DNA from: Bacteroidales bacterium | Lineage (GTDB): Bacteria > Bacteroidota > Bacteroidia > Bacteroidales > UBA932 | NCBI GenBank assembly: GCA_017480345.1 | Contig: JAFVAU010000003.1 | Coordinates: 1 to 41,671 of the forward strand | Length of the DNA stretch: 41,671 nucleotides | Reading direction: 5' to 3' | In this document: piece by piece, positions 1 through 41,671 of the stretch | How the letters are laid out: each line of letters starts with the position of its first letter | Numbering within the stretch: position 1 is the stretch's first letter | Translations under genes and position numbers: made by a program | Notes under the pieces: model-generated | The model's input: the letters and a program-made list of their open reading frames with translations, nothing else | What the model was told of the DNA's origin: nothing | Database searches by the model: none

Positions 1-1
1 G

Positions 2-337
2 GAGAATCTGGACCGGGCTTTCAATCTGGCCGACCGGAGTGCCTATGAGTATTCGCAGGACCTGGCCGAAAAGGGATACTATTCGCGCCTGGTATCGGCC
101 AATATCTCCCAGCAGATGATTGTTGACTCGGTGAAGTTCGTCTCGACGGCATACCCTTATCAGGTGCGCACTTACGCGAGGCAGTATGTGGTGCGCGAGA
201 GCACCGTTAGCCAGTATTCGTTTGTGAGTACCTGCCAGCTGATTAACGCCGGGCGCTCGGACGTGAACCCCCACGGGCTCATCATCGAGAAGTTCAAAGT
301 CGTCGAGAATAACCTTGTAGAGACCCGTAAGCGATGA
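2..337 (+). CDS. traK: TraK, conjugative transposon protein, 3' part only
   Basis: This is the C-terminal part (111 codons visible) of the TraK protein of Bacteroides conjugative transposons; the start lies left of the window. The readable frame begins at base 2 and runs to the TGA at 335-337. The visible residues include a beta-rich VirB8-like tail (VKFVSTAYPYQVRTYARQYV, then an INAGRSDVNPHG segment), which is typical of TraK in this family. TraK is an inner-membrane component of the mating channel, counted as VirB8-like (family knowledge). It is the first visible gene of a + strand operon traK-traL-traM-traN, and its stop overlaps the next start (ATGA at 334-337), so translation is probably coupled. 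Identity is secure from context; only the N-terminus is unseen. Confidence 0.88.
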   Translation, partial: ENLDRAFNLADRSAYEYSQDLAEKGYYSRLVSANISQQMIVDSVKFVSTAYPYQVRTYARQYVVRESTVSQYSFVSTCQLINAGRSDVNPHGLIIEKFKVVENNLVETRKR

Positions 338-450
338 AAGAACTGAGGAATGACTCGCGCATCGTGCGCATCGGCGCCTATGTGTGCATCGCCCTTTCCG
401 TCGTGGGGGCCATCTGGTATATCTATCGTGCAATCTCTTTAATCCATTGA
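334..450 (+). CDS. traL: TraL, short single-pass membrane protein of the transfer operon
   Basis: This is a 38-aa ORF that starts with the ATG overlapping the traK stop and ends at TGA 448-450, 4 nt before traM. It has a charged N-terminus (MKELRNDSRIVRIG), then one hydrophobic helix (roughly residues 14-28), then a short tail. Size, position and topology match the small TraL protein encoded between traK and traM in Bacteroides conjugative transposons. No catalytic motif is visible or expected; it probably acts as a small inner-membrane part of the secretion channel. The call rests mainly on synteny, since the protein is too short for motif evidence. Confidence 0.75.
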   Translation: MKELRNDSRIVRIGAYVCIALSVVGAIWYIYRAISLIH

Positions 451-454
451 CGTT

Positions 455-1555
455 ATGCAACTTGACAAAAAGAAACAGGCCTTGCTCTTTGGCGCCATCT
501 GCGTGCTGGTGATAGGCTTTCTGATATTTGTTTTTATCTCCCAGTTCGGAGGCGGCAGCAAGGCTCCGGCCGAGGAAAGCGTGACTGCCACCATCCCGGA
601 CGGAGAGGCCCAGAAGATGTCGGATTCCAAGTCCGAGGCATTCCGTGGACGCGTGTCTACGGAAGATTACTTCGCCGAACTGGGAATGCTGACCGATGAA
701 GAGGAAATCTCGCTGGTTTCTTCTGAAGGAAAGCCCACGACCCAAACCGGCAGTGCACCGGCCATGACGCAGGAGCAGAGCGATGAGGCGGCCGTGGCAA
801 GGACTTTCGGGACTCCGCCACCGCCTTCGTCATATTCGTCTTCAACCCCTTCTCGGCGCTCTTCCGGGGGCGGCGGCTCCGCGTCCCGGCCGATGACGGA
901 ACAGGAGCGACTGGACTATGACCGCCGGCGTGCGGAAATGGTGCGGGATGTATTGACTGGAGGCGCTCCAGAGGAAGCTCCGACTGAGGCGCCGAAACCG
1001 GAACCCCAGTCCATCGACCTGTCGGCCGTGGGCTCTTCAGACGGCATAATCTCCTCACTGGATGATGATTTTGAGGACGCTGCCGTACAGTACGAGGGCG
1101 CCAAGCGGCCCTTCAAGTGCATGTTCGTCCGGGACCAGAAGATTACATCCGGCCAGCGCGTCACCTTGCGCCTGCTGGAGGATTACAACCAGGACGGCGT
1201 GCGCATCCCGGCAAACACCCACCTTGCCGCCATCTGCAAAATCGGCGACCGGCTTGAGCTACAGGTGCGTTCCCTGGAGATGAACGGCCGCATCATCCCG
1301 CTGGCGCTGGATGCCTACGACACAGACGGTCTGCAGGGCATCTACTGCCCGGAGACATCGGCTTCCAAGAACAGCCGCACCGCCACCAACGACGCCATCT
1401 CCACCGCCGGGACCACTTTCGGGGGCCTTGTGGGAGACATCGCTTCCACGGTCATCCGTACCGGCGCCACCATCGCCAAGAGCGCCTCGGGAGAGGTGTC
1501 CGTCTCGGTCGTGAGCGGCTATGAGTTTTACCTTGTAAAGTGCGAAAGACGATGA
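455..1555 (+). CDS. traM: TraM, conjugative transposon protein
   Basis: A 366-aa protein. The N-terminus is cytoplasmic (MQLDKKKQ), followed by a single transmembrane helix at about residues 9-29, a long low-complexity region rich in Pro, Ser, Gly, Glu and Ala (about 35-190), and a compact conserved C-terminal domain (about 205-366) with segments such as RVTLRLLEDYNQDGVRIPAN and LEMNGRIIPLALDAYDTDG. This architecture is that of TraM of Bacteroides conjugative elements, a VirB10-like periplasm-spanning component (family knowledge). It starts 4 nt after traL, and its stop overlaps the preferred traN start (ATGA at 1552-1555). Nothing suggests truncation. Confidence 0.9.
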   Translation: MQLDKKKQALLFGAICVLVIGFLIFVFISQFGGGSKAPAEESVTATIPDGEAQKMSDSKSEAFRGRVSTEDYFAELGMLTDEEEISLVSSEGKPTTQTGSAPAMTQEQSDEAAVARTFGTPPPPSSYSSSTPSRRSSGGGGSASRPMTEQERLDYDRRRAEMVRDVLTGGAPEEAPTEAPKPEPQSIDLSAVGSSDGIISSLDDDFEDAAVQYEGAKRPFKCMFVRDQKITSGQRVTLRLLEDYNQDGVRIPANTHLAAICKIGDRLELQVRSLEMNGRIIPLALDAYDTDGLQGIYCPETSASKNSRTATNDAISTAGTTFGGLVGDIASTVIRTGATIAKSASGEVSVSVVSGYEFYLVKCERR

Positions 1556-2382
1556 AAACAAAACTTCTGATTGCCATTCTCCTGCTTGGGTGGCTATGCT
1601 CCGAAATCGCCTCTGCGCAGGCCCCAGATACGCTTTTTATCTCCACTACACAGGTGGTCCATATCCGTTTCGGCTCTGAACTCAAGTACGTCAATCTGGG
1701 CAACAAAGCCATCGTCGCGAAGATAGTCGACGGCAGCAAGGACTACGTGGCCGTCAAGGCCCGCGAGCCCTTCGACATTTGCACCTCGATGTCCTGTCTG
1801 GAGAGCACCGGCGTCATGCACACCTTCCTGGTCGCGTACCGGGAACACCCGCAGCGGCTTGACATCGACACGCGCCCTGTGGCTCCCGTCCGTCAGGACG
1901 AATCATCTCTTTCTTTCTCATCTTCCTCCCATGCCGACGGGGCTCCGTCGGCATCACCTCCCATTCCTTTTGAAGAACTTGTGACTATGAAACCCGAACT
2001 CTGCCACCTCGGCACCAGCGGCTACGGAATAGACATCCTCTGTGAGAATATCTTCTACAAGGATGACGTTCTCTTCCTGCTGATTTCCCTCCGCAACGGC
2101 TCGGCGGTCAGTTACGGCCTGTCCGACCCGCGCTTCTCCGTGGAGAGCAAGCGCCGCACCAAGCGCGGCCTCCAATACGAGAAAGCCGTCTTCCCACGGA
2201 ATGCCTATGGGCTGGGTGTCACCGCCCCCGAGGCCACCGCGAAGATGGTCTTCACCTTCGACAAAGTGTCCCTCACCCGGGGACAGGTCTTCCGAATCTA
2301 TTTCTACGAAAAAGGCGGGGCCAGGAACTTCGTCCTGACCCTGTCCCAGCGGGATGTAAATGGTGCGATAAGGTTGAACTGA
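1552..2382 (+). CDS. traN: TraN (DUF4138), conjugative transposon outer-membrane/periplasmic protein
   Basis: A 276-aa protein with a Sec signal peptide (MKTKLLIAILLLGWLCSEIA, likely cleaved after SAQA), followed by a TraN/DUF4138 core with motifs such as TTQVVHIRFGSELKYVNLG. TraN is usually considered a VirB9-like part of the outer-membrane ring. I chose ATG 1552, which overlaps the traM stop, over an in-frame GTG at 1540, because it gives a clean signal peptide and keeps the ATGA coupling seen throughout this operon. It is the last tra gene here: no traO, traP or traQ follows, and the next gene points the other way. A hairpin at 2510-2553 follows. Confidence 0.87.
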   Translation: MKTKLLIAILLLGWLCSEIASAQAPDTLFISTTQVVHIRFGSELKYVNLGNKAIVAKIVDGSKDYVAVKAREPFDICTSMSCLESTGVMHTFLVAYREHPQRLDIDTRPVAPVRQDESSLSFSSSSHADGAPSASPPIPFEELVTMKPELCHLGTSGYGIDILCENIFYKDDVLFLLISLRNGSAVSYGLSDPRFSVESKRRTKRGLQYEKAVFPRNAYGLGVTAPEATAKMVFTFDKVSLTRGQVFRIYFYEKGGARNFVLTLSQRDVNGAIRLN

Positions 2383-2509
2383 AAGAGAGTTTGAGTTTAC
2401 AAGTAGTATCCGCATTTAGCTCCCTACGTAGACCAGCCGTTGTTTTGAAAAACGGGCTTGTATCACCCTTAGAAGCCGAAAAAAGTTCGATAATTTAAAT
2501 GGGTAGTCT

Positions 2510-2553
2510 ACAAAGAAAGAAGTTGCTGAAAAATCAGCAACTTCTTTCTTTGT
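2510..2553. terminator. Perfect 20-bp inverted repeat, probable bidirectional terminator
   Basis: Arms 2510-2529 and 2534-2553 are perfect reverse complements, 20 bp each, separated by an AAAA loop. The hairpin lies between the convergent traN and the 2627-4333 gene and carries A/T-rich ends on both sides, so it could terminate both transcripts. Its stem resembles the hairpins next to the tRNA-Asp repeats at 38.6 and 41.5 kb (all have CTTTC near the base and GCTGA/TCAGC near the loop in two of three), but they are not copies of each other. Confidence 0.7.
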
Positions 2554-2557
2554 AAAG

Positions 2558-2592
2558 GAGTCTTACGACTCACTGGGGGCCTAATCCCCCAG
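2558..2592. repeat. Nested short palindromes (REP-like) after the transfer operon
   Basis: Two adjacent perfect small inverted repeats are present: GAGTC-ttac-GACTC (2558-2571) and CTGGGGG-cctaat-CCCCCAG (2573-2592). They are followed by a C-rich run and TCGCTTCGCTCC. The rest of the 2383-2626 intergenic stretch holds the 20-bp hairpin and a weaker AGCCGTT/AACGGGCT hairpin near 2432-2456; I see no gene in it. The style matches dispersed palindromic repeats seen elsewhere in this window, but this sequence is not a copy of the ATGCCCGG family. Confidence 0.5.
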
Positions 2593-2626
2593 CCCCCCTG
2601 GGTCGCTTCGCTCCGGAAAAGATTGG

Positions 2627-4333
2627 TTAAAATAACTCCAGCTGTATTATTCCTCCATCCAGCTTTGACTCAAGCCGGATAAGTTCAGACAACTCCTCCT
2701 CTGTCAGCTGTTCTTTACGCCTCTGGCTCCGGATATTGGACAGGAAGCGGGCCAGGCGGGTTTCCTCCGGATTGTCGCACACTTTTGGCATATACCCATG
2801 ACGCGAGATAAAGTTGTCAATCAGGCCGATGCTTTCAGAGAAGCTTCTCCTTTCTGACTGTGACCGCACATGCTGCTTATAGCCCTCCGGAATATCATCG
2901 GCCGAATAGGATAGATATGATACCCCGTCCTTCCAGAGAATGCGGAAGGATTTTTCACTTTCCAGCATCAAATTGCAGATGATATTCTCATCCGATGACA
3001 TCGGGCGAAACCGGCGGACATATTCATACACATCCTTGGATGGGACTATATGATTCTCGCTCGCATCCAGGCATTCCCGTACGAAGGAACGGATGGTCCC
3101 GCCACGGGCACTTCCATCTATCCATTCGGCAAGGGAATATACCCCTGTCCGGCCATGTGGGACTATTCTGGGATTCACATGAATGTTGCCCCGGATTTTC
3201 AGGCGGTCGGTCTTCCGGTCCGGGTAGCGCCGGGCGTATTCCTGCATGATTTCTTCTATGGAAAGCGGTCGGCCAGCATCACGGATTATGTCTTCCATAA
3301 TGTCTGAGCGGTTCTTGTCGGCATTTGGAGGAAGAATCAGGAAGTCATTCTCTCTTTCCCAACCATAGCGAAGGAAGGCCAGGACGGAACAAAGGTCTTT
3401 CACTTCCGTGGAACCTTCAGGGAGAGGTTCCCTTTGTGGATCCAGACGCTTCCGGGCATTCAAGCTTTCGATGACGGAGAGGTAGGCATTATAGTCAAAA
3501 AAATCGGCCATAGCCTTTGGGATGGCAGCCACAAAGGCATCGTCCGTGCCGCCCTTGAACTTCACCACAAGGCTGTCCTCGGCATTGCCCACGACCATAA
3601 GTGTTTTATACGCGTTGCCGATAATGAACCTGATAAAGTTCGCGTTGAATGCTGTTCCTTCTGCCTTATTGACTTTATCTGCCAAATTAATATCCAAGCA
3701 GTCGTAAGGGCAGTCACCGCCTATCATAAGACCCTGCAGGAAAACGGTCAATTCCTTGAAAAGACGCACCCTGATTTGCCGGGCCCGTTCTCCGGTGATG
3801 CCAAGATGTCCGGCCATTTCGGTCAGCGTCTTGTCCCGGCCCTCTTGCCAAAAATCAAATGCCTGGCTGTAGATGTACCGTTCCCTTTCTTCCCGGGATG
3901 AGAGCCATGCTTGGACGAATGCCGTCACGGGGAAATAGCCCAGAGATTGCTCCAACTGCAGAAGGTACTCTCCCGCCTTGCCGGTGATTCCATATTTGCC
4001 GATGCGGGCTTTCTTCTGATAAGTATCCCACTCTTCCATGCCCGGAGTGTCTTTGTGACCTTCTAACAAAGCAAGGATTCCGGAAGAAAAAACTGCCAGC
4101 TCGGCGAGCGTTTTCCCACCCAGCCGGTCATGGCTGTTATCCCAAGAGAAACGCGGATCCATTAGGGTATAGGCCAATGTGGCCACATCCCCGGCGCACT
4201 GTGCATATAACGCTCTGAAAGCATCCTGCCCCCTTTTGGAAAGACCCGATGCCATCTCCAGTATTTCAGGCTCAAGGTCCTGAATATGCCCGACATGGCT
4301 ATCGGCCCACAATGAATGATAACTCATACTCAA
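2627..4333 (-). CDS. Sigma-like HTH / HARE-HTH multidomain protein
   Basis: A 568-aa protein with several DNA-binding-type regions. Residues about 170-195 form a sigma-70 region-4-like helix-turn-helix (AGHLGITGERARQIRVRLF). Residues about 344-404 resemble a HARE-HTH winged helix (IMEDIIRDAGRPLSIEEIM, with a terminal GVYSLAEW strand), and residues about 413-476 look like a second, more diverged copy. The C-terminus (about 495-555) resembles the helicase-associated domain (GYMPKVCDNPEETRLARFL). There is no sigma region 2, so it is unlikely to be a complete sigma factor. Such proteins occur in Bacteroidetes, often in accessory DNA, and have no settled role; a regulator or an associate of a DNA-processing system is my inference. 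It is convergent with traN. A -7 box lies at 4448-4455, about 115 nt upstream. Confidence 0.6.
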   Translation of the reverse strand: MSMSYHSLWADSHVGHIQDLEPEILEMASGLSKRGQDAFRALYAQCAGDVATLAYTLMDPRFSWDNSHDRLGGKTLAELAVFSSGILALLEGHKDTPGMEEWDTYQKKARIGKYGITGKAGEYLLQLEQSLGYFPVTAFVQAWLSSREERERYIYSQAFDFWQEGRDKTLTEMAGHLGITGERARQIRVRLFKELTVFLQGLMIGGDCPYDCLDINLADKVNKAEGTAFNANFIRFIIGNAYKTLMVVGNAEDSLVVKFKGGTDDAFVAAIPKAMADFFDYNAYLSVIESLNARKRLDPQREPLPEGSTEVKDLCSVLAFLRYGWERENDFLILPPNADKNRSDIMEDIIRDAGRPLSIEEIMQEYARRYPDRKTDRLKIRGNIHVNPRIVPHGRTGVYSLAEWIDGSARGGTIRSFVRECLDASENHIVPSKDVYEYVRRFRPMSSDENIICNLMLESEKSFRILWKDGVSYLSYSADDIPEGYKQHVRSQSERRSFSESIGLIDNFISRHGYMPKVCDNPEETRLARFLSNIRSQRRKEQLTEEELSELIRLESKLDGGIIQLELF

Positions 4334-4447
4334 ACACTTATGACTTCCAAACGACTACTACATGCTCTGAATCCCGTCATCATAACCTTTCCCTTCCTAA
4401 AAAACCGATTTTTTCATAAGATTTACTTCTATTTGCTTTATAATCTG

Positions 4448-4455
4448 CAAATTTA
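4448..4455 (-). promoter_or_regulatory. -7 box for the sigma-like/HARE-HTH gene
   Basis: On the minus strand the sequence reads TAAATTTG, matching the Bacteroidetes -7 consensus TAnnTTTG. It lies 114 nt before the start codon at 4333, implying a leader of roughly 110 nt. No good -33 box at the usual spacing is seen, so the call is tentative. Confidence 0.4.
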
Positions 4456-4648
4456 CTAAAAAGGAAGATTCCGAAAAAGAGTTGAGAGCATTTATCGGCG
4501 GAGCATAAAAATTGGAGTCATATGACGCTTTGCATATCGGCCGGAATTTTAACAGGGTGTCGCAGGTCCCCGAAAATTAGCTGACCGGCGACGGGGAAAT
4601 GCACAAGGGGCCGATAAGTGTCGCCGGTGGGAGAAAAAATGAGGACCC

Positions 4649-4700
4649 GCAACGGTACGCACCCGCACCTGCGACGGTACACACCCTCACCTGCAACGCA
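4649..4700. repeat. 22-bp imperfect tandem repeat, 2.4 copies
   Basis: Units 4649-4670 and 4671-4692 differ at three positions, and a partial third copy (GCAACGCA) follows at 4693-4700. It sits just downstream of the FMN-binding protein gene (minus strand, stop at 4730), in a 396-bp stretch (4334-4729) where I see no gene. It could be a decayed spacer repeat or a protein-binding array. Confidence 0.6.
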
Positions 4701-4729
4701 TCACTGCCAGTCAAGGCAAAACAGCCCCT

Positions 4730-5104
4730 CTACTTGCTCTGGAGGTAGTAGGTGAGGCCGGAGCGGACGTTGGAGATGAGGCCTTCGGAGGAGTAGGTGG
4801 CGCCGGAGACGGCATCCACTTCCAGGGAGACGGCCTCGGAGGCGGGAAGGCCGTTCCAGACGGTGGAGAGCTTTTCCATCACCAGATTCCAGTAGGAAGG
4901 CGTCTCGGTGTTGGGAAGGGCCTCTATCTTGCTCACGTGCTCCTGCGCGTCCAGGTAGATGATGACGGGCGTGGGGCCGAAGCAGCCTTCATCGGCCTTG
5001 AGGGTGGTGGTATTGATGGTGACGGTGCCATCGGCCTGCTTCTTTACAGGGCTGGTGGTGGCGGCAAGGGCCAGGAGGCTGGCAATAAGTATAAAGCGTT
5101 TCAT
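4730..5104 (-). CDS. Secreted FMN-binding domain protein
   Basis: A 124-aa protein with a signal peptide (MKRFILIASLLALAAT) and a single FMN-binding domain of the NqrC/RnfG type. The motif DAVSGATYSS near the C-terminus (about residues 98-107) is the [S/T]GAT signature whose Thr receives FMN through a phosphoester bond made by ApbE (family knowledge). The mature protein should sit outside the cytoplasmic membrane and carry electrons; its partner is not evident, though the nqr operon lies 4 kb away. It is transcribed divergently from glnA; its -7 box TACCTTTG is at 5124-5131 (minus), with a TTGG about 21 nt upstream. Full length for a one-domain member. Confidence 0.8.
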   Translation of the reverse strand: MKRFILIASLLALAATTSPVKKQADGTVTINTTTLKADEGCFGPTPVIIYLDAQEHVSKIEALPNTETPSYWNLVMEKLSTVWNGLPASEAVSLEVDAVSGATYSSEGLISNVRSGLTYYLQSK

Positions 5105-5123
5105 AGCGATTCAATTTCCGGCA

Positions 5124-5179
5124 CAAAGGTACAAATTTTTTCCGGGTATTGTCCAATCGAAAGGGAATCGGTATCTTTG
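5124..5179. promoter_or_regulatory. Divergent promoter pair, FMN-binding gene / glnA
   Basis: Minus strand: TACCTTTG at 5124-5131, reading toward the FMN-binding gene. Plus strand: TATCTTTG at 5172-5179 with TTGT at 5149-5152 exactly 19 nt upstream, reading toward glnA at 5197. Both match the Bacteroidetes -33/-7 pattern. The promoters face apart within 92 bp, so one regulator could act on both. Confidence 0.7.
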
Positions 5180-5196
5180 CATACCAATTTATAACC

Positions 5197-6711
5197 ATGG
5201 ACAAGAAAATAGCACTGAATCCTAACGAAGTGGTGGCTTTCCTGGAGAAAGCGCCCCGGGAATTTACCCGCGAAGACATGCTCTCCTTCATTGAAGAAAA
5301 GGGCATCCGCATGATAGATTTCATGTATCCGGCCGAAGACGGGCGCGTGAAGACGCTCAACTTCACCGTGAACAACCTGGAATACGCAGAGACCATCCTC
5401 ACCGAAGGCGAGCGGGTGGACGGCTCCAGCCTCTTCCCCTCCTTCATCGAGGCCGGCAACTCGGACCTCTATGTGATCCCCCGCTACCGCACCGCCTTTG
5501 TGGATCCCTTCAACGAGATTCCCACCCTGTGCTTCCTCTGCGGCTTCTTCAACAAGGACGGAGAACCCTTCGACTGCGCCCCCCACGCCACCCTCATGCG
5601 GGCCGAGAAAGCCTTCGAGGCCTCTACCGGCATGCAGTTCGAGGCCATGGGAGAACTGGAATACTATGTAATCTGCGAGGAAGACGCCCTGTTCCCCGCC
5701 ACGGACCAGAAGGGTTATCATGAGAGCGAACCCTTCGCCAAACTGAACGACTTCCGCCGCGAATGCATGGACCACGTGGCCAAGACCGGCGGCCAGATCA
5801 AATACGGCCACTCCGAGGTGGGCAACTTCACCCTGGACGGCAAGGTGTACGAGCAGAACGAGATAGAGTTCCTCCCCTGCCCCCTGGACACCGCGGCCGA
5901 CCAGCTCCTGCTGGCCAAGTGGGTGATCCGCAACCTGGCCTATCGCTATGGCCTGGACGTGAGCTTCGCCCCCAAGATCACCACCGGCAAGGCCGGCAGC
6001 GGCATGCACATCCACATGCGCCTGATGAAAGACGGACGCAACGTTACGCTGGGGGCCGATAACAAACTTTCCGAGGAAGCCCGCCGCGCCATCGCCGGCC
6101 TGATGACCTATGCCCCGTCCATCACCGCTTTCGGCAACAAGAACCCCACCTCCTACTTCCGTCTGGTACCCCATCAGGAAGCCCCCACCAACGTGTGCTG
6201 GGGAGACTGCAACCGCAGCGCCCTGGTCCGCGTGCCGCTGGGCTGGAGCGCCGGCGTGGACATGTGCTCCAAGGCCAACCCGCTGGAGAAGGCCGCCGCC
6301 CGTGACACCACCGCCAAGCAAACCTTCGAGATGCGTTCCCCGGACTGCAGCGCAGACATCTACCAGCTCATGGCCGGCCTTTGCGTAGCCGCCCGGAAGG
6401 GACTGGAGATGCCCGTGGAGCAGGCCCTCAAACTGGCCCAAGACACCTATGTGGACATGGATATCCACAAGAGCGAGAATGCCGACAGGCTCAAGACCCT
6501 GAAGCAACTTCCTACCTGCTGCATGGAAAGTGCCGCCTGTCTGGAGCAAGAACGCTCCGTTTATGAAGAGAAAGATGTCTTCCGCCCGCGGATGATTGAC
6601 GGTATCCTGAAAGCCCTCCGCTCCCACAATGATGAAAAACTGCATCAGGAAGCAAGGAACGATACCAAACTAATGAGACGTCTTGTAACGCAGTATTTCT
6701 ACTGCGGATAG
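5197..6711 (+). CDS. glnA: Glutamine synthetase (type I-like)
   Basis: A 504-aa enzyme that makes glutamine from glutamate, ammonia and ATP in the cytoplasm. The N-terminal beta-grasp domain contains the VDGSSLFPSF signature. The catalytic domain has the Glu-containing ELEYYV strand, GSGMHIHM (ATP/metal region), the NKNPTSYFRLVPHQEAP stretch and NRSALVRVP (substrate and phosphate binding). Its length fits a GSI-type enzyme with a C-terminal extension and is far shorter than GSIII (about 700 aa). I chose ATG 5197 over the upstream in-frame start at 5149 because the promoter box (5172-5179) lies between the two. That leaves a leader of only about 13 nt with no Shine-Dalgarno. A strong terminator follows at 6746-6776. 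Confidence 0.92.
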   Translation: MDKKIALNPNEVVAFLEKAPREFTREDMLSFIEEKGIRMIDFMYPAEDGRVKTLNFTVNNLEYAETILTEGERVDGSSLFPSFIEAGNSDLYVIPRYRTAFVDPFNEIPTLCFLCGFFNKDGEPFDCAPHATLMRAEKAFEASTGMQFEAMGELEYYVICEEDALFPATDQKGYHESEPFAKLNDFRRECMDHVAKTGGQIKYGHSEVGNFTLDGKVYEQNEIEFLPCPLDTAADQLLLAKWVIRNLAYRYGLDVSFAPKITTGKAGSGMHIHMRLMKDGRNVTLGADNKLSEEARRAIAGLMTYAPSITAFGNKNPTSYFRLVPHQEAPTNVCWGDCNRSALVRVPLGWSAGVDMCSKANPLEKAAARDTTAKQTFEMRSPDCSADIYQLMAGLCVAARKGLEMPVEQALKLAQDTYVDMDIHKSENADRLKTLKQLPTCCMESAACLEQERSVYEEKDVFRPRMIDGILKALRSHNDEKLHQEARNDTKLMRRLVTQYFYCG

Positions 6712-6745
6712 GATTATTTATCCCTGTACACTCTCCAAAAATTCA

Positions 6746-6776
6746 CTGGCCCGTCGCAATCACTGCGACGGGCCAG
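6746..6776. terminator. Hairpin terminator between glnA and uvrD
   Basis: Perfect 13-bp GC-rich arms, 6746-6758 and 6764-6776, with a 5-nt loop. The downstream + strand sequence is not a clean T-run, but position and stability fit termination of glnA. The opposite uvrD-like gene ends at 6847. Confidence 0.75.
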
Positions 6777-6846
6777 TTACTTAACCTAAACTTAAACTAT
6801 GAAAAACTTCGTTGCAAAAATAAATAAAAGCAAGGAATATAACAAG

Positions 6847-9243
6847 TTATATGTGACGAATTTTTGCAAATTTTAGCAATAAAAGTTTTTCACCGTACCG
6901 GTCAAAGATGATTTTTGCCTTCAAATCGGGCACCTGACCGCTTATTTCAAGGACTTTTCCCGCCCCGAAACGGTTGTGCTCAATCCGGTCTCCCACATGG
7001 AAAGAAGACATGGGGTCCGGAACGAAGTCCGCCGTCACCGGCGGTTTGGGCCGGGATGCCAGTTCCGCCTTGATCTCGGAGACCGTCCGGGGACGGGATG
7101 CCCGGTCGGGGCCGGGCATGACGGAGGGCTTGGGCATGACGGAGGGCTTGGGCGTCATGGCCGACCTGCTCGGCCATCTCCTTTCCGCCGACCAGCGGAA
7201 GCCGCCGCCGAAAGCATCCTCTTCGGGCTCGCGGGCCTCGAAGTCCTCCTTGCGGAGCGGATGGTCCAGATACTGCGGCGCCAGTTCCTTCAGGAAACGG
7301 CTGGGCGCGTTGGACTCGTGCTTTCCGTTGCGCATGCGCGTCTGGGCGAAGCTCAGGGACACCGCCTTCTTGGCCCGGGTGATGGCCACATAGAAGAGCC
7401 GGCGCTCCTCCTCCAGGTCCTTGGGCGTAAGCATCCAGCCGCCGGAGGGGAAGAGATTTTCCTCCATGCCGGCCACGAACACATAAGGGAATTCCAGGCC
7501 TTTTGCCGTGTGCACCGTCATCAGGGCCACCTTGTTCAGGGTTTCGTCATCGGCCACGTCCACATTGGACAGGAGGGACACGTTTTCCAGATAATCGGCC
7601 AGGGTGACGCGCGGCTTCTCGTCCATGCCGTCGGCCTCCGCGTCCGCCTCCACTTCTTCCGCATAGGCCTTGACGCTGTTCAGGAGCTCTTCCACGTTGG
7701 CGTAGCGGGACTGGCCCTCCACGGAAGTATCGGCCTTGTAGAAGAGCAGGATGCCGCTTTCGGCCGCCAGGGAACGCGCCACGTCATACGCATCGCCACC
7801 CCGGGCCTCCAGCGCCGCCTTCTCCATCATGGAAGTGAAGGCTTTGATTTTGCCGATGGCCGCCGCCTTGAGGCCGAAGCGTTCCAGGTCCGGCAGATCG
7901 GCCGCCTTGAACAGCGAAGTGCCGTTTTCCCGCGCCGCCAGCGTAAGGGCGTTCAGGGAGGTGTCGCCAATCCCGCGGGTGGGCTTGTTCACCACCCGGC
8001 GGAAGGATTCGTCGTCATTGAGGTTCACCGCCAGCTTGAAATAAGCCATCACGTCCTTCACCTCCGCCCGCTCGAAGAAGGAGTTGCCGGAGTATATCAT
8101 GTAAGGGATGTTGCGGCGGCGCAGCTGCTCCTCCAGCGCACGGGACTGCGAGTTGGTGCGGTACAGGATGGCGAAGTCCTCGTACTGGGCCCCGTCTTCC
8201 CGGATTCTGGAAAGGATGGCCGATGCAATCTGCATGGCCTCCTCCTGCTCGGTGTAGGTGCGCACCAGGTGCAGCTGTTCCCCCTTCTCCCCCATGGAGA
8301 CGCAGTTCTTGGGGATGCGGCCCTCGTTGTGCGCGATGAGCGAGTTGGCGGCGTTCACGATGGTCTGGGTGCTGCGGTAGTTGCGCTCCAGACGGAACAG
8401 ACGCGCCGCGGGAAAGTCTTTCTGGAAATTGAGGATGTTCTGGATCTGGGCGCCGCGGAAGCCGTAGATGGACTGGGAATCGTCTCCCACCACGCAGATG
8501 TTCTTGTGCGCTCCGGCCAGTTTCTTGAGCACAAGGTACTGGGCCATGTTGGTGTCCTGGTACTCGTCCACCAGGATCTGGGAGAACCGGCCTGCGATGG
8601 TGCGGAGGGCCTCTTCACTGCGCTTGAACAGGATGTTCAGGTACAGGAGGATGTCGTCGAAGTCCATGACGCCGGACTGGAGGCATGTCTGGCAGTAGAG
8701 GGCATAGATGCGGTGAAGCTCCGGTTTCTTGTGCAGGGTGTCGTCTTCCCGGTAGCCGCCCGCGCCGTTCATGTAGGGCGTGGGGGTGATGAGGTCGTTC
8801 TTGGCCTTGGAGATGCGGGAGAGCACCTCCTTGGGCTTGTACAGCTTCTCGTCTAAGGACAGCTGCTTGATGCAGTGCTTGACACAGCTAACGGAGTCCG
8901 TGGTATCGTAGATGGTGAAATCCCGGGGGAAGCCTATCACATCGGCATACTCCCTCAGGAAACGGATGAACACGGAGTGAAAGGTTCCCATCCAGAGCCG
9001 GCGGGCCTGCCGTTCCCCTACCATCAGGGCTATCCTTTCCTTCATCTCCCCGGCCGCCTTCTTGGTGAAGGTGAGGGCCAGGATGCTCTCCGGCTTCACG
9101 CCATGCTCAATCAGATTGGCGATGCGGGAAGTAAGCACCCTCGTCTTGCCGGAGCCTGCCCCGGCCACGATGAGCATGGGCCCTTCCAGGCACTCTACGG
9201 CTTTTTTTTGTTCCGGATTCAAATCCTTCAAGATCTCACTCAT
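6847..9243 (-). CDS. uvrD: UvrD/PcrA-type superfamily 1 DNA helicase
   Basis: A 798-aa ATP-driven 3'-5' DNA helicase for repair and fork maintenance. SF1A motifs appear in order: Walker A VAGAGSGKTRVL, motif II LVDEYQDTN, motif III VGDDSQSIYGFRGA, motif IV RLERNYRST, motif V MTVHTAKGLEFPYVF, motif VI FYVAITRAKK. A C-terminal Tudor-like domain ends the protein (VGDRIEHNRFGAGKVLEI). I prefer ATG 9243 to the GTG at 9252. The linker before the Tudor domain is expanded by an in-frame palindromic element (7098-7119) and an 18-bp tandem repeat (7118-7153), giving a PKPSVMPKPSVMPGPDRAS stretch. A TAAATTCG box lies about 20 nt upstream. PcrA and UvrD cannot be told apart by sequence here. Confidence 0.92.
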   Translation of the reverse strand: MSEILKDLNPEQKKAVECLEGPMLIVAGAGSGKTRVLTSRIANLIEHGVKPESILALTFTKKAAGEMKERIALMVGERQARRLWMGTFHSVFIRFLREYADVIGFPRDFTIYDTTDSVSCVKHCIKQLSLDEKLYKPKEVLSRISKAKNDLITPTPYMNGAGGYREDDTLHKKPELHRIYALYCQTCLQSGVMDFDDILLYLNILFKRSEEALRTIAGRFSQILVDEYQDTNMAQYLVLKKLAGAHKNICVVGDDSQSIYGFRGAQIQNILNFQKDFPAARLFRLERNYRSTQTIVNAANSLIAHNEGRIPKNCVSMGEKGEQLHLVRTYTEQEEAMQIASAILSRIREDGAQYEDFAILYRTNSQSRALEEQLRRRNIPYMIYSGNSFFERAEVKDVMAYFKLAVNLNDDESFRRVVNKPTRGIGDTSLNALTLAARENGTSLFKAADLPDLERFGLKAAAIGKIKAFTSMMEKAALEARGGDAYDVARSLAAESGILLFYKADTSVEGQSRYANVEELLNSVKAYAEEVEADAEADGMDEKPRVTLADYLENVSLLSNVDVADDETLNKVALMTVHTAKGLEFPYVFVAGMEENLFPSGGWMLTPKDLEEERRLFYVAITRAKKAVSLSFAQTRMRNGKHESNAPSRFLKELAPQYLDHPLRKEDFEAREPEEDAFGGGFRWSAERRWPSRSAMTPKPSVMPKPSVMPGPDRASRPRTVSEIKAELASRPKPPVTADFVPDPMSSFHVGDRIEHNRFGAGKVLEISGQVPDLKAKIIFDRYGEKLLLLKFAKIRHI
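7098..7119. repeat. Palindromic element, ATGCCCGG family, inside uvrD
   Basis: Arms ATGCCCGG / CCGGGCAT (8 bp, perfect) flank the loop TCGGGG and are followed by GACG. The same structure occurs at 22680-22701 in uvrA and at 37411-37432. On the minus strand it reads in frame as VMPGPDRAS in the flexible linker of the helicase. Confidence 0.8.
7118..7153. repeat. 18-bp tandem duplication within uvrD
   Basis: Two identical 18-bp units (7118-7135 and 7136-7153) start in the right arm of the palindromic element and keep the reading frame, coding for two PKPSVM units on the minus strand. This looks like a slippage duplication of the edge of the element. Confidence 0.75.
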
Positions 9244-9283
9244 CTCGGTCACATTTTAGTATGCGAATTTAGTAAATTTTTCG

Positions 9284-9291
9284 TAACTTCG
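9284..9291 (+). promoter_or_regulatory. Possible nqr operon promoter (-7 box)
   Basis: TAACTTCG lies 37 nt before the nqrA start and is close to TAnnTTTG. No convincing -33 box is seen at 19-20 nt upstream. It falls in the 85-bp gap between the divergent uvrD-like and nqrA genes, the only place where the nqr promoter could sit. Confidence 0.4.
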
Positions 9292-9328
9292 CGGAGTATT
9301 TTTGGAAATACACAAAACCAATCAAATA

Positions 9329-10654
9329 ATGTCAAACAATCTCGATTTGAAAAAGGGTCTGAACATTCCCATCAAGGGAGTTGCAGCCCCCGAAGTCATC
9401 AAAACCGTGGTTCCTGACATCGTAGCTGTAAAGCCCACCTGCTTCAAAGGCCTGGTCCCCAGGCTTTTGGTGAAGGAGGGCGATGCAGTGAAGGCAGGCT
9501 CCCCCGTGATGGCCGACAAACAGCGTCCCGAGATTCTGCTCACCTCGCCCGTCAGCGGCACCGTCCAGCAGATTGTCCGGGGCGAAAAGAGAAAGTTGCT
9601 GGCAGTTCTGATAAAGGCCGATGCCAAGCAGGAGTACGTGGACTTCGGTTCCAAGGCTCCCGCAGACGCCGCCCAGGTGAAGGAGCTCCTCCTCAACACC
9701 GGCCTCTGGGGTTCGCTCATCCAGCGTCCCTACGGCGTCCTGGCAGACCCTCAGGCTGCTCCCAAGGCAATTTTCATTTCCTCCTTCAGCACGGCTCCGC
9801 TGGCAGCGGATACGGATTACACCCTGGTCGAATCCATGAAGGACATCCAGGCCGGTGTGGACGCCCTGGGCAAGATTGCTCCCGTGCACATCTGTGTAAG
9901 AAAGGCCGGATCGGCCTTTGGCGGCATCAAGAATGCCACGCTCCATGAAGTAAGCGGCCCCCATCCGGCCGGCAACGTAGGTGTCCAGATCAGCCACATC
10001 GCTCCCATCCGGAAGGGTGAGATTGTGTGGACTGTCTCCCTCCTGCACCTGGCTGCCATGGGCCATGTAATCAACACCGGCAAGCTGGACCTCACCCGCA
10101 AGGTGGCCGTCACCGGCCCCGCCGCAGCCAAGACCGGCTATGTGGTGGCCCTCCCCGGCACGCCCGTGAAAGACATCACCGACATTAAGGAAGGTGTACG
10201 CGTGGTGGGCGGAGACGCCCTCACCGGAGAAAACCTGGGGGCCGAAGGCTACCTGGGCTTCTTCGAAGACCAGCTCACCCTCCTCAAGGAAGGTTACAAG
10301 CGCGAGTGGCTGGGCTGGGCCAAGCCCATCCGTCCCAAGGTGTACAGCTCTTCCTGGTGCTACTTCTCCTGGCTCACCCCCCGCAAGAAGTACAATATGG
10401 ACACCAACCTGCACGGCGGTCCCCGCGCCTTCGTAGAGACCAAGTGCTTCGAGGATGTCACCCCCATGGACATCTTCCCCATCTACCTCATCAAGGCCTG
10501 CCTGGCCTCAGACATCGAGAAGATGGAGAAATTCGGCATCTATGAAGTGCTCCCGGAAGACCTCGCCCTGTGCGACTTCGTAGACCCTTCCAAGAACGAA
10601 ATCCAGGCCATTATCCAAAAGGGTATAGACCTCATGATTAAAGAAATGGCATAG
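9329..10654 (+). CDS. nqrA: Na+-translocating NADH:quinone reductase subunit A
   Basis: A 441-aa NqrA, the cytoplasmic-side subunit of the sodium-pumping NADH:quinone oxidoreductase. The N-terminus has the family's typical LDLKKGLNIPIKG, then a barrel-sandwich/biotinyl-lipoyl-like region (VKEGDAVKAGSPVMADK), with conserved PAGNVGVQISHI later. ATG 9329 was chosen because its first residues align with known NqrA starts, dropping a 9-residue upstream extension. It is the first gene of a six-gene operon with gaps of 2, 12, 3, 12 and 12 nt (A through F). The complex couples NADH oxidation to sodium export and supplies the sodium gradient common in Bacteroidales. Confidence 0.93.
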   Translation: MSNNLDLKKGLNIPIKGVAAPEVIKTVVPDIVAVKPTCFKGLVPRLLVKEGDAVKAGSPVMADKQRPEILLTSPVSGTVQQIVRGEKRKLLAVLIKADAKQEYVDFGSKAPADAAQVKELLLNTGLWGSLIQRPYGVLADPQAAPKAIFISSFSTAPLAADTDYTLVESMKDIQAGVDALGKIAPVHICVRKAGSAFGGIKNATLHEVSGPHPAGNVGVQISHIAPIRKGEIVWTVSLLHLAAMGHVINTGKLDLTRKVAVTGPAAAKTGYVVALPGTPVKDITDIKEGVRVVGGDALTGENLGAEGYLGFFEDQLTLLKEGYKREWLGWAKPIRPKVYSSSWCYFSWLTPRKKYNMDTNLHGGPRAFVETKCFEDVTPMDIFPIYLIKACLASDIEKMEKFGIYEVLPEDLALCDFVDPSKNEIQAIIQKGIDLMIKEMA

Positions 10655-10656
10655 CT

Positions 10657-11781
10657 ATGGCAGACGAAAAGAAAACTCCCTGGTGGCATTCCACCGTCGA
10701 CGCTTTCGACACCTTCCTGCGCGTACCCGGAACCGTATCGGCCAAGGGTGCCCACGTGAGGGACGGTATCGACCTCAAGCGTGTCATGATCATGGTGGTC
10801 ATCGCCCTGGTACCCGCCGCCCTGTTCGGCATGTACAACGTGGGCTTGCAGACCTCCACCCTCTATAACCTGGACTGGGGCTTCTGGCACATGTTCTTCT
10901 ACGGACTGCTCCGGATGCTGCCCCTGTTCGTGGTCTCCTATGTCGTGGGTCTGGCCATTGAATTCGCCAGTTCCCAGATCCGTGGGGAGGAAGTGAACGA
11001 AGGTTACCTGGTAACCGGCTTCCTCATTCCCCTGATTGTCCCCGTGGACGTCCCCCTGTGGATGCTGGCCCTGGCCGTAGCGTTCTCCGTCATCTTCGTG
11101 AAGGAAGTGTTCGGCGGTACCGGAATGAACATCTGGAACCCCGCCCTGGTGGCCCGTGCCTTCCTGTTCTTCTCCTATCCGTCCAGCATGTCCGGCTCCT
11201 CCGTGTGGGTGTCCAAGACCTGGGCCGGCCTGGATGGCGTAGATGCCATCAGCGCCGCTACGCCCCTGGCCATCGCCCATGACGGTGCCTTCGACGCCGC
11301 CACCGGCGCCGTGGGCCAGTACAGCTTCATGGACATGTTCTACGGCTTCATCCCCGGCAGTACCGGTGAAACCAGCGTGATCGCCATCCTCCTGGGTGCC
11401 CTCATCCTGGTGTGGACCGGCGTGGCCTCCTGGAAGATCATGGTCTCCTCCATCGCCGGCGGCCTCCTGGTGGGCTGGCTGGGTCAGCTGGCAGGCGCCA
11501 CCGCAGTCCCCTGCTACTATCAGCTGGTGATGGGCGGCTTCCTCTTCGGCTCCGTCTTCATGGCTACGGACCCTGTGACCGCCGCACAGACCGAGACCGG
11601 CAAATGGATTTACGGCTTCCTGGTGGGTGCCCTCGCCGTAGTAGTGCGTCTGTGGAACCCCGGCTACATGGAAGGCATGATGCTGGCCATCCTGCTCATG
11701 AACACCATGGCTCCGCTCATAGACCACTGCGTGGTATCGGCCCATACCTCCCGCCGCGCCAAGAAAGCCTTAACCGCTTAA
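10657..11781 (+). CDS. nqrB: Na+-NQR subunit B
   Basis: A 374-aa polytopic membrane subunit with about ten hydrophobic segments. It begins 2 nt after the nqrA stop. NqrB carries a covalently bound FMN on a Thr in an SGAT-like motif; here the corresponding site reads DAISAATPLAI, with Ala in place of the usual Gly but the Thr retained. It also carries the riboflavin and quinone sites of the family (known, not visible here). The NPGYMEGMMLAILLMN segment near the C-terminus is characteristic. Length matches the family (about 380-415 aa). Confidence 0.92.
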   Translation: MADEKKTPWWHSTVDAFDTFLRVPGTVSAKGAHVRDGIDLKRVMIMVVIALVPAALFGMYNVGLQTSTLYNLDWGFWHMFFYGLLRMLPLFVVSYVVGLAIEFASSQIRGEEVNEGYLVTGFLIPLIVPVDVPLWMLALAVAFSVIFVKEVFGGTGMNIWNPALVARAFLFFSYPSSMSGSSVWVSKTWAGLDGVDAISAATPLAIAHDGAFDAATGAVGQYSFMDMFYGFIPGSTGETSVIAILLGALILVWTGVASWKIMVSSIAGGLLVGWLGQLAGATAVPCYYQLVMGGFLFGSVFMATDPVTAAQTETGKWIYGFLVGALAVVVRLWNPGYMEGMMLAILLMNTMAPLIDHCVVSAHTSRRAKKALTA

Positions 11782-11793
11782 TCCCGCTGCCCT

Positions 11794-12618
11794 ATGAATA
11801 CAAATAATAATGTATATACCGTCATCTACACCACCGTCATCGTGGTGATAGTGGCAGCGCTCCTGGCCTTCGTTTCCCAGAGCCTCAAGTCCAAGCAGGA
11901 CGCCAACGAGAAGGCCGAGACCATCTCCCAGATGCTCAAGGCCGCCCAGTATGGCACCAAGGCCGAACTGGACCGGCTGGGCAACGCCGCCAAGCTGGAC
12001 AAGTACGCTGAGGAGATCGAGCGTGCCTTCGTGATAGACCTCGAAGGCAAAGAGCTCCGCGAACTGGCCGTCGACCGGAATGAAATCCAGGTGTACGGCC
12101 CTAAGGAGCTCAAGCGCCAGAACTACAACATCAAGGGCGGGGCGGGCAAGACCGGAGAGCCCGAACTTCCCGTCTTTGTCTTCAAGAACGGCCGCACGGT
12201 GGTTCCCATCTACGGAGCCGGCCTGTGGGGTCCCATCTGGGGATACATGTCCTTCGAGAAAGATCTCAAGACCATCGGCGGAGCCTACTTCGACCACGAG
12301 TCCGAGACCGCCGGCCTGGGTGCCAAGATCAAGGACGACCCTTCCTTCCAGGCAGAGTTCGTGGGCGAAACCGCCAATTTCTCCGAAACGAATGTCTTTG
12401 ACATCGTGAAGGGCGGCGCTCCCAAGGAGGCCGACGGCAAGTCCGTCGTAGACAACCAGGTGGATGCCATCACCGGCGCCACCATGACTTCCCAGGGCCT
12501 GGATGCCGCCATCGACACCTGGCTGGCCGCCTATGCCAAGTACTTCCTGAGCAATCAGAAGGCTTGCGGAAAAGGCTGCTGCGGGGGAAAAGAAGAACCC
12601 AAAACCGAGGAGGACTAA
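11794..12618 (+). CDS. nqrC: Na+-NQR subunit C with a Cys-rich C-terminal tail
   Basis: A 274-aa subunit with one N-terminal transmembrane helix (about residues 9-29) and an extracytoplasmic FMN-binding domain. The flavinylation motif DAITGATMTSQG (about residues 225-236) holds the Thr that takes covalent FMN. After the usual domain end (WLAAYAKYFL) comes an unusual tail, KACGKGCCGGKEE, with four Cys in eight residues, followed by an acidic end. This tail is not part of the standard NqrC fold and could bind a metal or form disulfides. The gene starts 12 nt after nqrB and ends 3 nt before nqrD. Confidence 0.92.
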   Translation: MNTNNNVYTVIYTTVIVVIVAALLAFVSQSLKSKQDANEKAETISQMLKAAQYGTKAELDRLGNAAKLDKYAEEIERAFVIDLEGKELRELAVDRNEIQVYGPKELKRQNYNIKGGAGKTGEPELPVFVFKNGRTVVPIYGAGLWGPIWGYMSFEKDLKTIGGAYFDHESETAGLGAKIKDDPSFQAEFVGETANFSETNVFDIVKGGAPKEADGKSVVDNQVDAITGATMTSQGLDAAIDTWLAAYAKYFLSNQKACGKGCCGGKEEPKTEED

Positions 12619-12621
12619 GCT

Positions 12622-13236
12622 ATGGATGCAAAACTGAAAGAAACCATTCTGAATCCCATATTCAAAGGTAACCCCATTACCGTCCTGGTGCTGGGCATCT
12701 GCTCTTCCCTGGCGGTTACCGTTACCCTGAAGGGAGCCCTGGTGATGGCCCTCTCCGTCATTGTGGTGACGGGCATTTCCAGCCTTATCCTGTCCCTGCT
12801 CCGCAACACCATTCCGGGCCGGGTACGTATCATCGTCCAGCTGGTGGTGGTGGCCATGATGGTGATCCTTGTGGACCAGATCCTCAAGTCCTTCGAAGCC
12901 ACCTACGCCATTGACAAGCAGCTGTCCGTGTATATCGGCCTTATCATCACCAACTGTATCGTGATGGGCCGCATCGAGGCTTTCGCCCTGGGCAACAAGC
13001 CCTGGCCCAGCTTCCTGGACGGCGTTGCCAACGGTGCCGGCTACGGACTCATCCTCCTTATCGTAGCCTTCTTCCGCGAGCTTCTGGGCAGCGGAACCCT
13101 CTTCGGCTTCGATATCCTGAACCGCTTCGGCTATGTTCCCAACAACCTGGTGATCCTGCCGCCCTTCGCCCTCATCCTCCTGGGATGCATCGTGTGGGTG
13201 CAGCGTTCCATCCAGAAAGACTTGCAAGAGAAATAA
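12622..13236 (+). CDS. nqrD: Na+-NQR subunit D
   Basis: A 204-aa integral membrane subunit with six predicted helices. It shows family features such as GNPITVLVLGICSSLAVT near the start and a C-terminal PPFALILLGCIVW. NqrD and NqrE are homologous, inverted-topology partners that together hold an intramembrane iron centre coordinated by Cys residues (family knowledge); Cys in GICSS and in ITNCIVMGR fit those positions. It lies 3 nt after nqrC and 12 nt before nqrE. Confidence 0.93.
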   Translation: MDAKLKETILNPIFKGNPITVLVLGICSSLAVTVTLKGALVMALSVIVVTGISSLILSLLRNTIPGRVRIIVQLVVVAMMVILVDQILKSFEATYAIDKQLSVYIGLIITNCIVMGRIEAFALGNKPWPSFLDGVANGAGYGLILLIVAFFRELLGSGTLFGFDILNRFGYVPNNLVILPPFALILLGCIVWVQRSIQKDLQEK

Positions 13237-13248
13237 TCCTGACGCCCT

Positions 13249-13845
13249 ATGGAATATCTTAGCTTATTCGTAAAGTCCATCTTCGTGGACAACATGATCT
13301 TCGCTTACTTCCTGGGAATGTGCTCATTCCTGGCGGTATCGAAGAATGTGAAGACAGCTGCAGGCCTGGGTGTCGCGGTTATCTTCGTGCTGCTGGTCAC
13401 GCTCCCCATCAACTATCTGCTCAACACCTATGTGCTGGCTCCGGACGCCCTCATCGAGGGAGTGGACCTGAGCTTCCTGAGCTTCATCGTGTTCATCGCG
13501 GTGATTGCCGCCATCGTGCAGATTGTGGAAATGGTGGTGGAGAAATTCTCCCCGGAACTGTATTCGGCCCTGGGTATCTTCCTGCCCCTGATTGCTGTGA
13601 ACTGCGCCATCCTGGGCGGTTCCCTGTTCATGCAGCAGAAAGACTTCCTGAACATTGGTGAAGCCACCGTGTATGCCCTGGGTTCCGGCCTGGGCTGGTT
13701 CCTGGCCATCGTATCCCTGGCCGCCATCCGTGAAAAGATGGCTTATTCCAATGTCCCTGCCGCCCTCAAGGGCCTGGGTATCACGTTCATCACCGTGGGT
13801 CTGATGGGCATCGCCTTCATGACCTTCATGGGAATAGCACTGTAG
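13249..13845 (+). CDS. nqrE: Na+-NQR subunit E
   Basis: A 198-aa integral membrane subunit homologous to NqrD. Typical features are the N-terminal [20 protein letters not shown] and the later [14 protein letters not shown], each with the Cys expected to ligate the intramembrane iron centre. Length matches the family (about 200 aa). It lies 12 nt after nqrD and 12 nt before nqrF; the E-F gap contains an unusual canonical Shine-Dalgarno. Confidence 0.93.
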
Positions 13846-13849
13846 GAGG
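13844..13849 (+). promoter_or_regulatory. Canonical Shine-Dalgarno before nqrF
   Basis: AGGAGG overlaps the nqrE stop region and sits 8 nt before the nqrF ATG at 13858. It stands out because other starts in this window mostly lack any SD-like sequence. It may raise NqrF output relative to the other subunits. Confidence 0.6.
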
Positions 13850-13857
13850 GAAAGATT

Positions 13858-15132
13858 ATGGGAAATACAATTTTATTCTCTATCCTGGTCATTACGGTGG
13901 TAACCCTCATCCTGGTTGCCCTGCTCCTTTGGATCAAGACCGCCCTCACCCCTTCCGGTACCGTCAAGATCAACATCAATGGCGGCACCAAGGAACTGGA
14001 AGTGACGCCCGGCGGTGATGTGATGCACACCCTGGCCGACAACGGCATCTTCCTCCCCTCCGCCTGCGGTGGCAAGGCCAACTGCGGCCAGTGCAAGCTC
14101 CAGGTCATCGAAGGCGGCGGAACCATCCTTCCCACCGAAACGGGCTTCTTCTCCCGCAAGCAGATCAAGGAAGGCTGGCGTCTGGGCTGCCAGGTGAAGG
14201 TGAAAGACAACATCCAGATTGCCGTTCCGGAGAGCGCCCTCAGCGTGAAGAAACTTGAGTGCGAGGTCATCTCCAACGACAACGTGGCCACCTTCATCAA
14301 GGAATTCACCGTGCGCCTGCCCGAGGGCGAGCACATCGACTTCAAGTCCGGTGAGTACATCCAGATTGACATCCCCGAATATGAGGCCGATTTTGCCGAC
14401 ATGAACGTGGGCCCCGAGTACATCGGAGACTGGGAGAAATACGGTATCACTTCCTTGAAGTACAAGAACACCGTTCCCACCATCCGTGCCTATTCCATGG
14501 CCTCGTATCCGGCCGAGAAAGACCTCATCAAGCTCAACGTGCGTATCGCCACGCCTCCGTTCGACCGCACCCAGCCCAAGGGCGTATTCAAGTTCGTGCC
14601 CGGTGTTCCTCCGGGAATCGCCTCCACCTATGTGTTCTCCCGCAAACCCGGGGACAAGGTGATGATTTCCGGACCTTATGGCGAGTTCCTGCTCCCGAAG
14701 GACGACCCTGACACCCAGGAATACATCTTCGTGGGCGGCGGCGCCGGCATGGCTCCGCTCCGCAGCCACATCATGCACCTGTTCAAGACCCTCAAGACCA
14801 AAAAGCCCGTGCGCTTCTTCTACGGAGCCCGCGCCCTGGTGGAAGCCTTCTACCTGGAAGACTTTGCGGAAATCGAGAAGGAATTCCCGAACTTCCACTT
14901 CACCCTGGCCCTGGACCGTCCGGACCCGGCTGCCGATGCCGCCGGCGTGAAGTACACCCCCGGCTTTGTGCACAACGTGATGTACGAGACCTACCTCAAG
15001 GAGCACGAGGCTCCCGAGGACATCAAGTATTTCATGTGCGGTCCGCCTATGATGGTCAAATGCGTGAACGAACTGCTGGACTCCCTGGGAGTAGCTCCCG
15101 AGAGCATCCTCTACGATAACTTCGGAGGTTAG
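13858..15132 (+). CDS. nqrF: Na+-NQR subunit F, NADH-oxidising flavoprotein
   Basis: A 424-aa subunit where electrons enter. It has an N-terminal transmembrane helix (about residues 3-23), then a [2Fe-2S] ferredoxin domain with SACGGKANCGQC and a fourth Cys in LGCQ. An FAD-binding domain follows with RAYSMASYP. The NADH-binding domain has GGGAGMAPLRSH and ends with CGPPMM. All cofactor residues are present. It is the last gene of the nqr operon; its TAG overlaps the stop of the convergent PhoU-like gene (15129-15132), so the two transcripts must overlap or terminate within coding sequence. Confidence 0.94.
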   Translation: MGNTILFSILVITVVTLILVALLLWIKTALTPSGTVKININGGTKELEVTPGGDVMHTLADNGIFLPSACGGKANCGQCKLQVIEGGGTILPTETGFFSRKQIKEGWRLGCQVKVKDNIQIAVPESALSVKKLECEVISNDNVATFIKEFTVRLPEGEHIDFKSGEYIQIDIPEYEADFADMNVGPEYIGDWEKYGITSLKYKNTVPTIRAYSMASYPAEKDLIKLNVRIATPPFDRTQPKGVFKFVPGVPPGIASTYVFSRKPGDKVMISGPYGEFLLPKDDPDTQEYIFVGGGAGMAPLRSHIMHLFKTLKTKKPVRFFYGARALVEAFYLEDFAEIEKEFPNFHFTLALDRPDPAADAAGVKYTPGFVHNVMYETYLKEHEAPEDIKYFMCGPPMMVKCVNELLDSLGVAPESILYDNFGG

Positions 15133-15770
15133 CGGACGTAACGCATCAGAAGAATCCTCACACAATCGGCCACGTGCTTTTCGGAGTCCGTGGCCTTTTC
15201 GTATAGTTCCGCCAGGTTCTTGTACTTGGTCATCTCGCGGAGATCCGGCTCCTGAGCGAAAATATGGCCGATATACTCTTCATAGGCCTCGTCGGCATCG
15301 TGCTCCAGCTCCTTGACGCGGTCGGCCAGGAGGATGATGGCGGAAGCGCTCTTGCGCATGTCCGAGAGGAGGGGGAAGATGTCACCCAGGGCCCGGGCTT
15401 CTTCCAGGATGATGCGGGAAAGTTCCTGAAGCTGAGGGTCTATCTTGGCCGGCTTATAGATGGGAAGGGCGTTGGCGGAATCCTTCACCACATCCAGGCA
15501 ATCTTCCAGGGCCATGGAGATGGTGGTGAGCTCCCGGCGCGTGGCAGCACTTAGCGGCAGACGGGCCGACTGCTCCCGGAACTCCGTGAGCATGGCGTCT
15601 CCCTTGTGTTCGTTGCTGCGGATTTCAGAATACAGCTGTTTCCAGCGGACGGGGTCCTGGGATTCGAGCATCGCGCTCAGAAGTTCGGTGCTGGAAGAAA
15701 GCAGCGTGGCCTGCCGCTCAAGGATGGGCAGAAGTTCCCGCATGGGAAAGAAGAGACGTCCAAAAATCAT
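15129..15770 (-). CDS. DUF47/PhoU-like protein
   Basis: A 213-aa all-helical protein of the DUF47/TIGR00153 group, distant relatives of PhoU and often linked to PiT phosphate transport. It shows the ELEHDADEAYEEY type of helix that carries the acidic metal-binding residues of PhoU-like bundles, and a mirror ISMALEDCLDVVKD helix. I chose ATG 15770 (MIFGRLFFPMRELL); the longer frame to 15953 adds a non-family N-terminus. No PiT transporter is adjacent, which is unusual, so the partner must be elsewhere. Its end overlaps the nqrF stop by 4 nt. Confidence 0.8.
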   Translation of the reverse strand: MIFGRLFFPMRELLPILERQATLLSSSTELLSAMLESQDPVRWKQLYSEIRSNEHKGDAMLTEFREQSARLPLSAATRRELTTISMALEDCLDVVKDSANALPIYKPAKIDPQLQELSRIILEEARALGDIFPLLSDMRKSASAIILLADRVKELEHDADEAYEEYIGHIFAQEPDLREMTKYKNLAELYEKATDSEKHVADCVRILLMRYVR

Positions 15771-15861
15771 AAAAAACAATATTTTTTCAACCGATTTTTC
15801 GGTTAAAACATAAAAATTTTCTCCAAAACCATCGCAAACAGAAATATCTTTTTTACGATGC

Positions 15862-15893
15862 TTGCTTATATGCTCGGGCCTGTTGTAGCTTTG
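15862..15893 (+). promoter_or_regulatory. Promoter of the fimbrial-type lipoprotein pair
   Basis: TTGC at 15862-15865 and TAGCTTTG at 15886-15893 are 20 nt apart, matching the Bacteroidetes -33/-7 pattern. The next start codon is at 15916, giving a leader of about 19 nt. Confidence 0.65.
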
Positions 15894-15915
15894 CTCCCAA
15901 CAAAAAACCGAAACC

Positions 15916-16935
15916 ATGTCACGAAGAAAACCCACAGGCCGGACTTCATTCACCGTACAAAACCCTCTCTACCGGCATTTACACGCCTGCTGCGCCTCTG
16001 TAGCAATCATTTCTGCTTTCCTGCAGGTTCCGGCCTTTTTTTCTTCGTGTAAGCGCTATTCAGAATATACTGAACACCCTACCGAATCGCGAATTTATAT
16101 AAAATGGACCAAAAATCCAACTCCGGATGCCATAGACCTCTTCTTTTTCGAGACCGGCGGGGCCCAGAAACTGGACTCGTACCAGCAGCTCCAGAACCTT
16201 CAGGGAGAGAGCCGGAACTACGGACTTTCCGGGCCAGGTCCCAAGCGGGTGGTGGTCTTGTCGGCCCAGGCGGGGGTGACGGATTCCTGGCTGGATATCC
16301 AGAACTACGGAAGTATCTGCAAGAAAACCTGGCGGATAGAGGAAGAAGAGCTCTCCGAGCCTCACCTGGTTGCGGAAGCGCTCGTGGAAGACGGGGCCTC
16401 GCGCCTCACCCAACTCAACCTCCAGCCCATGCTCACGGAAGTGCGTCTGAGTTCCCTCAAGGCCGATTTTTCCGAAAGGCCATACGCGGGAAAGAATTTC
16501 ACATGCAGCCGCATCTACCTCAGCTATGCCGCCACCGAATACAAACCCATCGGCCCGGAAGGCGGCCACCCGGTCTCCTGGATTAATCCGGGGCCCTTGG
16601 ACAGCCTGGCCACGGAGGCCCTCCCCCATCCGGAATGGATGCTGAAGGAGGGTTCTTCAGCCCTGCCGATGTCCTTTTTCTGCTACGCCAATCCCGCCTC
16701 CAATGCCTCCATTCCGCGCACTCGATTGGTTATAGAAGGAAACCTGGACGGCGTTCCCTGTTACTACCCCGTCGAAATTCCGGACCTGGCCCCCGCCCGC
16801 GTGTACGACCTCCGCCTGACGCTTCGCCGGATGGGCTCCCCGGACCCGGACATCCCCACGGAAAGCGGTACCGTGCTGGTACAGATTAACCCGCTTCCCT
16901 GGGACGTCCCCGAAGCCTATACCGTAACCTACTGA
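15916..16935 (+). CDS. FimB/Mfa2-type fimbrial lipoprotein
   Basis: A 339-aa lipoprotein. A basic N-terminus and a hydrophobic stretch end in a probable lipobox FFSSC (Cys about residue 45), which is late for a signal peptide; a downstream start is possible but no better ATG is obvious. The mature part is beta-rich and resembles the FimB/Mfa2 group of Bacteroidales anchor or accessory fimbrillins. It probably sits in the outer membrane. The second gene of the operon starts 1 nt after its stop and encodes another such protein. I assign family, not a specific pilus role. Confidence 0.6.
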   Translation: MSRRKPTGRTSFTVQNPLYRHLHACCASVAIISAFLQVPAFFSSCKRYSEYTEHPTESRIYIKWTKNPTPDAIDLFFFETGGAQKLDSYQQLQNLQGESRNYGLSGPGPKRVVVLSAQAGVTDSWLDIQNYGSICKKTWRIEEEELSEPHLVAEALVEDGASRLTQLNLQPMLTEVRLSSLKADFSERPYAGKNFTCSRIYLSYAATEYKPIGPEGGHPVSWINPGPLDSLATEALPHPEWMLKEGSSALPMSFFCYANPASNASIPRTRLVIEGNLDGVPCYYPVEIPDLAPARVYDLRLTLRRMGSPDPDIPTESGTVLVQINPLPWDVPEAYTVTY

Positions 16936-16936
16936 T

Positions 16937-17926
16937 ATGAGAAAATACCTTTCATTCCTGTTATCGTTACTCATCGTTCCGGTTGCCTGCACGCAGGAGC
17001 CTTCTCCCTATGTTCCATTGCGTGTAATCCTGACAGCATCGGCCCTGAACCCAACCCGTGCAGGCGACCCGGACGATGTTAAGATCACCGACTATAACCT
17101 TTATATCTTCAACGCCTTCGGGGTGCTGGAAGAGCGGGTCTACGTTCCCGCCCGGTCCCTGAGGCTGGTGAACGGAAAGGTGGAATACCGCACCACGCTC
17201 CTCAAGGATGTGCCTTACACGGTGCTGGCGGCGGCCAACCTGGGTTATGAGCTCCCCTTCCGCACCTTGGAGGAAGCCCGCAGCTACCGTTACCACCTGG
17301 CCTACCCGGACGAATTCACCCAGGGGCTCCCCATGGTGGCCTTCATCCAGGAGACCACCGTAGGAGACGACGGGGTGCTGGAGGTGCCCTTGGAGCGGCT
17401 GATGGCCCGCATCGAGCTCACGATAGACCGAAGCAGCCTCCGCTCGGACATCCGGTTCAAAGTGACGGACGTGCGGGTGGGCGCCTGCCCTTCATCTGCC
17501 CGCCTAATCGGCCCCAGCCGCGTGAGCGGAAAGCAGGAGACCTTCAACATCGGCTATGGCAAGACGGGGAACCAGGTGAGCGCCCTCAACCAGACCTCCC
17601 AGGGCAACCTGAGCCAAAGCGTGAGTGTGTACCTGCTGGAAAACTGCCAGGGAGACCTGCTGGACAACGTGCTCACGGACAGCGGGAAAGTCTTTGCCGA
17701 CGGCCGCTACGAGGAAATCTGCTCCTACATTGAGCTCAAGGCCGAATACCATTCCCCGCAGCGGAACACCCGCGTGGGAGAGAGGCTCATCTACCGCTTC
17801 TACCTGGGAGAAAACCGCAACAATTTCGATGTCCGGAGGAATTGCTGGTACCGGATTACGGTGCAGCCCACCGGAGACGGCCTGTCCGAGGAAAGCTGGC
17901 GGGTGGACCAGGGCGGGATGGACTGA
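16937..17926 (+). CDS. Fimbrillin-like lipoprotein (FimB/Mfa-type)
   Basis: A 329-aa lipoprotein with a clear signal peptide and lipobox (LLSLLIVPVAC, Cys about residue 17). The N-terminal beta-sandwich has the ITDYNLYIFNAFGVLEERVY stretch typical of Bacteroidales fimbrillin-like folds, and the second domain ends with NCWYRITVQPTGDG, as in DUF4906/FimB-like proteins. It is translated in an operon with 15916-16935. With no major fimbrillin nearby, the two may form a minor or accessory adhesin system. The next gene starts from its own promoter, which begins 5 nt past this stop. Confidence 0.65.
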   Translation: MRKYLSFLLSLLIVPVACTQEPSPYVPLRVILTASALNPTRAGDPDDVKITDYNLYIFNAFGVLEERVYVPARSLRLVNGKVEYRTTLLKDVPYTVLAAANLGYELPFRTLEEARSYRYHLAYPDEFTQGLPMVAFIQETTVGDDGVLEVPLERLMARIELTIDRSSLRSDIRFKVTDVRVGACPSSARLIGPSRVSGKQETFNIGYGKTGNQVSALNQTSQGNLSQSVSVYLLENCQGDLLDNVLTDSGKVFADGRYEEICSYIELKAEYHSPQRNTRVGERLIYRFYLGENRNNFDVRRNCWYRITVQPTGDGLSEESWRVDQGGMD

Positions 17927-17930
17927 GCGC

Positions 17931-17961
17931 TTGCTTTTCGGGGGCAGTTGTATTATCTTTG
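17931..17961 (+). promoter_or_regulatory. Promoter for the GT4 gene, nearly leaderless
   Basis: TTGC (17931-17934), a 19-nt spacer, then TATCTTTG (17954-17961). The start codon is at 17970, only 8 nt beyond the -7 box, so the transcript should have a leader of a few nucleotides and no room for an SD. Confidence 0.7.
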
Positions 17962-17969
17962 TATGGATT

Positions 17970-19058
17970 ATGAAGATACTCTACCTCACAGATACGTTGT
18001 ACAATGCCGGAGGCATGGAAAGGATTCTCATCCTCAAGGCCAACCGGCTGGTGCGCGATTTTGGTCATGAGGTGAGCTTTGTCACCAATCACCAGAAAGG
18101 GCGGCCCACCTTCTTTCCCCTGGACCCTCGGGTAAAGCTGCTGGATATCAACTGCTTCCTCCGCCTGCCCATCCAGGTGCCCCTGTACCTGAGAAAGTTG
18201 GACGCCGTGGTGAAAGCGGAAAAACCGGATATCATCGTTGACCTTCACCTCCTCACGATGGGCAAGCTGAAGGAACGCTATCCCGGCATCGTCGTCATGA
18301 GCGAGTTCCACTTCTGCCATGAGATGTTCCGGATTCGGAAGAAAACCCGGCGGATGCACCGGATGGAAAAGGCCGTGAGCCGCCTGGACTGCTTTGTGGT
18401 GCTTACCCAGGAAGATAAAAAGGCGTGGGAACCCTTCTGCCCCCATATCGTCCAAATCTATAATCCCAGTACTTTTATTCAAGATGACGGCGTCCGCGCT
18501 CCGCTGGAGGCCAAACGCTGCATCAGCGGCGGGCGTTTTGAGTCCCAGAAGAATTATTCCCGCATGATTGAGCTCTGGAGCCAGCTTCATCCCCGTCATC
18601 CAGATTGGGTGCTGGACCTGTACGGCAACGGGAAAGAGAAGAAAAAGATAGAAAAGCAGATTGTCCGCTTGGGCCTGGGAGACTCCGTGAGGCTTCATCC
18701 GGCCTCCCGGCAAATCCGGGAAGAGATGCTGGGCAGTTCCATCTACCTGATGACTTCCCTTTTCGAGGGCTTCCCGCTGGTCTTGGTGGAGAGCGCCTCC
18801 ATAGGACTCCCCTGCGTGGCCTTCCGCTGTCCCTGCGGACCGGGAGAATTCATCCGGGACGGGTTGGACGGCTTCACGGCCGATCCGGATAATTCTCAGG
18901 AATGGATAGCAAAGGTGGAAAGGCTCATGGAGGACTCCGAGCTTCGGAAAAAGATGGGAGAAAACTGCCTGGATAAAGCCAAAGACTTTACGGAAGAGCT
19001 AATTATGCCCCGCTGGGACGCCCTTTTCAGAGAACTTGTCAAAAAGAAACATGCCTGA
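17970..19058 (+). CDS. GT4-family (GT-B) glycosyltransferase
   Basis: A 362-aa GT-B glycosyltransferase. The N-terminus has LTDTLYNAGGMERI, the Gly-rich acceptor-side loop of family 4. The C-terminal domain has GRFESQKNYSRMIE and the EX7E motif FEGFPLVLVESASIGLP that binds the nucleotide-sugar donor. It acts at the cytoplasmic face in surface glycan or O-antigen assembly (inferred). The start at 17970 is set by the promoter; upstream extension of the frame is out-of-frame shadow of the lipoprotein gene. Its stop overlaps the next glycosyltransferase by 8 nt. Confidence 0.85.
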   Translation: MKILYLTDTLYNAGGMERILILKANRLVRDFGHEVSFVTNHQKGRPTFFPLDPRVKLLDINCFLRLPIQVPLYLRKLDAVVKAEKPDIIVDLHLLTMGKLKERYPGIVVMSEFHFCHEMFRIRKKTRRMHRMEKAVSRLDCFVVLTQEDKKAWEPFCPHIVQIYNPSTFIQDDGVRAPLEAKRCISGGRFESQKNYSRMIELWSQLHPRHPDWVLDLYGNGKEKKKIEKQIVRLGLGDSVRLHPASRQIREEMLGSSIYLMTSLFEGFPLVLVESASIGLPCVAFRCPCGPGEFIRDGLDGFTADPDNSQEWIAKVERLMEDSELRKKMGENCLDKAKDFTEELIMPRWDALFRELVKKKHA

Positions 19059-20823
19059 GATTTCCATCATCATCCCCTGCTACAATGTGCAGAAATACCT
19101 GCCACGTTGCCTTGACAGCCTGCTGGCCCAGTCTCATCAGGATTGGGAAGCCGTCTGCGTGGACGACGGCAGTACGGATGCTACAGCGGCCCTCCTGGAC
19201 ACTTATGCCGCCCGGGACGGTCGCATCCGTGCCATCCGCCAGCCTAACGCTGGAGTGAGCAGCGCCCGAAACCGGGCCCTGGGAGAGGCCCGGGGGCAGT
19301 ATATCCTCTTTGTGGACAGTGACGACCTCCTGCATCCCCAGGCCCTGGAAATCTGCCTCAAGCTGGCCCGGAAGGACGGCAGCGACCTTGTCACCTTCAC
19401 CTACGACCATGCCTGGCGCACCCGTCTGATGGTGCGTCATGCCCTTCATCTGGGAGACCCGCAAAGCATCCGTTTCCCGGCCATAGGAGAAGTTGAATCG
19501 GCCACTACGGAGAACATCTTTGAGCATGCCACCGAGCGCTCCAAGCATGAGGACCCGCTGGCCACGCGCCATTGCCAGCCCTGGCGGTGCCTGTACAAAA
19601 AAGAGATTCTGGAGGGTATCCCCTTCATCCCCGGCATCATTTACGAAGACTTCCCCTGGTGGAGCCAGGTGCTTCTGAGGGTTGGGAAAGCCACCCTCAC
19701 CCGCCTGCCGCTCTATTATTATTATCCCAACCCGGGAAGCTACATCCTTTCCTCGAAGGAAGAATACAAGATTCGGAGCCTGGTTACTGCCATTGCCGCC
19801 GCAAAGGAGGCCTATGCATCGGCCCAAGCCTCCGTCAGGGCCAAGTGGGAAGAGGAATTTCTCCAGCCCTTCGAGCACAAGCTGGCCTCAAAAAGGACGC
19901 CCATCGGCCGGACGCGGGCCAAATTATTGCTGTTCGGGCACATCCTCAACCCCCTCTGGGACGGGGAAGAGAAGCACCGGGAACGCCGCTGTGCCGCCTT
20001 CGGACGCATCCTCACGGCCTATATGAAGAGGAACTGGCTGCCCGCCGCCCTCTCCGTGAAGCCCGCCACCTGCACGGAAAGCACGGAAGAAAAAATCTTC
20101 ACCCTCTGGCTGCAAGGGGAGCGGCAGGCGCCGCCCATCGTCCAATCCTGTTTCAAGAGCATCCGCGAGCACTGCAGCCAGGAGCTGGTGGTGCTGGACG
20201 CCCAAACCCTGCACAACTACATCTCCCTTCCGGCGGTCATCGAGGAAAAATACCGGGCCGGAAAAATCAAGCCCGCCCATTATGCCGACATCTGCCGCGT
20301 GGAACTGCTGCACACCTACGGAGGTTATTGGCTGGATTCCACCTGCTTTGTCACCGGCCCCATTCCGGAATACATCCGGGAGCAGGATTTCTTCATGTTC
20401 ATGGCCGGGGCCAAGGTGCACGGCAATTACAGCTATGTCCAAAACTGCTTTATCCGCGCCCGCAAAGGCTCCTACCTGTTGGAGGCCTGGAGAGCCATGA
20501 TTCTGGACTACTGGCTGCACGAAGAGCGCCGGGTAGATTATTTCATGCACCAGGTGATGTTCCGCACCCTGGTCCATGAGGTGCCGCAGGCCCGGGAATA
20601 TTTTGAGCGTTTCCCGCATCTGGACCAGTACCCCACGCACCTCTACCTGTACGAATACAAAGACCGGCCCTGGGACCCGGAAGTGTTCCGGAAGGCCGCT
20701 CAAGAGGGATTCTTCTATCAGAAAACCAGTTACCGGGACTTGGAGAAGGTAGTTCCCGGCTCCTTTGCCCACTATCTTATACGATATTCCAAAACCGCTC
20801 CGGAATCCGGACCACAAGTTTGA
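19051..20823 (+). CDS. Bifunctional glycosyltransferase: GT2 plus Caps_synth-type domain
   Basis: A 590-aa protein with two transferase modules. The N-terminal GT2 (GT-A) domain (about residues 3-250) has IIIPCYNVQKYLPRCLDSLL, DDGSTDATAAL and the catalytic LFVDSDD. The C-terminal module (about 345-520) resembles the capsular polysaccharide synthesis family: IFTLWLQGERQAPPIVQSC, then YADICRVELLHTYGGYWLDS, where the acidic residue replaces a strict DXD. The start is ATG 19051, inside the end of the upstream gene; a TTG at 19036 is less likely. A single chain carrying both could add two successive sugars. The 3' end overlaps the convergent gene by 47 bp. Confidence 0.8.
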   Translation: MPEISIIIPCYNVQKYLPRCLDSLLAQSHQDWEAVCVDDGSTDATAALLDTYAARDGRIRAIRQPNAGVSSARNRALGEARGQYILFVDSDDLLHPQALEICLKLARKDGSDLVTFTYDHAWRTRLMVRHALHLGDPQSIRFPAIGEVESATTENIFEHATERSKHEDPLATRHCQPWRCLYKKEILEGIPFIPGIIYEDFPWWSQVLLRVGKATLTRLPLYYYYPNPGSYILSSKEEYKIRSLVTAIAAAKEAYASAQASVRAKWEEEFLQPFEHKLASKRTPIGRTRAKLLLFGHILNPLWDGEEKHRERRCAAFGRILTAYMKRNWLPAALSVKPATCTESTEEKIFTLWLQGERQAPPIVQSCFKSIREHCSQELVVLDAQTLHNYISLPAVIEEKYRAGKIKPAHYADICRVELLHTYGGYWLDSTCFVTGPIPEYIREQDFFMFMAGAKVHGNYSYVQNCFIRARKGSYLLEAWRAMILDYWLHEERRVDYFMHQVMFRTLVHEVPQAREYFERFPHLDQYPTHLYLYEYKDRPWDPEVFRKAAQEGFFYQKTSYRDLEKVVPGSFAHYLIRYSKTAPESGPQV

Positions 20824-21616
20824 GTCCCAGCATGCCGGGCTTGTTCCAGGCATAGGGCGGTCTCAGGAGGGTCTGCGCCACACGGGAGAGCCGCGTCCAG
20901 CGGTCAAAGTCCCGGGCTCTGAGCTCCGTCACTAAGCGGATGGCACGGGAGCGTTTATGCATGTGCTTGCCCCAGCCCTGCGCCAGGCGGTCTTGGTCCT
21001 GGAAACGGTCTTGCAGGCGCTTCATGTCAAAATAGCCAAAATGGAAAAGATACAAGTCTTTGGCTATATGGAAGTTATGTCCCTTAATCCGATGAAAGCC
21101 ACTCCCCCAGGTATAGGGCGCCGCCAAAATGGAAGGCTTGGTGTAACGCGTGCCAATCTGGGCATAATGCCGCTGCTGCAGGAAAGGCCGATCTTCCGTA
21201 ATGTCCGGCTCCTCGCCCAGTTTCTGCCCAAAATCCAGTCCCAAGGCCGATGCCGACCCCTTCACCGGAAGACCGCTCAGGTATTCCCGCAGCGTCTTCC
21301 CCAGTTTGGGGTCCACCACCACGAATTCGTCGGCATCCACGCCGATGACCAGGTCATAGCCCCCGGCCAGCAGCTCCGCCGCTTTTCCGGAAAGAAACTT
21401 AAGCCTCCCCTTTTCGGCCGATACCACCTGCGTCCCTATCTTCTCCACCGCCAGGGCATGCGTACCCTCGCAGAAGGAGGCCACCTGCTGGTCCAGACCG
21501 TCATAGAAGATAAAGAGGTTTTCCTTTCCGTCCAGTTCACGGCCGTAGTACTCCACCCACTTGCGCAGGTAGAAGTCGTCGTTACGGACCATGGTGAGGG
21601 CGGCTATCCGTTTCAT
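20777..21616 (-). CDS. GT2-like glycosyltransferase (Glyco_tranf_2_4 type), coupled to uvrA
   Basis: A 279-aa GT-A-type transferase. It has an early MVRNDDFYLRKWVEYY (acceptor-recognition segment of this group), the catalytic VIGVDADEFVV with DxD, and a late FHFGYF. Its ATG overlaps the uvrA stop (ATGA at 21613-21616), so it is translationally coupled to a DNA-repair gene and lies on the strand opposite the other two transferases. The last 47 bp overlap the convergent GT2 fusion gene. Acceptor and sugar cannot be deduced. Confidence 0.8.
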   Translation of the reverse strand: MKRIAALTMVRNDDFYLRKWVEYYGRELDGKENLFIFYDGLDQQVASFCEGTHALAVEKIGTQVVSAEKGRLKFLSGKAAELLAGGYDLVIGVDADEFVVVDPKLGKTLREYLSGLPVKGSASALGLDFGQKLGEEPDITEDRPFLQQRHYAQIGTRYTKPSILAAPYTWGSGFHRIKGHNFHIAKDLYLFHFGYFDMKRLQDRFQDQDRLAQGWGKHMHKRSRAIRLVTELRARDFDRWTRLSRVAQTLLRPPYAWNKPGMLGLKLVVRIPERFWNIV

Positions 21617-24471
21617 AGATACTTGGCTGTAAAGGTTTTACCTTGTTTCTTCAAATCTTCCGGCGTGCCGGCAAACACCACTTCCCCGCCCCGGGCGCCG
21701 GCGTCGGGCCCCAGGTCTATCACCCAGTCCGCGCTGCGGATTACGTCCACGTTGTGTTCCACCACAATCACCGTATGGCCCTTGGAGAGCAGCACGTCAA
21801 AGGCCTTCAGGAGTTTTTCCACGTCGTAGAAATGGAGGCCGGTGGTGGGCTCGTCAAAGAGGAAGAGAATCTTCTCCCGGCCACCGGAGGCCAGCGAGAG
21901 GAAATAGGCCAGTTTGATGCGCTGGCTCTCTCCGCCGGAGAGGGTGCTGGACGGCTGCCCCAGTTTGATATAGCCCAGGCCCACGTCCACCAAGGGTTGC
22001 AGCTTGGCGGCAATGGTGCGGGCGGCTTCTTCCTTCTGGGCGCTGAAGAAGGCGATGGCCCCCTCCACGCTCATATTCAGGATATCGTCTACATTCAAGC
22101 CTTGGTAGCGGACTTCCAGGATATCCGGCTTGAAGCGCTTGCCGCCGCAGCTTTCGCACACCATCGTAACATCGGCCATGAACTGCATGCCAATCTTCAC
22201 GAAGCCGTCTCCCTGGCATTCCGGACAGCGGCCGCCGTCCTGGTTGAAGGAGAAGTAGGACGGGGTGTAGCCGTTGATGCGGGCATACTGCTGCTCAGAA
22301 AGGAGCTTGCGGATGTCGTCGTAAATCTTCAGATAGGTGACGGCATTGGAGCGGGAACTCTTGCCGATGGGATTCTGGTCCACATATTCTACCCGCGAGA
22401 TGCGGCTGAGGTCTCCGCTCAGGCCCTTGAAGGTGCCGGGGAGGTCTCCGGTCTCGTTAAGCCGCCGGTGCAGCGCCGGATACAGGATGTCCCCCACCAG
22501 CGAGCTCTTGCCGCTGCCGGACACGCCGCTCACCACGGTGAAGGCGTTCAGGGGGAAGCGGACGTCAATGTCCTTGAGGTTGTTCTGCATGGCCCCTTCC
22601 ACGGTGATGCTGTAGTGCCAGGGGTTCTTCTCCCTTACATAGGGCTTGCGGATACCCGAGAGGTACTGCAGCGTCAGGGATGGCCGGTCGGGGCCGGCCA
22701 TGACGGCGTCGGCCACGCCTTGAAACACCACCTCGCCGCCGTTTTCGCCGGCGCGGGGGCCCAGGTCTATGAGGCAGTCGGCCGCCCGGATAATCTCCGG
22801 ATCATGCTCCACCACAACAACCGTGTTCCCGATGTCCCTGAGCCGTTTGAGCACCGCAATGAGCCGCTCGGTATCCCGGGGATGCAGGCCGATGGAAGGC
22901 TCGTCCAGGATGTACATGGAGCCCACCAGGGAGCTGCCCAGCGCCGTCACCAGATTCACCCGCTGGCTTTCTCCGCCGGAAAGGGTGTTCATGGTCCGGC
23001 TGAGGGTGAGGTAGCCCAGGCCCACGTCTTCAATGCACTGGAGCCTGTAGCAAATCTCCTCTATCGTCTTGCCCGCTATCTCCATCTCATAGGCCGACAG
23101 TTTCGTATCAGTAAACCACTGCAGCAGGTCCTCCACGGTCATCGAAAGGAGCTCGTGGATGGTCTTTCCGCCCACCTTCACCCAGAGGGCTTCCTTCCTG
23201 AGGCGGCTGCCGCCGCAGGAGTGGCAGGTGGTGCGGCCGCTGTAGCGGCTGAGCATGTATTTGTACTGTATCTTGTAGCGGTTGGCCTCCACCCACTCGA
23301 AGAACTCGTTGATGCCCACGATAGTGCTCTCGTCCCCCATGGTGGCACGGGAGTCCCAGAGGATGCGTTTCTGCTCTTCCGTGAGTTTGCAGTAAGGCTC
23401 GAAGATAGGGATGCCGTATTTCTCGGAGTTCTTGATTACCAGGTCTTTGAACCAACTCATCTTCTCTCCCCGCCAGCAGGCGATGGCCCCGTCGTAGATG
23501 CTCTTGGTCTTGTCCGGCACCACCAGGTCTTCACTCACCCCCACAATCTTGCCCAGGCCGCCGCACACGGGGCAGGCCCCCAGCGGACTGTTAAAGGAAA
23601 AGAGGTACTCGTCCGGATGCCGGAACACCAGTCCGTCCTTCTCAAAGCGAGAGCAGAATCGCTGGAGTCCGGAGGCAGAGACCCTTCCCGGAGCATTTGC
23701 CCGTACAGGGTCGCGAAGCGACGCGGAGGGAAGGGTCTCTGCCTCCGGGCTCCACAGGGCCATGTCTCCATGGCCTTTGTCAAAGGCGGCCTGGATGGAG
23801 GCATTCAGGCGGGTACGGAGATCCTGATTCAGTTCTCCGCCAGTTTTCACGCGGTCCACCAGGAGCCACAGCCCCTCCGGGTAGCGGCCGTCCATCTGCA
23901 TCACGTCCTCAATGGCGTACAGGGTGCCATCGGCAGGAGAAAACAGGCGCCCGAAGCCTTCTTCCTTGAGCGCGAGCATAAGCTCCACCTTGTCCTGGCG
24001 GCTGTCCCAATGGATATCGGCCAGGATATACCAGGCGCCCTCCGTGAGGGCTTCCAGCACGTCCTTGACGGTATGGGCCTTTACCTCTTCCCCGCTCACG
24101 GGAGAATACGTGCGGCCGATACGGGCGAAGAGCAGCCGCAGGTAATCGTAGATTTCCGTGGTGGTGGCCACAGTGCTCCGGGGGTTGCGGATATTCACCT
24201 TCTGTTCGATGGCGATGGCCGGCGGAATACCGTCTATGGACTCTACGTCAGGCTTGGACATCCGGCCCAGGAACTGCCGCGCATAGGAGGACAGGCTTTC
24301 CGCAAAGCGGCGCTGTCCCTCCGCAAAGAGCGTGTCAAAAGCTAGGGAACTCTTGCCGCTGCCGGATACGCCGGTAATCACCACCAGCCTGTTACGGGGG
24401 ATTTCCACCGTAATGTCCTTGAGGTTGTTCACCTTGGCGTGACGGATCACTATGTTTCCTTCTGCGGGCAT
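21613..24471 (-). CDS. uvrA: UvrA, excinuclease ABC subunit A
   Basis: A 952-aa ATPase that finds bulky DNA lesions and loads UvrB. The first ATPase half has Walker A GVSGSGKSSLAF, a zinc-finger CPVCGG, a signature LSGGESQRVNL and Walker B MYILDEPSIGLHP. The second half repeats these as GVSGSGKSSLVGD, CPECQG...CESCGG, LSGGESQRIKLA and LFLFDEPTTGLH. Two in-frame palindromic elements enlarge it: one at 22680-22701 (VMAGPDRPS linker) and a large one at 23664-23753 that adds about 28 residues before the first zinc finger. Its ATG follows directly after the stop of the NusG-like gene, with no gap. Confidence 0.95.
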   Translation of the reverse strand: MPAEGNIVIRHAKVNNLKDITVEIPRNRLVVITGVSGSGKSSLAFDTLFAEGQRRFAESLSSYARQFLGRMSKPDVESIDGIPPAIAIEQKVNIRNPRSTVATTTEIYDYLRLLFARIGRTYSPVSGEEVKAHTVKDVLEALTEGAWYILADIHWDSRQDKVELMLALKEEGFGRLFSPADGTLYAIEDVMQMDGRYPEGLWLLVDRVKTGGELNQDLRTRLNASIQAAFDKGHGDMALWSPEAETLPSASLRDPVRANAPGRVSASGLQRFCSRFEKDGLVFRHPDEYLFSFNSPLGACPVCGGLGKIVGVSEDLVVPDKTKSIYDGAIACWRGEKMSWFKDLVIKNSEKYGIPIFEPYCKLTEEQKRILWDSRATMGDESTIVGINEFFEWVEANRYKIQYKYMLSRYSGRTTCHSCGGSRLRKEALWVKVGGKTIHELLSMTVEDLLQWFTDTKLSAYEMEIAGKTIEEICYRLQCIEDVGLGYLTLSRTMNTLSGGESQRVNLVTALGSSLVGSMYILDEPSIGLHPRDTERLIAVLKRLRDIGNTVVVVEHDPEIIRAADCLIDLGPRAGENGGEVVFQGVADAVMAGPDRPSLTLQYLSGIRKPYVREKNPWHYSITVEGAMQNNLKDIDVRFPLNAFTVVSGVSGSGKSSLVGDILYPALHRRLNETGDLPGTFKGLSGDLSRISRVEYVDQNPIGKSSRSNAVTYLKIYDDIRKLLSEQQYARINGYTPSYFSFNQDGGRCPECQGDGFVKIGMQFMADVTMVCESCGGKRFKPDILEVRYQGLNVDDILNMSVEGAIAFFSAQKEEAARTIAAKLQPLVDVGLGYIKLGQPSSTLSGGESQRIKLAYFLSLASGGREKILFLFDEPTTGLHFYDVEKLLKAFDVLLSKGHTVIVVEHNVDVIRSADWVIDLGPDAGARGGEVVFAGTPEDLKKQGKTFTAKYL
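22680..22701. repeat. Palindromic element, ATGGCCGG variant, inside uvrA
   Basis: Arms ATGGCCGG / CCGGCCAT are perfect, with loop TCGGGG and downstream GACG. Compared with the uvrD copy, both arms changed together (C to G in one, G to C in the other), so base pairing is kept. On the minus strand it encodes VMAGPDRPS in a linker of UvrA. Confidence 0.8.
23664..23753. repeat. Large inverted repeat inserted in frame in uvrA
   Basis: Arms 23664-23689 and 23728-23753 pair over 25 of 26 positions; the inner 21 bp are perfect. The 38-nt loop contains its own small hairpin (GTCGC-gaa-GCGAC). On the minus strand it encodes a low-conservation segment (SPEAETLPSASLRDPVRA, then VSASG) located between the FDKG region and the first zinc finger of UvrA, a place variable between species. 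Looks like a mobile palindromic element tolerated in a coding region. Confidence 0.75.
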
Positions 24472-25110
24472 CTATTTTGTACCTATTCTTTCCAAATACT
24501 TTTCCGGAATGTAAGAGGTAGCCACTGCTATCACCCCCTCTATGCAAACGAGCAGGCGGCGGTTTTTCCTTATCCGCTTGATATAGCCTTCGGCCCCGGC
24601 CAAAGGGCCTTCCAGCACTTTCACCTTGTCTCCCTCCTTGAGTACGAATTCATCGGCCGAATAGAACTCCAGGCCGCTCTGGCCTGATTCCACCACCAAA
24701 CGGAAGGTTTCCATCTGCTTGTCGGGGATGGCGGCATATTCTTTCCAATCGGCCGTCTTGTACACGAAGCCCGACGAACGGCCCATAATCTGCTCGTCCC
24801 TGAGACGACCGGATACCTGTACAATCTCCTCCGGCGAGGCTTTCACAAAGATGAGGGCGTTGATGAGGGGGCGGCGTTCATAGATGACAGGGCCCTCCTG
24901 GATATAGCGGGCATCCCCCCGGTGGTACTCGTCCGTTTGGGCCAGTCTGCGGGCGGCAAGCATGTGCGCCCGGCCTTTCAGCTGTACTTTTTGCACAGGC
25001 AGATAGGTTTCAAGGCCCATGTCCGAAAGGATATCCTCCATTCGGAAAACCTTGTTAAAGAAGACCTTGACGGCGTACCAATTCCGGTCCGGAAAATTTT
25101 CTGCTTGCAT
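24472..25110 (-). CDS. UpxY/NusG-like transcription antiterminator
   Basis: A 212-aa NusG paralogue. The N-terminal NGN domain begins NWYAVKVFFNKVFRMEDIL, and the C-terminal KOW domain has EGDKVKVLEGPLAGAEGYIK. In Bacteroidales such UpxY-type proteins promote read-through of the polysaccharide operon that follows them (family knowledge). Here the genes directly downstream are uvrA (zero gap) and a glycosyltransferase, so its target operon may be this one or a distant glycan locus. I chose ATG 25110; the TTG at 25119 overlaps the -7 box at 25117-25124, leaving about 6 nt of leader. Divergent from the porin gene, only 48 bp away. Confidence 0.82.
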   Translation of the reverse strand: MQAENFPDRNWYAVKVFFNKVFRMEDILSDMGLETYLPVQKVQLKGRAHMLAARRLAQTDEYHRGDARYIQEGPVIYERRPLINALIFVKASPEEIVQVSGRLRDEQIMGRSSGFVYKTADWKEYAAIPDKQMETFRLVVESGQSGLEFYSADEFVLKEGDKVKVLEGPLAGAEGYIKRIRKNRRLLVCIEGVIAVATSYIPEKYLERIGTK

Positions 25111-25116
25111 AGGATG

Positions 25117-25155
25117 CAAAGATACGGAAAAACCCGGAAAAAAGATGTATCTTTG
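25117..25155. promoter_or_regulatory. Divergent leaderless promoters, NusG-like gene / porin
   Basis: Minus strand TATCTTTG at 25117-25124 reads to the ATG at 25110 (6 nt gap). Plus strand TATCTTTG at 25148-25155 reads to the ATG at 25159 (3 nt gap). Both -7 boxes fit in a 48-bp intergenic region, and both imply transcripts that begin at or a few nucleotides before the start codon. Confidence 0.65.
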
Positions 25156-25158
25156 TAT

Positions 25159-26157
25159 ATGCTAACCACCAGAAAAATCATTCTGACCACCCTCACCCTC
25201 TGCCTGTATGCCCTCGCACACGGCCAGCAATTCCATGTAGATGAAGTTTCCATTGACACCCGCGCTACCTTCCATCAGGAAACGATAAACGGGGTATACA
25301 ACTCCGGCTTCAAGGGAGATTATCTGAACCTCCATATCCTGGGCCAAATCACAGACAAGCTCAGCTTCCGGATAAGGCATCGCCTAAATGTGCTGCCTAC
25401 CAAGGAGAATCCCTTCAAGGCCACCGACTTCCTCTGGCTCAAATGGCAATTCGCCCCCCAGTGGAGCCTGACGGCGGGCAAACAGCCCATCCTCATCGGC
25501 GGTTATGAGATTGACTCCCCGCCCATCGAGGTGTACTACTACGGCGCCTTCAGCGCACGTTTGGACCGGTATTACGACTTCGGGGCCTCCGTCACCTTCT
25601 CTCCGGCCCCCGGGCAGGCCATCAGCCTCCAGTTCTGCCCCTCACCCGTTTCCACAGCCATGCAATCGGCCTACTCCTACAACCTGTACTGGAACGGTCA
25701 CATCGGGAGGTACTGGAAAACTATCTGGAGCTACAACCTGGTAGAGGACGGCATGAAGCGGAAGATGAACTGGTTCGTGCTGGGCAACAAGTTCCTGCTG
25801 GGCAAACTGGTGGTGGATGTAGACCTGATTGACCGCGTGGCCTTCGGGCAGTCCAACTTCTTCTCGGACTGGTCTGTCATCGGCAAGGCCATCCTGAGCC
25901 TGGGCAAATGGAACTTATGCACAAAAGTGGGCTATGAGCGCAACAGCGCCGCCAACGTAGACGCAAACGGCGTCTCCCTGGACCTGCTGCTGCCGGCCGG
26001 AGAAGATTTTTTCTACGGCGGCGCGGGCGTGGAGTTCTTCCCGCTGGGAAACGAAAAACTGCGCCTTCACGCCGTCTATTTCCGGGACAACCACGACCAC
26101 ATGAACAACTTTGACATCGGGGTCACTTGGCGCTTCGACATTTACAGGAGGAAATAG
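25159..26157 (+). CDS. Outer-membrane porin (phosphate-selective porin O/P-like)
   Basis: A 332-aa protein with a signal peptide (TTLTLCLYALAHG, cleaved before QQ) and a beta-barrel pattern of alternating residues throughout, ending in an aromatic strand (WRFDIY). Segments such as FKGDYLNLHILGQITDKLSF and TAGKQPILIGGYEID match the OprO/OprP-like porin group of Bacteroidetes. It probably forms an outer-membrane channel; the solute is not evident. The start is fixed by the promoter 3 nt upstream, which rules out the 79-residue upstream extension of the frame. Confidence 0.72.
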   Translation: MLTTRKIILTTLTLCLYALAHGQQFHVDEVSIDTRATFHQETINGVYNSGFKGDYLNLHILGQITDKLSFRIRHRLNVLPTKENPFKATDFLWLKWQFAPQWSLTAGKQPILIGGYEIDSPPIEVYYYGAFSARLDRYYDFGASVTFSPAPGQAISLQFCPSPVSTAMQSAYSYNLYWNGHIGRYWKTIWSYNLVEDGMKRKMNWFVLGNKFLLGKLVVDVDLIDRVAFGQSNFFSDWSVIGKAILSLGKWNLCTKVGYERNSAANVDANGVSLDLLLPAGEDFFYGGAGVEFFPLGNEKLRLHAVYFRDNHDHMNNFDIGVTWRFDIYRRK

Positions 26158-26160
26158 AGC

Positions 26161-26544
26161 CTAATTGAAAATATAGGTGTTCAGGGGCTCTTTCATCTTG
26201 CTGCCGTCCGAAGAGACGGTAGAGAGAATCTTGTTCAGCGTGAGGGTATATTCGAAGGTGACCGTATCCTTCACCTCATCGTAGAAGGCGTCGGCGGCTT
26301 TCTTCATGGATTCAAGGGACGAGGCGCGGTCATACACCAGTTCATAGGGCGTTTCACCCAGGGCGCCATAGGCGGCCTTTTCCAGGTTCCCCGCCATGGC
26401 AACGCCCATCAGGCTATCCGCCTCCGAAGGGAAGCCGGACACATCGGCCTTCACGTACACCCAGTTATTCACCACTTTGGAGCAGGAAAACAGGGCCCAT
26501 ACAGCCACCACAGCCAGAAGATATTTCAAAAGCTTCTTTTTCAT
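26161..26544 (-). CDS. Small lipoprotein of unknown function
   Basis: A 127-aa protein with a signal peptide and lipobox ALFSC (Cys about residue 21). The mature part has no family I recognise; it is mixed helix and strand with a FEYTLTLNKILSTV strand near the end. Its ATG overlaps the stop of the upstream GNAT gene (ATGA, 26541-26544), yet a -7 box TATCTTTG (26550-26557) sits 5 nt before the ATG inside the GNAT coding end, so it may have both coupled and leaderless expression. Confidence 0.65.
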   Translation of the reverse strand: MKKKLLKYLLAVVAVWALFSCSKVVNNWVYVKADVSGFPSEADSLMGVAMAGNLEKAAYGALGETPYELVYDRASSLESMKKAADAFYDEVKDTVTFEYTLTLNKILSTVSSDGSKMKEPLNTYIFN

Positions 26545-27119
26545 CGGTGCAAAGATACGAAAATGTCCCGGATTCCCGCGAACATGGACGGATGCAGTTT
26601 CATGATTTTAACCGGGCGCTCATCCCCGCGGTACAGATGGCTGCACCAGTTGGTTTTTCCCGTATCCTTGAAGCCGCATTTTTCCATCACGCGGCCGGAA
26701 GCGGGATTGTCCACAAAGAAATCGCACCAGAGGGTATGAAAGCCTTTCTGGTTAAAGCACCAGTCGCACATGGCCTGCAACGCCTCCGTGCACAAGCCTT
26801 GGTTCCAATACGGTTTGGCAATCCAATAGCCCAGCTCCGCATCCTTGCGGCCGATGGGAATGTTGCTGTCTTCCTGGACATAATACCCCATGCAGCCGAT
26901 GGGCTCCCCGCTTTCCTTGAGCTCCAGTGCCCAGGTGCGGCCATTGGAGAACACGTCCCGGATTATGCGCAGGCTCTCCCCCACGCTCTGATGGGACGGC
27001 CAGCCCGCCCGGATGCCCACATCCGGATCTGACGCATAGCGGAAAAGGATGGGGGCGTCCGCATCGGCCCAAGGTCTGAACCTCAGGCGAGGGGTCTGTA
27101 TGAAAGCATCTTCGCTCAT
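26541..27119 (-). CDS. GNAT-family N-acetyltransferase (RimJ/RimL type)
   Basis: A 192-aa acetyl-CoA-dependent acetyltransferase. It opens with IQTPRLRFRPWADADAPILF, typical of the RimJ/RimL/ribosomal group, and has the DAELGYWIAKPYWNQGLCTE segment of motif A (acetyl-CoA pyrophosphate binding) and VDNPASGRVMEKCGF of motif B. The substrate is unknown. I chose the ATG at 27119, 6 nt after a TAATTTTG -7 box (27126-27133), rather than the upstream start at 27149. Confidence 0.83.
   Translation of the reverse strand: MSEDAFIQTPRLRFRPWADADAPILFRYASDPDVGIRAGWPSHQSVGESLRIIRDVFSNGRTWALELKESGEPIGCMGYYVQEDSNIPIGRKDAELGYWIAKPYWNQGLCTEALQAMCDWCFNQKGFHTLWCDFFVDNPASGRVMEKCGFKDTGKTNWCSHLYRGDERPVKIMKLHPSMFAGIRDIFVSLHR
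26550..26557 (-). promoter_or_regulatory. -7 box inside the GNAT gene end
   Basis: TATCTTTG on the minus strand, 5 nt before the lipoprotein start codon at 26544. It encodes part of the C-terminal VSLHR of the acetyltransferase at the same time. No clear -33 box is seen. Confidence 0.5.
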
Positions 27120-27125
27120 TGGAAC

Positions 27126-27133
27126 CAAAATTA
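27126..27133 (-). promoter_or_regulatory. -7 box of the GNAT gene
   Basis: TAATTTTG on the minus strand, 6 nt before the start codon at 27119. No good -33 element at normal spacing. Supports a nearly leaderless transcript. Confidence 0.45.
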
Positions 27134-27204
27134 CATATTTTTTCCGCAACTATAGCTGCAAATCTGTAAAAACTCCCTGCCAAACACTGGCAGAAAGTGT
27201 AAAT

Positions 27205-28572
27205 TTAGCGATTTTTCTTCGTAACACAGTGACGTTCGAGGGCTTTTGTGCCGGAGACTACTTCAAAGCAGTCGGTTCCGTCGGGGAGCGTAGACCGCTG
27301 AAAGCGGTAGTCCGGATGCCCCTTAATGGCTTTCTTGGCGGCGGAGAGGGCCTTCTCGCCATCGTCGTAAGTGAAGACCAGGGCATCGTCTTTCTTCTTC
27401 CGTTCGTACGCCAGCATCCTGGCATCTTCCGCTTTGGCTTTCTCCTCGTCATACTGCCTGTCCCACTCCCGATAGTACTCCAATTTGGGGTCCTCGAAGA
27501 GGGACATCTGCACGGCCGATTCGTGCGTGAGTTTACTCACTCCCAGGCCAACTTGGCGGATGGGCGCCTGCCCGTCCCAGATTTCGGTGAGCATGCGTCT
27601 GGCTTCGTTCAGGATGACCGCCGTAACATCCGTCGGCTGCGAAAGGGAGGTCTGCTTCTGCTGCACCGTGAAGTCAGCGTGCTTGATAAACATGGACACG
27701 GTGGAGGCACGGAAGTCGTCGCGGCGGATACGGTGCGCCACGATGCAGGCCACGTTGAACAGCGCACGGTCTATGTCTTTGGGGTCCGTGTAATCCTTTG
27801 AGAAGGTCCGTTCGGCCGAGTAGCTCTTAGCCTCGGCCACCTCCGTTTCTACGGGAGAGTTATCCCGGCCATTGGCATTCTCGTGAAGCTGCTGTGCAAA
27901 CTTCTGACCGACCAGACGCACGAGCGAACCAATCCCCAGATTGGCCAGCTGGCCGATGGTGTGGATGCCGTAAGCTGTGAGGCGTTCCTCCGTCTTCTTG
28001 CCCACCCAAAGCAAGTCCCGTACCCCCAGCGGCCACATTTTTTCCTGCACCTCACTCTCCCATAAGGTATGCACCTTATCCGGTTTCTCGAAGTCGGAAG
28101 CCATCTTAGCCAGCAGCTTATTGGAGCCGATGCCCACGTTCACAGTGAATCCCAGCTTGGTCTTCACCTCGTCCTTAAGTTGAGTGGCCATCGCCACGGC
28201 GTTTTCCGGCGTGCAGCGAAGGCTCATGTCAATGAAGCATTCATCGATGGAGAACTGCTGCAGCACCGGGGAATAACTCCGGCATATGGCAATGAATCCT
28301 TCCGAGCAGCGCTTGTACCACTCCCAGTCGCCGCCGACAATCACCAGCGACGGGCAGGTGCGCAGTGCCATGGATACCGGCTGGGCCGTTTTGATGCCCA
28401 GTTTCTTGGCCGGAATAGAGGCCGCTGTGATAATGCTCCGCCTGTCGGAAGGGTCTCCTGACACGACCGATGGCACCAGCCGGATGTCAGGTTTGCCTTC
28501 CATGCAGAGTTTTACCGCGCTCCAACTGAGAAAGGCGGAGTTCACATCGATATGAAAGATGATGCGAGGCAA
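27205..28572 (-). CDS. dinB: Y-family DNA polymerase (DinB/Pol IV-like)
   Basis: A 455-aa translesion polymerase. Catalytic acidic residues are in FHIDVNSAF near the N-terminus and in SIDECFIDM (about residues 107-115). The little-finger region follows the helix-hairpin-helix (GVRDLLWVGKKTEERLTAYG), and QMSLF near residue 372 is a good beta-clamp binding motif. The start is a TTG at 28572: there is a stop 15 nt upstream in frame and no ATG before the conserved IIFHIDVN. It lies 12 nt downstream of the C_GCAxxG_C_C gene, so the two probably share a transcript. It could also be called a UmuC-like polymerase; no umuD is adjacent. Confidence 0.88.
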   Translation of the reverse strand: MPRIIFHIDVNSAFLSWSAVKLCMEGKPDIRLVPSVVSGDPSDRRSIITAASIPAKKLGIKTAQPVSMALRTCPSLVIVGGDWEWYKRCSEGFIAICRSYSPVLQQFSIDECFIDMSLRCTPENAVAMATQLKDEVKTKLGFTVNVGIGSNKLLAKMASDFEKPDKVHTLWESEVQEKMWPLGVRDLLWVGKKTEERLTAYGIHTIGQLANLGIGSLVRLVGQKFAQQLHENANGRDNSPVETEVAEAKSYSAERTFSKDYTDPKDIDRALFNVACIVAHRIRRDDFRASTVSMFIKHADFTVQQKQTSLSQPTDVTAVILNEARRMLTEIWDGQAPIRQVGLGVSKLTHESAVQMSLFEDPKLEYYREWDRQYDEEKAKAEDARMLAYERKKKDDALVFTYDDGEKALSAAKKAIKGHPDYRFQRSTLPDGTDCFEVVSGTKALERHCVTKKNR

Positions 28573-28584
28573 GAAGGCGATGCA

Positions 28585-28965
28585 TTACAGGTACTCTTCT
28601 AAAAACTCCGATGCATCTGCCACGCAGTCCGGGCAGTCGCGGAGCGGTTTCCCGGTGCCGACCCCTTTAAGCAGGCGGCACTGTGTCGCTCCGTTACGGG
28701 ACTGGAACTTTTCCATCATTTCTTTCATGCGTGCCCGGGACTTGATTCTGTCTTTGGTAGCAAGGCCCACAATCATTCCTGCGCCCACCAGCGCACCGCA
28801 TGTTCCTTCCATGTTACCCATGCCGGTTCCGTAGGCACCAGCAATGTCCAGTGCGGTCTGTTCGCCCAGCCCCACCAGATCACAATAGGTGCAAACCACG
28901 CTCTGGGCGCAGTTGTGTGTATTCTGCCGTTTCTTCTCTGCGGCGAGGTGCTTACGTGTTTCCAT
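28585..28965 (-). CDS. C_GCAxxG_C_C family protein
   Basis: A 126-aa protein of the C_GCAxxG_C_C family, named for its Cys/Gly pattern. The visible set is NCAQSVVCTYC near the N-terminus, EGTCGALVGAGMIVG in the middle, and CRLLKG...CPDC near the C-terminus. The conserved Cys suggest redox activity or metal/cluster binding, but no reaction is established. It is the first gene of a small operon with the Y-family polymerase. A GC-rich structured stretch lies upstream on the opposite strand (28990-29037). Confidence 0.82.
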   Translation of the reverse strand: METRKHLAAEKKRQNTHNCAQSVVCTYCDLVGLGEQTALDIAGAYGTGMGNMEGTCGALVGAGMIVGLATKDRIKSRARMKEMMEKFQSRNGATQCRLLKGVGTGKPLRDCPDCVADASEFLEEYL

Positions 28966-28989
28966 GATTACTTTTTGAGCAAGTCCACC

Positions 28990-29037
28990 TCAGGAACCAG
29001 GCCGTGATGCCCAAGCCGCGGTGGCAAGGTTGGGTTT
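28990..29037 (+). other. Structured stretch resembling the 32.5-kb leader
   Basis: CCACC...AACC...GCC...AAGCC-CGGTGG-AA appears in the same order as in the 32541-32612 element. The CCACC and GGTGG segments can pair. There is no gene downstream on this strand (the next gene is convergent), so it may be an orphan or decayed copy, or chance similarity. Confidence 0.25.
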
Positions 29038-29048
29038 GAGAGTGCTAT

Positions 29049-30587
29049 TCACCTTACTCTATACAAGGATGGCAGTTGTTCCTTGTTGATTTCCCAATGC
29101 CCATCTTTACGACCGCCTATTCGGGTGAGGACGCCCAACTCTTTCAGAACTGCCAAATCTCTTTCAACCGTTCGCGTAGCAACGATGCCTTTCCCCGGCA
29201 TTTCCGACATCTTTTCCGACATTTTTTGTGCCGAGATGTAAGGATCCTTATCTATCAAATCAATAATAACAAGCTGTCTTTCAGTTAGTTCTTTTCCGAC
29301 ATCTTTTCCGACATTCGCCTGTCGTTTAACAGCATCTTCCTCTGACACAATATGCAGTACAAGTTTAACTTGCATCAGCTCTGGTTGCTCTATAAGTTCC
29401 GGTTTCAACCAGTGTTTTTCATTGCAAGCACTTAGAATAAGCGGAAACCCGGACCCCAGATTCTCTCCCAGGCCTATCATACGGAACAAATTCTGGATAC
29501 GCTGATTTCTGGCCCGTGTTTCATAACCGGAATATATTTGCTCTATAGGTATCTTGAGTAAGCCTGGATTGGTAAAGACAAACTTGTTATCGTATTTCTC
29601 TACCTTCAAGACGCCGTCAAGCATCAGGTCGGCATGAATCACGGCATTCGTCATGGCTTCCCTGACTGCCTTATGCTGCGGCGTATCGTCATTTCTCTCG
29701 GAACCCTCCATCTGGAACGGTCGAGGAAGTTCTTTGGTCAGACGCGGGAGCACGTATGTTACGAAGTTATACAAGTTGTTCTCCCATGTTCCATCATATG
29801 TGAGGCGGTCACTGTAGCGCTGGTCTCCGACAAGATGAGATTTGTCAATGTAATCCAGACGCAAATTGTCGAAACGTTCCCGCACGGAAAGACCTTTTCC
29901 GAACATTAGAAGACCGGCCATGGTTAACCCCTCCTCGCCAGTTTCACGTTTCAACGTGTAAGCGCCGAATTGGCGAAGAAATTCTTTGTGGTCCATTTTG
30001 TTAAATACGTGCTCAGGGTATCTGTTACTGAAGTGATTACGATAGGCAACGAGCGTAGGGATATCAATATCGTCCATCGAGTAATGCTCCAAGAACAAAC
30101 GGTCATTCCCCTCTGAAAAGGCATCCCGGACCATCATTTTGACCACCTCCTCTTGGCAACGATAATCGCCCTCATCATTGCGGCGGTAAGTACCCCGCAT
30201 CATGTTGTTGTTGATATAAACAGGGCGTGATGAAGTATCAGCACGAGGAACCCGGATTGCAATGATTGTCTTGCCGTCAATGTCTACTGTCTCCACATCT
30301 GATTCATTCAGCAGATTGACGCTTACTTTTTCCCTGTCGTTGACAAGGTTCCAGAAATCGACACGAATCTTCCGGGCGTTATTAACGCCTGTAACGGTAA
30401 ACCTCTTAGCAATATCCGGCTCTGTCATATCCTCATTGACACCCAGGAGAATCATCCCGCCGTACGTATTGGCAAACGCTGAATATGAAGACCAGACGGA
30501 AGACGGAACTTCGGACTGCGCCAATTTACATTCCAAAGAGATTCGCTCACCTTTACGAATGGCCTCAATGATAGTGTTCTTATCCAT
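29049..30587 (-). CDS. Schlafen-type AlbA_2 / HATPase regulator with C-terminal wHTH
   Basis: A 512-aa protein. The N-terminal Schlafen AlbA_2 domain (about residues 5-130) has ISLECKLAQ (the E-x-K segment) and FANTYGGMILLGVNED. A GHKL-like ATPase domain follows with EAMTNAVIHADLMLDGVLKV and a glycine-rich GLGENLGSGFP. The C-terminal winged helix is preceded by a repeated KMSEKMSEM run, encoded by short near-repeats of TTCCGACATCTT. Related proteins are transcription regulators or defence factors, usually without a known target. The start at 30587 is set by a TTTG-N19-TAAATTTG promoter 5 nt upstream. Confidence 0.8.
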   Translation of the reverse strand: MDKNTIIEAIRKGERISLECKLAQSEVPSSVWSSYSAFANTYGGMILLGVNEDMTEPDIAKRFTVTGVNNARKIRVDFWNLVNDREKVSVNLLNESDVETVDIDGKTIIAIRVPRADTSSRPVYINNNMMRGTYRRNDEGDYRCQEEVVKMMVRDAFSEGNDRLFLEHYSMDDIDIPTLVAYRNHFSNRYPEHVFNKMDHKEFLRQFGAYTLKRETGEEGLTMAGLLMFGKGLSVRERFDNLRLDYIDKSHLVGDQRYSDRLTYDGTWENNLYNFVTYVLPRLTKELPRPFQMEGSERNDDTPQHKAVREAMTNAVIHADLMLDGVLKVEKYDNKFVFTNPGLLKIPIEQIYSGYETRARNQRIQNLFRMIGLGENLGSGFPLILSACNEKHWLKPELIEQPELMQVKLVLHIVSEEDAVKRQANVGKDVGKELTERQLVIIDLIDKDPYISAQKMSEKMSEMPGKGIVATRTVERDLAVLKELGVLTRIGGRKDGHWEINKEQLPSLYRVR

Positions 30588-30592
30588 GGTCA

Positions 30593-30623
30593 CAAATTTA
30601 GCGAAAGAATTGAGCCCGACAAA
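30593..30623 (-). promoter_or_regulatory. Leaderless promoter of the AlbA_2 regulator
   Basis: Minus strand TTTG (30620-30623), a 19-nt spacer, then TAAATTTG (30593-30600). The start codon at 30587 follows after 5 nt. Confidence 0.65.
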
Positions 30624-30625
30624 AT

Positions 30626-30733
30626 CTATTGCAAACAATCATGTCCGGTGCGATTGCAGTAAGCAAAGGCGGATTTTACCAGGAATACGATAGCGGCCGC
30701 ATAAAGGGCAACGGAAATGATGATTTCAAACAT
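30626..30733 (-). CDS. Possible 35-aa membrane peptide
   Basis: A small ORF starting MFEIIISVALYAAAIVFLV, one hydrophobic helix then a Cys-containing polar tail (CNRTGHDC). A -7 box TAGCTTTG lies at 30755-30762, 21 nt upstream. It sits between the dtd and AlbA_2 genes on the same strand. Composition and promoter favour a real small membrane protein, but there is no homology evidence. Confidence 0.35.
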   Translation of the reverse strand: MFEIIISVALYAAAIVFLVKSAFAYCNRTGHDCLQ

Positions 30734-30804
30734 GGCACAAACGTTTAACAGCCGCAAAGCTAGCGAAAGCTTGTGCCAAACCGTTGCCGATGCTAAAAAA
30801 ACTA

Positions 30805-31257
30805 TTATGCTTTGTTTTTCGTGTCGAGACAAATGGTCACCGGCCCGTCGTTCACCAGGGCCACTTTCATGTCAGCACCGAATTCACCGGTCCCCACCGG
30901 ACGGCCGATGGCGGCAGACATTGCCGCACAGAACTGTTCATACAGTGGTATGGCTAGTTCGTGACCGGCGGCATGGATATAGGACGGCCGATTCCCTTTC
31001 TTGGTGGATGCCATCAGCGTAAACTGACTCACGACCAAAGCCTCACCACCCATATCCACTACGCTGCGGTTCATTACACCCGCATCGTCGTTGAATATCC
31101 GGAGCCCGGCAATCTTCTTGACCAGCCAGTCCATGTCTTCCTGCCCGTCCTCATGCCCAATGCCAAGCAGAATCAGCAGTCCTGGTCCAATGGCCGATTT
31201 GACCTCGCCATCAATGGTGACGGAAGCCGAGGATACTCGTTGAATTACTGCACGCAT
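30805..31257 (-). CDS. dtd: D-aminoacyl-tRNA deacylase
   Basis: A 150-aa DTD enzyme that removes D-amino acids (and glycine) mischarged on tRNA. It starts [13 protein letters not shown], as the family does, and contains the active-site SQFTLMA (SQxTL-type) and the Gly-cisPro motif [11 protein letters not shown]. Full length. It stands alone on the minus strand, with the unrecognised 275-aa gene upstream. Confidence 0.93.
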
Positions 31258-31291
31258 ACTTGTATTGGTCCATAAGATCTATATTAAAAAA

Positions 31292-32119
31292 CTAAAAGCA
31301 AATTCCACAATTGTACTTTATCAGGAGATTGTCCACTGTCCTTGTCATCTTGATGCCAAGACGCTTTGAGCGTTCCATCCTGTAGCAAATCTGCTTGAGG
31401 CCGGTCCATGCGTTCCATACGCAGAAGGTTACGTCAATGGTCTTTTCGTCAATCTGGACCGCCTTTGGCGCAAAGTCTTTGTCAAATGTCCTTGCCATCT
31501 CGATGGCCGTGAACATATCTTGCTTTGTCTTATATCCAGTCCTTCCAAAGGGATGGTAACCGGCCTTCCGCTCGTGTTTTGCCCAGCGCTCAATATCTTC
31601 CTTATACCATTTCTTGGGCCGTCCGGTCGGAGTGAGATAAAACGCGATGTTCGGAAGAATCTCAATATAGTCTTCCTTATTCAACACATAATCTACTTGG
31701 GAGTAGTTGGCGTGCCAGAAGAGTGGAAGGTTATGCCACAGGTCATGAACCAGAATCCATTCCCACATGCCTTCCGGAGTGAAAGTCCAGTCCAATGACT
31801 TCCAGAGGGGCAGGTATGGTTCCGGGAGATACGGATGTCTGAATGGATCCAGGTTGTCTGCTATTTCCGCAAATGGCGGCGCATCCTCCGGCCTGGCATA
31901 GTCGGTACACTCTCCACCCATGCCGATAAGGGTAGACGGGGTCATTATCTCATAGACCAACCCCGGTTTTTTCAGAACCAGAGGGACAGTTTCCAAAATC
32001 GGGTCAAGGGACAGCGTCTTTACCGCGTCGGAAAGTTCAATGGCATCGCAGGCCGCAAGGTAGCGCTTGCAGATATCAATCAGTGGGTTGTTCGTGGAGT
32101 TATAGTCAAATTTCTTCAT
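31292..32119 (-). CDS. Conserved-looking protein of unknown function
   Basis: A 275-aa protein I do not recognise. It is rich in aromatic residues, has no signal peptide or transmembrane helix, and contains a W-rich HDLWHNLPLFWHANYSQV stretch with three His that could bind metal. The C-terminus repeats Lys/Arg-rich helices (RMERSKRLGIKMTRT). It begins 2 nt after the yccF stop, so the two are probably cotranscribed. The start at 32119 was chosen because upstream extension only reads through yccF out of frame. Confidence 0.6.
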   Translation of the reverse strand: MKKFDYNSTNNPLIDICKRYLAACDAIELSDAVKTLSLDPILETVPLVLKKPGLVYEIMTPSTLIGMGGECTDYARPEDAPPFAEIADNLDPFRHPYLPEPYLPLWKSLDWTFTPEGMWEWILVHDLWHNLPLFWHANYSQVDYVLNKEDYIEILPNIAFYLTPTGRPKKWYKEDIERWAKHERKAGYHPFGRTGYKTKQDMFTAIEMARTFDKDFAPKAVQIDEKTIDVTFCVWNAWTGLKQICYRMERSKRLGIKMTRTVDNLLIKYNCGICF

Positions 32120-32121
32120 AA

Positions 32122-32496
32122 TCAGCGAATTTCTTTGCCGAAGGGGAAAATACTGCCGATGGCCATCTTGAAGTGCTGGAGCCCCCACGGGATGCCCACG
32201 ATAGTTATGCAGAAGATAAAGCCGCACACAAGGTGGATGAGCGCAATTTCCCACCAGCCCAGCAGAATCCAGATGAGGTTCATCACCACCGATACGCAGC
32301 CCGGCTCATTTGGGCCGTTCACAAGTTCATGGCCGAAAGGCCAGAGTGCGTAAGTGCCCAGCTTGAAAAGCTGAATGCCGAAAGGGATGCCGATGATAGT
32401 GATGCACATCAGCAGACCCACGATAAAGTAGATGACGGCGATGATAATGCCTCCAAAGATAAGCCAGAGAATGTTGCCAAGGAATTTCATATTCAT
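32122..32496 (-). CDS. yccF: YccF-family inner-membrane protein
   Basis: A 124-aa protein with two repeated YccF units. Each has a hydrophobic helix followed by a G(I/V)P-type motif: LLMCITIIGIPFGIQLFKLG and IFCITIVGIPWGLQHFKMA. It is a small membrane protein of unknown role. A TAAATTTG -7 box at 32510-32517 (minus) precedes the ATG at 32496. Its promoter overlaps that of the divergent structured leader. Confidence 0.85.
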   Translation of the reverse strand: MNMKFLGNILWLIFGGIIIAVIYFIVGLLMCITIIGIPFGIQLFKLGTYALWPFGHELVNGPNEPGCVSVVMNLIWILLGWWEIALIHLVCGFIFCITIVGIPWGLQHFKMAIGSIFPFGKEIR

Positions 32497-32505
32497 GTTA
32501 TGCGC

Positions 32506-32537
32506 TTTGCAAATTTACAAAATCTTCCCTACATTTG
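32506..32537. promoter_or_regulatory. Overlapping divergent promoters, yccF / structured leader
   Basis: Plus strand: TTTG (32506-32509), a 20-nt spacer, TACATTTG (32530-32537), predicting a start at about 32541. Minus strand: TAAATTTG (32510-32517), reading toward yccF. The plus promoter places the first nucleotide right at the beginning of the structured element. Confidence 0.7.
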
Positions 32538-32540
32538 CAC

Positions 32541-32612
32541 GTGCATCAAGAGTGCCCCTTGAGGGCCACCAACCGAGCAGCCAGAAGCCACGGTGGTAAA
32601 GCGATGCGGATT
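32541..32612 (+). ncRNA. Candidate structured leader, possibly SAM-clan riboswitch-like
   Basis: The element begins where transcription should start. A closing helix can form between GCATC (32543-32547) and GATGC (32603-32607). Inside are GAGTGCC, a GCCC-cttga-GGGC hairpin, CCACC pairing with GGTGG, AACC and GGTGGTAAAGC. Order and style (ATCAAGAGTGCC...AACC...CGGTGG...GATGC) recall the SAM-I/SAM-IV riboswitch clan, but I cannot place all conserved positions, and the downstream gene is not a methionine gene. Treat the class as uncertain; that it is a structured leader is better supported. Confidence 0.35.
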
Positions 32613-32638
32613 GTTCAACATCAAAAAAAGTCTGTACC

Positions 32639-32806
32639 ATGAAAAAGTACAATTTCTTCAGCAAGAAATGCGCCGCCATCAAGCTGGCGTTCCTGAAGGA
32701 GATTCCTGAGCGCGTGGCCAAGTGCTACTACATTCAGGGGCCGCAAGGGCATGAAAAGAAAATTGCCCTGGACAGAGATTTAGTAGAATGGGAATCTGAA
32801 CTTTAA
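32639..32806 (+). CDS. 55-aa basic small protein downstream of the structured leader
   Basis: A 55-aa ORF with a basic N-terminal half (MKKYNFFSKKCAAIKLAFLK) and an acidic C-terminus (DRDLVEWESEL); two Cys. Not recognised. It is the only ORF that the 32506-32537 promoter can serve; the leader would be about 98 nt. Codon usage looks like neighbouring genes. It could be the regulated gene of the leader, or a small antitoxin- or phage-type protein. Confidence 0.5.
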   Translation: MKKYNFFSKKCAAIKLAFLKEIPERVAKCYYIQGPQGHEKKIALDRDLVEWESEL

Positions 32807-32870
32807 GCAATTCCGGACATCTGAAAAAACCCAAGTTGGACTACTTCAAAAGCTCGGCGGTCTGGTGATA

Positions 32871-33248
32871 TCATTTTTCTGTCTCCTTCAGTATTGCATT
32901 GACTTCTTCTGTCCGGTTTCTCCGCCCGGCATAGCGGAGAAGGGTTTTACGGCTGACGGCATACCGGCTGAATGCCGCGGCATAGATGGCGTAGGCCTCC
33001 GAGCCGGTAAGGGCATGGAGGGCATTGTCGCACAGGATGTCCACAAGAATTTTTTCAAGAGTGGGGACGGTAACCCCGCCCGAGACTTCAACGGGGGCCT
33101 GGCTCACCTGCGGTGTGACCACAACCAGTTCCCTGCCGGGGGCAAGCCGGGAAAGAAGGCTCCTCTCCGAATCTTGGAGGATGAGCGAGTCCGTCAGGTT
33201 TTCAAGGGCGTCGGCGACAGAACCAGCCGCAAGGCGTTTCGCACCCAC
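32871..33248 (-). pseudogene. Truncated DUF6577-like protein (C-terminal half)
   Basis: About 125 codons from a GTG at 33248. The C-terminal half has VTVPTLEKILVDILCD and a basic RYAGRRNRTEEVNAIL, which match the end of DUF6577 proteins (wHTH proteins of about 240 aa, often in type IV toxin-antitoxin-like loci). The N-terminal winged-helix half is missing. The frame overlaps the end of the DUF6088 gene (33194-33248) in a different frame. A deletion that joined two genes is the simplest reading; expression by coupling from DUF6088 remains possible. Confidence 0.5.
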
Positions 33249-33826
33249 AGGGGTGCAAGGGAAAGGTCGCGGCTGAAGTCTTCTGCAGGAATGTTCTTCA
33301 GCTGCTCACGGATGACAGCCATCTGGGCTTCGGTTACCTGCTCTTCGCCGATTTCCCGGAGGGCGGTTACAATCAAAGCCATCAAAGAAGACTTGTAGGC
33401 GAAGGTGCGCATCTCCGAGGTGTGTTTGAAGAGGATGCCGCGGCCTTTGCCGATGGAGACCCGCCGGGGTGAACCGTCGGTGACGAACACCACATTGGCA
33501 GGAATCTGGGTGCTCAAGCCCAGCCGGTAGAGGGCATAGGCACCGGTGGGTGCGATACGGACCCTGTCCCTTGCCGCGATGGCCTGTGCAATCTCCTCGA
33601 CGGAAGGAAGAATGCTTCCCCCGCCCCAGCGTTCATCGACACGGGGATAACAATAGATACCCTGCGCAACGCGCGTGAGGACGCCATTCTCGCAAAGGCG
33701 CACCAGCGCCGAACGCACTGCATCGGAGGTCCCTGCATCGGCAAAAGTATCCGGGAAAAAGAGCGCACCGCGCCCCGCCTCCTCAACACGCCGCTTGATG
33801 GAATTGTATGTGCTTTGGTCTGCCAT
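33194..33826 (-). CDS. DUF6088 / AbiEi-like antitoxin
   Basis: A 210-aa protein with an N-terminal winged helix (about residues 15-60: SDAVRSALVRLCENGVLTRV, then AQGIYCYPR) followed by the AbiEi-like core (AIAARDRVRIAPTGAYALYR). DUF6088 proteins are the antitoxin and autorepressor half of type IV toxin-antitoxin-like pairs (family knowledge). The usual partner, an AbiEii-type nucleotidyltransferase, is absent: downstream there is only a truncated DUF6577 piece. The promoter is embedded in a 14-bp inverted repeat (33834-33870) that is the likely autoregulation site. Confidence 0.75.
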   Translation of the reverse strand: MADQSTYNSIKRRVEEAGRGALFFPDTFADAGTSDAVRSALVRLCENGVLTRVAQGIYCYPRVDERWGGGSILPSVEEIAQAIAARDRVRIAPTGAYALYRLGLSTQIPANVVFVTDGSPRRVSIGKGRGILFKHTSEMRTFAYKSSLMALIVTALREIGEEQVTEAQMAVIREQLKNIPAEDFSRDLSLAPLWVRNALRLVLSPTPLKT

Positions 33827-33833
33827 AACACAA

Positions 33834-33873
33834 GTTTTGCCACAAATATATGACAAATTTGTGGCAAAACAAA
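33834..33873 (-). promoter_or_regulatory. Promoter with palindromic operator of the DUF6088 gene
   Basis: Perfect 14-bp inverted repeat, 33834-33847 and 33857-33870, around the -7 box TATATTTG (33843-33850, minus). The -33 TTTG at 33870-33873 is 19 nt upstream. One operator arm covers the spacer, the other the start region, so a dimeric repressor bound here would block RNA polymerase. Confidence 0.75.
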
Positions 33874-33906
33874 ACCTTGAAAGAGAATTAATCCGCAGAA
33901 ATACCC

Positions 33907-33970
33907 TTGTCCACGTCCACGGGGCGTGGACAATTCCTCCGGGCGTGGACAGTTGTGGACAGGGTGGACA
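33907..33970. repeat. Cluster of GTGGACA repeats
   Basis: Four direct GTGGACA copies (33926, 33945, 33955, 33964) plus one inverted TGTCCAC (33909) lie in 64 bp. TTGTCCACG/CGTGGACAA (33907-33915, 33925-33933) forms a perfect 9-bp inverted repeat. Located between the divergent DUF6088 operator and the small membrane protein gene. Could be a protein-binding array. Confidence 0.6.
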
Positions 33971-34012
33971 GGTTGCATTCTGGCTGTTCCTCCCGTTCCG
34001 GGACGGAACAGA

Positions 34013-34043
34013 TTGGCGGTATTGAGGAAAATGAGTATTTTTG
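34013..34043 (+). promoter_or_regulatory. Promoter of the small membrane protein / deoxyribosyltransferase-like pair
   Basis: TTGG (34013-34016), a 19-nt spacer, TATTTTTG (34036-34043). Predicted leader about 20 nt. Confidence 0.6.
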
Positions 34044-34066
34044 CAGACAGCAAGCATTTTACTGCA

Positions 34067-34273
34067 ATGAGTAGATTCAAGGATACGCTCCACAGGATGT
34101 TCAACTATGGGTGGTTTGTTTTCTGGTTAGTCATTATCGTCCTCCTGGGCATTTTGGCTGCGGTAATCATGACTGACATTATGGGAACGCCTGTGATTGG
34201 ATGGATTTGTATCTTCCTTACTCTGGTCGCAGTATTGCTGTATATGCTGATTGTTTGCGTTCTATTCCGCTAA
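34067..34273 (+). CDS. Small membrane protein, two helices
   Basis: A 68-aa protein with two hydrophobic helices (about residues 14-37 and 45-67) and a basic N-terminus (MSRFKDTLHR). Not recognised. A TTGG-N19-TATTTTTG promoter (34013-34043) points to the ATG at 34067 rather than to upstream in-frame starts. It ends 11 nt before the deoxyribosyltransferase-like gene and is likely cotranscribed with it. Confidence 0.55.
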   Translation: MSRFKDTLHRMFNYGWFVFWLVIIVLLGILAAVIMTDIMGTPVIGWICIFLTLVAVLLYMLIVCVLFR

Positions 34274-34284
34274 TATCATCCCCT

Positions 34285-34707
34285 ATGGCCAGAATCTACG
34301 TCGCCTCCAGCTGGAGGAACAAATACCAGCCCGAAGTGGTGGCCGCCCTCAGGAAGGCCGGCCACGAGGTCTATGATTTCCGGAATCCCAAGGACAACCC
34401 CGGCGGTATCCATTGGGCCGATGTGGATGAAAACTGGCAGGGCTGGCAGCCGGAAGAGTACATCCGGAATCTCATCCACCCTGTGGCCGAAAAAGGCTTC
34501 AAGGCCGATTTGGACGCCATGCTCTGGGCCGACACCTGCGTCCTGGTGCTTCCCTGCGGCCGCAGCGCCCACACCGAAGCCGGATGGTTTGCCGGCCGCG
34601 GCCTCAAAACCATTGTCTATATGCCGGAGAAGCAGGAGCCGGAGTTGATGTATAAGCTGTTTGACGGGGTGGTGGGGAGCTTGGAGGAACTGGTTGACGG
34701 CTTTTGA
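34285..34707 (+). CDS. Nucleoside 2-deoxyribosyltransferase-like protein
   Basis: A 140-aa protein of the nucleoside 2-deoxyribosyltransferase-like fold. It starts ARIYVASSWRNKYQPEVV (the Rossmann-like first strand and loop), has an acidic KADLDAMLWADTCVLVLP segment, and SAHTEAGWFAGRGLKTIVY, where the Glu of HTEAGW is at the catalytic position. Similar small proteins occur in phage and accessory regions and may salvage or modify nucleotides; substrate unknown. The start at 34285 was chosen over an upstream frame that overlaps the membrane protein gene. Confidence 0.65.
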   Translation: MARIYVASSWRNKYQPEVVAALRKAGHEVYDFRNPKDNPGGIHWADVDENWQGWQPEEYIRNLIHPVAEKGFKADLDAMLWADTCVLVLPCGRSAHTEAGWFAGRGLKTIVYMPEKQEPELMYKLFDGVVGSLEELVDGF

Positions 34708-34734
34708 TAACACACTGCGCTAATGTATTTATCT

Positions 34735-34929
34735 ATGAACACAATCTATATTATTCCAACAGAAGGGCTTCCGCAAGATACTGGTTATCTGGAAATCATG
34801 GCCATGACAAAAGAAGACATAGCCAAGCTTCCTCATGAGAAATTGACTCTTTCAGAATTTGAGAACGAGTGGAACGATGACCTCAAAGGGCAGTTCGACA
34901 GCACGCGACAGTTTATCAGGGTGTTTTAG
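34735..34929 (+). CDS. Small acidic protein of unknown function
   Basis: A 64-aa protein (68 if the ATG at 34723 is used), MNTIYIIPTEGLPQDTGYLE at the start and an acidic middle. No family assigned. It ends one base before the convergent DUF2075 gene stop at 34931. Codon use is AT-richer than genes before 29 kb, like the rest of the accessory region. Confidence 0.45.
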   Translation: MNTIYIIPTEGLPQDTGYLEIMAMTKEDIAKLPHEKLTLSEFENEWNDDLKGQFDSTRQFIRVF

Positions 34930-34930
34930 T

Positions 34931-37033
34931 TTAAATTTCTTTAAACCCAATACTCTTCAGGAACTGGAACGTCGGATCATAGAACTCTGGCCTTCTTGTT
35001 GCATCATCAGGATTCCCTTCAGGAATACAAATAATCATCCCCTGGCGAGCACGAGTCAGAAGAACACGATACGCATTGGTCTGATACAATTGACGTTCCG
35101 GCTTATTGATATTATTCCATCTGGAGCTAAGGAACTCACGATGCTCCCATCCTTTTGCATTATACCGAAAATCCGCATCCCACATCACACAAGTCCAGTC
35201 CAGCTCTAAGCCCTGAACTTGAAACTCTGTACAAACATCCTCAAGAAATTGGGAGGAACGGATATCGTTTTCGTCATCCAGAAACCAATGAACATGGTCG
35301 GGGTTTACCCGAACATCTATGGCCAGTGGTTTCAAACGGTAAGCCTGTGACGAACACACGATGCCCATTCGTTCAGATCCGCGAGCATGTACTTTGAGCC
35401 AGTCCTTTGCCCTATCTAGGCTGCGAGTAAGAACTATAGGGTAGCGATCTTTGATCTCAGCATAGTTGGCGCGCGCTGAATCGGAATCCATCTCAAGTAT
35501 ATCGTGTACGAGGCGAGAAAGGCTTTCAGCGCGGAAAGACCGCTTGTTTACTGAAAGGTGCAAACGCATGTCAACCGTCACATTGGGATTGCACTGGAGT
35601 CGTTCCTCAACCCGGCCTTCATCGTATTCTTTATCGGTGAGATTCGGGGAAATATAGACTTTCCAATTCTTGAATTTGCCATTGACGGCATTAATCCATT
35701 CGCTGATTCCCGCCTCACCCGTGTTAATCTCCTGTCCACCCCCAACAAGGCAAACAATCACAGCCCAGTCTTGCCGAAGATTGAGGGACCATATCAAGAA
35801 TTCCGGCTCAGAATAAGGAAAGCCAGGTATCCCCTTTTTCCTATTCAGCCATGACGACAATTGCTCCTTGGTCCATGCTCTCTGGGCTTCGTCAAAAATA
35901 GCGACATTTTCAACACCTTCAAACTTTTCGGTCCCCAACTTCCTGTATTTGGACTCATCCACCAGTAAAAGGTCGCCCTGCATGGCAAGTCCAGTGTCCG
36001 TAGTCTTCAGAACATTCAGATAATCATTGCGATAATGGTGGATAATCTGAATGAATGATTTCACCTCTCTTCTTGCGTCTGTGATATTGATTCGTTTTCC
36101 TTCTTCAGCGCTTTGCCGTTTCTTGTCACGAGCAAGGGCTTCCGTTAAGACATCCACAAGCGGTCCGTTTCCGGATAGATACACAGCCATCTCGGGTGTC
36201 CCTTTCTCACTCTGTTCAAATTGATGAATGGCCACATTCAGTCCAACCAAAGTCTTTCCAGCACCGGGTACTCCTGTAACGAAACAAATAGCTTTTTCTC
36301 CACGTTCTTTGGTTTTTGCTATAACATCCACAAGATAAGCGGTAGTACTTTTCAAATCCGTTTTATCAGACTCGTGCTTGGTAATTTCTTCCACGCTATG
36401 GTGTGTATACATATAGCTTGCTGCCTGTATGATAGTAGGTGTAGGAGCATAGCGTGAATATAGCCAGCGAGAGTCGTCAGGGTCAGAATTGCTATCCCTG
36501 AGAATATTTGGACGGGCTGCGATGGAAACTACCGTCAGAAGATCTGTCAGCAACGCGGCATTTGTGAGCAGCGGTTCGTAAACTTCGTCATTATAGGCAC
36601 TTGGATGCCAATTAAACGATGAATGCTTAGCTTCCGTTGCAACCAAAATCGGGACGATTGTTTTGTCATGACTTGCCTCATGGAAATTCTTTAAATCCAG
36701 TGCATAGTCCCACACTTGCTCTACATCGGCCCTGTTAAAAGAAACTTCTCCGGCTTTGAATTCAATGGTAAAAATTACGCCATCCAACAGTAAAATAACA
36801 TCCACGCGTTTACCAAGACGGGGGATATTGTATTCAAAGATAATCTGCCCTCGGCATCCAAAGCCATCTCCACCGGAAATGCGGTTCAGGGCATCTTTCA
36901 TGATACTGATTTCCTCCTGCCAAGCTTTTCGTTGTGTAAGAGTTATATCAAATTCACTGTTCTGAGCCAATTGCTGAAGAACAGTTTCATCCGATAAGAA
37001 ATCATAGATAGAAGCGTGGTAGTAACAAAGCAT
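34931..37033 (-). CDS. Nuclease-like/DUF2075 helicase-type NTPase
   Basis: A 700-aa protein. The N-terminal part has RLGKRVDVILLL...GVIFTIEFKAGE, the D...E-x-K pattern of a PD-(D/E)XK nuclease fold. Then an SF1-type ATPase: Walker A TGVPGAGKTLVGLN, a DEAQ Walker B in VAIFDEAQRAW, and a late QTNAYRVLLTRARQGMIIC (motif VI-like). This is the DUF2075 family, related to the Schlafen group 3 helicase; such proteins occur in accessory islands and are suspected phage-defence factors. It is transcribed from a leaderless promoter (37037-37068), with the -7 box 3 nt before the ATG. It lies next to a vsr remnant. Confidence 0.78.
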   Translation of the reverse strand: MLCYYHASIYDFLSDETVLQQLAQNSEFDITLTQRKAWQEEISIMKDALNRISGGDGFGCRGQIIFEYNIPRLGKRVDVILLLDGVIFTIEFKAGEVSFNRADVEQVWDYALDLKNFHEASHDKTIVPILVATEAKHSSFNWHPSAYNDEVYEPLLTNAALLTDLLTVVSIAARPNILRDSNSDPDDSRWLYSRYAPTPTIIQAASYMYTHHSVEEITKHESDKTDLKSTTAYLVDVIAKTKERGEKAICFVTGVPGAGKTLVGLNVAIHQFEQSEKGTPEMAVYLSGNGPLVDVLTEALARDKKRQSAEEGKRINITDARREVKSFIQIIHHYRNDYLNVLKTTDTGLAMQGDLLLVDESKYRKLGTEKFEGVENVAIFDEAQRAWTKEQLSSWLNRKKGIPGFPYSEPEFLIWSLNLRQDWAVIVCLVGGGQEINTGEAGISEWINAVNGKFKNWKVYISPNLTDKEYDEGRVEERLQCNPNVTVDMRLHLSVNKRSFRAESLSRLVHDILEMDSDSARANYAEIKDRYPIVLTRSLDRAKDWLKVHARGSERMGIVCSSQAYRLKPLAIDVRVNPDHVHWFLDDENDIRSSQFLEDVCTEFQVQGLELDWTCVMWDADFRYNAKGWEHREFLSSRWNNINKPERQLYQTNAYRVLLTRARQGMIICIPEGNPDDATRRPEFYDPTFQFLKSIGFKEI

Positions 37034-37036
37034 GTA

Positions 37037-37068
37037 CAAAAATAGTGATAAAAACGGCGCTATACAAA
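37037..37068 (-). promoter_or_regulatory. Leaderless promoter of the DUF2075 gene
   Basis: Minus strand TTTG (37065-37068), 20-nt spacer, TATTTTTG (37037-37044), then 3 nt and the ATG at 37033. Transcription should start at the start codon itself. Confidence 0.7.
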
Positions 37069-37079
37069 AAAATGTAGTC

Positions 37080-37151
37080 AACGACCGCCGCCTCCCAGGC
37101 TCTCCGGACATCGTCCTCCCCAAGTACCGCACCGTCATCTTCGTCCACGGC
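37080..37151 (+). pseudogene. Remnant of a very-short-patch repair endonuclease (vsr)
   Basis: A 24-codon piece reads NDRRLPGSPDIVLPKYRTVI and then FVHG, the core signature of Vsr endonucleases. The expected CFWHGH and the rest of the enzyme are absent; after FVHG the frame is broken and another short frame begins (AIRKNGEILRSAQEDRKKAR, ending 37299). Vsr normally pairs with a cytosine methyltransferase, none of which is left here. A decayed restriction-modification locus is likely. Confidence 0.55.
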
Positions 37152-37264
37152 ATCGGCCATCCGGAAGAACGGCGAGATCCTTCGCTCCGCTCAGGAGGAC
37201 AGAAAGAAAGCCCGCGCCCTCTATCAGGAAGAGCGCAGGCAGACAAAACAGCGGGAAGCCGCCC

Positions 37265-37432
37265 TTACGGAAGAGCTTCACCGGAAGTTTCCTCACTGAC
37301 CTTCTCGGCCTCAAAGAACACCAGTCCCAAATCGTCAGCCAGCCCTTCCGCGGCGTCCATGGCCTCCGGAGAGAGGTAGCGGGCGGCGCGGAGGAAGGAG
37401 GCGGAGTGAGATGCCCGGTCGGAGCCGAGCAT
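37265..37432 (-). pseudogene. Short ORF/remnant beginning in a palindromic element
   Basis: A 55-codon frame, MLGSDRASHSASFLRAARYL at the start then SPEAMDAAEGLADDLGLVFF. The start codon lies in the ATGCCCGG-type palindrome. No family recognised; it may be the tail of a lost gene read from a repeat. On the same strand, 37442-37590 carries another coding-like fragment (RWLHVRKDGAPVSVSQIWAL) with no start codon. Confidence 0.3.
37411..37432. repeat. Palindromic element, third copy (one mismatch)
   Basis: Arms ATGCCCGG / CCGAGCAT (one mismatch), loop TCGGAG, followed by GACG. Same family as the elements in uvrD and uvrA, here in decayed intergenic DNA. Confidence 0.7.
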
Positions 37433-37641
37433 GACGAACAATCAGACCATCAACCTAATCAACTTCCCATCCCTTACAAACATCTCCGGATACTTGAAGA
37501 ACAGCGCCCAAATCTGGCTAACACTCACCGGAGCACCATCCTTCCGCACATGCAGCCACCGGGCTTCTTTTGGTACGGGTAACTCTACTCATAAACACAA
37601 ATTTTATGCGATAGGTGTTTGGAAAGTGTGGGCATCAACAG

Positions 37642-38058
37642 CTAAATTGCCGCCATTTCCCGGCCAAGTTGCCGGACTGTTTCAAGAATCTGATTTGTTC
37701 GCTTCTCAGAAGGTTTCTTGATACCATAGATGTAACGAGAAAGCAGGCTCTTGTTGATGCCTATGGTTCTGGCCACCTCGGATACATTCAGCTGCGGGAA
37801 CCGCTTGAACACATGGGCAATGACATTATTGGTGTCCGGCTCGGCTGTTTCGTAAAAACTGCTGATGTGGATATCCTCATCAATATCATCCCAATGCAGG
37901 TCGTCCCCCTCCAGGCCTATTTCATAACGGGCGCGCTGTTGTTCAGTTGCTTCGAACAACAGCGGAAAAGCCTCCAATGGACGACTGTATGTGTTTCCCT
38001 GGTCAGTCTTGATGAAGATACGTCCCTTATCAAACCAAACCTTAATAATCTTTTCCAT
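37642..38058 (-). CDS. DUF2442 protein with C-terminal HTH
   Basis: A 138-aa protein: a DUF2442 domain (about residues 1-75: KVWFDKGRIFIKTDQGNTYS, and a YEIGLEGDDLHWDDIDEDIH segment) joined to an XRE-like helix-turn-helix (VARTIGINKSLLSRYIYGIK). DUF2442 proteins are commonly paired with DUF4160 proteins in small two-gene units that look like toxin-antitoxin modules. The start at 38058 was chosen so the domain begins correctly; it is 4 nt after the DUF4160 stop. Confidence 0.78.
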   Translation of the reverse strand: MEKIIKVWFDKGRIFIKTDQGNTYSRPLEAFPLLFEATEQQRARYEIGLEGDDLHWDDIDEDIHISSFYETAEPDTNNVIAHVFKRFPQLNVSEVARTIGINKSLLSRYIYGIKKPSEKRTNQILETVRQLGREMAAI

Positions 38059-38062
38059 GCGG

Positions 38063-38296
38063 CTATTCGTCAAAATATTCATTCCAAGACTTGATGAAGT
38101 CCTCACGATATTGCACGACAGCATCAATGGCCTTTTTCAAGTCTTTTGGTTTCACTCCCTTGTTCTCAACGACCTCGGCCGTTTCAACATTGATTTTTGC
38201 CTTGCCATCTCCCGTCTCCACGTGAACATGAATAGGCAAATGTTCGTCTGAATAGAAAAAGAACCGAAGTCCGAACAGATACAGTATTGTTGGCAT
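38063..38296 (-). CDS. DUF4160 protein
   Basis: A 77-aa DUF4160 protein: MPTILYLFGLRFFFYSDEHL, then PIHVHVETGDGKAKI and a C-terminal helix ending FIKSWNEYFDE. First gene of a pair with the DUF2442-HTH gene. Function is unproven; DUF4160/DUF2442 pairs are often listed as putative toxin-antitoxin systems, in which this small protein would be the toxin-like part. Confidence 0.8.
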   Translation of the reverse strand: MPTILYLFGLRFFFYSDEHLPIHVHVETGDGKAKINVETAEVVENKGVKPKDLKKAIDAVVQYREDFIKSWNEYFDE

Positions 38297-38417
38297 ATCA
38301 AATAATCTTTATATTGCAAATATGGGGATAAATTTTTATACCTCAAAATCTTTTTACGCGATTGATAATATGCAGAGTACCCCTAAGCTACATAATCCAG
38401 TACTTTCCGGTTGGCTT

Positions 38418-38470
38418 CGTCTCACTCTCGTCTCACTCTCGTCTCACTCCCGTCTCACTCCTCTCACTCT
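38418..38470. repeat. 11-bp tandem repeat, four full units plus a partial
   Basis: CGTCTCACTCT, CGTCTCACTCT, CGTCTCACTCC, CGTCTCACTCC at 38418-38461, then TCTCACTCT. It is followed by two TTTTGCGGCA repeats. The stretch 38297-38571 between the DUF4160 gene and the tRNA-like repeat holds this and no convincing gene. Confidence 0.75.
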
Positions 38471-38573
38471 TTTTTGCGGCATTTTGCGGCATTTTGCCAT
38501 GTTTTGCAAGGTCAAAAACCACCGATTTTGGGCGCAAACCAGGTCAAATTTACCTAAAATGTCACTAAAACAA

Positions 38574-38610
38574 AAAGGGTAAACCGCTGATAATTAGTGA
38601 TTTACCCTTT
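38574..38610 (-). terminator. Terminator after tRNA-Asp fragment, copy 1
   Basis: AAAGGGTAAA (38574-38583) pairs with TTTACCCTTT (38601-38610) around an AT-rich loop. Read on the minus strand, it follows the tRNA 3' end and is trailed by a T-rich run, as a rho-independent terminator of a tRNA gene would be. Confidence 0.55.
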
Positions 38611-38612
38611 AA

Positions 38613-38658
38613 GCGGTGCGGACGAGGCTCGAACTCGCGACCCCCGGCGTGACAGGCC
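38613..38658 (-). repeat. tRNA-Asp (GUC) 3' half, direct repeat copy 1 (att-like)
   Basis: On the minus strand this reads as the 3' half of tRNA-Asp: anticodon loop CTGTCAC (anticodon GTC), stem GCCGG, variable GGGTC, T-arm GCGAG-TTCGAGC-CTCGT and acceptor CCGCACC-G. No D-arm or 5' acceptor strand precedes it, so it cannot be a tRNA. It is identical over 46 bp to 41531-41576. Integrases commonly cut tRNA genes at the anticodon loop, so this is a probable attachment-site remnant. Confidence 0.85.
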
Positions 38659-38839
38659 CGTAAAAATACCCACAACTTGCTCAAAATGAGCAACTTAGAG
38701 GATACGTCTCTTCATTCTCAATTATTTCTCAATGGGGCTGTAAAGCGGGATTCACGAACCAACGCTTCACCCGTGTTTACTACCTACTACAAAAGTACAA
38801 AAATCCCTCCGGAATAGCAAAAAAACTTGCGGATGCCGG

Positions 38840-38865
38840 CCCAAAACAACCGCCCAAAACAACCG
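38840..38865. repeat. 13-bp tandem repeat
   Basis: Two identical units (CCCAAAACAACCG) at 38840-38852 and 38853-38865, flanked by GCCGG and CCGGC that can pair. It follows the PP2C gene end (minus strand) and may act as a terminator-like structure. The stretch 38659-38839 contains flank sequence shared with 41577-41671 and no gene. Confidence 0.6.
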
Positions 38866-38891
38866 GCCTCTCCACCTCCTGTGGATGCTGT

Positions 38892-39482
38892 CTAATCGGG
38901 CTTTCTAAAGATATCTATTACGGAAGAATCATCTTTGCTGTCCGGGTTGTAGAAACCGTCGGTGCAAATTCTAATGTGAAAGGCTTCGGGTAGTTTAACT
39001 TCCTCTACACTGGGTGCTTCCCGGAATCCTCTGCCGCGAATACAGTCAGTGAGATAAGAACCGCCCAAGGGGTCTGTGAACGAACTGTCTTTTGCAAAGG
39101 ACTCCATCGTTGTACCATGTTCGTCGCAGGATGAGATACGTATATTACCCAGACTTACAAAGAGCATCTGACAGTTTTGGATGTAGACAATTGCAATAGC
39201 GCATCCCATTTTCATTCCGCGCCGTAGTGATTCCTGTTCAATGGCTTCATCGGCTGAAAGCAGCGCCTGGTAAATATCTGTCTTATTGAGGATTGTCTTT
39301 TCTTCCAAAGAGAAAACAATTTGCCGGGCGGCAATCTCGGCCGCGATTTCTCCATGGTCAAGCCCACCCATTCCATCAGCCATTACGGCAAGAATGCTGT
39401 CATTGGACAGCCTCTTGACCAGAAGCCTGTCTTCGTTTACGGGAAACTGTCCCTTTTGGCTGTTTTCGCTATGATGAATCAT
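38892..39482 (-). CDS. PP2C-type Ser/Thr protein phosphatase, third gene of AbiE-like operon
   Basis: A 196-aa protein of the PPM/PP2C fold. Metal-binding motifs appear in order: NED near residue 17, VMADGMGGLDHGE (about 34-46), the LGNIRIS strand (Asn where GD is usual), ICTDGFYN, and a C-terminal DDSSVIDIF. The acidic residues needed for the two-metal centre are mostly retained, so it may be active. No Ser/Thr kinase is nearby; the target could be its operon partners. Its ATG overlaps the stop of the nucleotidyltransferase (ATGA, 39479-39482), indicating coupled translation. Confidence 0.78.
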   Translation of the reverse strand: MIHHSENSQKGQFPVNEDRLLVKRLSNDSILAVMADGMGGLDHGEIAAEIAARQIVFSLEEKTILNKTDIYQALLSADEAIEQESLRRGMKMGCAIAIVYIQNCQMLFVSLGNIRISSCDEHGTTMESFAKDSSFTDPLGGSYLTDCIRGRGFREAPSVEEVKLPEAFHIRICTDGFYNPDSKDDSSVIDIFRKPD

Positions 39483-40336
39483 TCCATTGCCGCTGTTTTG
39501 AATACATTTGCTATCATAGTCCAGGCATCACGGACAATATCATATCCGTATTCCGGCCCCATACTCTGTGTGAGGAGCTGGCTTTGCTCACCCCTGGCCA
39601 GTTCGTCTTCAATATCAGAAACATAAGAGTGTAAAACATCCTTTCCAAGAAGCGGGATGATATCTTTTGCTATCATGTAGGCCCCGGCTACAAATGGTTC
39701 AAAGGGGTCCGGGAGTACATCCAGGACTTCAAGGTGTGCAGGGCTGGTTATCTCATGAAGATAATAGTTGGCCAGAATAAAGGACATGTCCTTGGCATCT
39801 TTGTCATTGAGAAGGTGGCGGTCAAGCCATGCATCAAACTTCAAAACAAAGAAAGCGGGCGCAGATGGAATCTTAAAACTGAATGCATTATCCACCACGA
39901 CATCCACGCAGTCCTTGAGAACAGAAGCAAAACCTTTGACGGACATCATCGGGCTCTCCTCTGGCGGCCAGTAAATCTTTTCCCCTGGGGCAGTCACTCC
40001 TCCGAAGGGAACGACATCCAGTTCATAATCGGCCCCTTTCTCAGCCCCAAAATAGAAACGTTGCTTCATATGGCTGTCTTTCCTGAAACCGTTTTGAATG
40101 AGCATCTCAGAGATTTCATAGAAATCATCCCAGCTGTCAACAGCAATGGCGATATCCAGATCCCTTGTCCGTCTGGGGGAAGGCTCTGCTTCCAAATAGA
40201 GCCGGAGAATATCCCTTGACGCAGCCCCAATGACAAAGAAATCATTTCCTGCTTTATTGAAGCATGAAGACAGGACGCTTAACAGGTCAACCAACAAGGG
40301 GTTGGCAATGGTATTAGAGGAGATAGGATAGGTCAT
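39479..40336 (-). CDS. AbiEii-type nucleotidyltransferase
   Basis: A 285-aa protein of the DNA polymerase beta-like nucleotidyltransferase fold. It has FFVIGAASRDILRLYL (the GS-like helix motif), RRTRDLDIAIAV (the DxD pair) and a third acidic strand YELDVVPFG, so all three catalytic acids are present. In type IV toxin-antitoxin systems the AbiEii NTase is the toxin, and related enzymes modify tRNA (family knowledge). Its start lies inside the end of the upstream AbiEi-like gene (23-nt overlap). It is probably the effector of this cassette. Confidence 0.8.
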   Translation of the reverse strand: MTYPISSNTIANPLLVDLLSVLSSCFNKAGNDFFVIGAASRDILRLYLEAEPSPRRTRDLDIAIAVDSWDDFYEISEMLIQNGFRKDSHMKQRFYFGAEKGADYELDVVPFGGVTAPGEKIYWPPEESPMMSVKGFASVLKDCVDVVVDNAFSFKIPSAPAFFVLKFDAWLDRHLLNDKDAKDMSFILANYYLHEITSPAHLEVLDVLPDPFEPFVAGAYMIAKDIIPLLGKDVLHSYVSDIEDELARGEQSQLLTQSMGPEYGYDIVRDAWTMIANVFKTAAME

Positions 40337-41282
40337 TGTTCAGGATGCGTTGTGCCTCCTCACGGCAGCGTCCGTCAGCTGTTCCCATGAGGTCTGCGTA
40401 AAGGATTAATGGGTGAATAGCATTCTCCGGCAGTTTCCAGAACGCTTGATAAACGGAGACCGCGTTCTCTTTAGCCGGGATTAACTGCCTCGTTTTTATC
40501 AATTCGCGAATAGGAATGGCCGTATAGAGCTCAAAACTTTGCGGAATAAGGTAACCGTCTCTTTTGAACGCGCCACATTCTCCACCCCAGCTTACGCCTT
40601 GTGGTAAAAGAACGTCTTGCCATTGTTTTCTGGGAGCAAGCGAGAGGTTCGTCACAAACAGACGCGGCTTATACAACTGGTTGTACTGCTCTGCCCAGAA
40701 ATCCAGAAGTTTTGAGAGGTTGGTCAGGTTACGTCCATCTTTGGATTCAAAGCAATACTGTGGTGTAAGTGCATCGACAACATTCTTTACCGTTGCAACG
40801 GACACGTCTGTATCAATCATGATTTCACGGTAGGGCTTCCGGATATTCTTGGGGTCTAACAGGAGGTAATATAGTACCCTGAGCCCGGCAGTACGGAATA
40901 CCATGACGGTACTCTGTTTCCGGTACTCGGACTTCCTGCCTCGGAGTGACAGGAAGGGACCACCTTCGGGGGTGATCTCACAATTACCCGCAGCATCCAA
41001 TGTATAGATGCCGTCAGCTTTGGCAATGGACATCATTTCCTCCGAAATGGAACCGCACACCAATAGGGGTAGTGCATCTGCTGACCATGCACGCTCCTTA
41101 AGCGTTTCGGCTACGAAATTATAGCCTCTCTTTGTCACTGTAGTCTCCGCCATCACGTAAAACCTTCGACCCAAAATCTCCACAGTGTCATCATTTTGCA
41201 ATGCAATAGCATCGCTCATACCCAGGTGCGCTTCCAGTTGGAACAGGGCCATGCTGATGATTTCTTCTGTGCGTATGTTCAT
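40314..41282 (-). CDS. AbiEi-family antitoxin-like regulator
   Basis: A 322-aa protein resembling the Bacteroidetes type of AbiEi antitoxin. A core segment reads LPLLVCGSISEEMMSIAKAD, then GIYTLDAAGNCEIT, which is the characteristic LDAAGN motif. A winged-helix-like region follows (about residues 145-185: YREIMIDTDVSVATVKNVVD). Such proteins repress their own operon and neutralise the NTase toxin (family knowledge). It is the first gene of the three-gene operon. The start at 41282 lies 32 nt after a TATCTTTG -7 box, with a palindrome between them. Confidence 0.78.
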   Translation of the reverse strand: MNIRTEEIISMALFQLEAHLGMSDAIALQNDDTVEILGRRFYVMAETTVTKRGYNFVAETLKERAWSADALPLLVCGSISEEMMSIAKADGIYTLDAAGNCEITPEGGPFLSLRGRKSEYRKQSTVMVFRTAGLRVLYYLLLDPKNIRKPYREIMIDTDVSVATVKNVVDALTPQYCFESKDGRNLTNLSKLLDFWAEQYNQLYKPRLFVTNLSLAPRKQWQDVLLPQGVSWGGECGAFKRDGYLIPQSFELYTAIPIRELIKTRQLIPAKENAVSVYQAFWKLPENAIHPLILYADLMGTADGRCREEAQRILNNDLSYLL

Positions 41283-41292
41283 TACAAAAGTC

Positions 41293-41345
41293 TGTTTAAA
41301 AATATTAAACACAGCAAAGATAATAAACAAACAGGAAGAAACAAA
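41293..41345 (-). promoter_or_regulatory. Promoter and operator of the AbiEi-NTase-PP2C operon
   Basis: Minus strand TTTG (41342-41345), 19-nt spacer, TATCTTTG (41315-41322). A palindrome TGTTTAA-aaata-TTAAACA (41293-41311) lies at the transcription start and leader, well placed for autorepression by the AbiEi-like protein. Confidence 0.7.
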
Positions 41346-41360
41346 GAGTCCTAAGAAAAA

Positions 41361-41387
41361 AGAGCGGAACCGTTGTGATTCCGCTCT
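41361..41387 (-). terminator. Insulating terminator upstream of the AbiEi operon
   Basis: AGAGCGGAA / TTCCGCTCT (9-bp perfect arms, 9-nt loop), followed on the minus strand by a run of T (41355-41360). It lies just upstream of the operon promoter, so it would block read-through from outside. The stretch 41388-41500 is AT-rich with no gene. Confidence 0.7.
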
Positions 41388-41500
41388 CAGTTATATACAC
41401 ACATTTTACACGCATTTTATTGATATTCAACAATAAATACGTGTAATACGATAAATTTGATAAAAATATGGATTTTAAAGTGAAGCTTTATATAAACAAA

Positions 41501-41527
41501 GAAAGTCGCTGATTTTCAGCGACTTTC
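41501..41527 (-). terminator. Terminator after tRNA-Asp fragment, copy 2
   Basis: Perfect 12-bp arms GAAAGTCGCTGA (41501-41512) and TCAGCGACTTTC (41516-41527) with a 3-nt loop; on the minus strand it follows the tRNA 3' end and is trailed by TTTGTTTATA. Confidence 0.65.
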
Positions 41528-41530
41528 TAG

Positions 41531-41576
41531 GCGGTGCGGACGAGGCTCGAACTCGCGACCCCCGGCGTGACAGGCC
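41531..41576 (-). repeat. tRNA-Asp (GUC) 3' half, direct repeat copy 2 (att-like)
   Basis: 46 bp identical to 38613-38658, in the same orientation, 2,918 bp apart. As in copy 1, the sequence before the anticodon loop is not tRNA-like but resembles that of copy 1 (GGGTATTT, AAGTTGCTCATTTT, ATTGAGAAAT on the minus strand). The complete tRNA-Asp gene is not in the window. Confidence 0.85.
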
Positions 41577-41671
41577 GTTAAATACCCTCATAAGACGCTG
41601 AAAATGAGCAACTTAAGAAAGCCCATTTTCATTCTCACTGATTTCTCAATGGGACTGTAAAAGCGTGTCAA

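Follow-up and report, generated by a model that had tools for sequence, protein, structure and literature searches.

A compact PP2C gene recurs behind AbiEi and a MenT-like nucleotidyltransferase: a candidate phospho-switched toxin-antitoxin cassette in Bacteroidales

Nucleotidyltransferase (NTase) toxins of the TglT (MenT3) and MenT1 type are silenced by phosphorylation of an active-site Thr or Ser, which is induced by the antitoxin. By the reasoning of the TakA-TglT paper, degradation of the antitoxin cannot remove this phosphate, and an unidentified phosphatase is postulated there. The partner of MenT4 does not phosphorylate it, and binding is a further mode of action of MenA1; both points count against the phospho-switch model considered below. 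MenA3 is reported to be homologous to AbiEi, MenA1 to be unrelated. Like the locus found in the window (the whole stretch of DNA analysed, 41,671 nucleotides), TakA-TglT (MenA3-MenT3, Rv1044-Rv1045) and MenAT1 have an antitoxin adjoining an NTase of the same fold, with Ser or Thr at the same position of an R-x-[ST]-x-D-x-D motif, but they comprise two genes and lack a phosphatase. The AbiE type IV toxin-antitoxin or abortive infection system (AbiEi-AbiEii) shares with the window the order antitoxin then NTase, the overlap of the two genes and an AbiEi-type C-terminal domain, and the NCBI annotation of relatives of the window trio reads AbiEi and AbiEii/AbiGii. The window differs from AbiE in that a PP2C is present as third gene and in that its NTase stays below the cut-off of Pfam AbiEii (PF08843; E 0.021, 15.2 bits versus 22.5) and has no AbiEii model among its PADLOC matches; 11 of 35 NTase family members match the PADLOC AbiEii model at E <=0.01. 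A literature search returned no paper joining AbiEii with PP2C and none joining PP2C with type IV toxin-antitoxin systems.

Judged by profile matches, a related NTase and PP2C pair has already been flagged computationally as the PADLOC candidate PDC-M21, a name that our literature search found in no paper. PDC-M21B matches 31/35 NTases (best 7e-11) and PDC-M21C 20/22 PP2Cs (best 5.9e-17); the corresponding matches in the window are weak (2.8e-4 and 3.5e-5), and PDC-M21A, the third component, is matched by none of 25 AbiEi proteins. At E 1e-20, members of PDC-M21C were found in 0/296 Bacteroidota genomes, but the control genomes likewise gave no match, which leaves this zero without weight. Finally, the kinase-kinase-phosphatase system KKP is, like the window module, a tripartite phosphorylation-based unit with a PP2C, carried on mobile elements; its phosphatase, PfpC, counteracts toxic kinases and is itself blocked by a protein from phage (PMC11341870). 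It differs from the window module, which has no kinase and in which the proposed role of the PP2C is activation rather than neutralisation.

In the window, three overlapping ORFs on the minus strand fill positions 38892-41282 of a cassette spanning 38613-41576. The first (40314..41282, 322 aa from its ATG) encodes an AbiEi_2 family protein (Pfam PF09952, E 5.1e-17, above cut-off) with an LDAAGN motif, the proposed antitoxin and autorepressor; its profile found no match among solved AbiEi or MenA structures, a point against the phospho-switch model. Directly downstream, and overlapping it by 23 nt, lies the gene of a MenT/AbiEii-type NTase (39479..40336, 285 aa), the proposed toxin. It overlaps by 4 nt (ATGA) with the gene of a compact PP2C Ser/Thr phosphatase with a reduced lid region (38892..39482, 196 aa; Pfam PP2C_2, E 5.9e-10). 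The layout, the LDAAGN motif and the PP2C assignment are as described in a first-pass annotation made from the sequence.

Ahead of the AbiEi ATG an inverted repeat, TGTTTA-N7-TAAACA, is found at 41293..41311 (chance expectation for the window, 0.01). It is a symmetric variant of the TGTTCA-N7-TGAACA of the family and may be an operator. At 41315..41345 on the minus strand lies a promoter-like sequence of the Bacteroidales type, TTTG-N19-TATCTTTG. Two terminator-like hairpins on the same strand, one separating the promoter from the att-like repeat (41360..41388) and one after the tRNA-Asp half (41500..41528), belong to a class of sites of which 4 were found in the region for 3.6 expected.

The cassette is bounded by two identical 46-bp copies of a tRNA-Asp 3' half at 38613..38658 and 41531..41576, in agreement with the first-pass annotation, and these att-like direct repeats match the 3' end of an intact tRNA-Asp on another contig, C20 (for a 35-nt part, 0 matches expected by chance). 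The direct repeat is longer than first reported, with 88 nt at 86% and a second block of 34 nt at 91%. Conserved end modules revealed by sequence comparison adjoin both copies, at 38659..38744 and, with a TGAGAAATCAGTGAGAA arm-like site, at 41577..41661; an inverted repeat with terminator-like character (38574..38610) follows the tRNA half at 38613..38658. The ORF list holds no integrase-like gene between the repeats, and a Phage_int_SAM_5 integrase-like gene follows the intact tRNA-Asp on C20. Repeats, shared end modules and the missing integrase gene bear out the passive architecture proposed earlier; the trio is probably mobile, as a cassette that has tRNA-Asp att-like sites at its ends and carries no integrase. 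Among the matches listed for 60 relatives, with at most four candidates scored per genome, the coding part of the cassette had no match; with only 95 nt of the window contig left beyond the repeat, its site is not tied to the intact tRNA. No tRNA-Asp repeat was seen near the closest relative (L035), and the 14 scanned trio loci, L035 included, held one tRNA gene, a tRNA-Ser in L043; for the other trios there is hence no sign of a tRNA-Asp location, in a scan that would miss tRNA halves.

The NTase carries the motif R55-R-T57-R-D59-L-D61 ... D107; R55, D59, D61 and D107 do not vary across the 12 rows of an alignment, and the catalytic acids are intact as previously noted. It has the MenT fold; the solved structures nearest to it belong to tRNA-modifying MenT toxins, and phosphorylation silences two of these. 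The position two residues ahead of the first DxD Asp, which aligns weakly with the phosphoacceptor of the MenT toxins, is occupied by Thr in 103 and by Ser in 1 of 104 readable NTases, and here by T57, the proposed phosphoacceptor. This conservation proves little, since the residue belongs to a motif general to NTases and is kept just as well at loci without PP2C. Phage records contained no match to the NTase at E 0.001.

The 196-aa protein has the PP2C/PPM fold and retains the metal-binding residues D18, D36, D175 and D184. Its usual GDxR motif reads GNIR, an Asp to Asn change in motif 5 that is seen in 10/31 intact relatives (window included), and the motif-1 Glu is Gly in 15/31; because of these two substitutions, phosphatase activity is not certain.

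To follow the co-occurrence of the three genes, 108 NTase loci were reduced to 106 tree rows (100 of them distinct), L089 and L102 being left out for short downstream DNA; L009 and L090, with identical NTases, count as two rows and L109, with a convergent PP2C, was scored as lacking it. A PP2C directly follows AbiEi-NTase at 35/106 loci, all 35 with an AbiEi-like gene upstream of the NTase, and the unit is found in many gut and mouth bacteria. The 35 include short or broken PP2C frames (L064, L097, L099), a locus cut by a contig end (L096) and one with a broken NTase (L017). These numbers reject an adjacency by chance or confined to this genome; the complementary 71/106 loci without a directly following PP2C reject its constant presence and count against the phospho-switch model. 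At 12 of the 71 a sister-type PP2C lies farther away, in 11 on the same contig and strand. In an order-wide sample the NTase occurred in 23/393 genomes with a PP2C directly after it in only 2; in a third (G298), the PP2C closes a MADS-like operon. Trio-type PP2Cs elsewhere were sought in genomes without PP2C at the NTase locus (20 loci; 19 genomes searched, L062 left out): with no MADS or restriction core in view, generic PP2C matches appeared for L106, L113, L039, L063 and L079, and no match for L082, L074 and L057.

In the PP2C tree, the window lineage forms a single clade of 27 rows (SH-aLRT 100), separate from MADS-type PP2Cs, of which one sequence (L152 = L186) is also present among the 32 other rows. 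This lineage is co-inherited with its NTase, and the PP2C is a recurrent third gene with a lineage of its own. The sister lineage sits in MADS-like or restriction operons, most with AbiEi-NTase at the head, and is accompanied by a kinase in the MADS-like ones. Six stretches from Bacteroidota have Mad2-5-6-7-8-like genes of the methylation-associated defence system (MADS) set between AbiEi-NTase at the head and a PP2C at the tail; L185 was typed by PADLOC, the remaining five through their similarity to L185. In 3 stretches type I restriction genes take this place. The window module differs in lacking kinase and Mad-like genes (no PADLOC match to Mad2, Mad5, Mad6, Mad7 or Mad8 at E up to 1). The PP2C could be a passenger left over from MADS-like operons that lost their core genes, retained for where it lies and not for what it does. 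This would agree with the flanking arrangement and with the PP2Cs of L017, L103 and L105, which group with the MADS-type; it is improbable for the window lineage with its separate clade, kept metal-site Asp residues, mostly overlapping frames and co-inheritance. The earlier proviso, that the pair might regularly occur without the PP2C while the latter belonged to an unrelated neighbour, is half borne out: 71 loci lack the adjacent gene and one MADS-like operon has its PP2C without AbiEi-NTase.

Pfam detected no kinase domain in the window module, and no kinase gene was found near the trio at any of the 35 loci. The host draft genome has one PP2C and no Pkinase match; in a search with PF00069 only, in drafts that may hide kinases, Pkinase was above cut-off in 12/25 other trio genomes, which counts against the phospho-switch model, and in 13/25 it was not. 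That the PP2C is a functional part of the module but has AbiEi, or phosphoproteins of host or phage, as its substrate instead of the NTase active site would fit the same genetic evidence (35/106 loci, own clade, co-inheritance), and outside substrates may exist in the roughly half of trio genomes with a Pkinase. We consider this reading unlikely given the genomes without a match above cut-off, that of the host among them, and the 0/35 loci with a kinase nearby. Following the KKP precedent of PfpC (PMC11341870), the PP2C might instead be an antitoxin that undoes toxic phosphorylation made or controlled by the NTase. This appears very improbable, with a kinase domain found neither in the module nor nearby and with tRNA-modifying MenT toxins, two of them phosphorylation-silenced, as the nearest solved folds.

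The phospho-switch, in our estimate as probable as its negation, takes the trio as a toxin-antitoxin module in which AbiEi drives phosphorylation of T57 (off) and the PP2C erases the phosphate (on). AbiEi would bind the MenT-like toxin, induce phosphorylation of its active-site Thr57 and repress the operon through TGTTCA-type sites. Because erasure by the PP2C is built in, the toxin would be held off only for as long as AbiEi renews the phosphate; if AbiEi or ATP were lost during infection, the PP2C would quickly switch the toxin on, as a putative phage defence. Somewhat more tentatively, we propose a self-contained switch free of a separate kinase: the toxin, induced by AbiEi, would be its own kinase and the dedicated mini-PP2C the eraser, in a continuous write-erase cycle that senses antitoxin or ATP loss, and AbiEi-NTase ... 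PP2C pairs of this kind would also enclose interchangeable defence cores, whether MADS-like or of type I restriction, and serve them as guard or switch.

Published work leaves open how phosphate is removed from silenced NTase toxins, and a module with its own phosphatase makes this question directly testable, in a family of which about half the hosts have no Pkinase match above cut-off. The trio also connects a toxin-antitoxin pair, by way of a related phosphatase partner, with defence operons of larger size.

The three genes overlap on the minus strand, as the first-pass annotation had described: the AbiEi_2 protein gene, assigned by ORF and Pfam (41282-40314), overlaps the nucleotidyltransferase (NTase) gene (40336-39479) by 23 nt, which in turn overlaps the PP2C gene (39482-38892) by 4 nt. 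Upstream of the trio, TTTG-N19-TATCTTTG resembles a promoter of the Bacteroidales type, and TGTTTA-N7-TAAACA (41293-41311), ahead of the AbiEi gene, forms an inverted repeat without mismatches.

An NTase-alignment scan of named genomes gave 276 relatives. The best 80 of these 276 were combined with plasmid, order-sample and viral loci into 108 NTase loci, of which 106 were analysed after exclusion of two that had little DNA downstream. In 35 of the 106 the gene immediately after the NTase encodes a PP2C, and in 31 of those 35 the two genes overlap if translation is taken to begin at the first ATG; the phosphatase is thus a recurrent third gene, not confined to this genome. Carriers of the trio include Bacteroides faecis, Mediterranea massiliensis, Prevotella denticola, Alloprevotella rava, Hallella seregens, an Alistipes timonensis MAG, a Prevotella nigrescens plasmid and two viral contigs, in one of which it adjoins Mu-like phage genes. 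The co-occurrence of PP2C with AbiEi-NTase is upheld by these counts and by the NTase tree, on which the PP2C label changes 9 times against a shuffle mean of 29 (near-copies included), but not as a regular feature. In an evenly drawn order sample the NTase was present in 23 of 393 genomes, and PP2C stood directly beside it in only two of the 23, the window's own and G362. A mostly rumen clade of 26 NTase loci (L013 and 25 loci among L066-L100 and L109), whose short AbiEi is missing its N-terminal part, has no PP2C directly downstream, and no trio-type PP2C was found elsewhere in the three rumen-clade genomes searched. This sparseness counts against PP2C as a regular third gene.

Over the 35 trio loci, the 130 nt before AbiEi contain a mean of 4.8 TGTTCA half-sites against 0.26 expected from first-order Markov sequences. 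The zero scores of L040 and L058 mean little because their AbiEi starts are wrong, the gene being cut by the contig end in the former and the start placed too far upstream in the latter. In a relaxed form, wide enough to admit the window's variant, the inverted repeat precedes AbiEi in 31 of the 35. Scoring was possible for 104 of the 106 NTase rows, and among non-trio loci the repeat was found in 6/9 MADS-linked (methylation-associated defence system), 17/26 rumen-clade, 12/31 other and 0/3 restriction-linked loci. The window's repeat is a symmetric variant with both halves changed, as would be expected of the predicted operator. Ahead of AbiEi, two near-identical loci (L050, 3887-3941; L004, 2887-2941) carry an inverted repeat whose 25-bp arms enclose a 5-nt loop that is inverted in one locus relative to the other; this suggests an invertible or gene-converted site.

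Of the 71 rows initially counted as having no PP2C, 12 proved to have one farther away, which shares contig and strand with the NTase in 11 rows (ten from DNA read, L111 by position only) and lies on another contig in L108. Six Bacteroidota stretches (L185, L199-L203; AbiEi only partly within L200) have the order AbiEi-NTase-[Mad2-5-6-7-8-like]-PP2C, and three (L196-L198) enclose restriction genes, which Pfam assigns in L198 to type I, together with an additional AAA_13 protein; the kinase profile had no match in these three. Since the same head and tail enclose either set, an AbiEi-NTase head and a PP2C tail can, judging from gene order, bracket exchangeable cores, the genes in between having apparently been swapped between L196-L198 and the MADS-like stretches. 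The pattern has its limits: on a Bacteroides finegoldii plasmid (L204), a MADS-like operon with PP2C adjoins mobilization genes and has a helix-turn-helix gene replacing AbiEi-NTase, and the stray trios L017, L103 and L105 have PP2Cs of MADS type. PP2C of this sister lineage, from which that of the window is separate, may therefore belong to a kinase.

In the order-wide comparison set, a simple kinase profile detected a kinase within flanks of about 1.5 kb for 15 of 27 PP2Cs; around the 35 trios, where flanks reached up to 5 kb but were less long in several cases, it detected none. The draft genome to which the window belongs is 91% complete and has a single PP2C_2, and PF00069 (Pkinase) has no match in it. 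Among 25 further trio genomes, 19 have exactly one PP2C_2, 13 lack a PF00069 match over cut-off (12 have one) and 12 combine both features; in three genomes (G765, G771, G779) the single PP2C is by position the trio's own. As PF00069 alone was searched, other kinases may be present. In L071 (1618-10025), three Ser/Thr kinase genes flank AbiEi-NTase, with no adjacent PP2C.

The location of the trio between identical 46-bp tRNA-Asp 3' halves was confirmed, the copies being exact. A hairpin flanks each half on one side, and a shared end module bearing arm-like TGAGAAAT/TGAGAA sites flanks it on the other. The sole further exact 46-mer copy in the genome is an intact tRNA-Asp on contig C20. In that region (24354-35001; L032) the tRNA is followed by a mobilizable element with integrase-like (Phage_int_SAM_5), primase-like, coupling-protein, relaxase, SSB, MobC and, close to the contig end, IS21 genes, and, in our reading, by arm-like repeats similar to those of the cassette. 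The trio thus has the appearance of a putatively mobile unit in a tRNA-Asp array that lacks an integrase of its own, the integrase lying with a neighbour. The cassette's coding part had no match among those listed in 60 relatives (up to four candidates scored per genome). Near-identical trio modules are present in different genera, and a block of about 3.9 kb is common to L042 and L043, and to L043 and L056, the compared stretches being otherwise little alike.

Adjoining the left repeat (37642-38296) are a DUF4160 gene, whose DhiT-like match does not reach the cut-off of that model, and a DUF2442 gene, possibly a toxin-antitoxin pair. Near the cassette is a Schlafen group 3 helicase (34931-37246; PADLOC candidate PDC-S41, 4.3e-260), and the window also encodes a Schlafen AlbA_2/RecG-C type protein (29049-30638). 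For a DUF6088/AbiEi-like gene (33194-34093; PADLOC AbiEi, 6.5e-63), no NTase partner was noticed on reading the ORF lists.

Related NTase and PP2C components are already listed in the PADLOC candidate PDC-M21, whose B model matches 31 of 35 trio NTases and C model 20 of 22 PP2Cs, the window's proteins weakly; PDC-M21A matched none of 25 AbiEi proteins. None of the papers searched names PDC-M21, and none pairs PP2C with AbiEii or type IV systems. The window NTase differs from AbiE in falling below the AbiEii profile cut-off. We file the module as a variant of the AbiE/MenAT kind; by analogy, it may operate as an NTase system that is silenced by phosphorylation.
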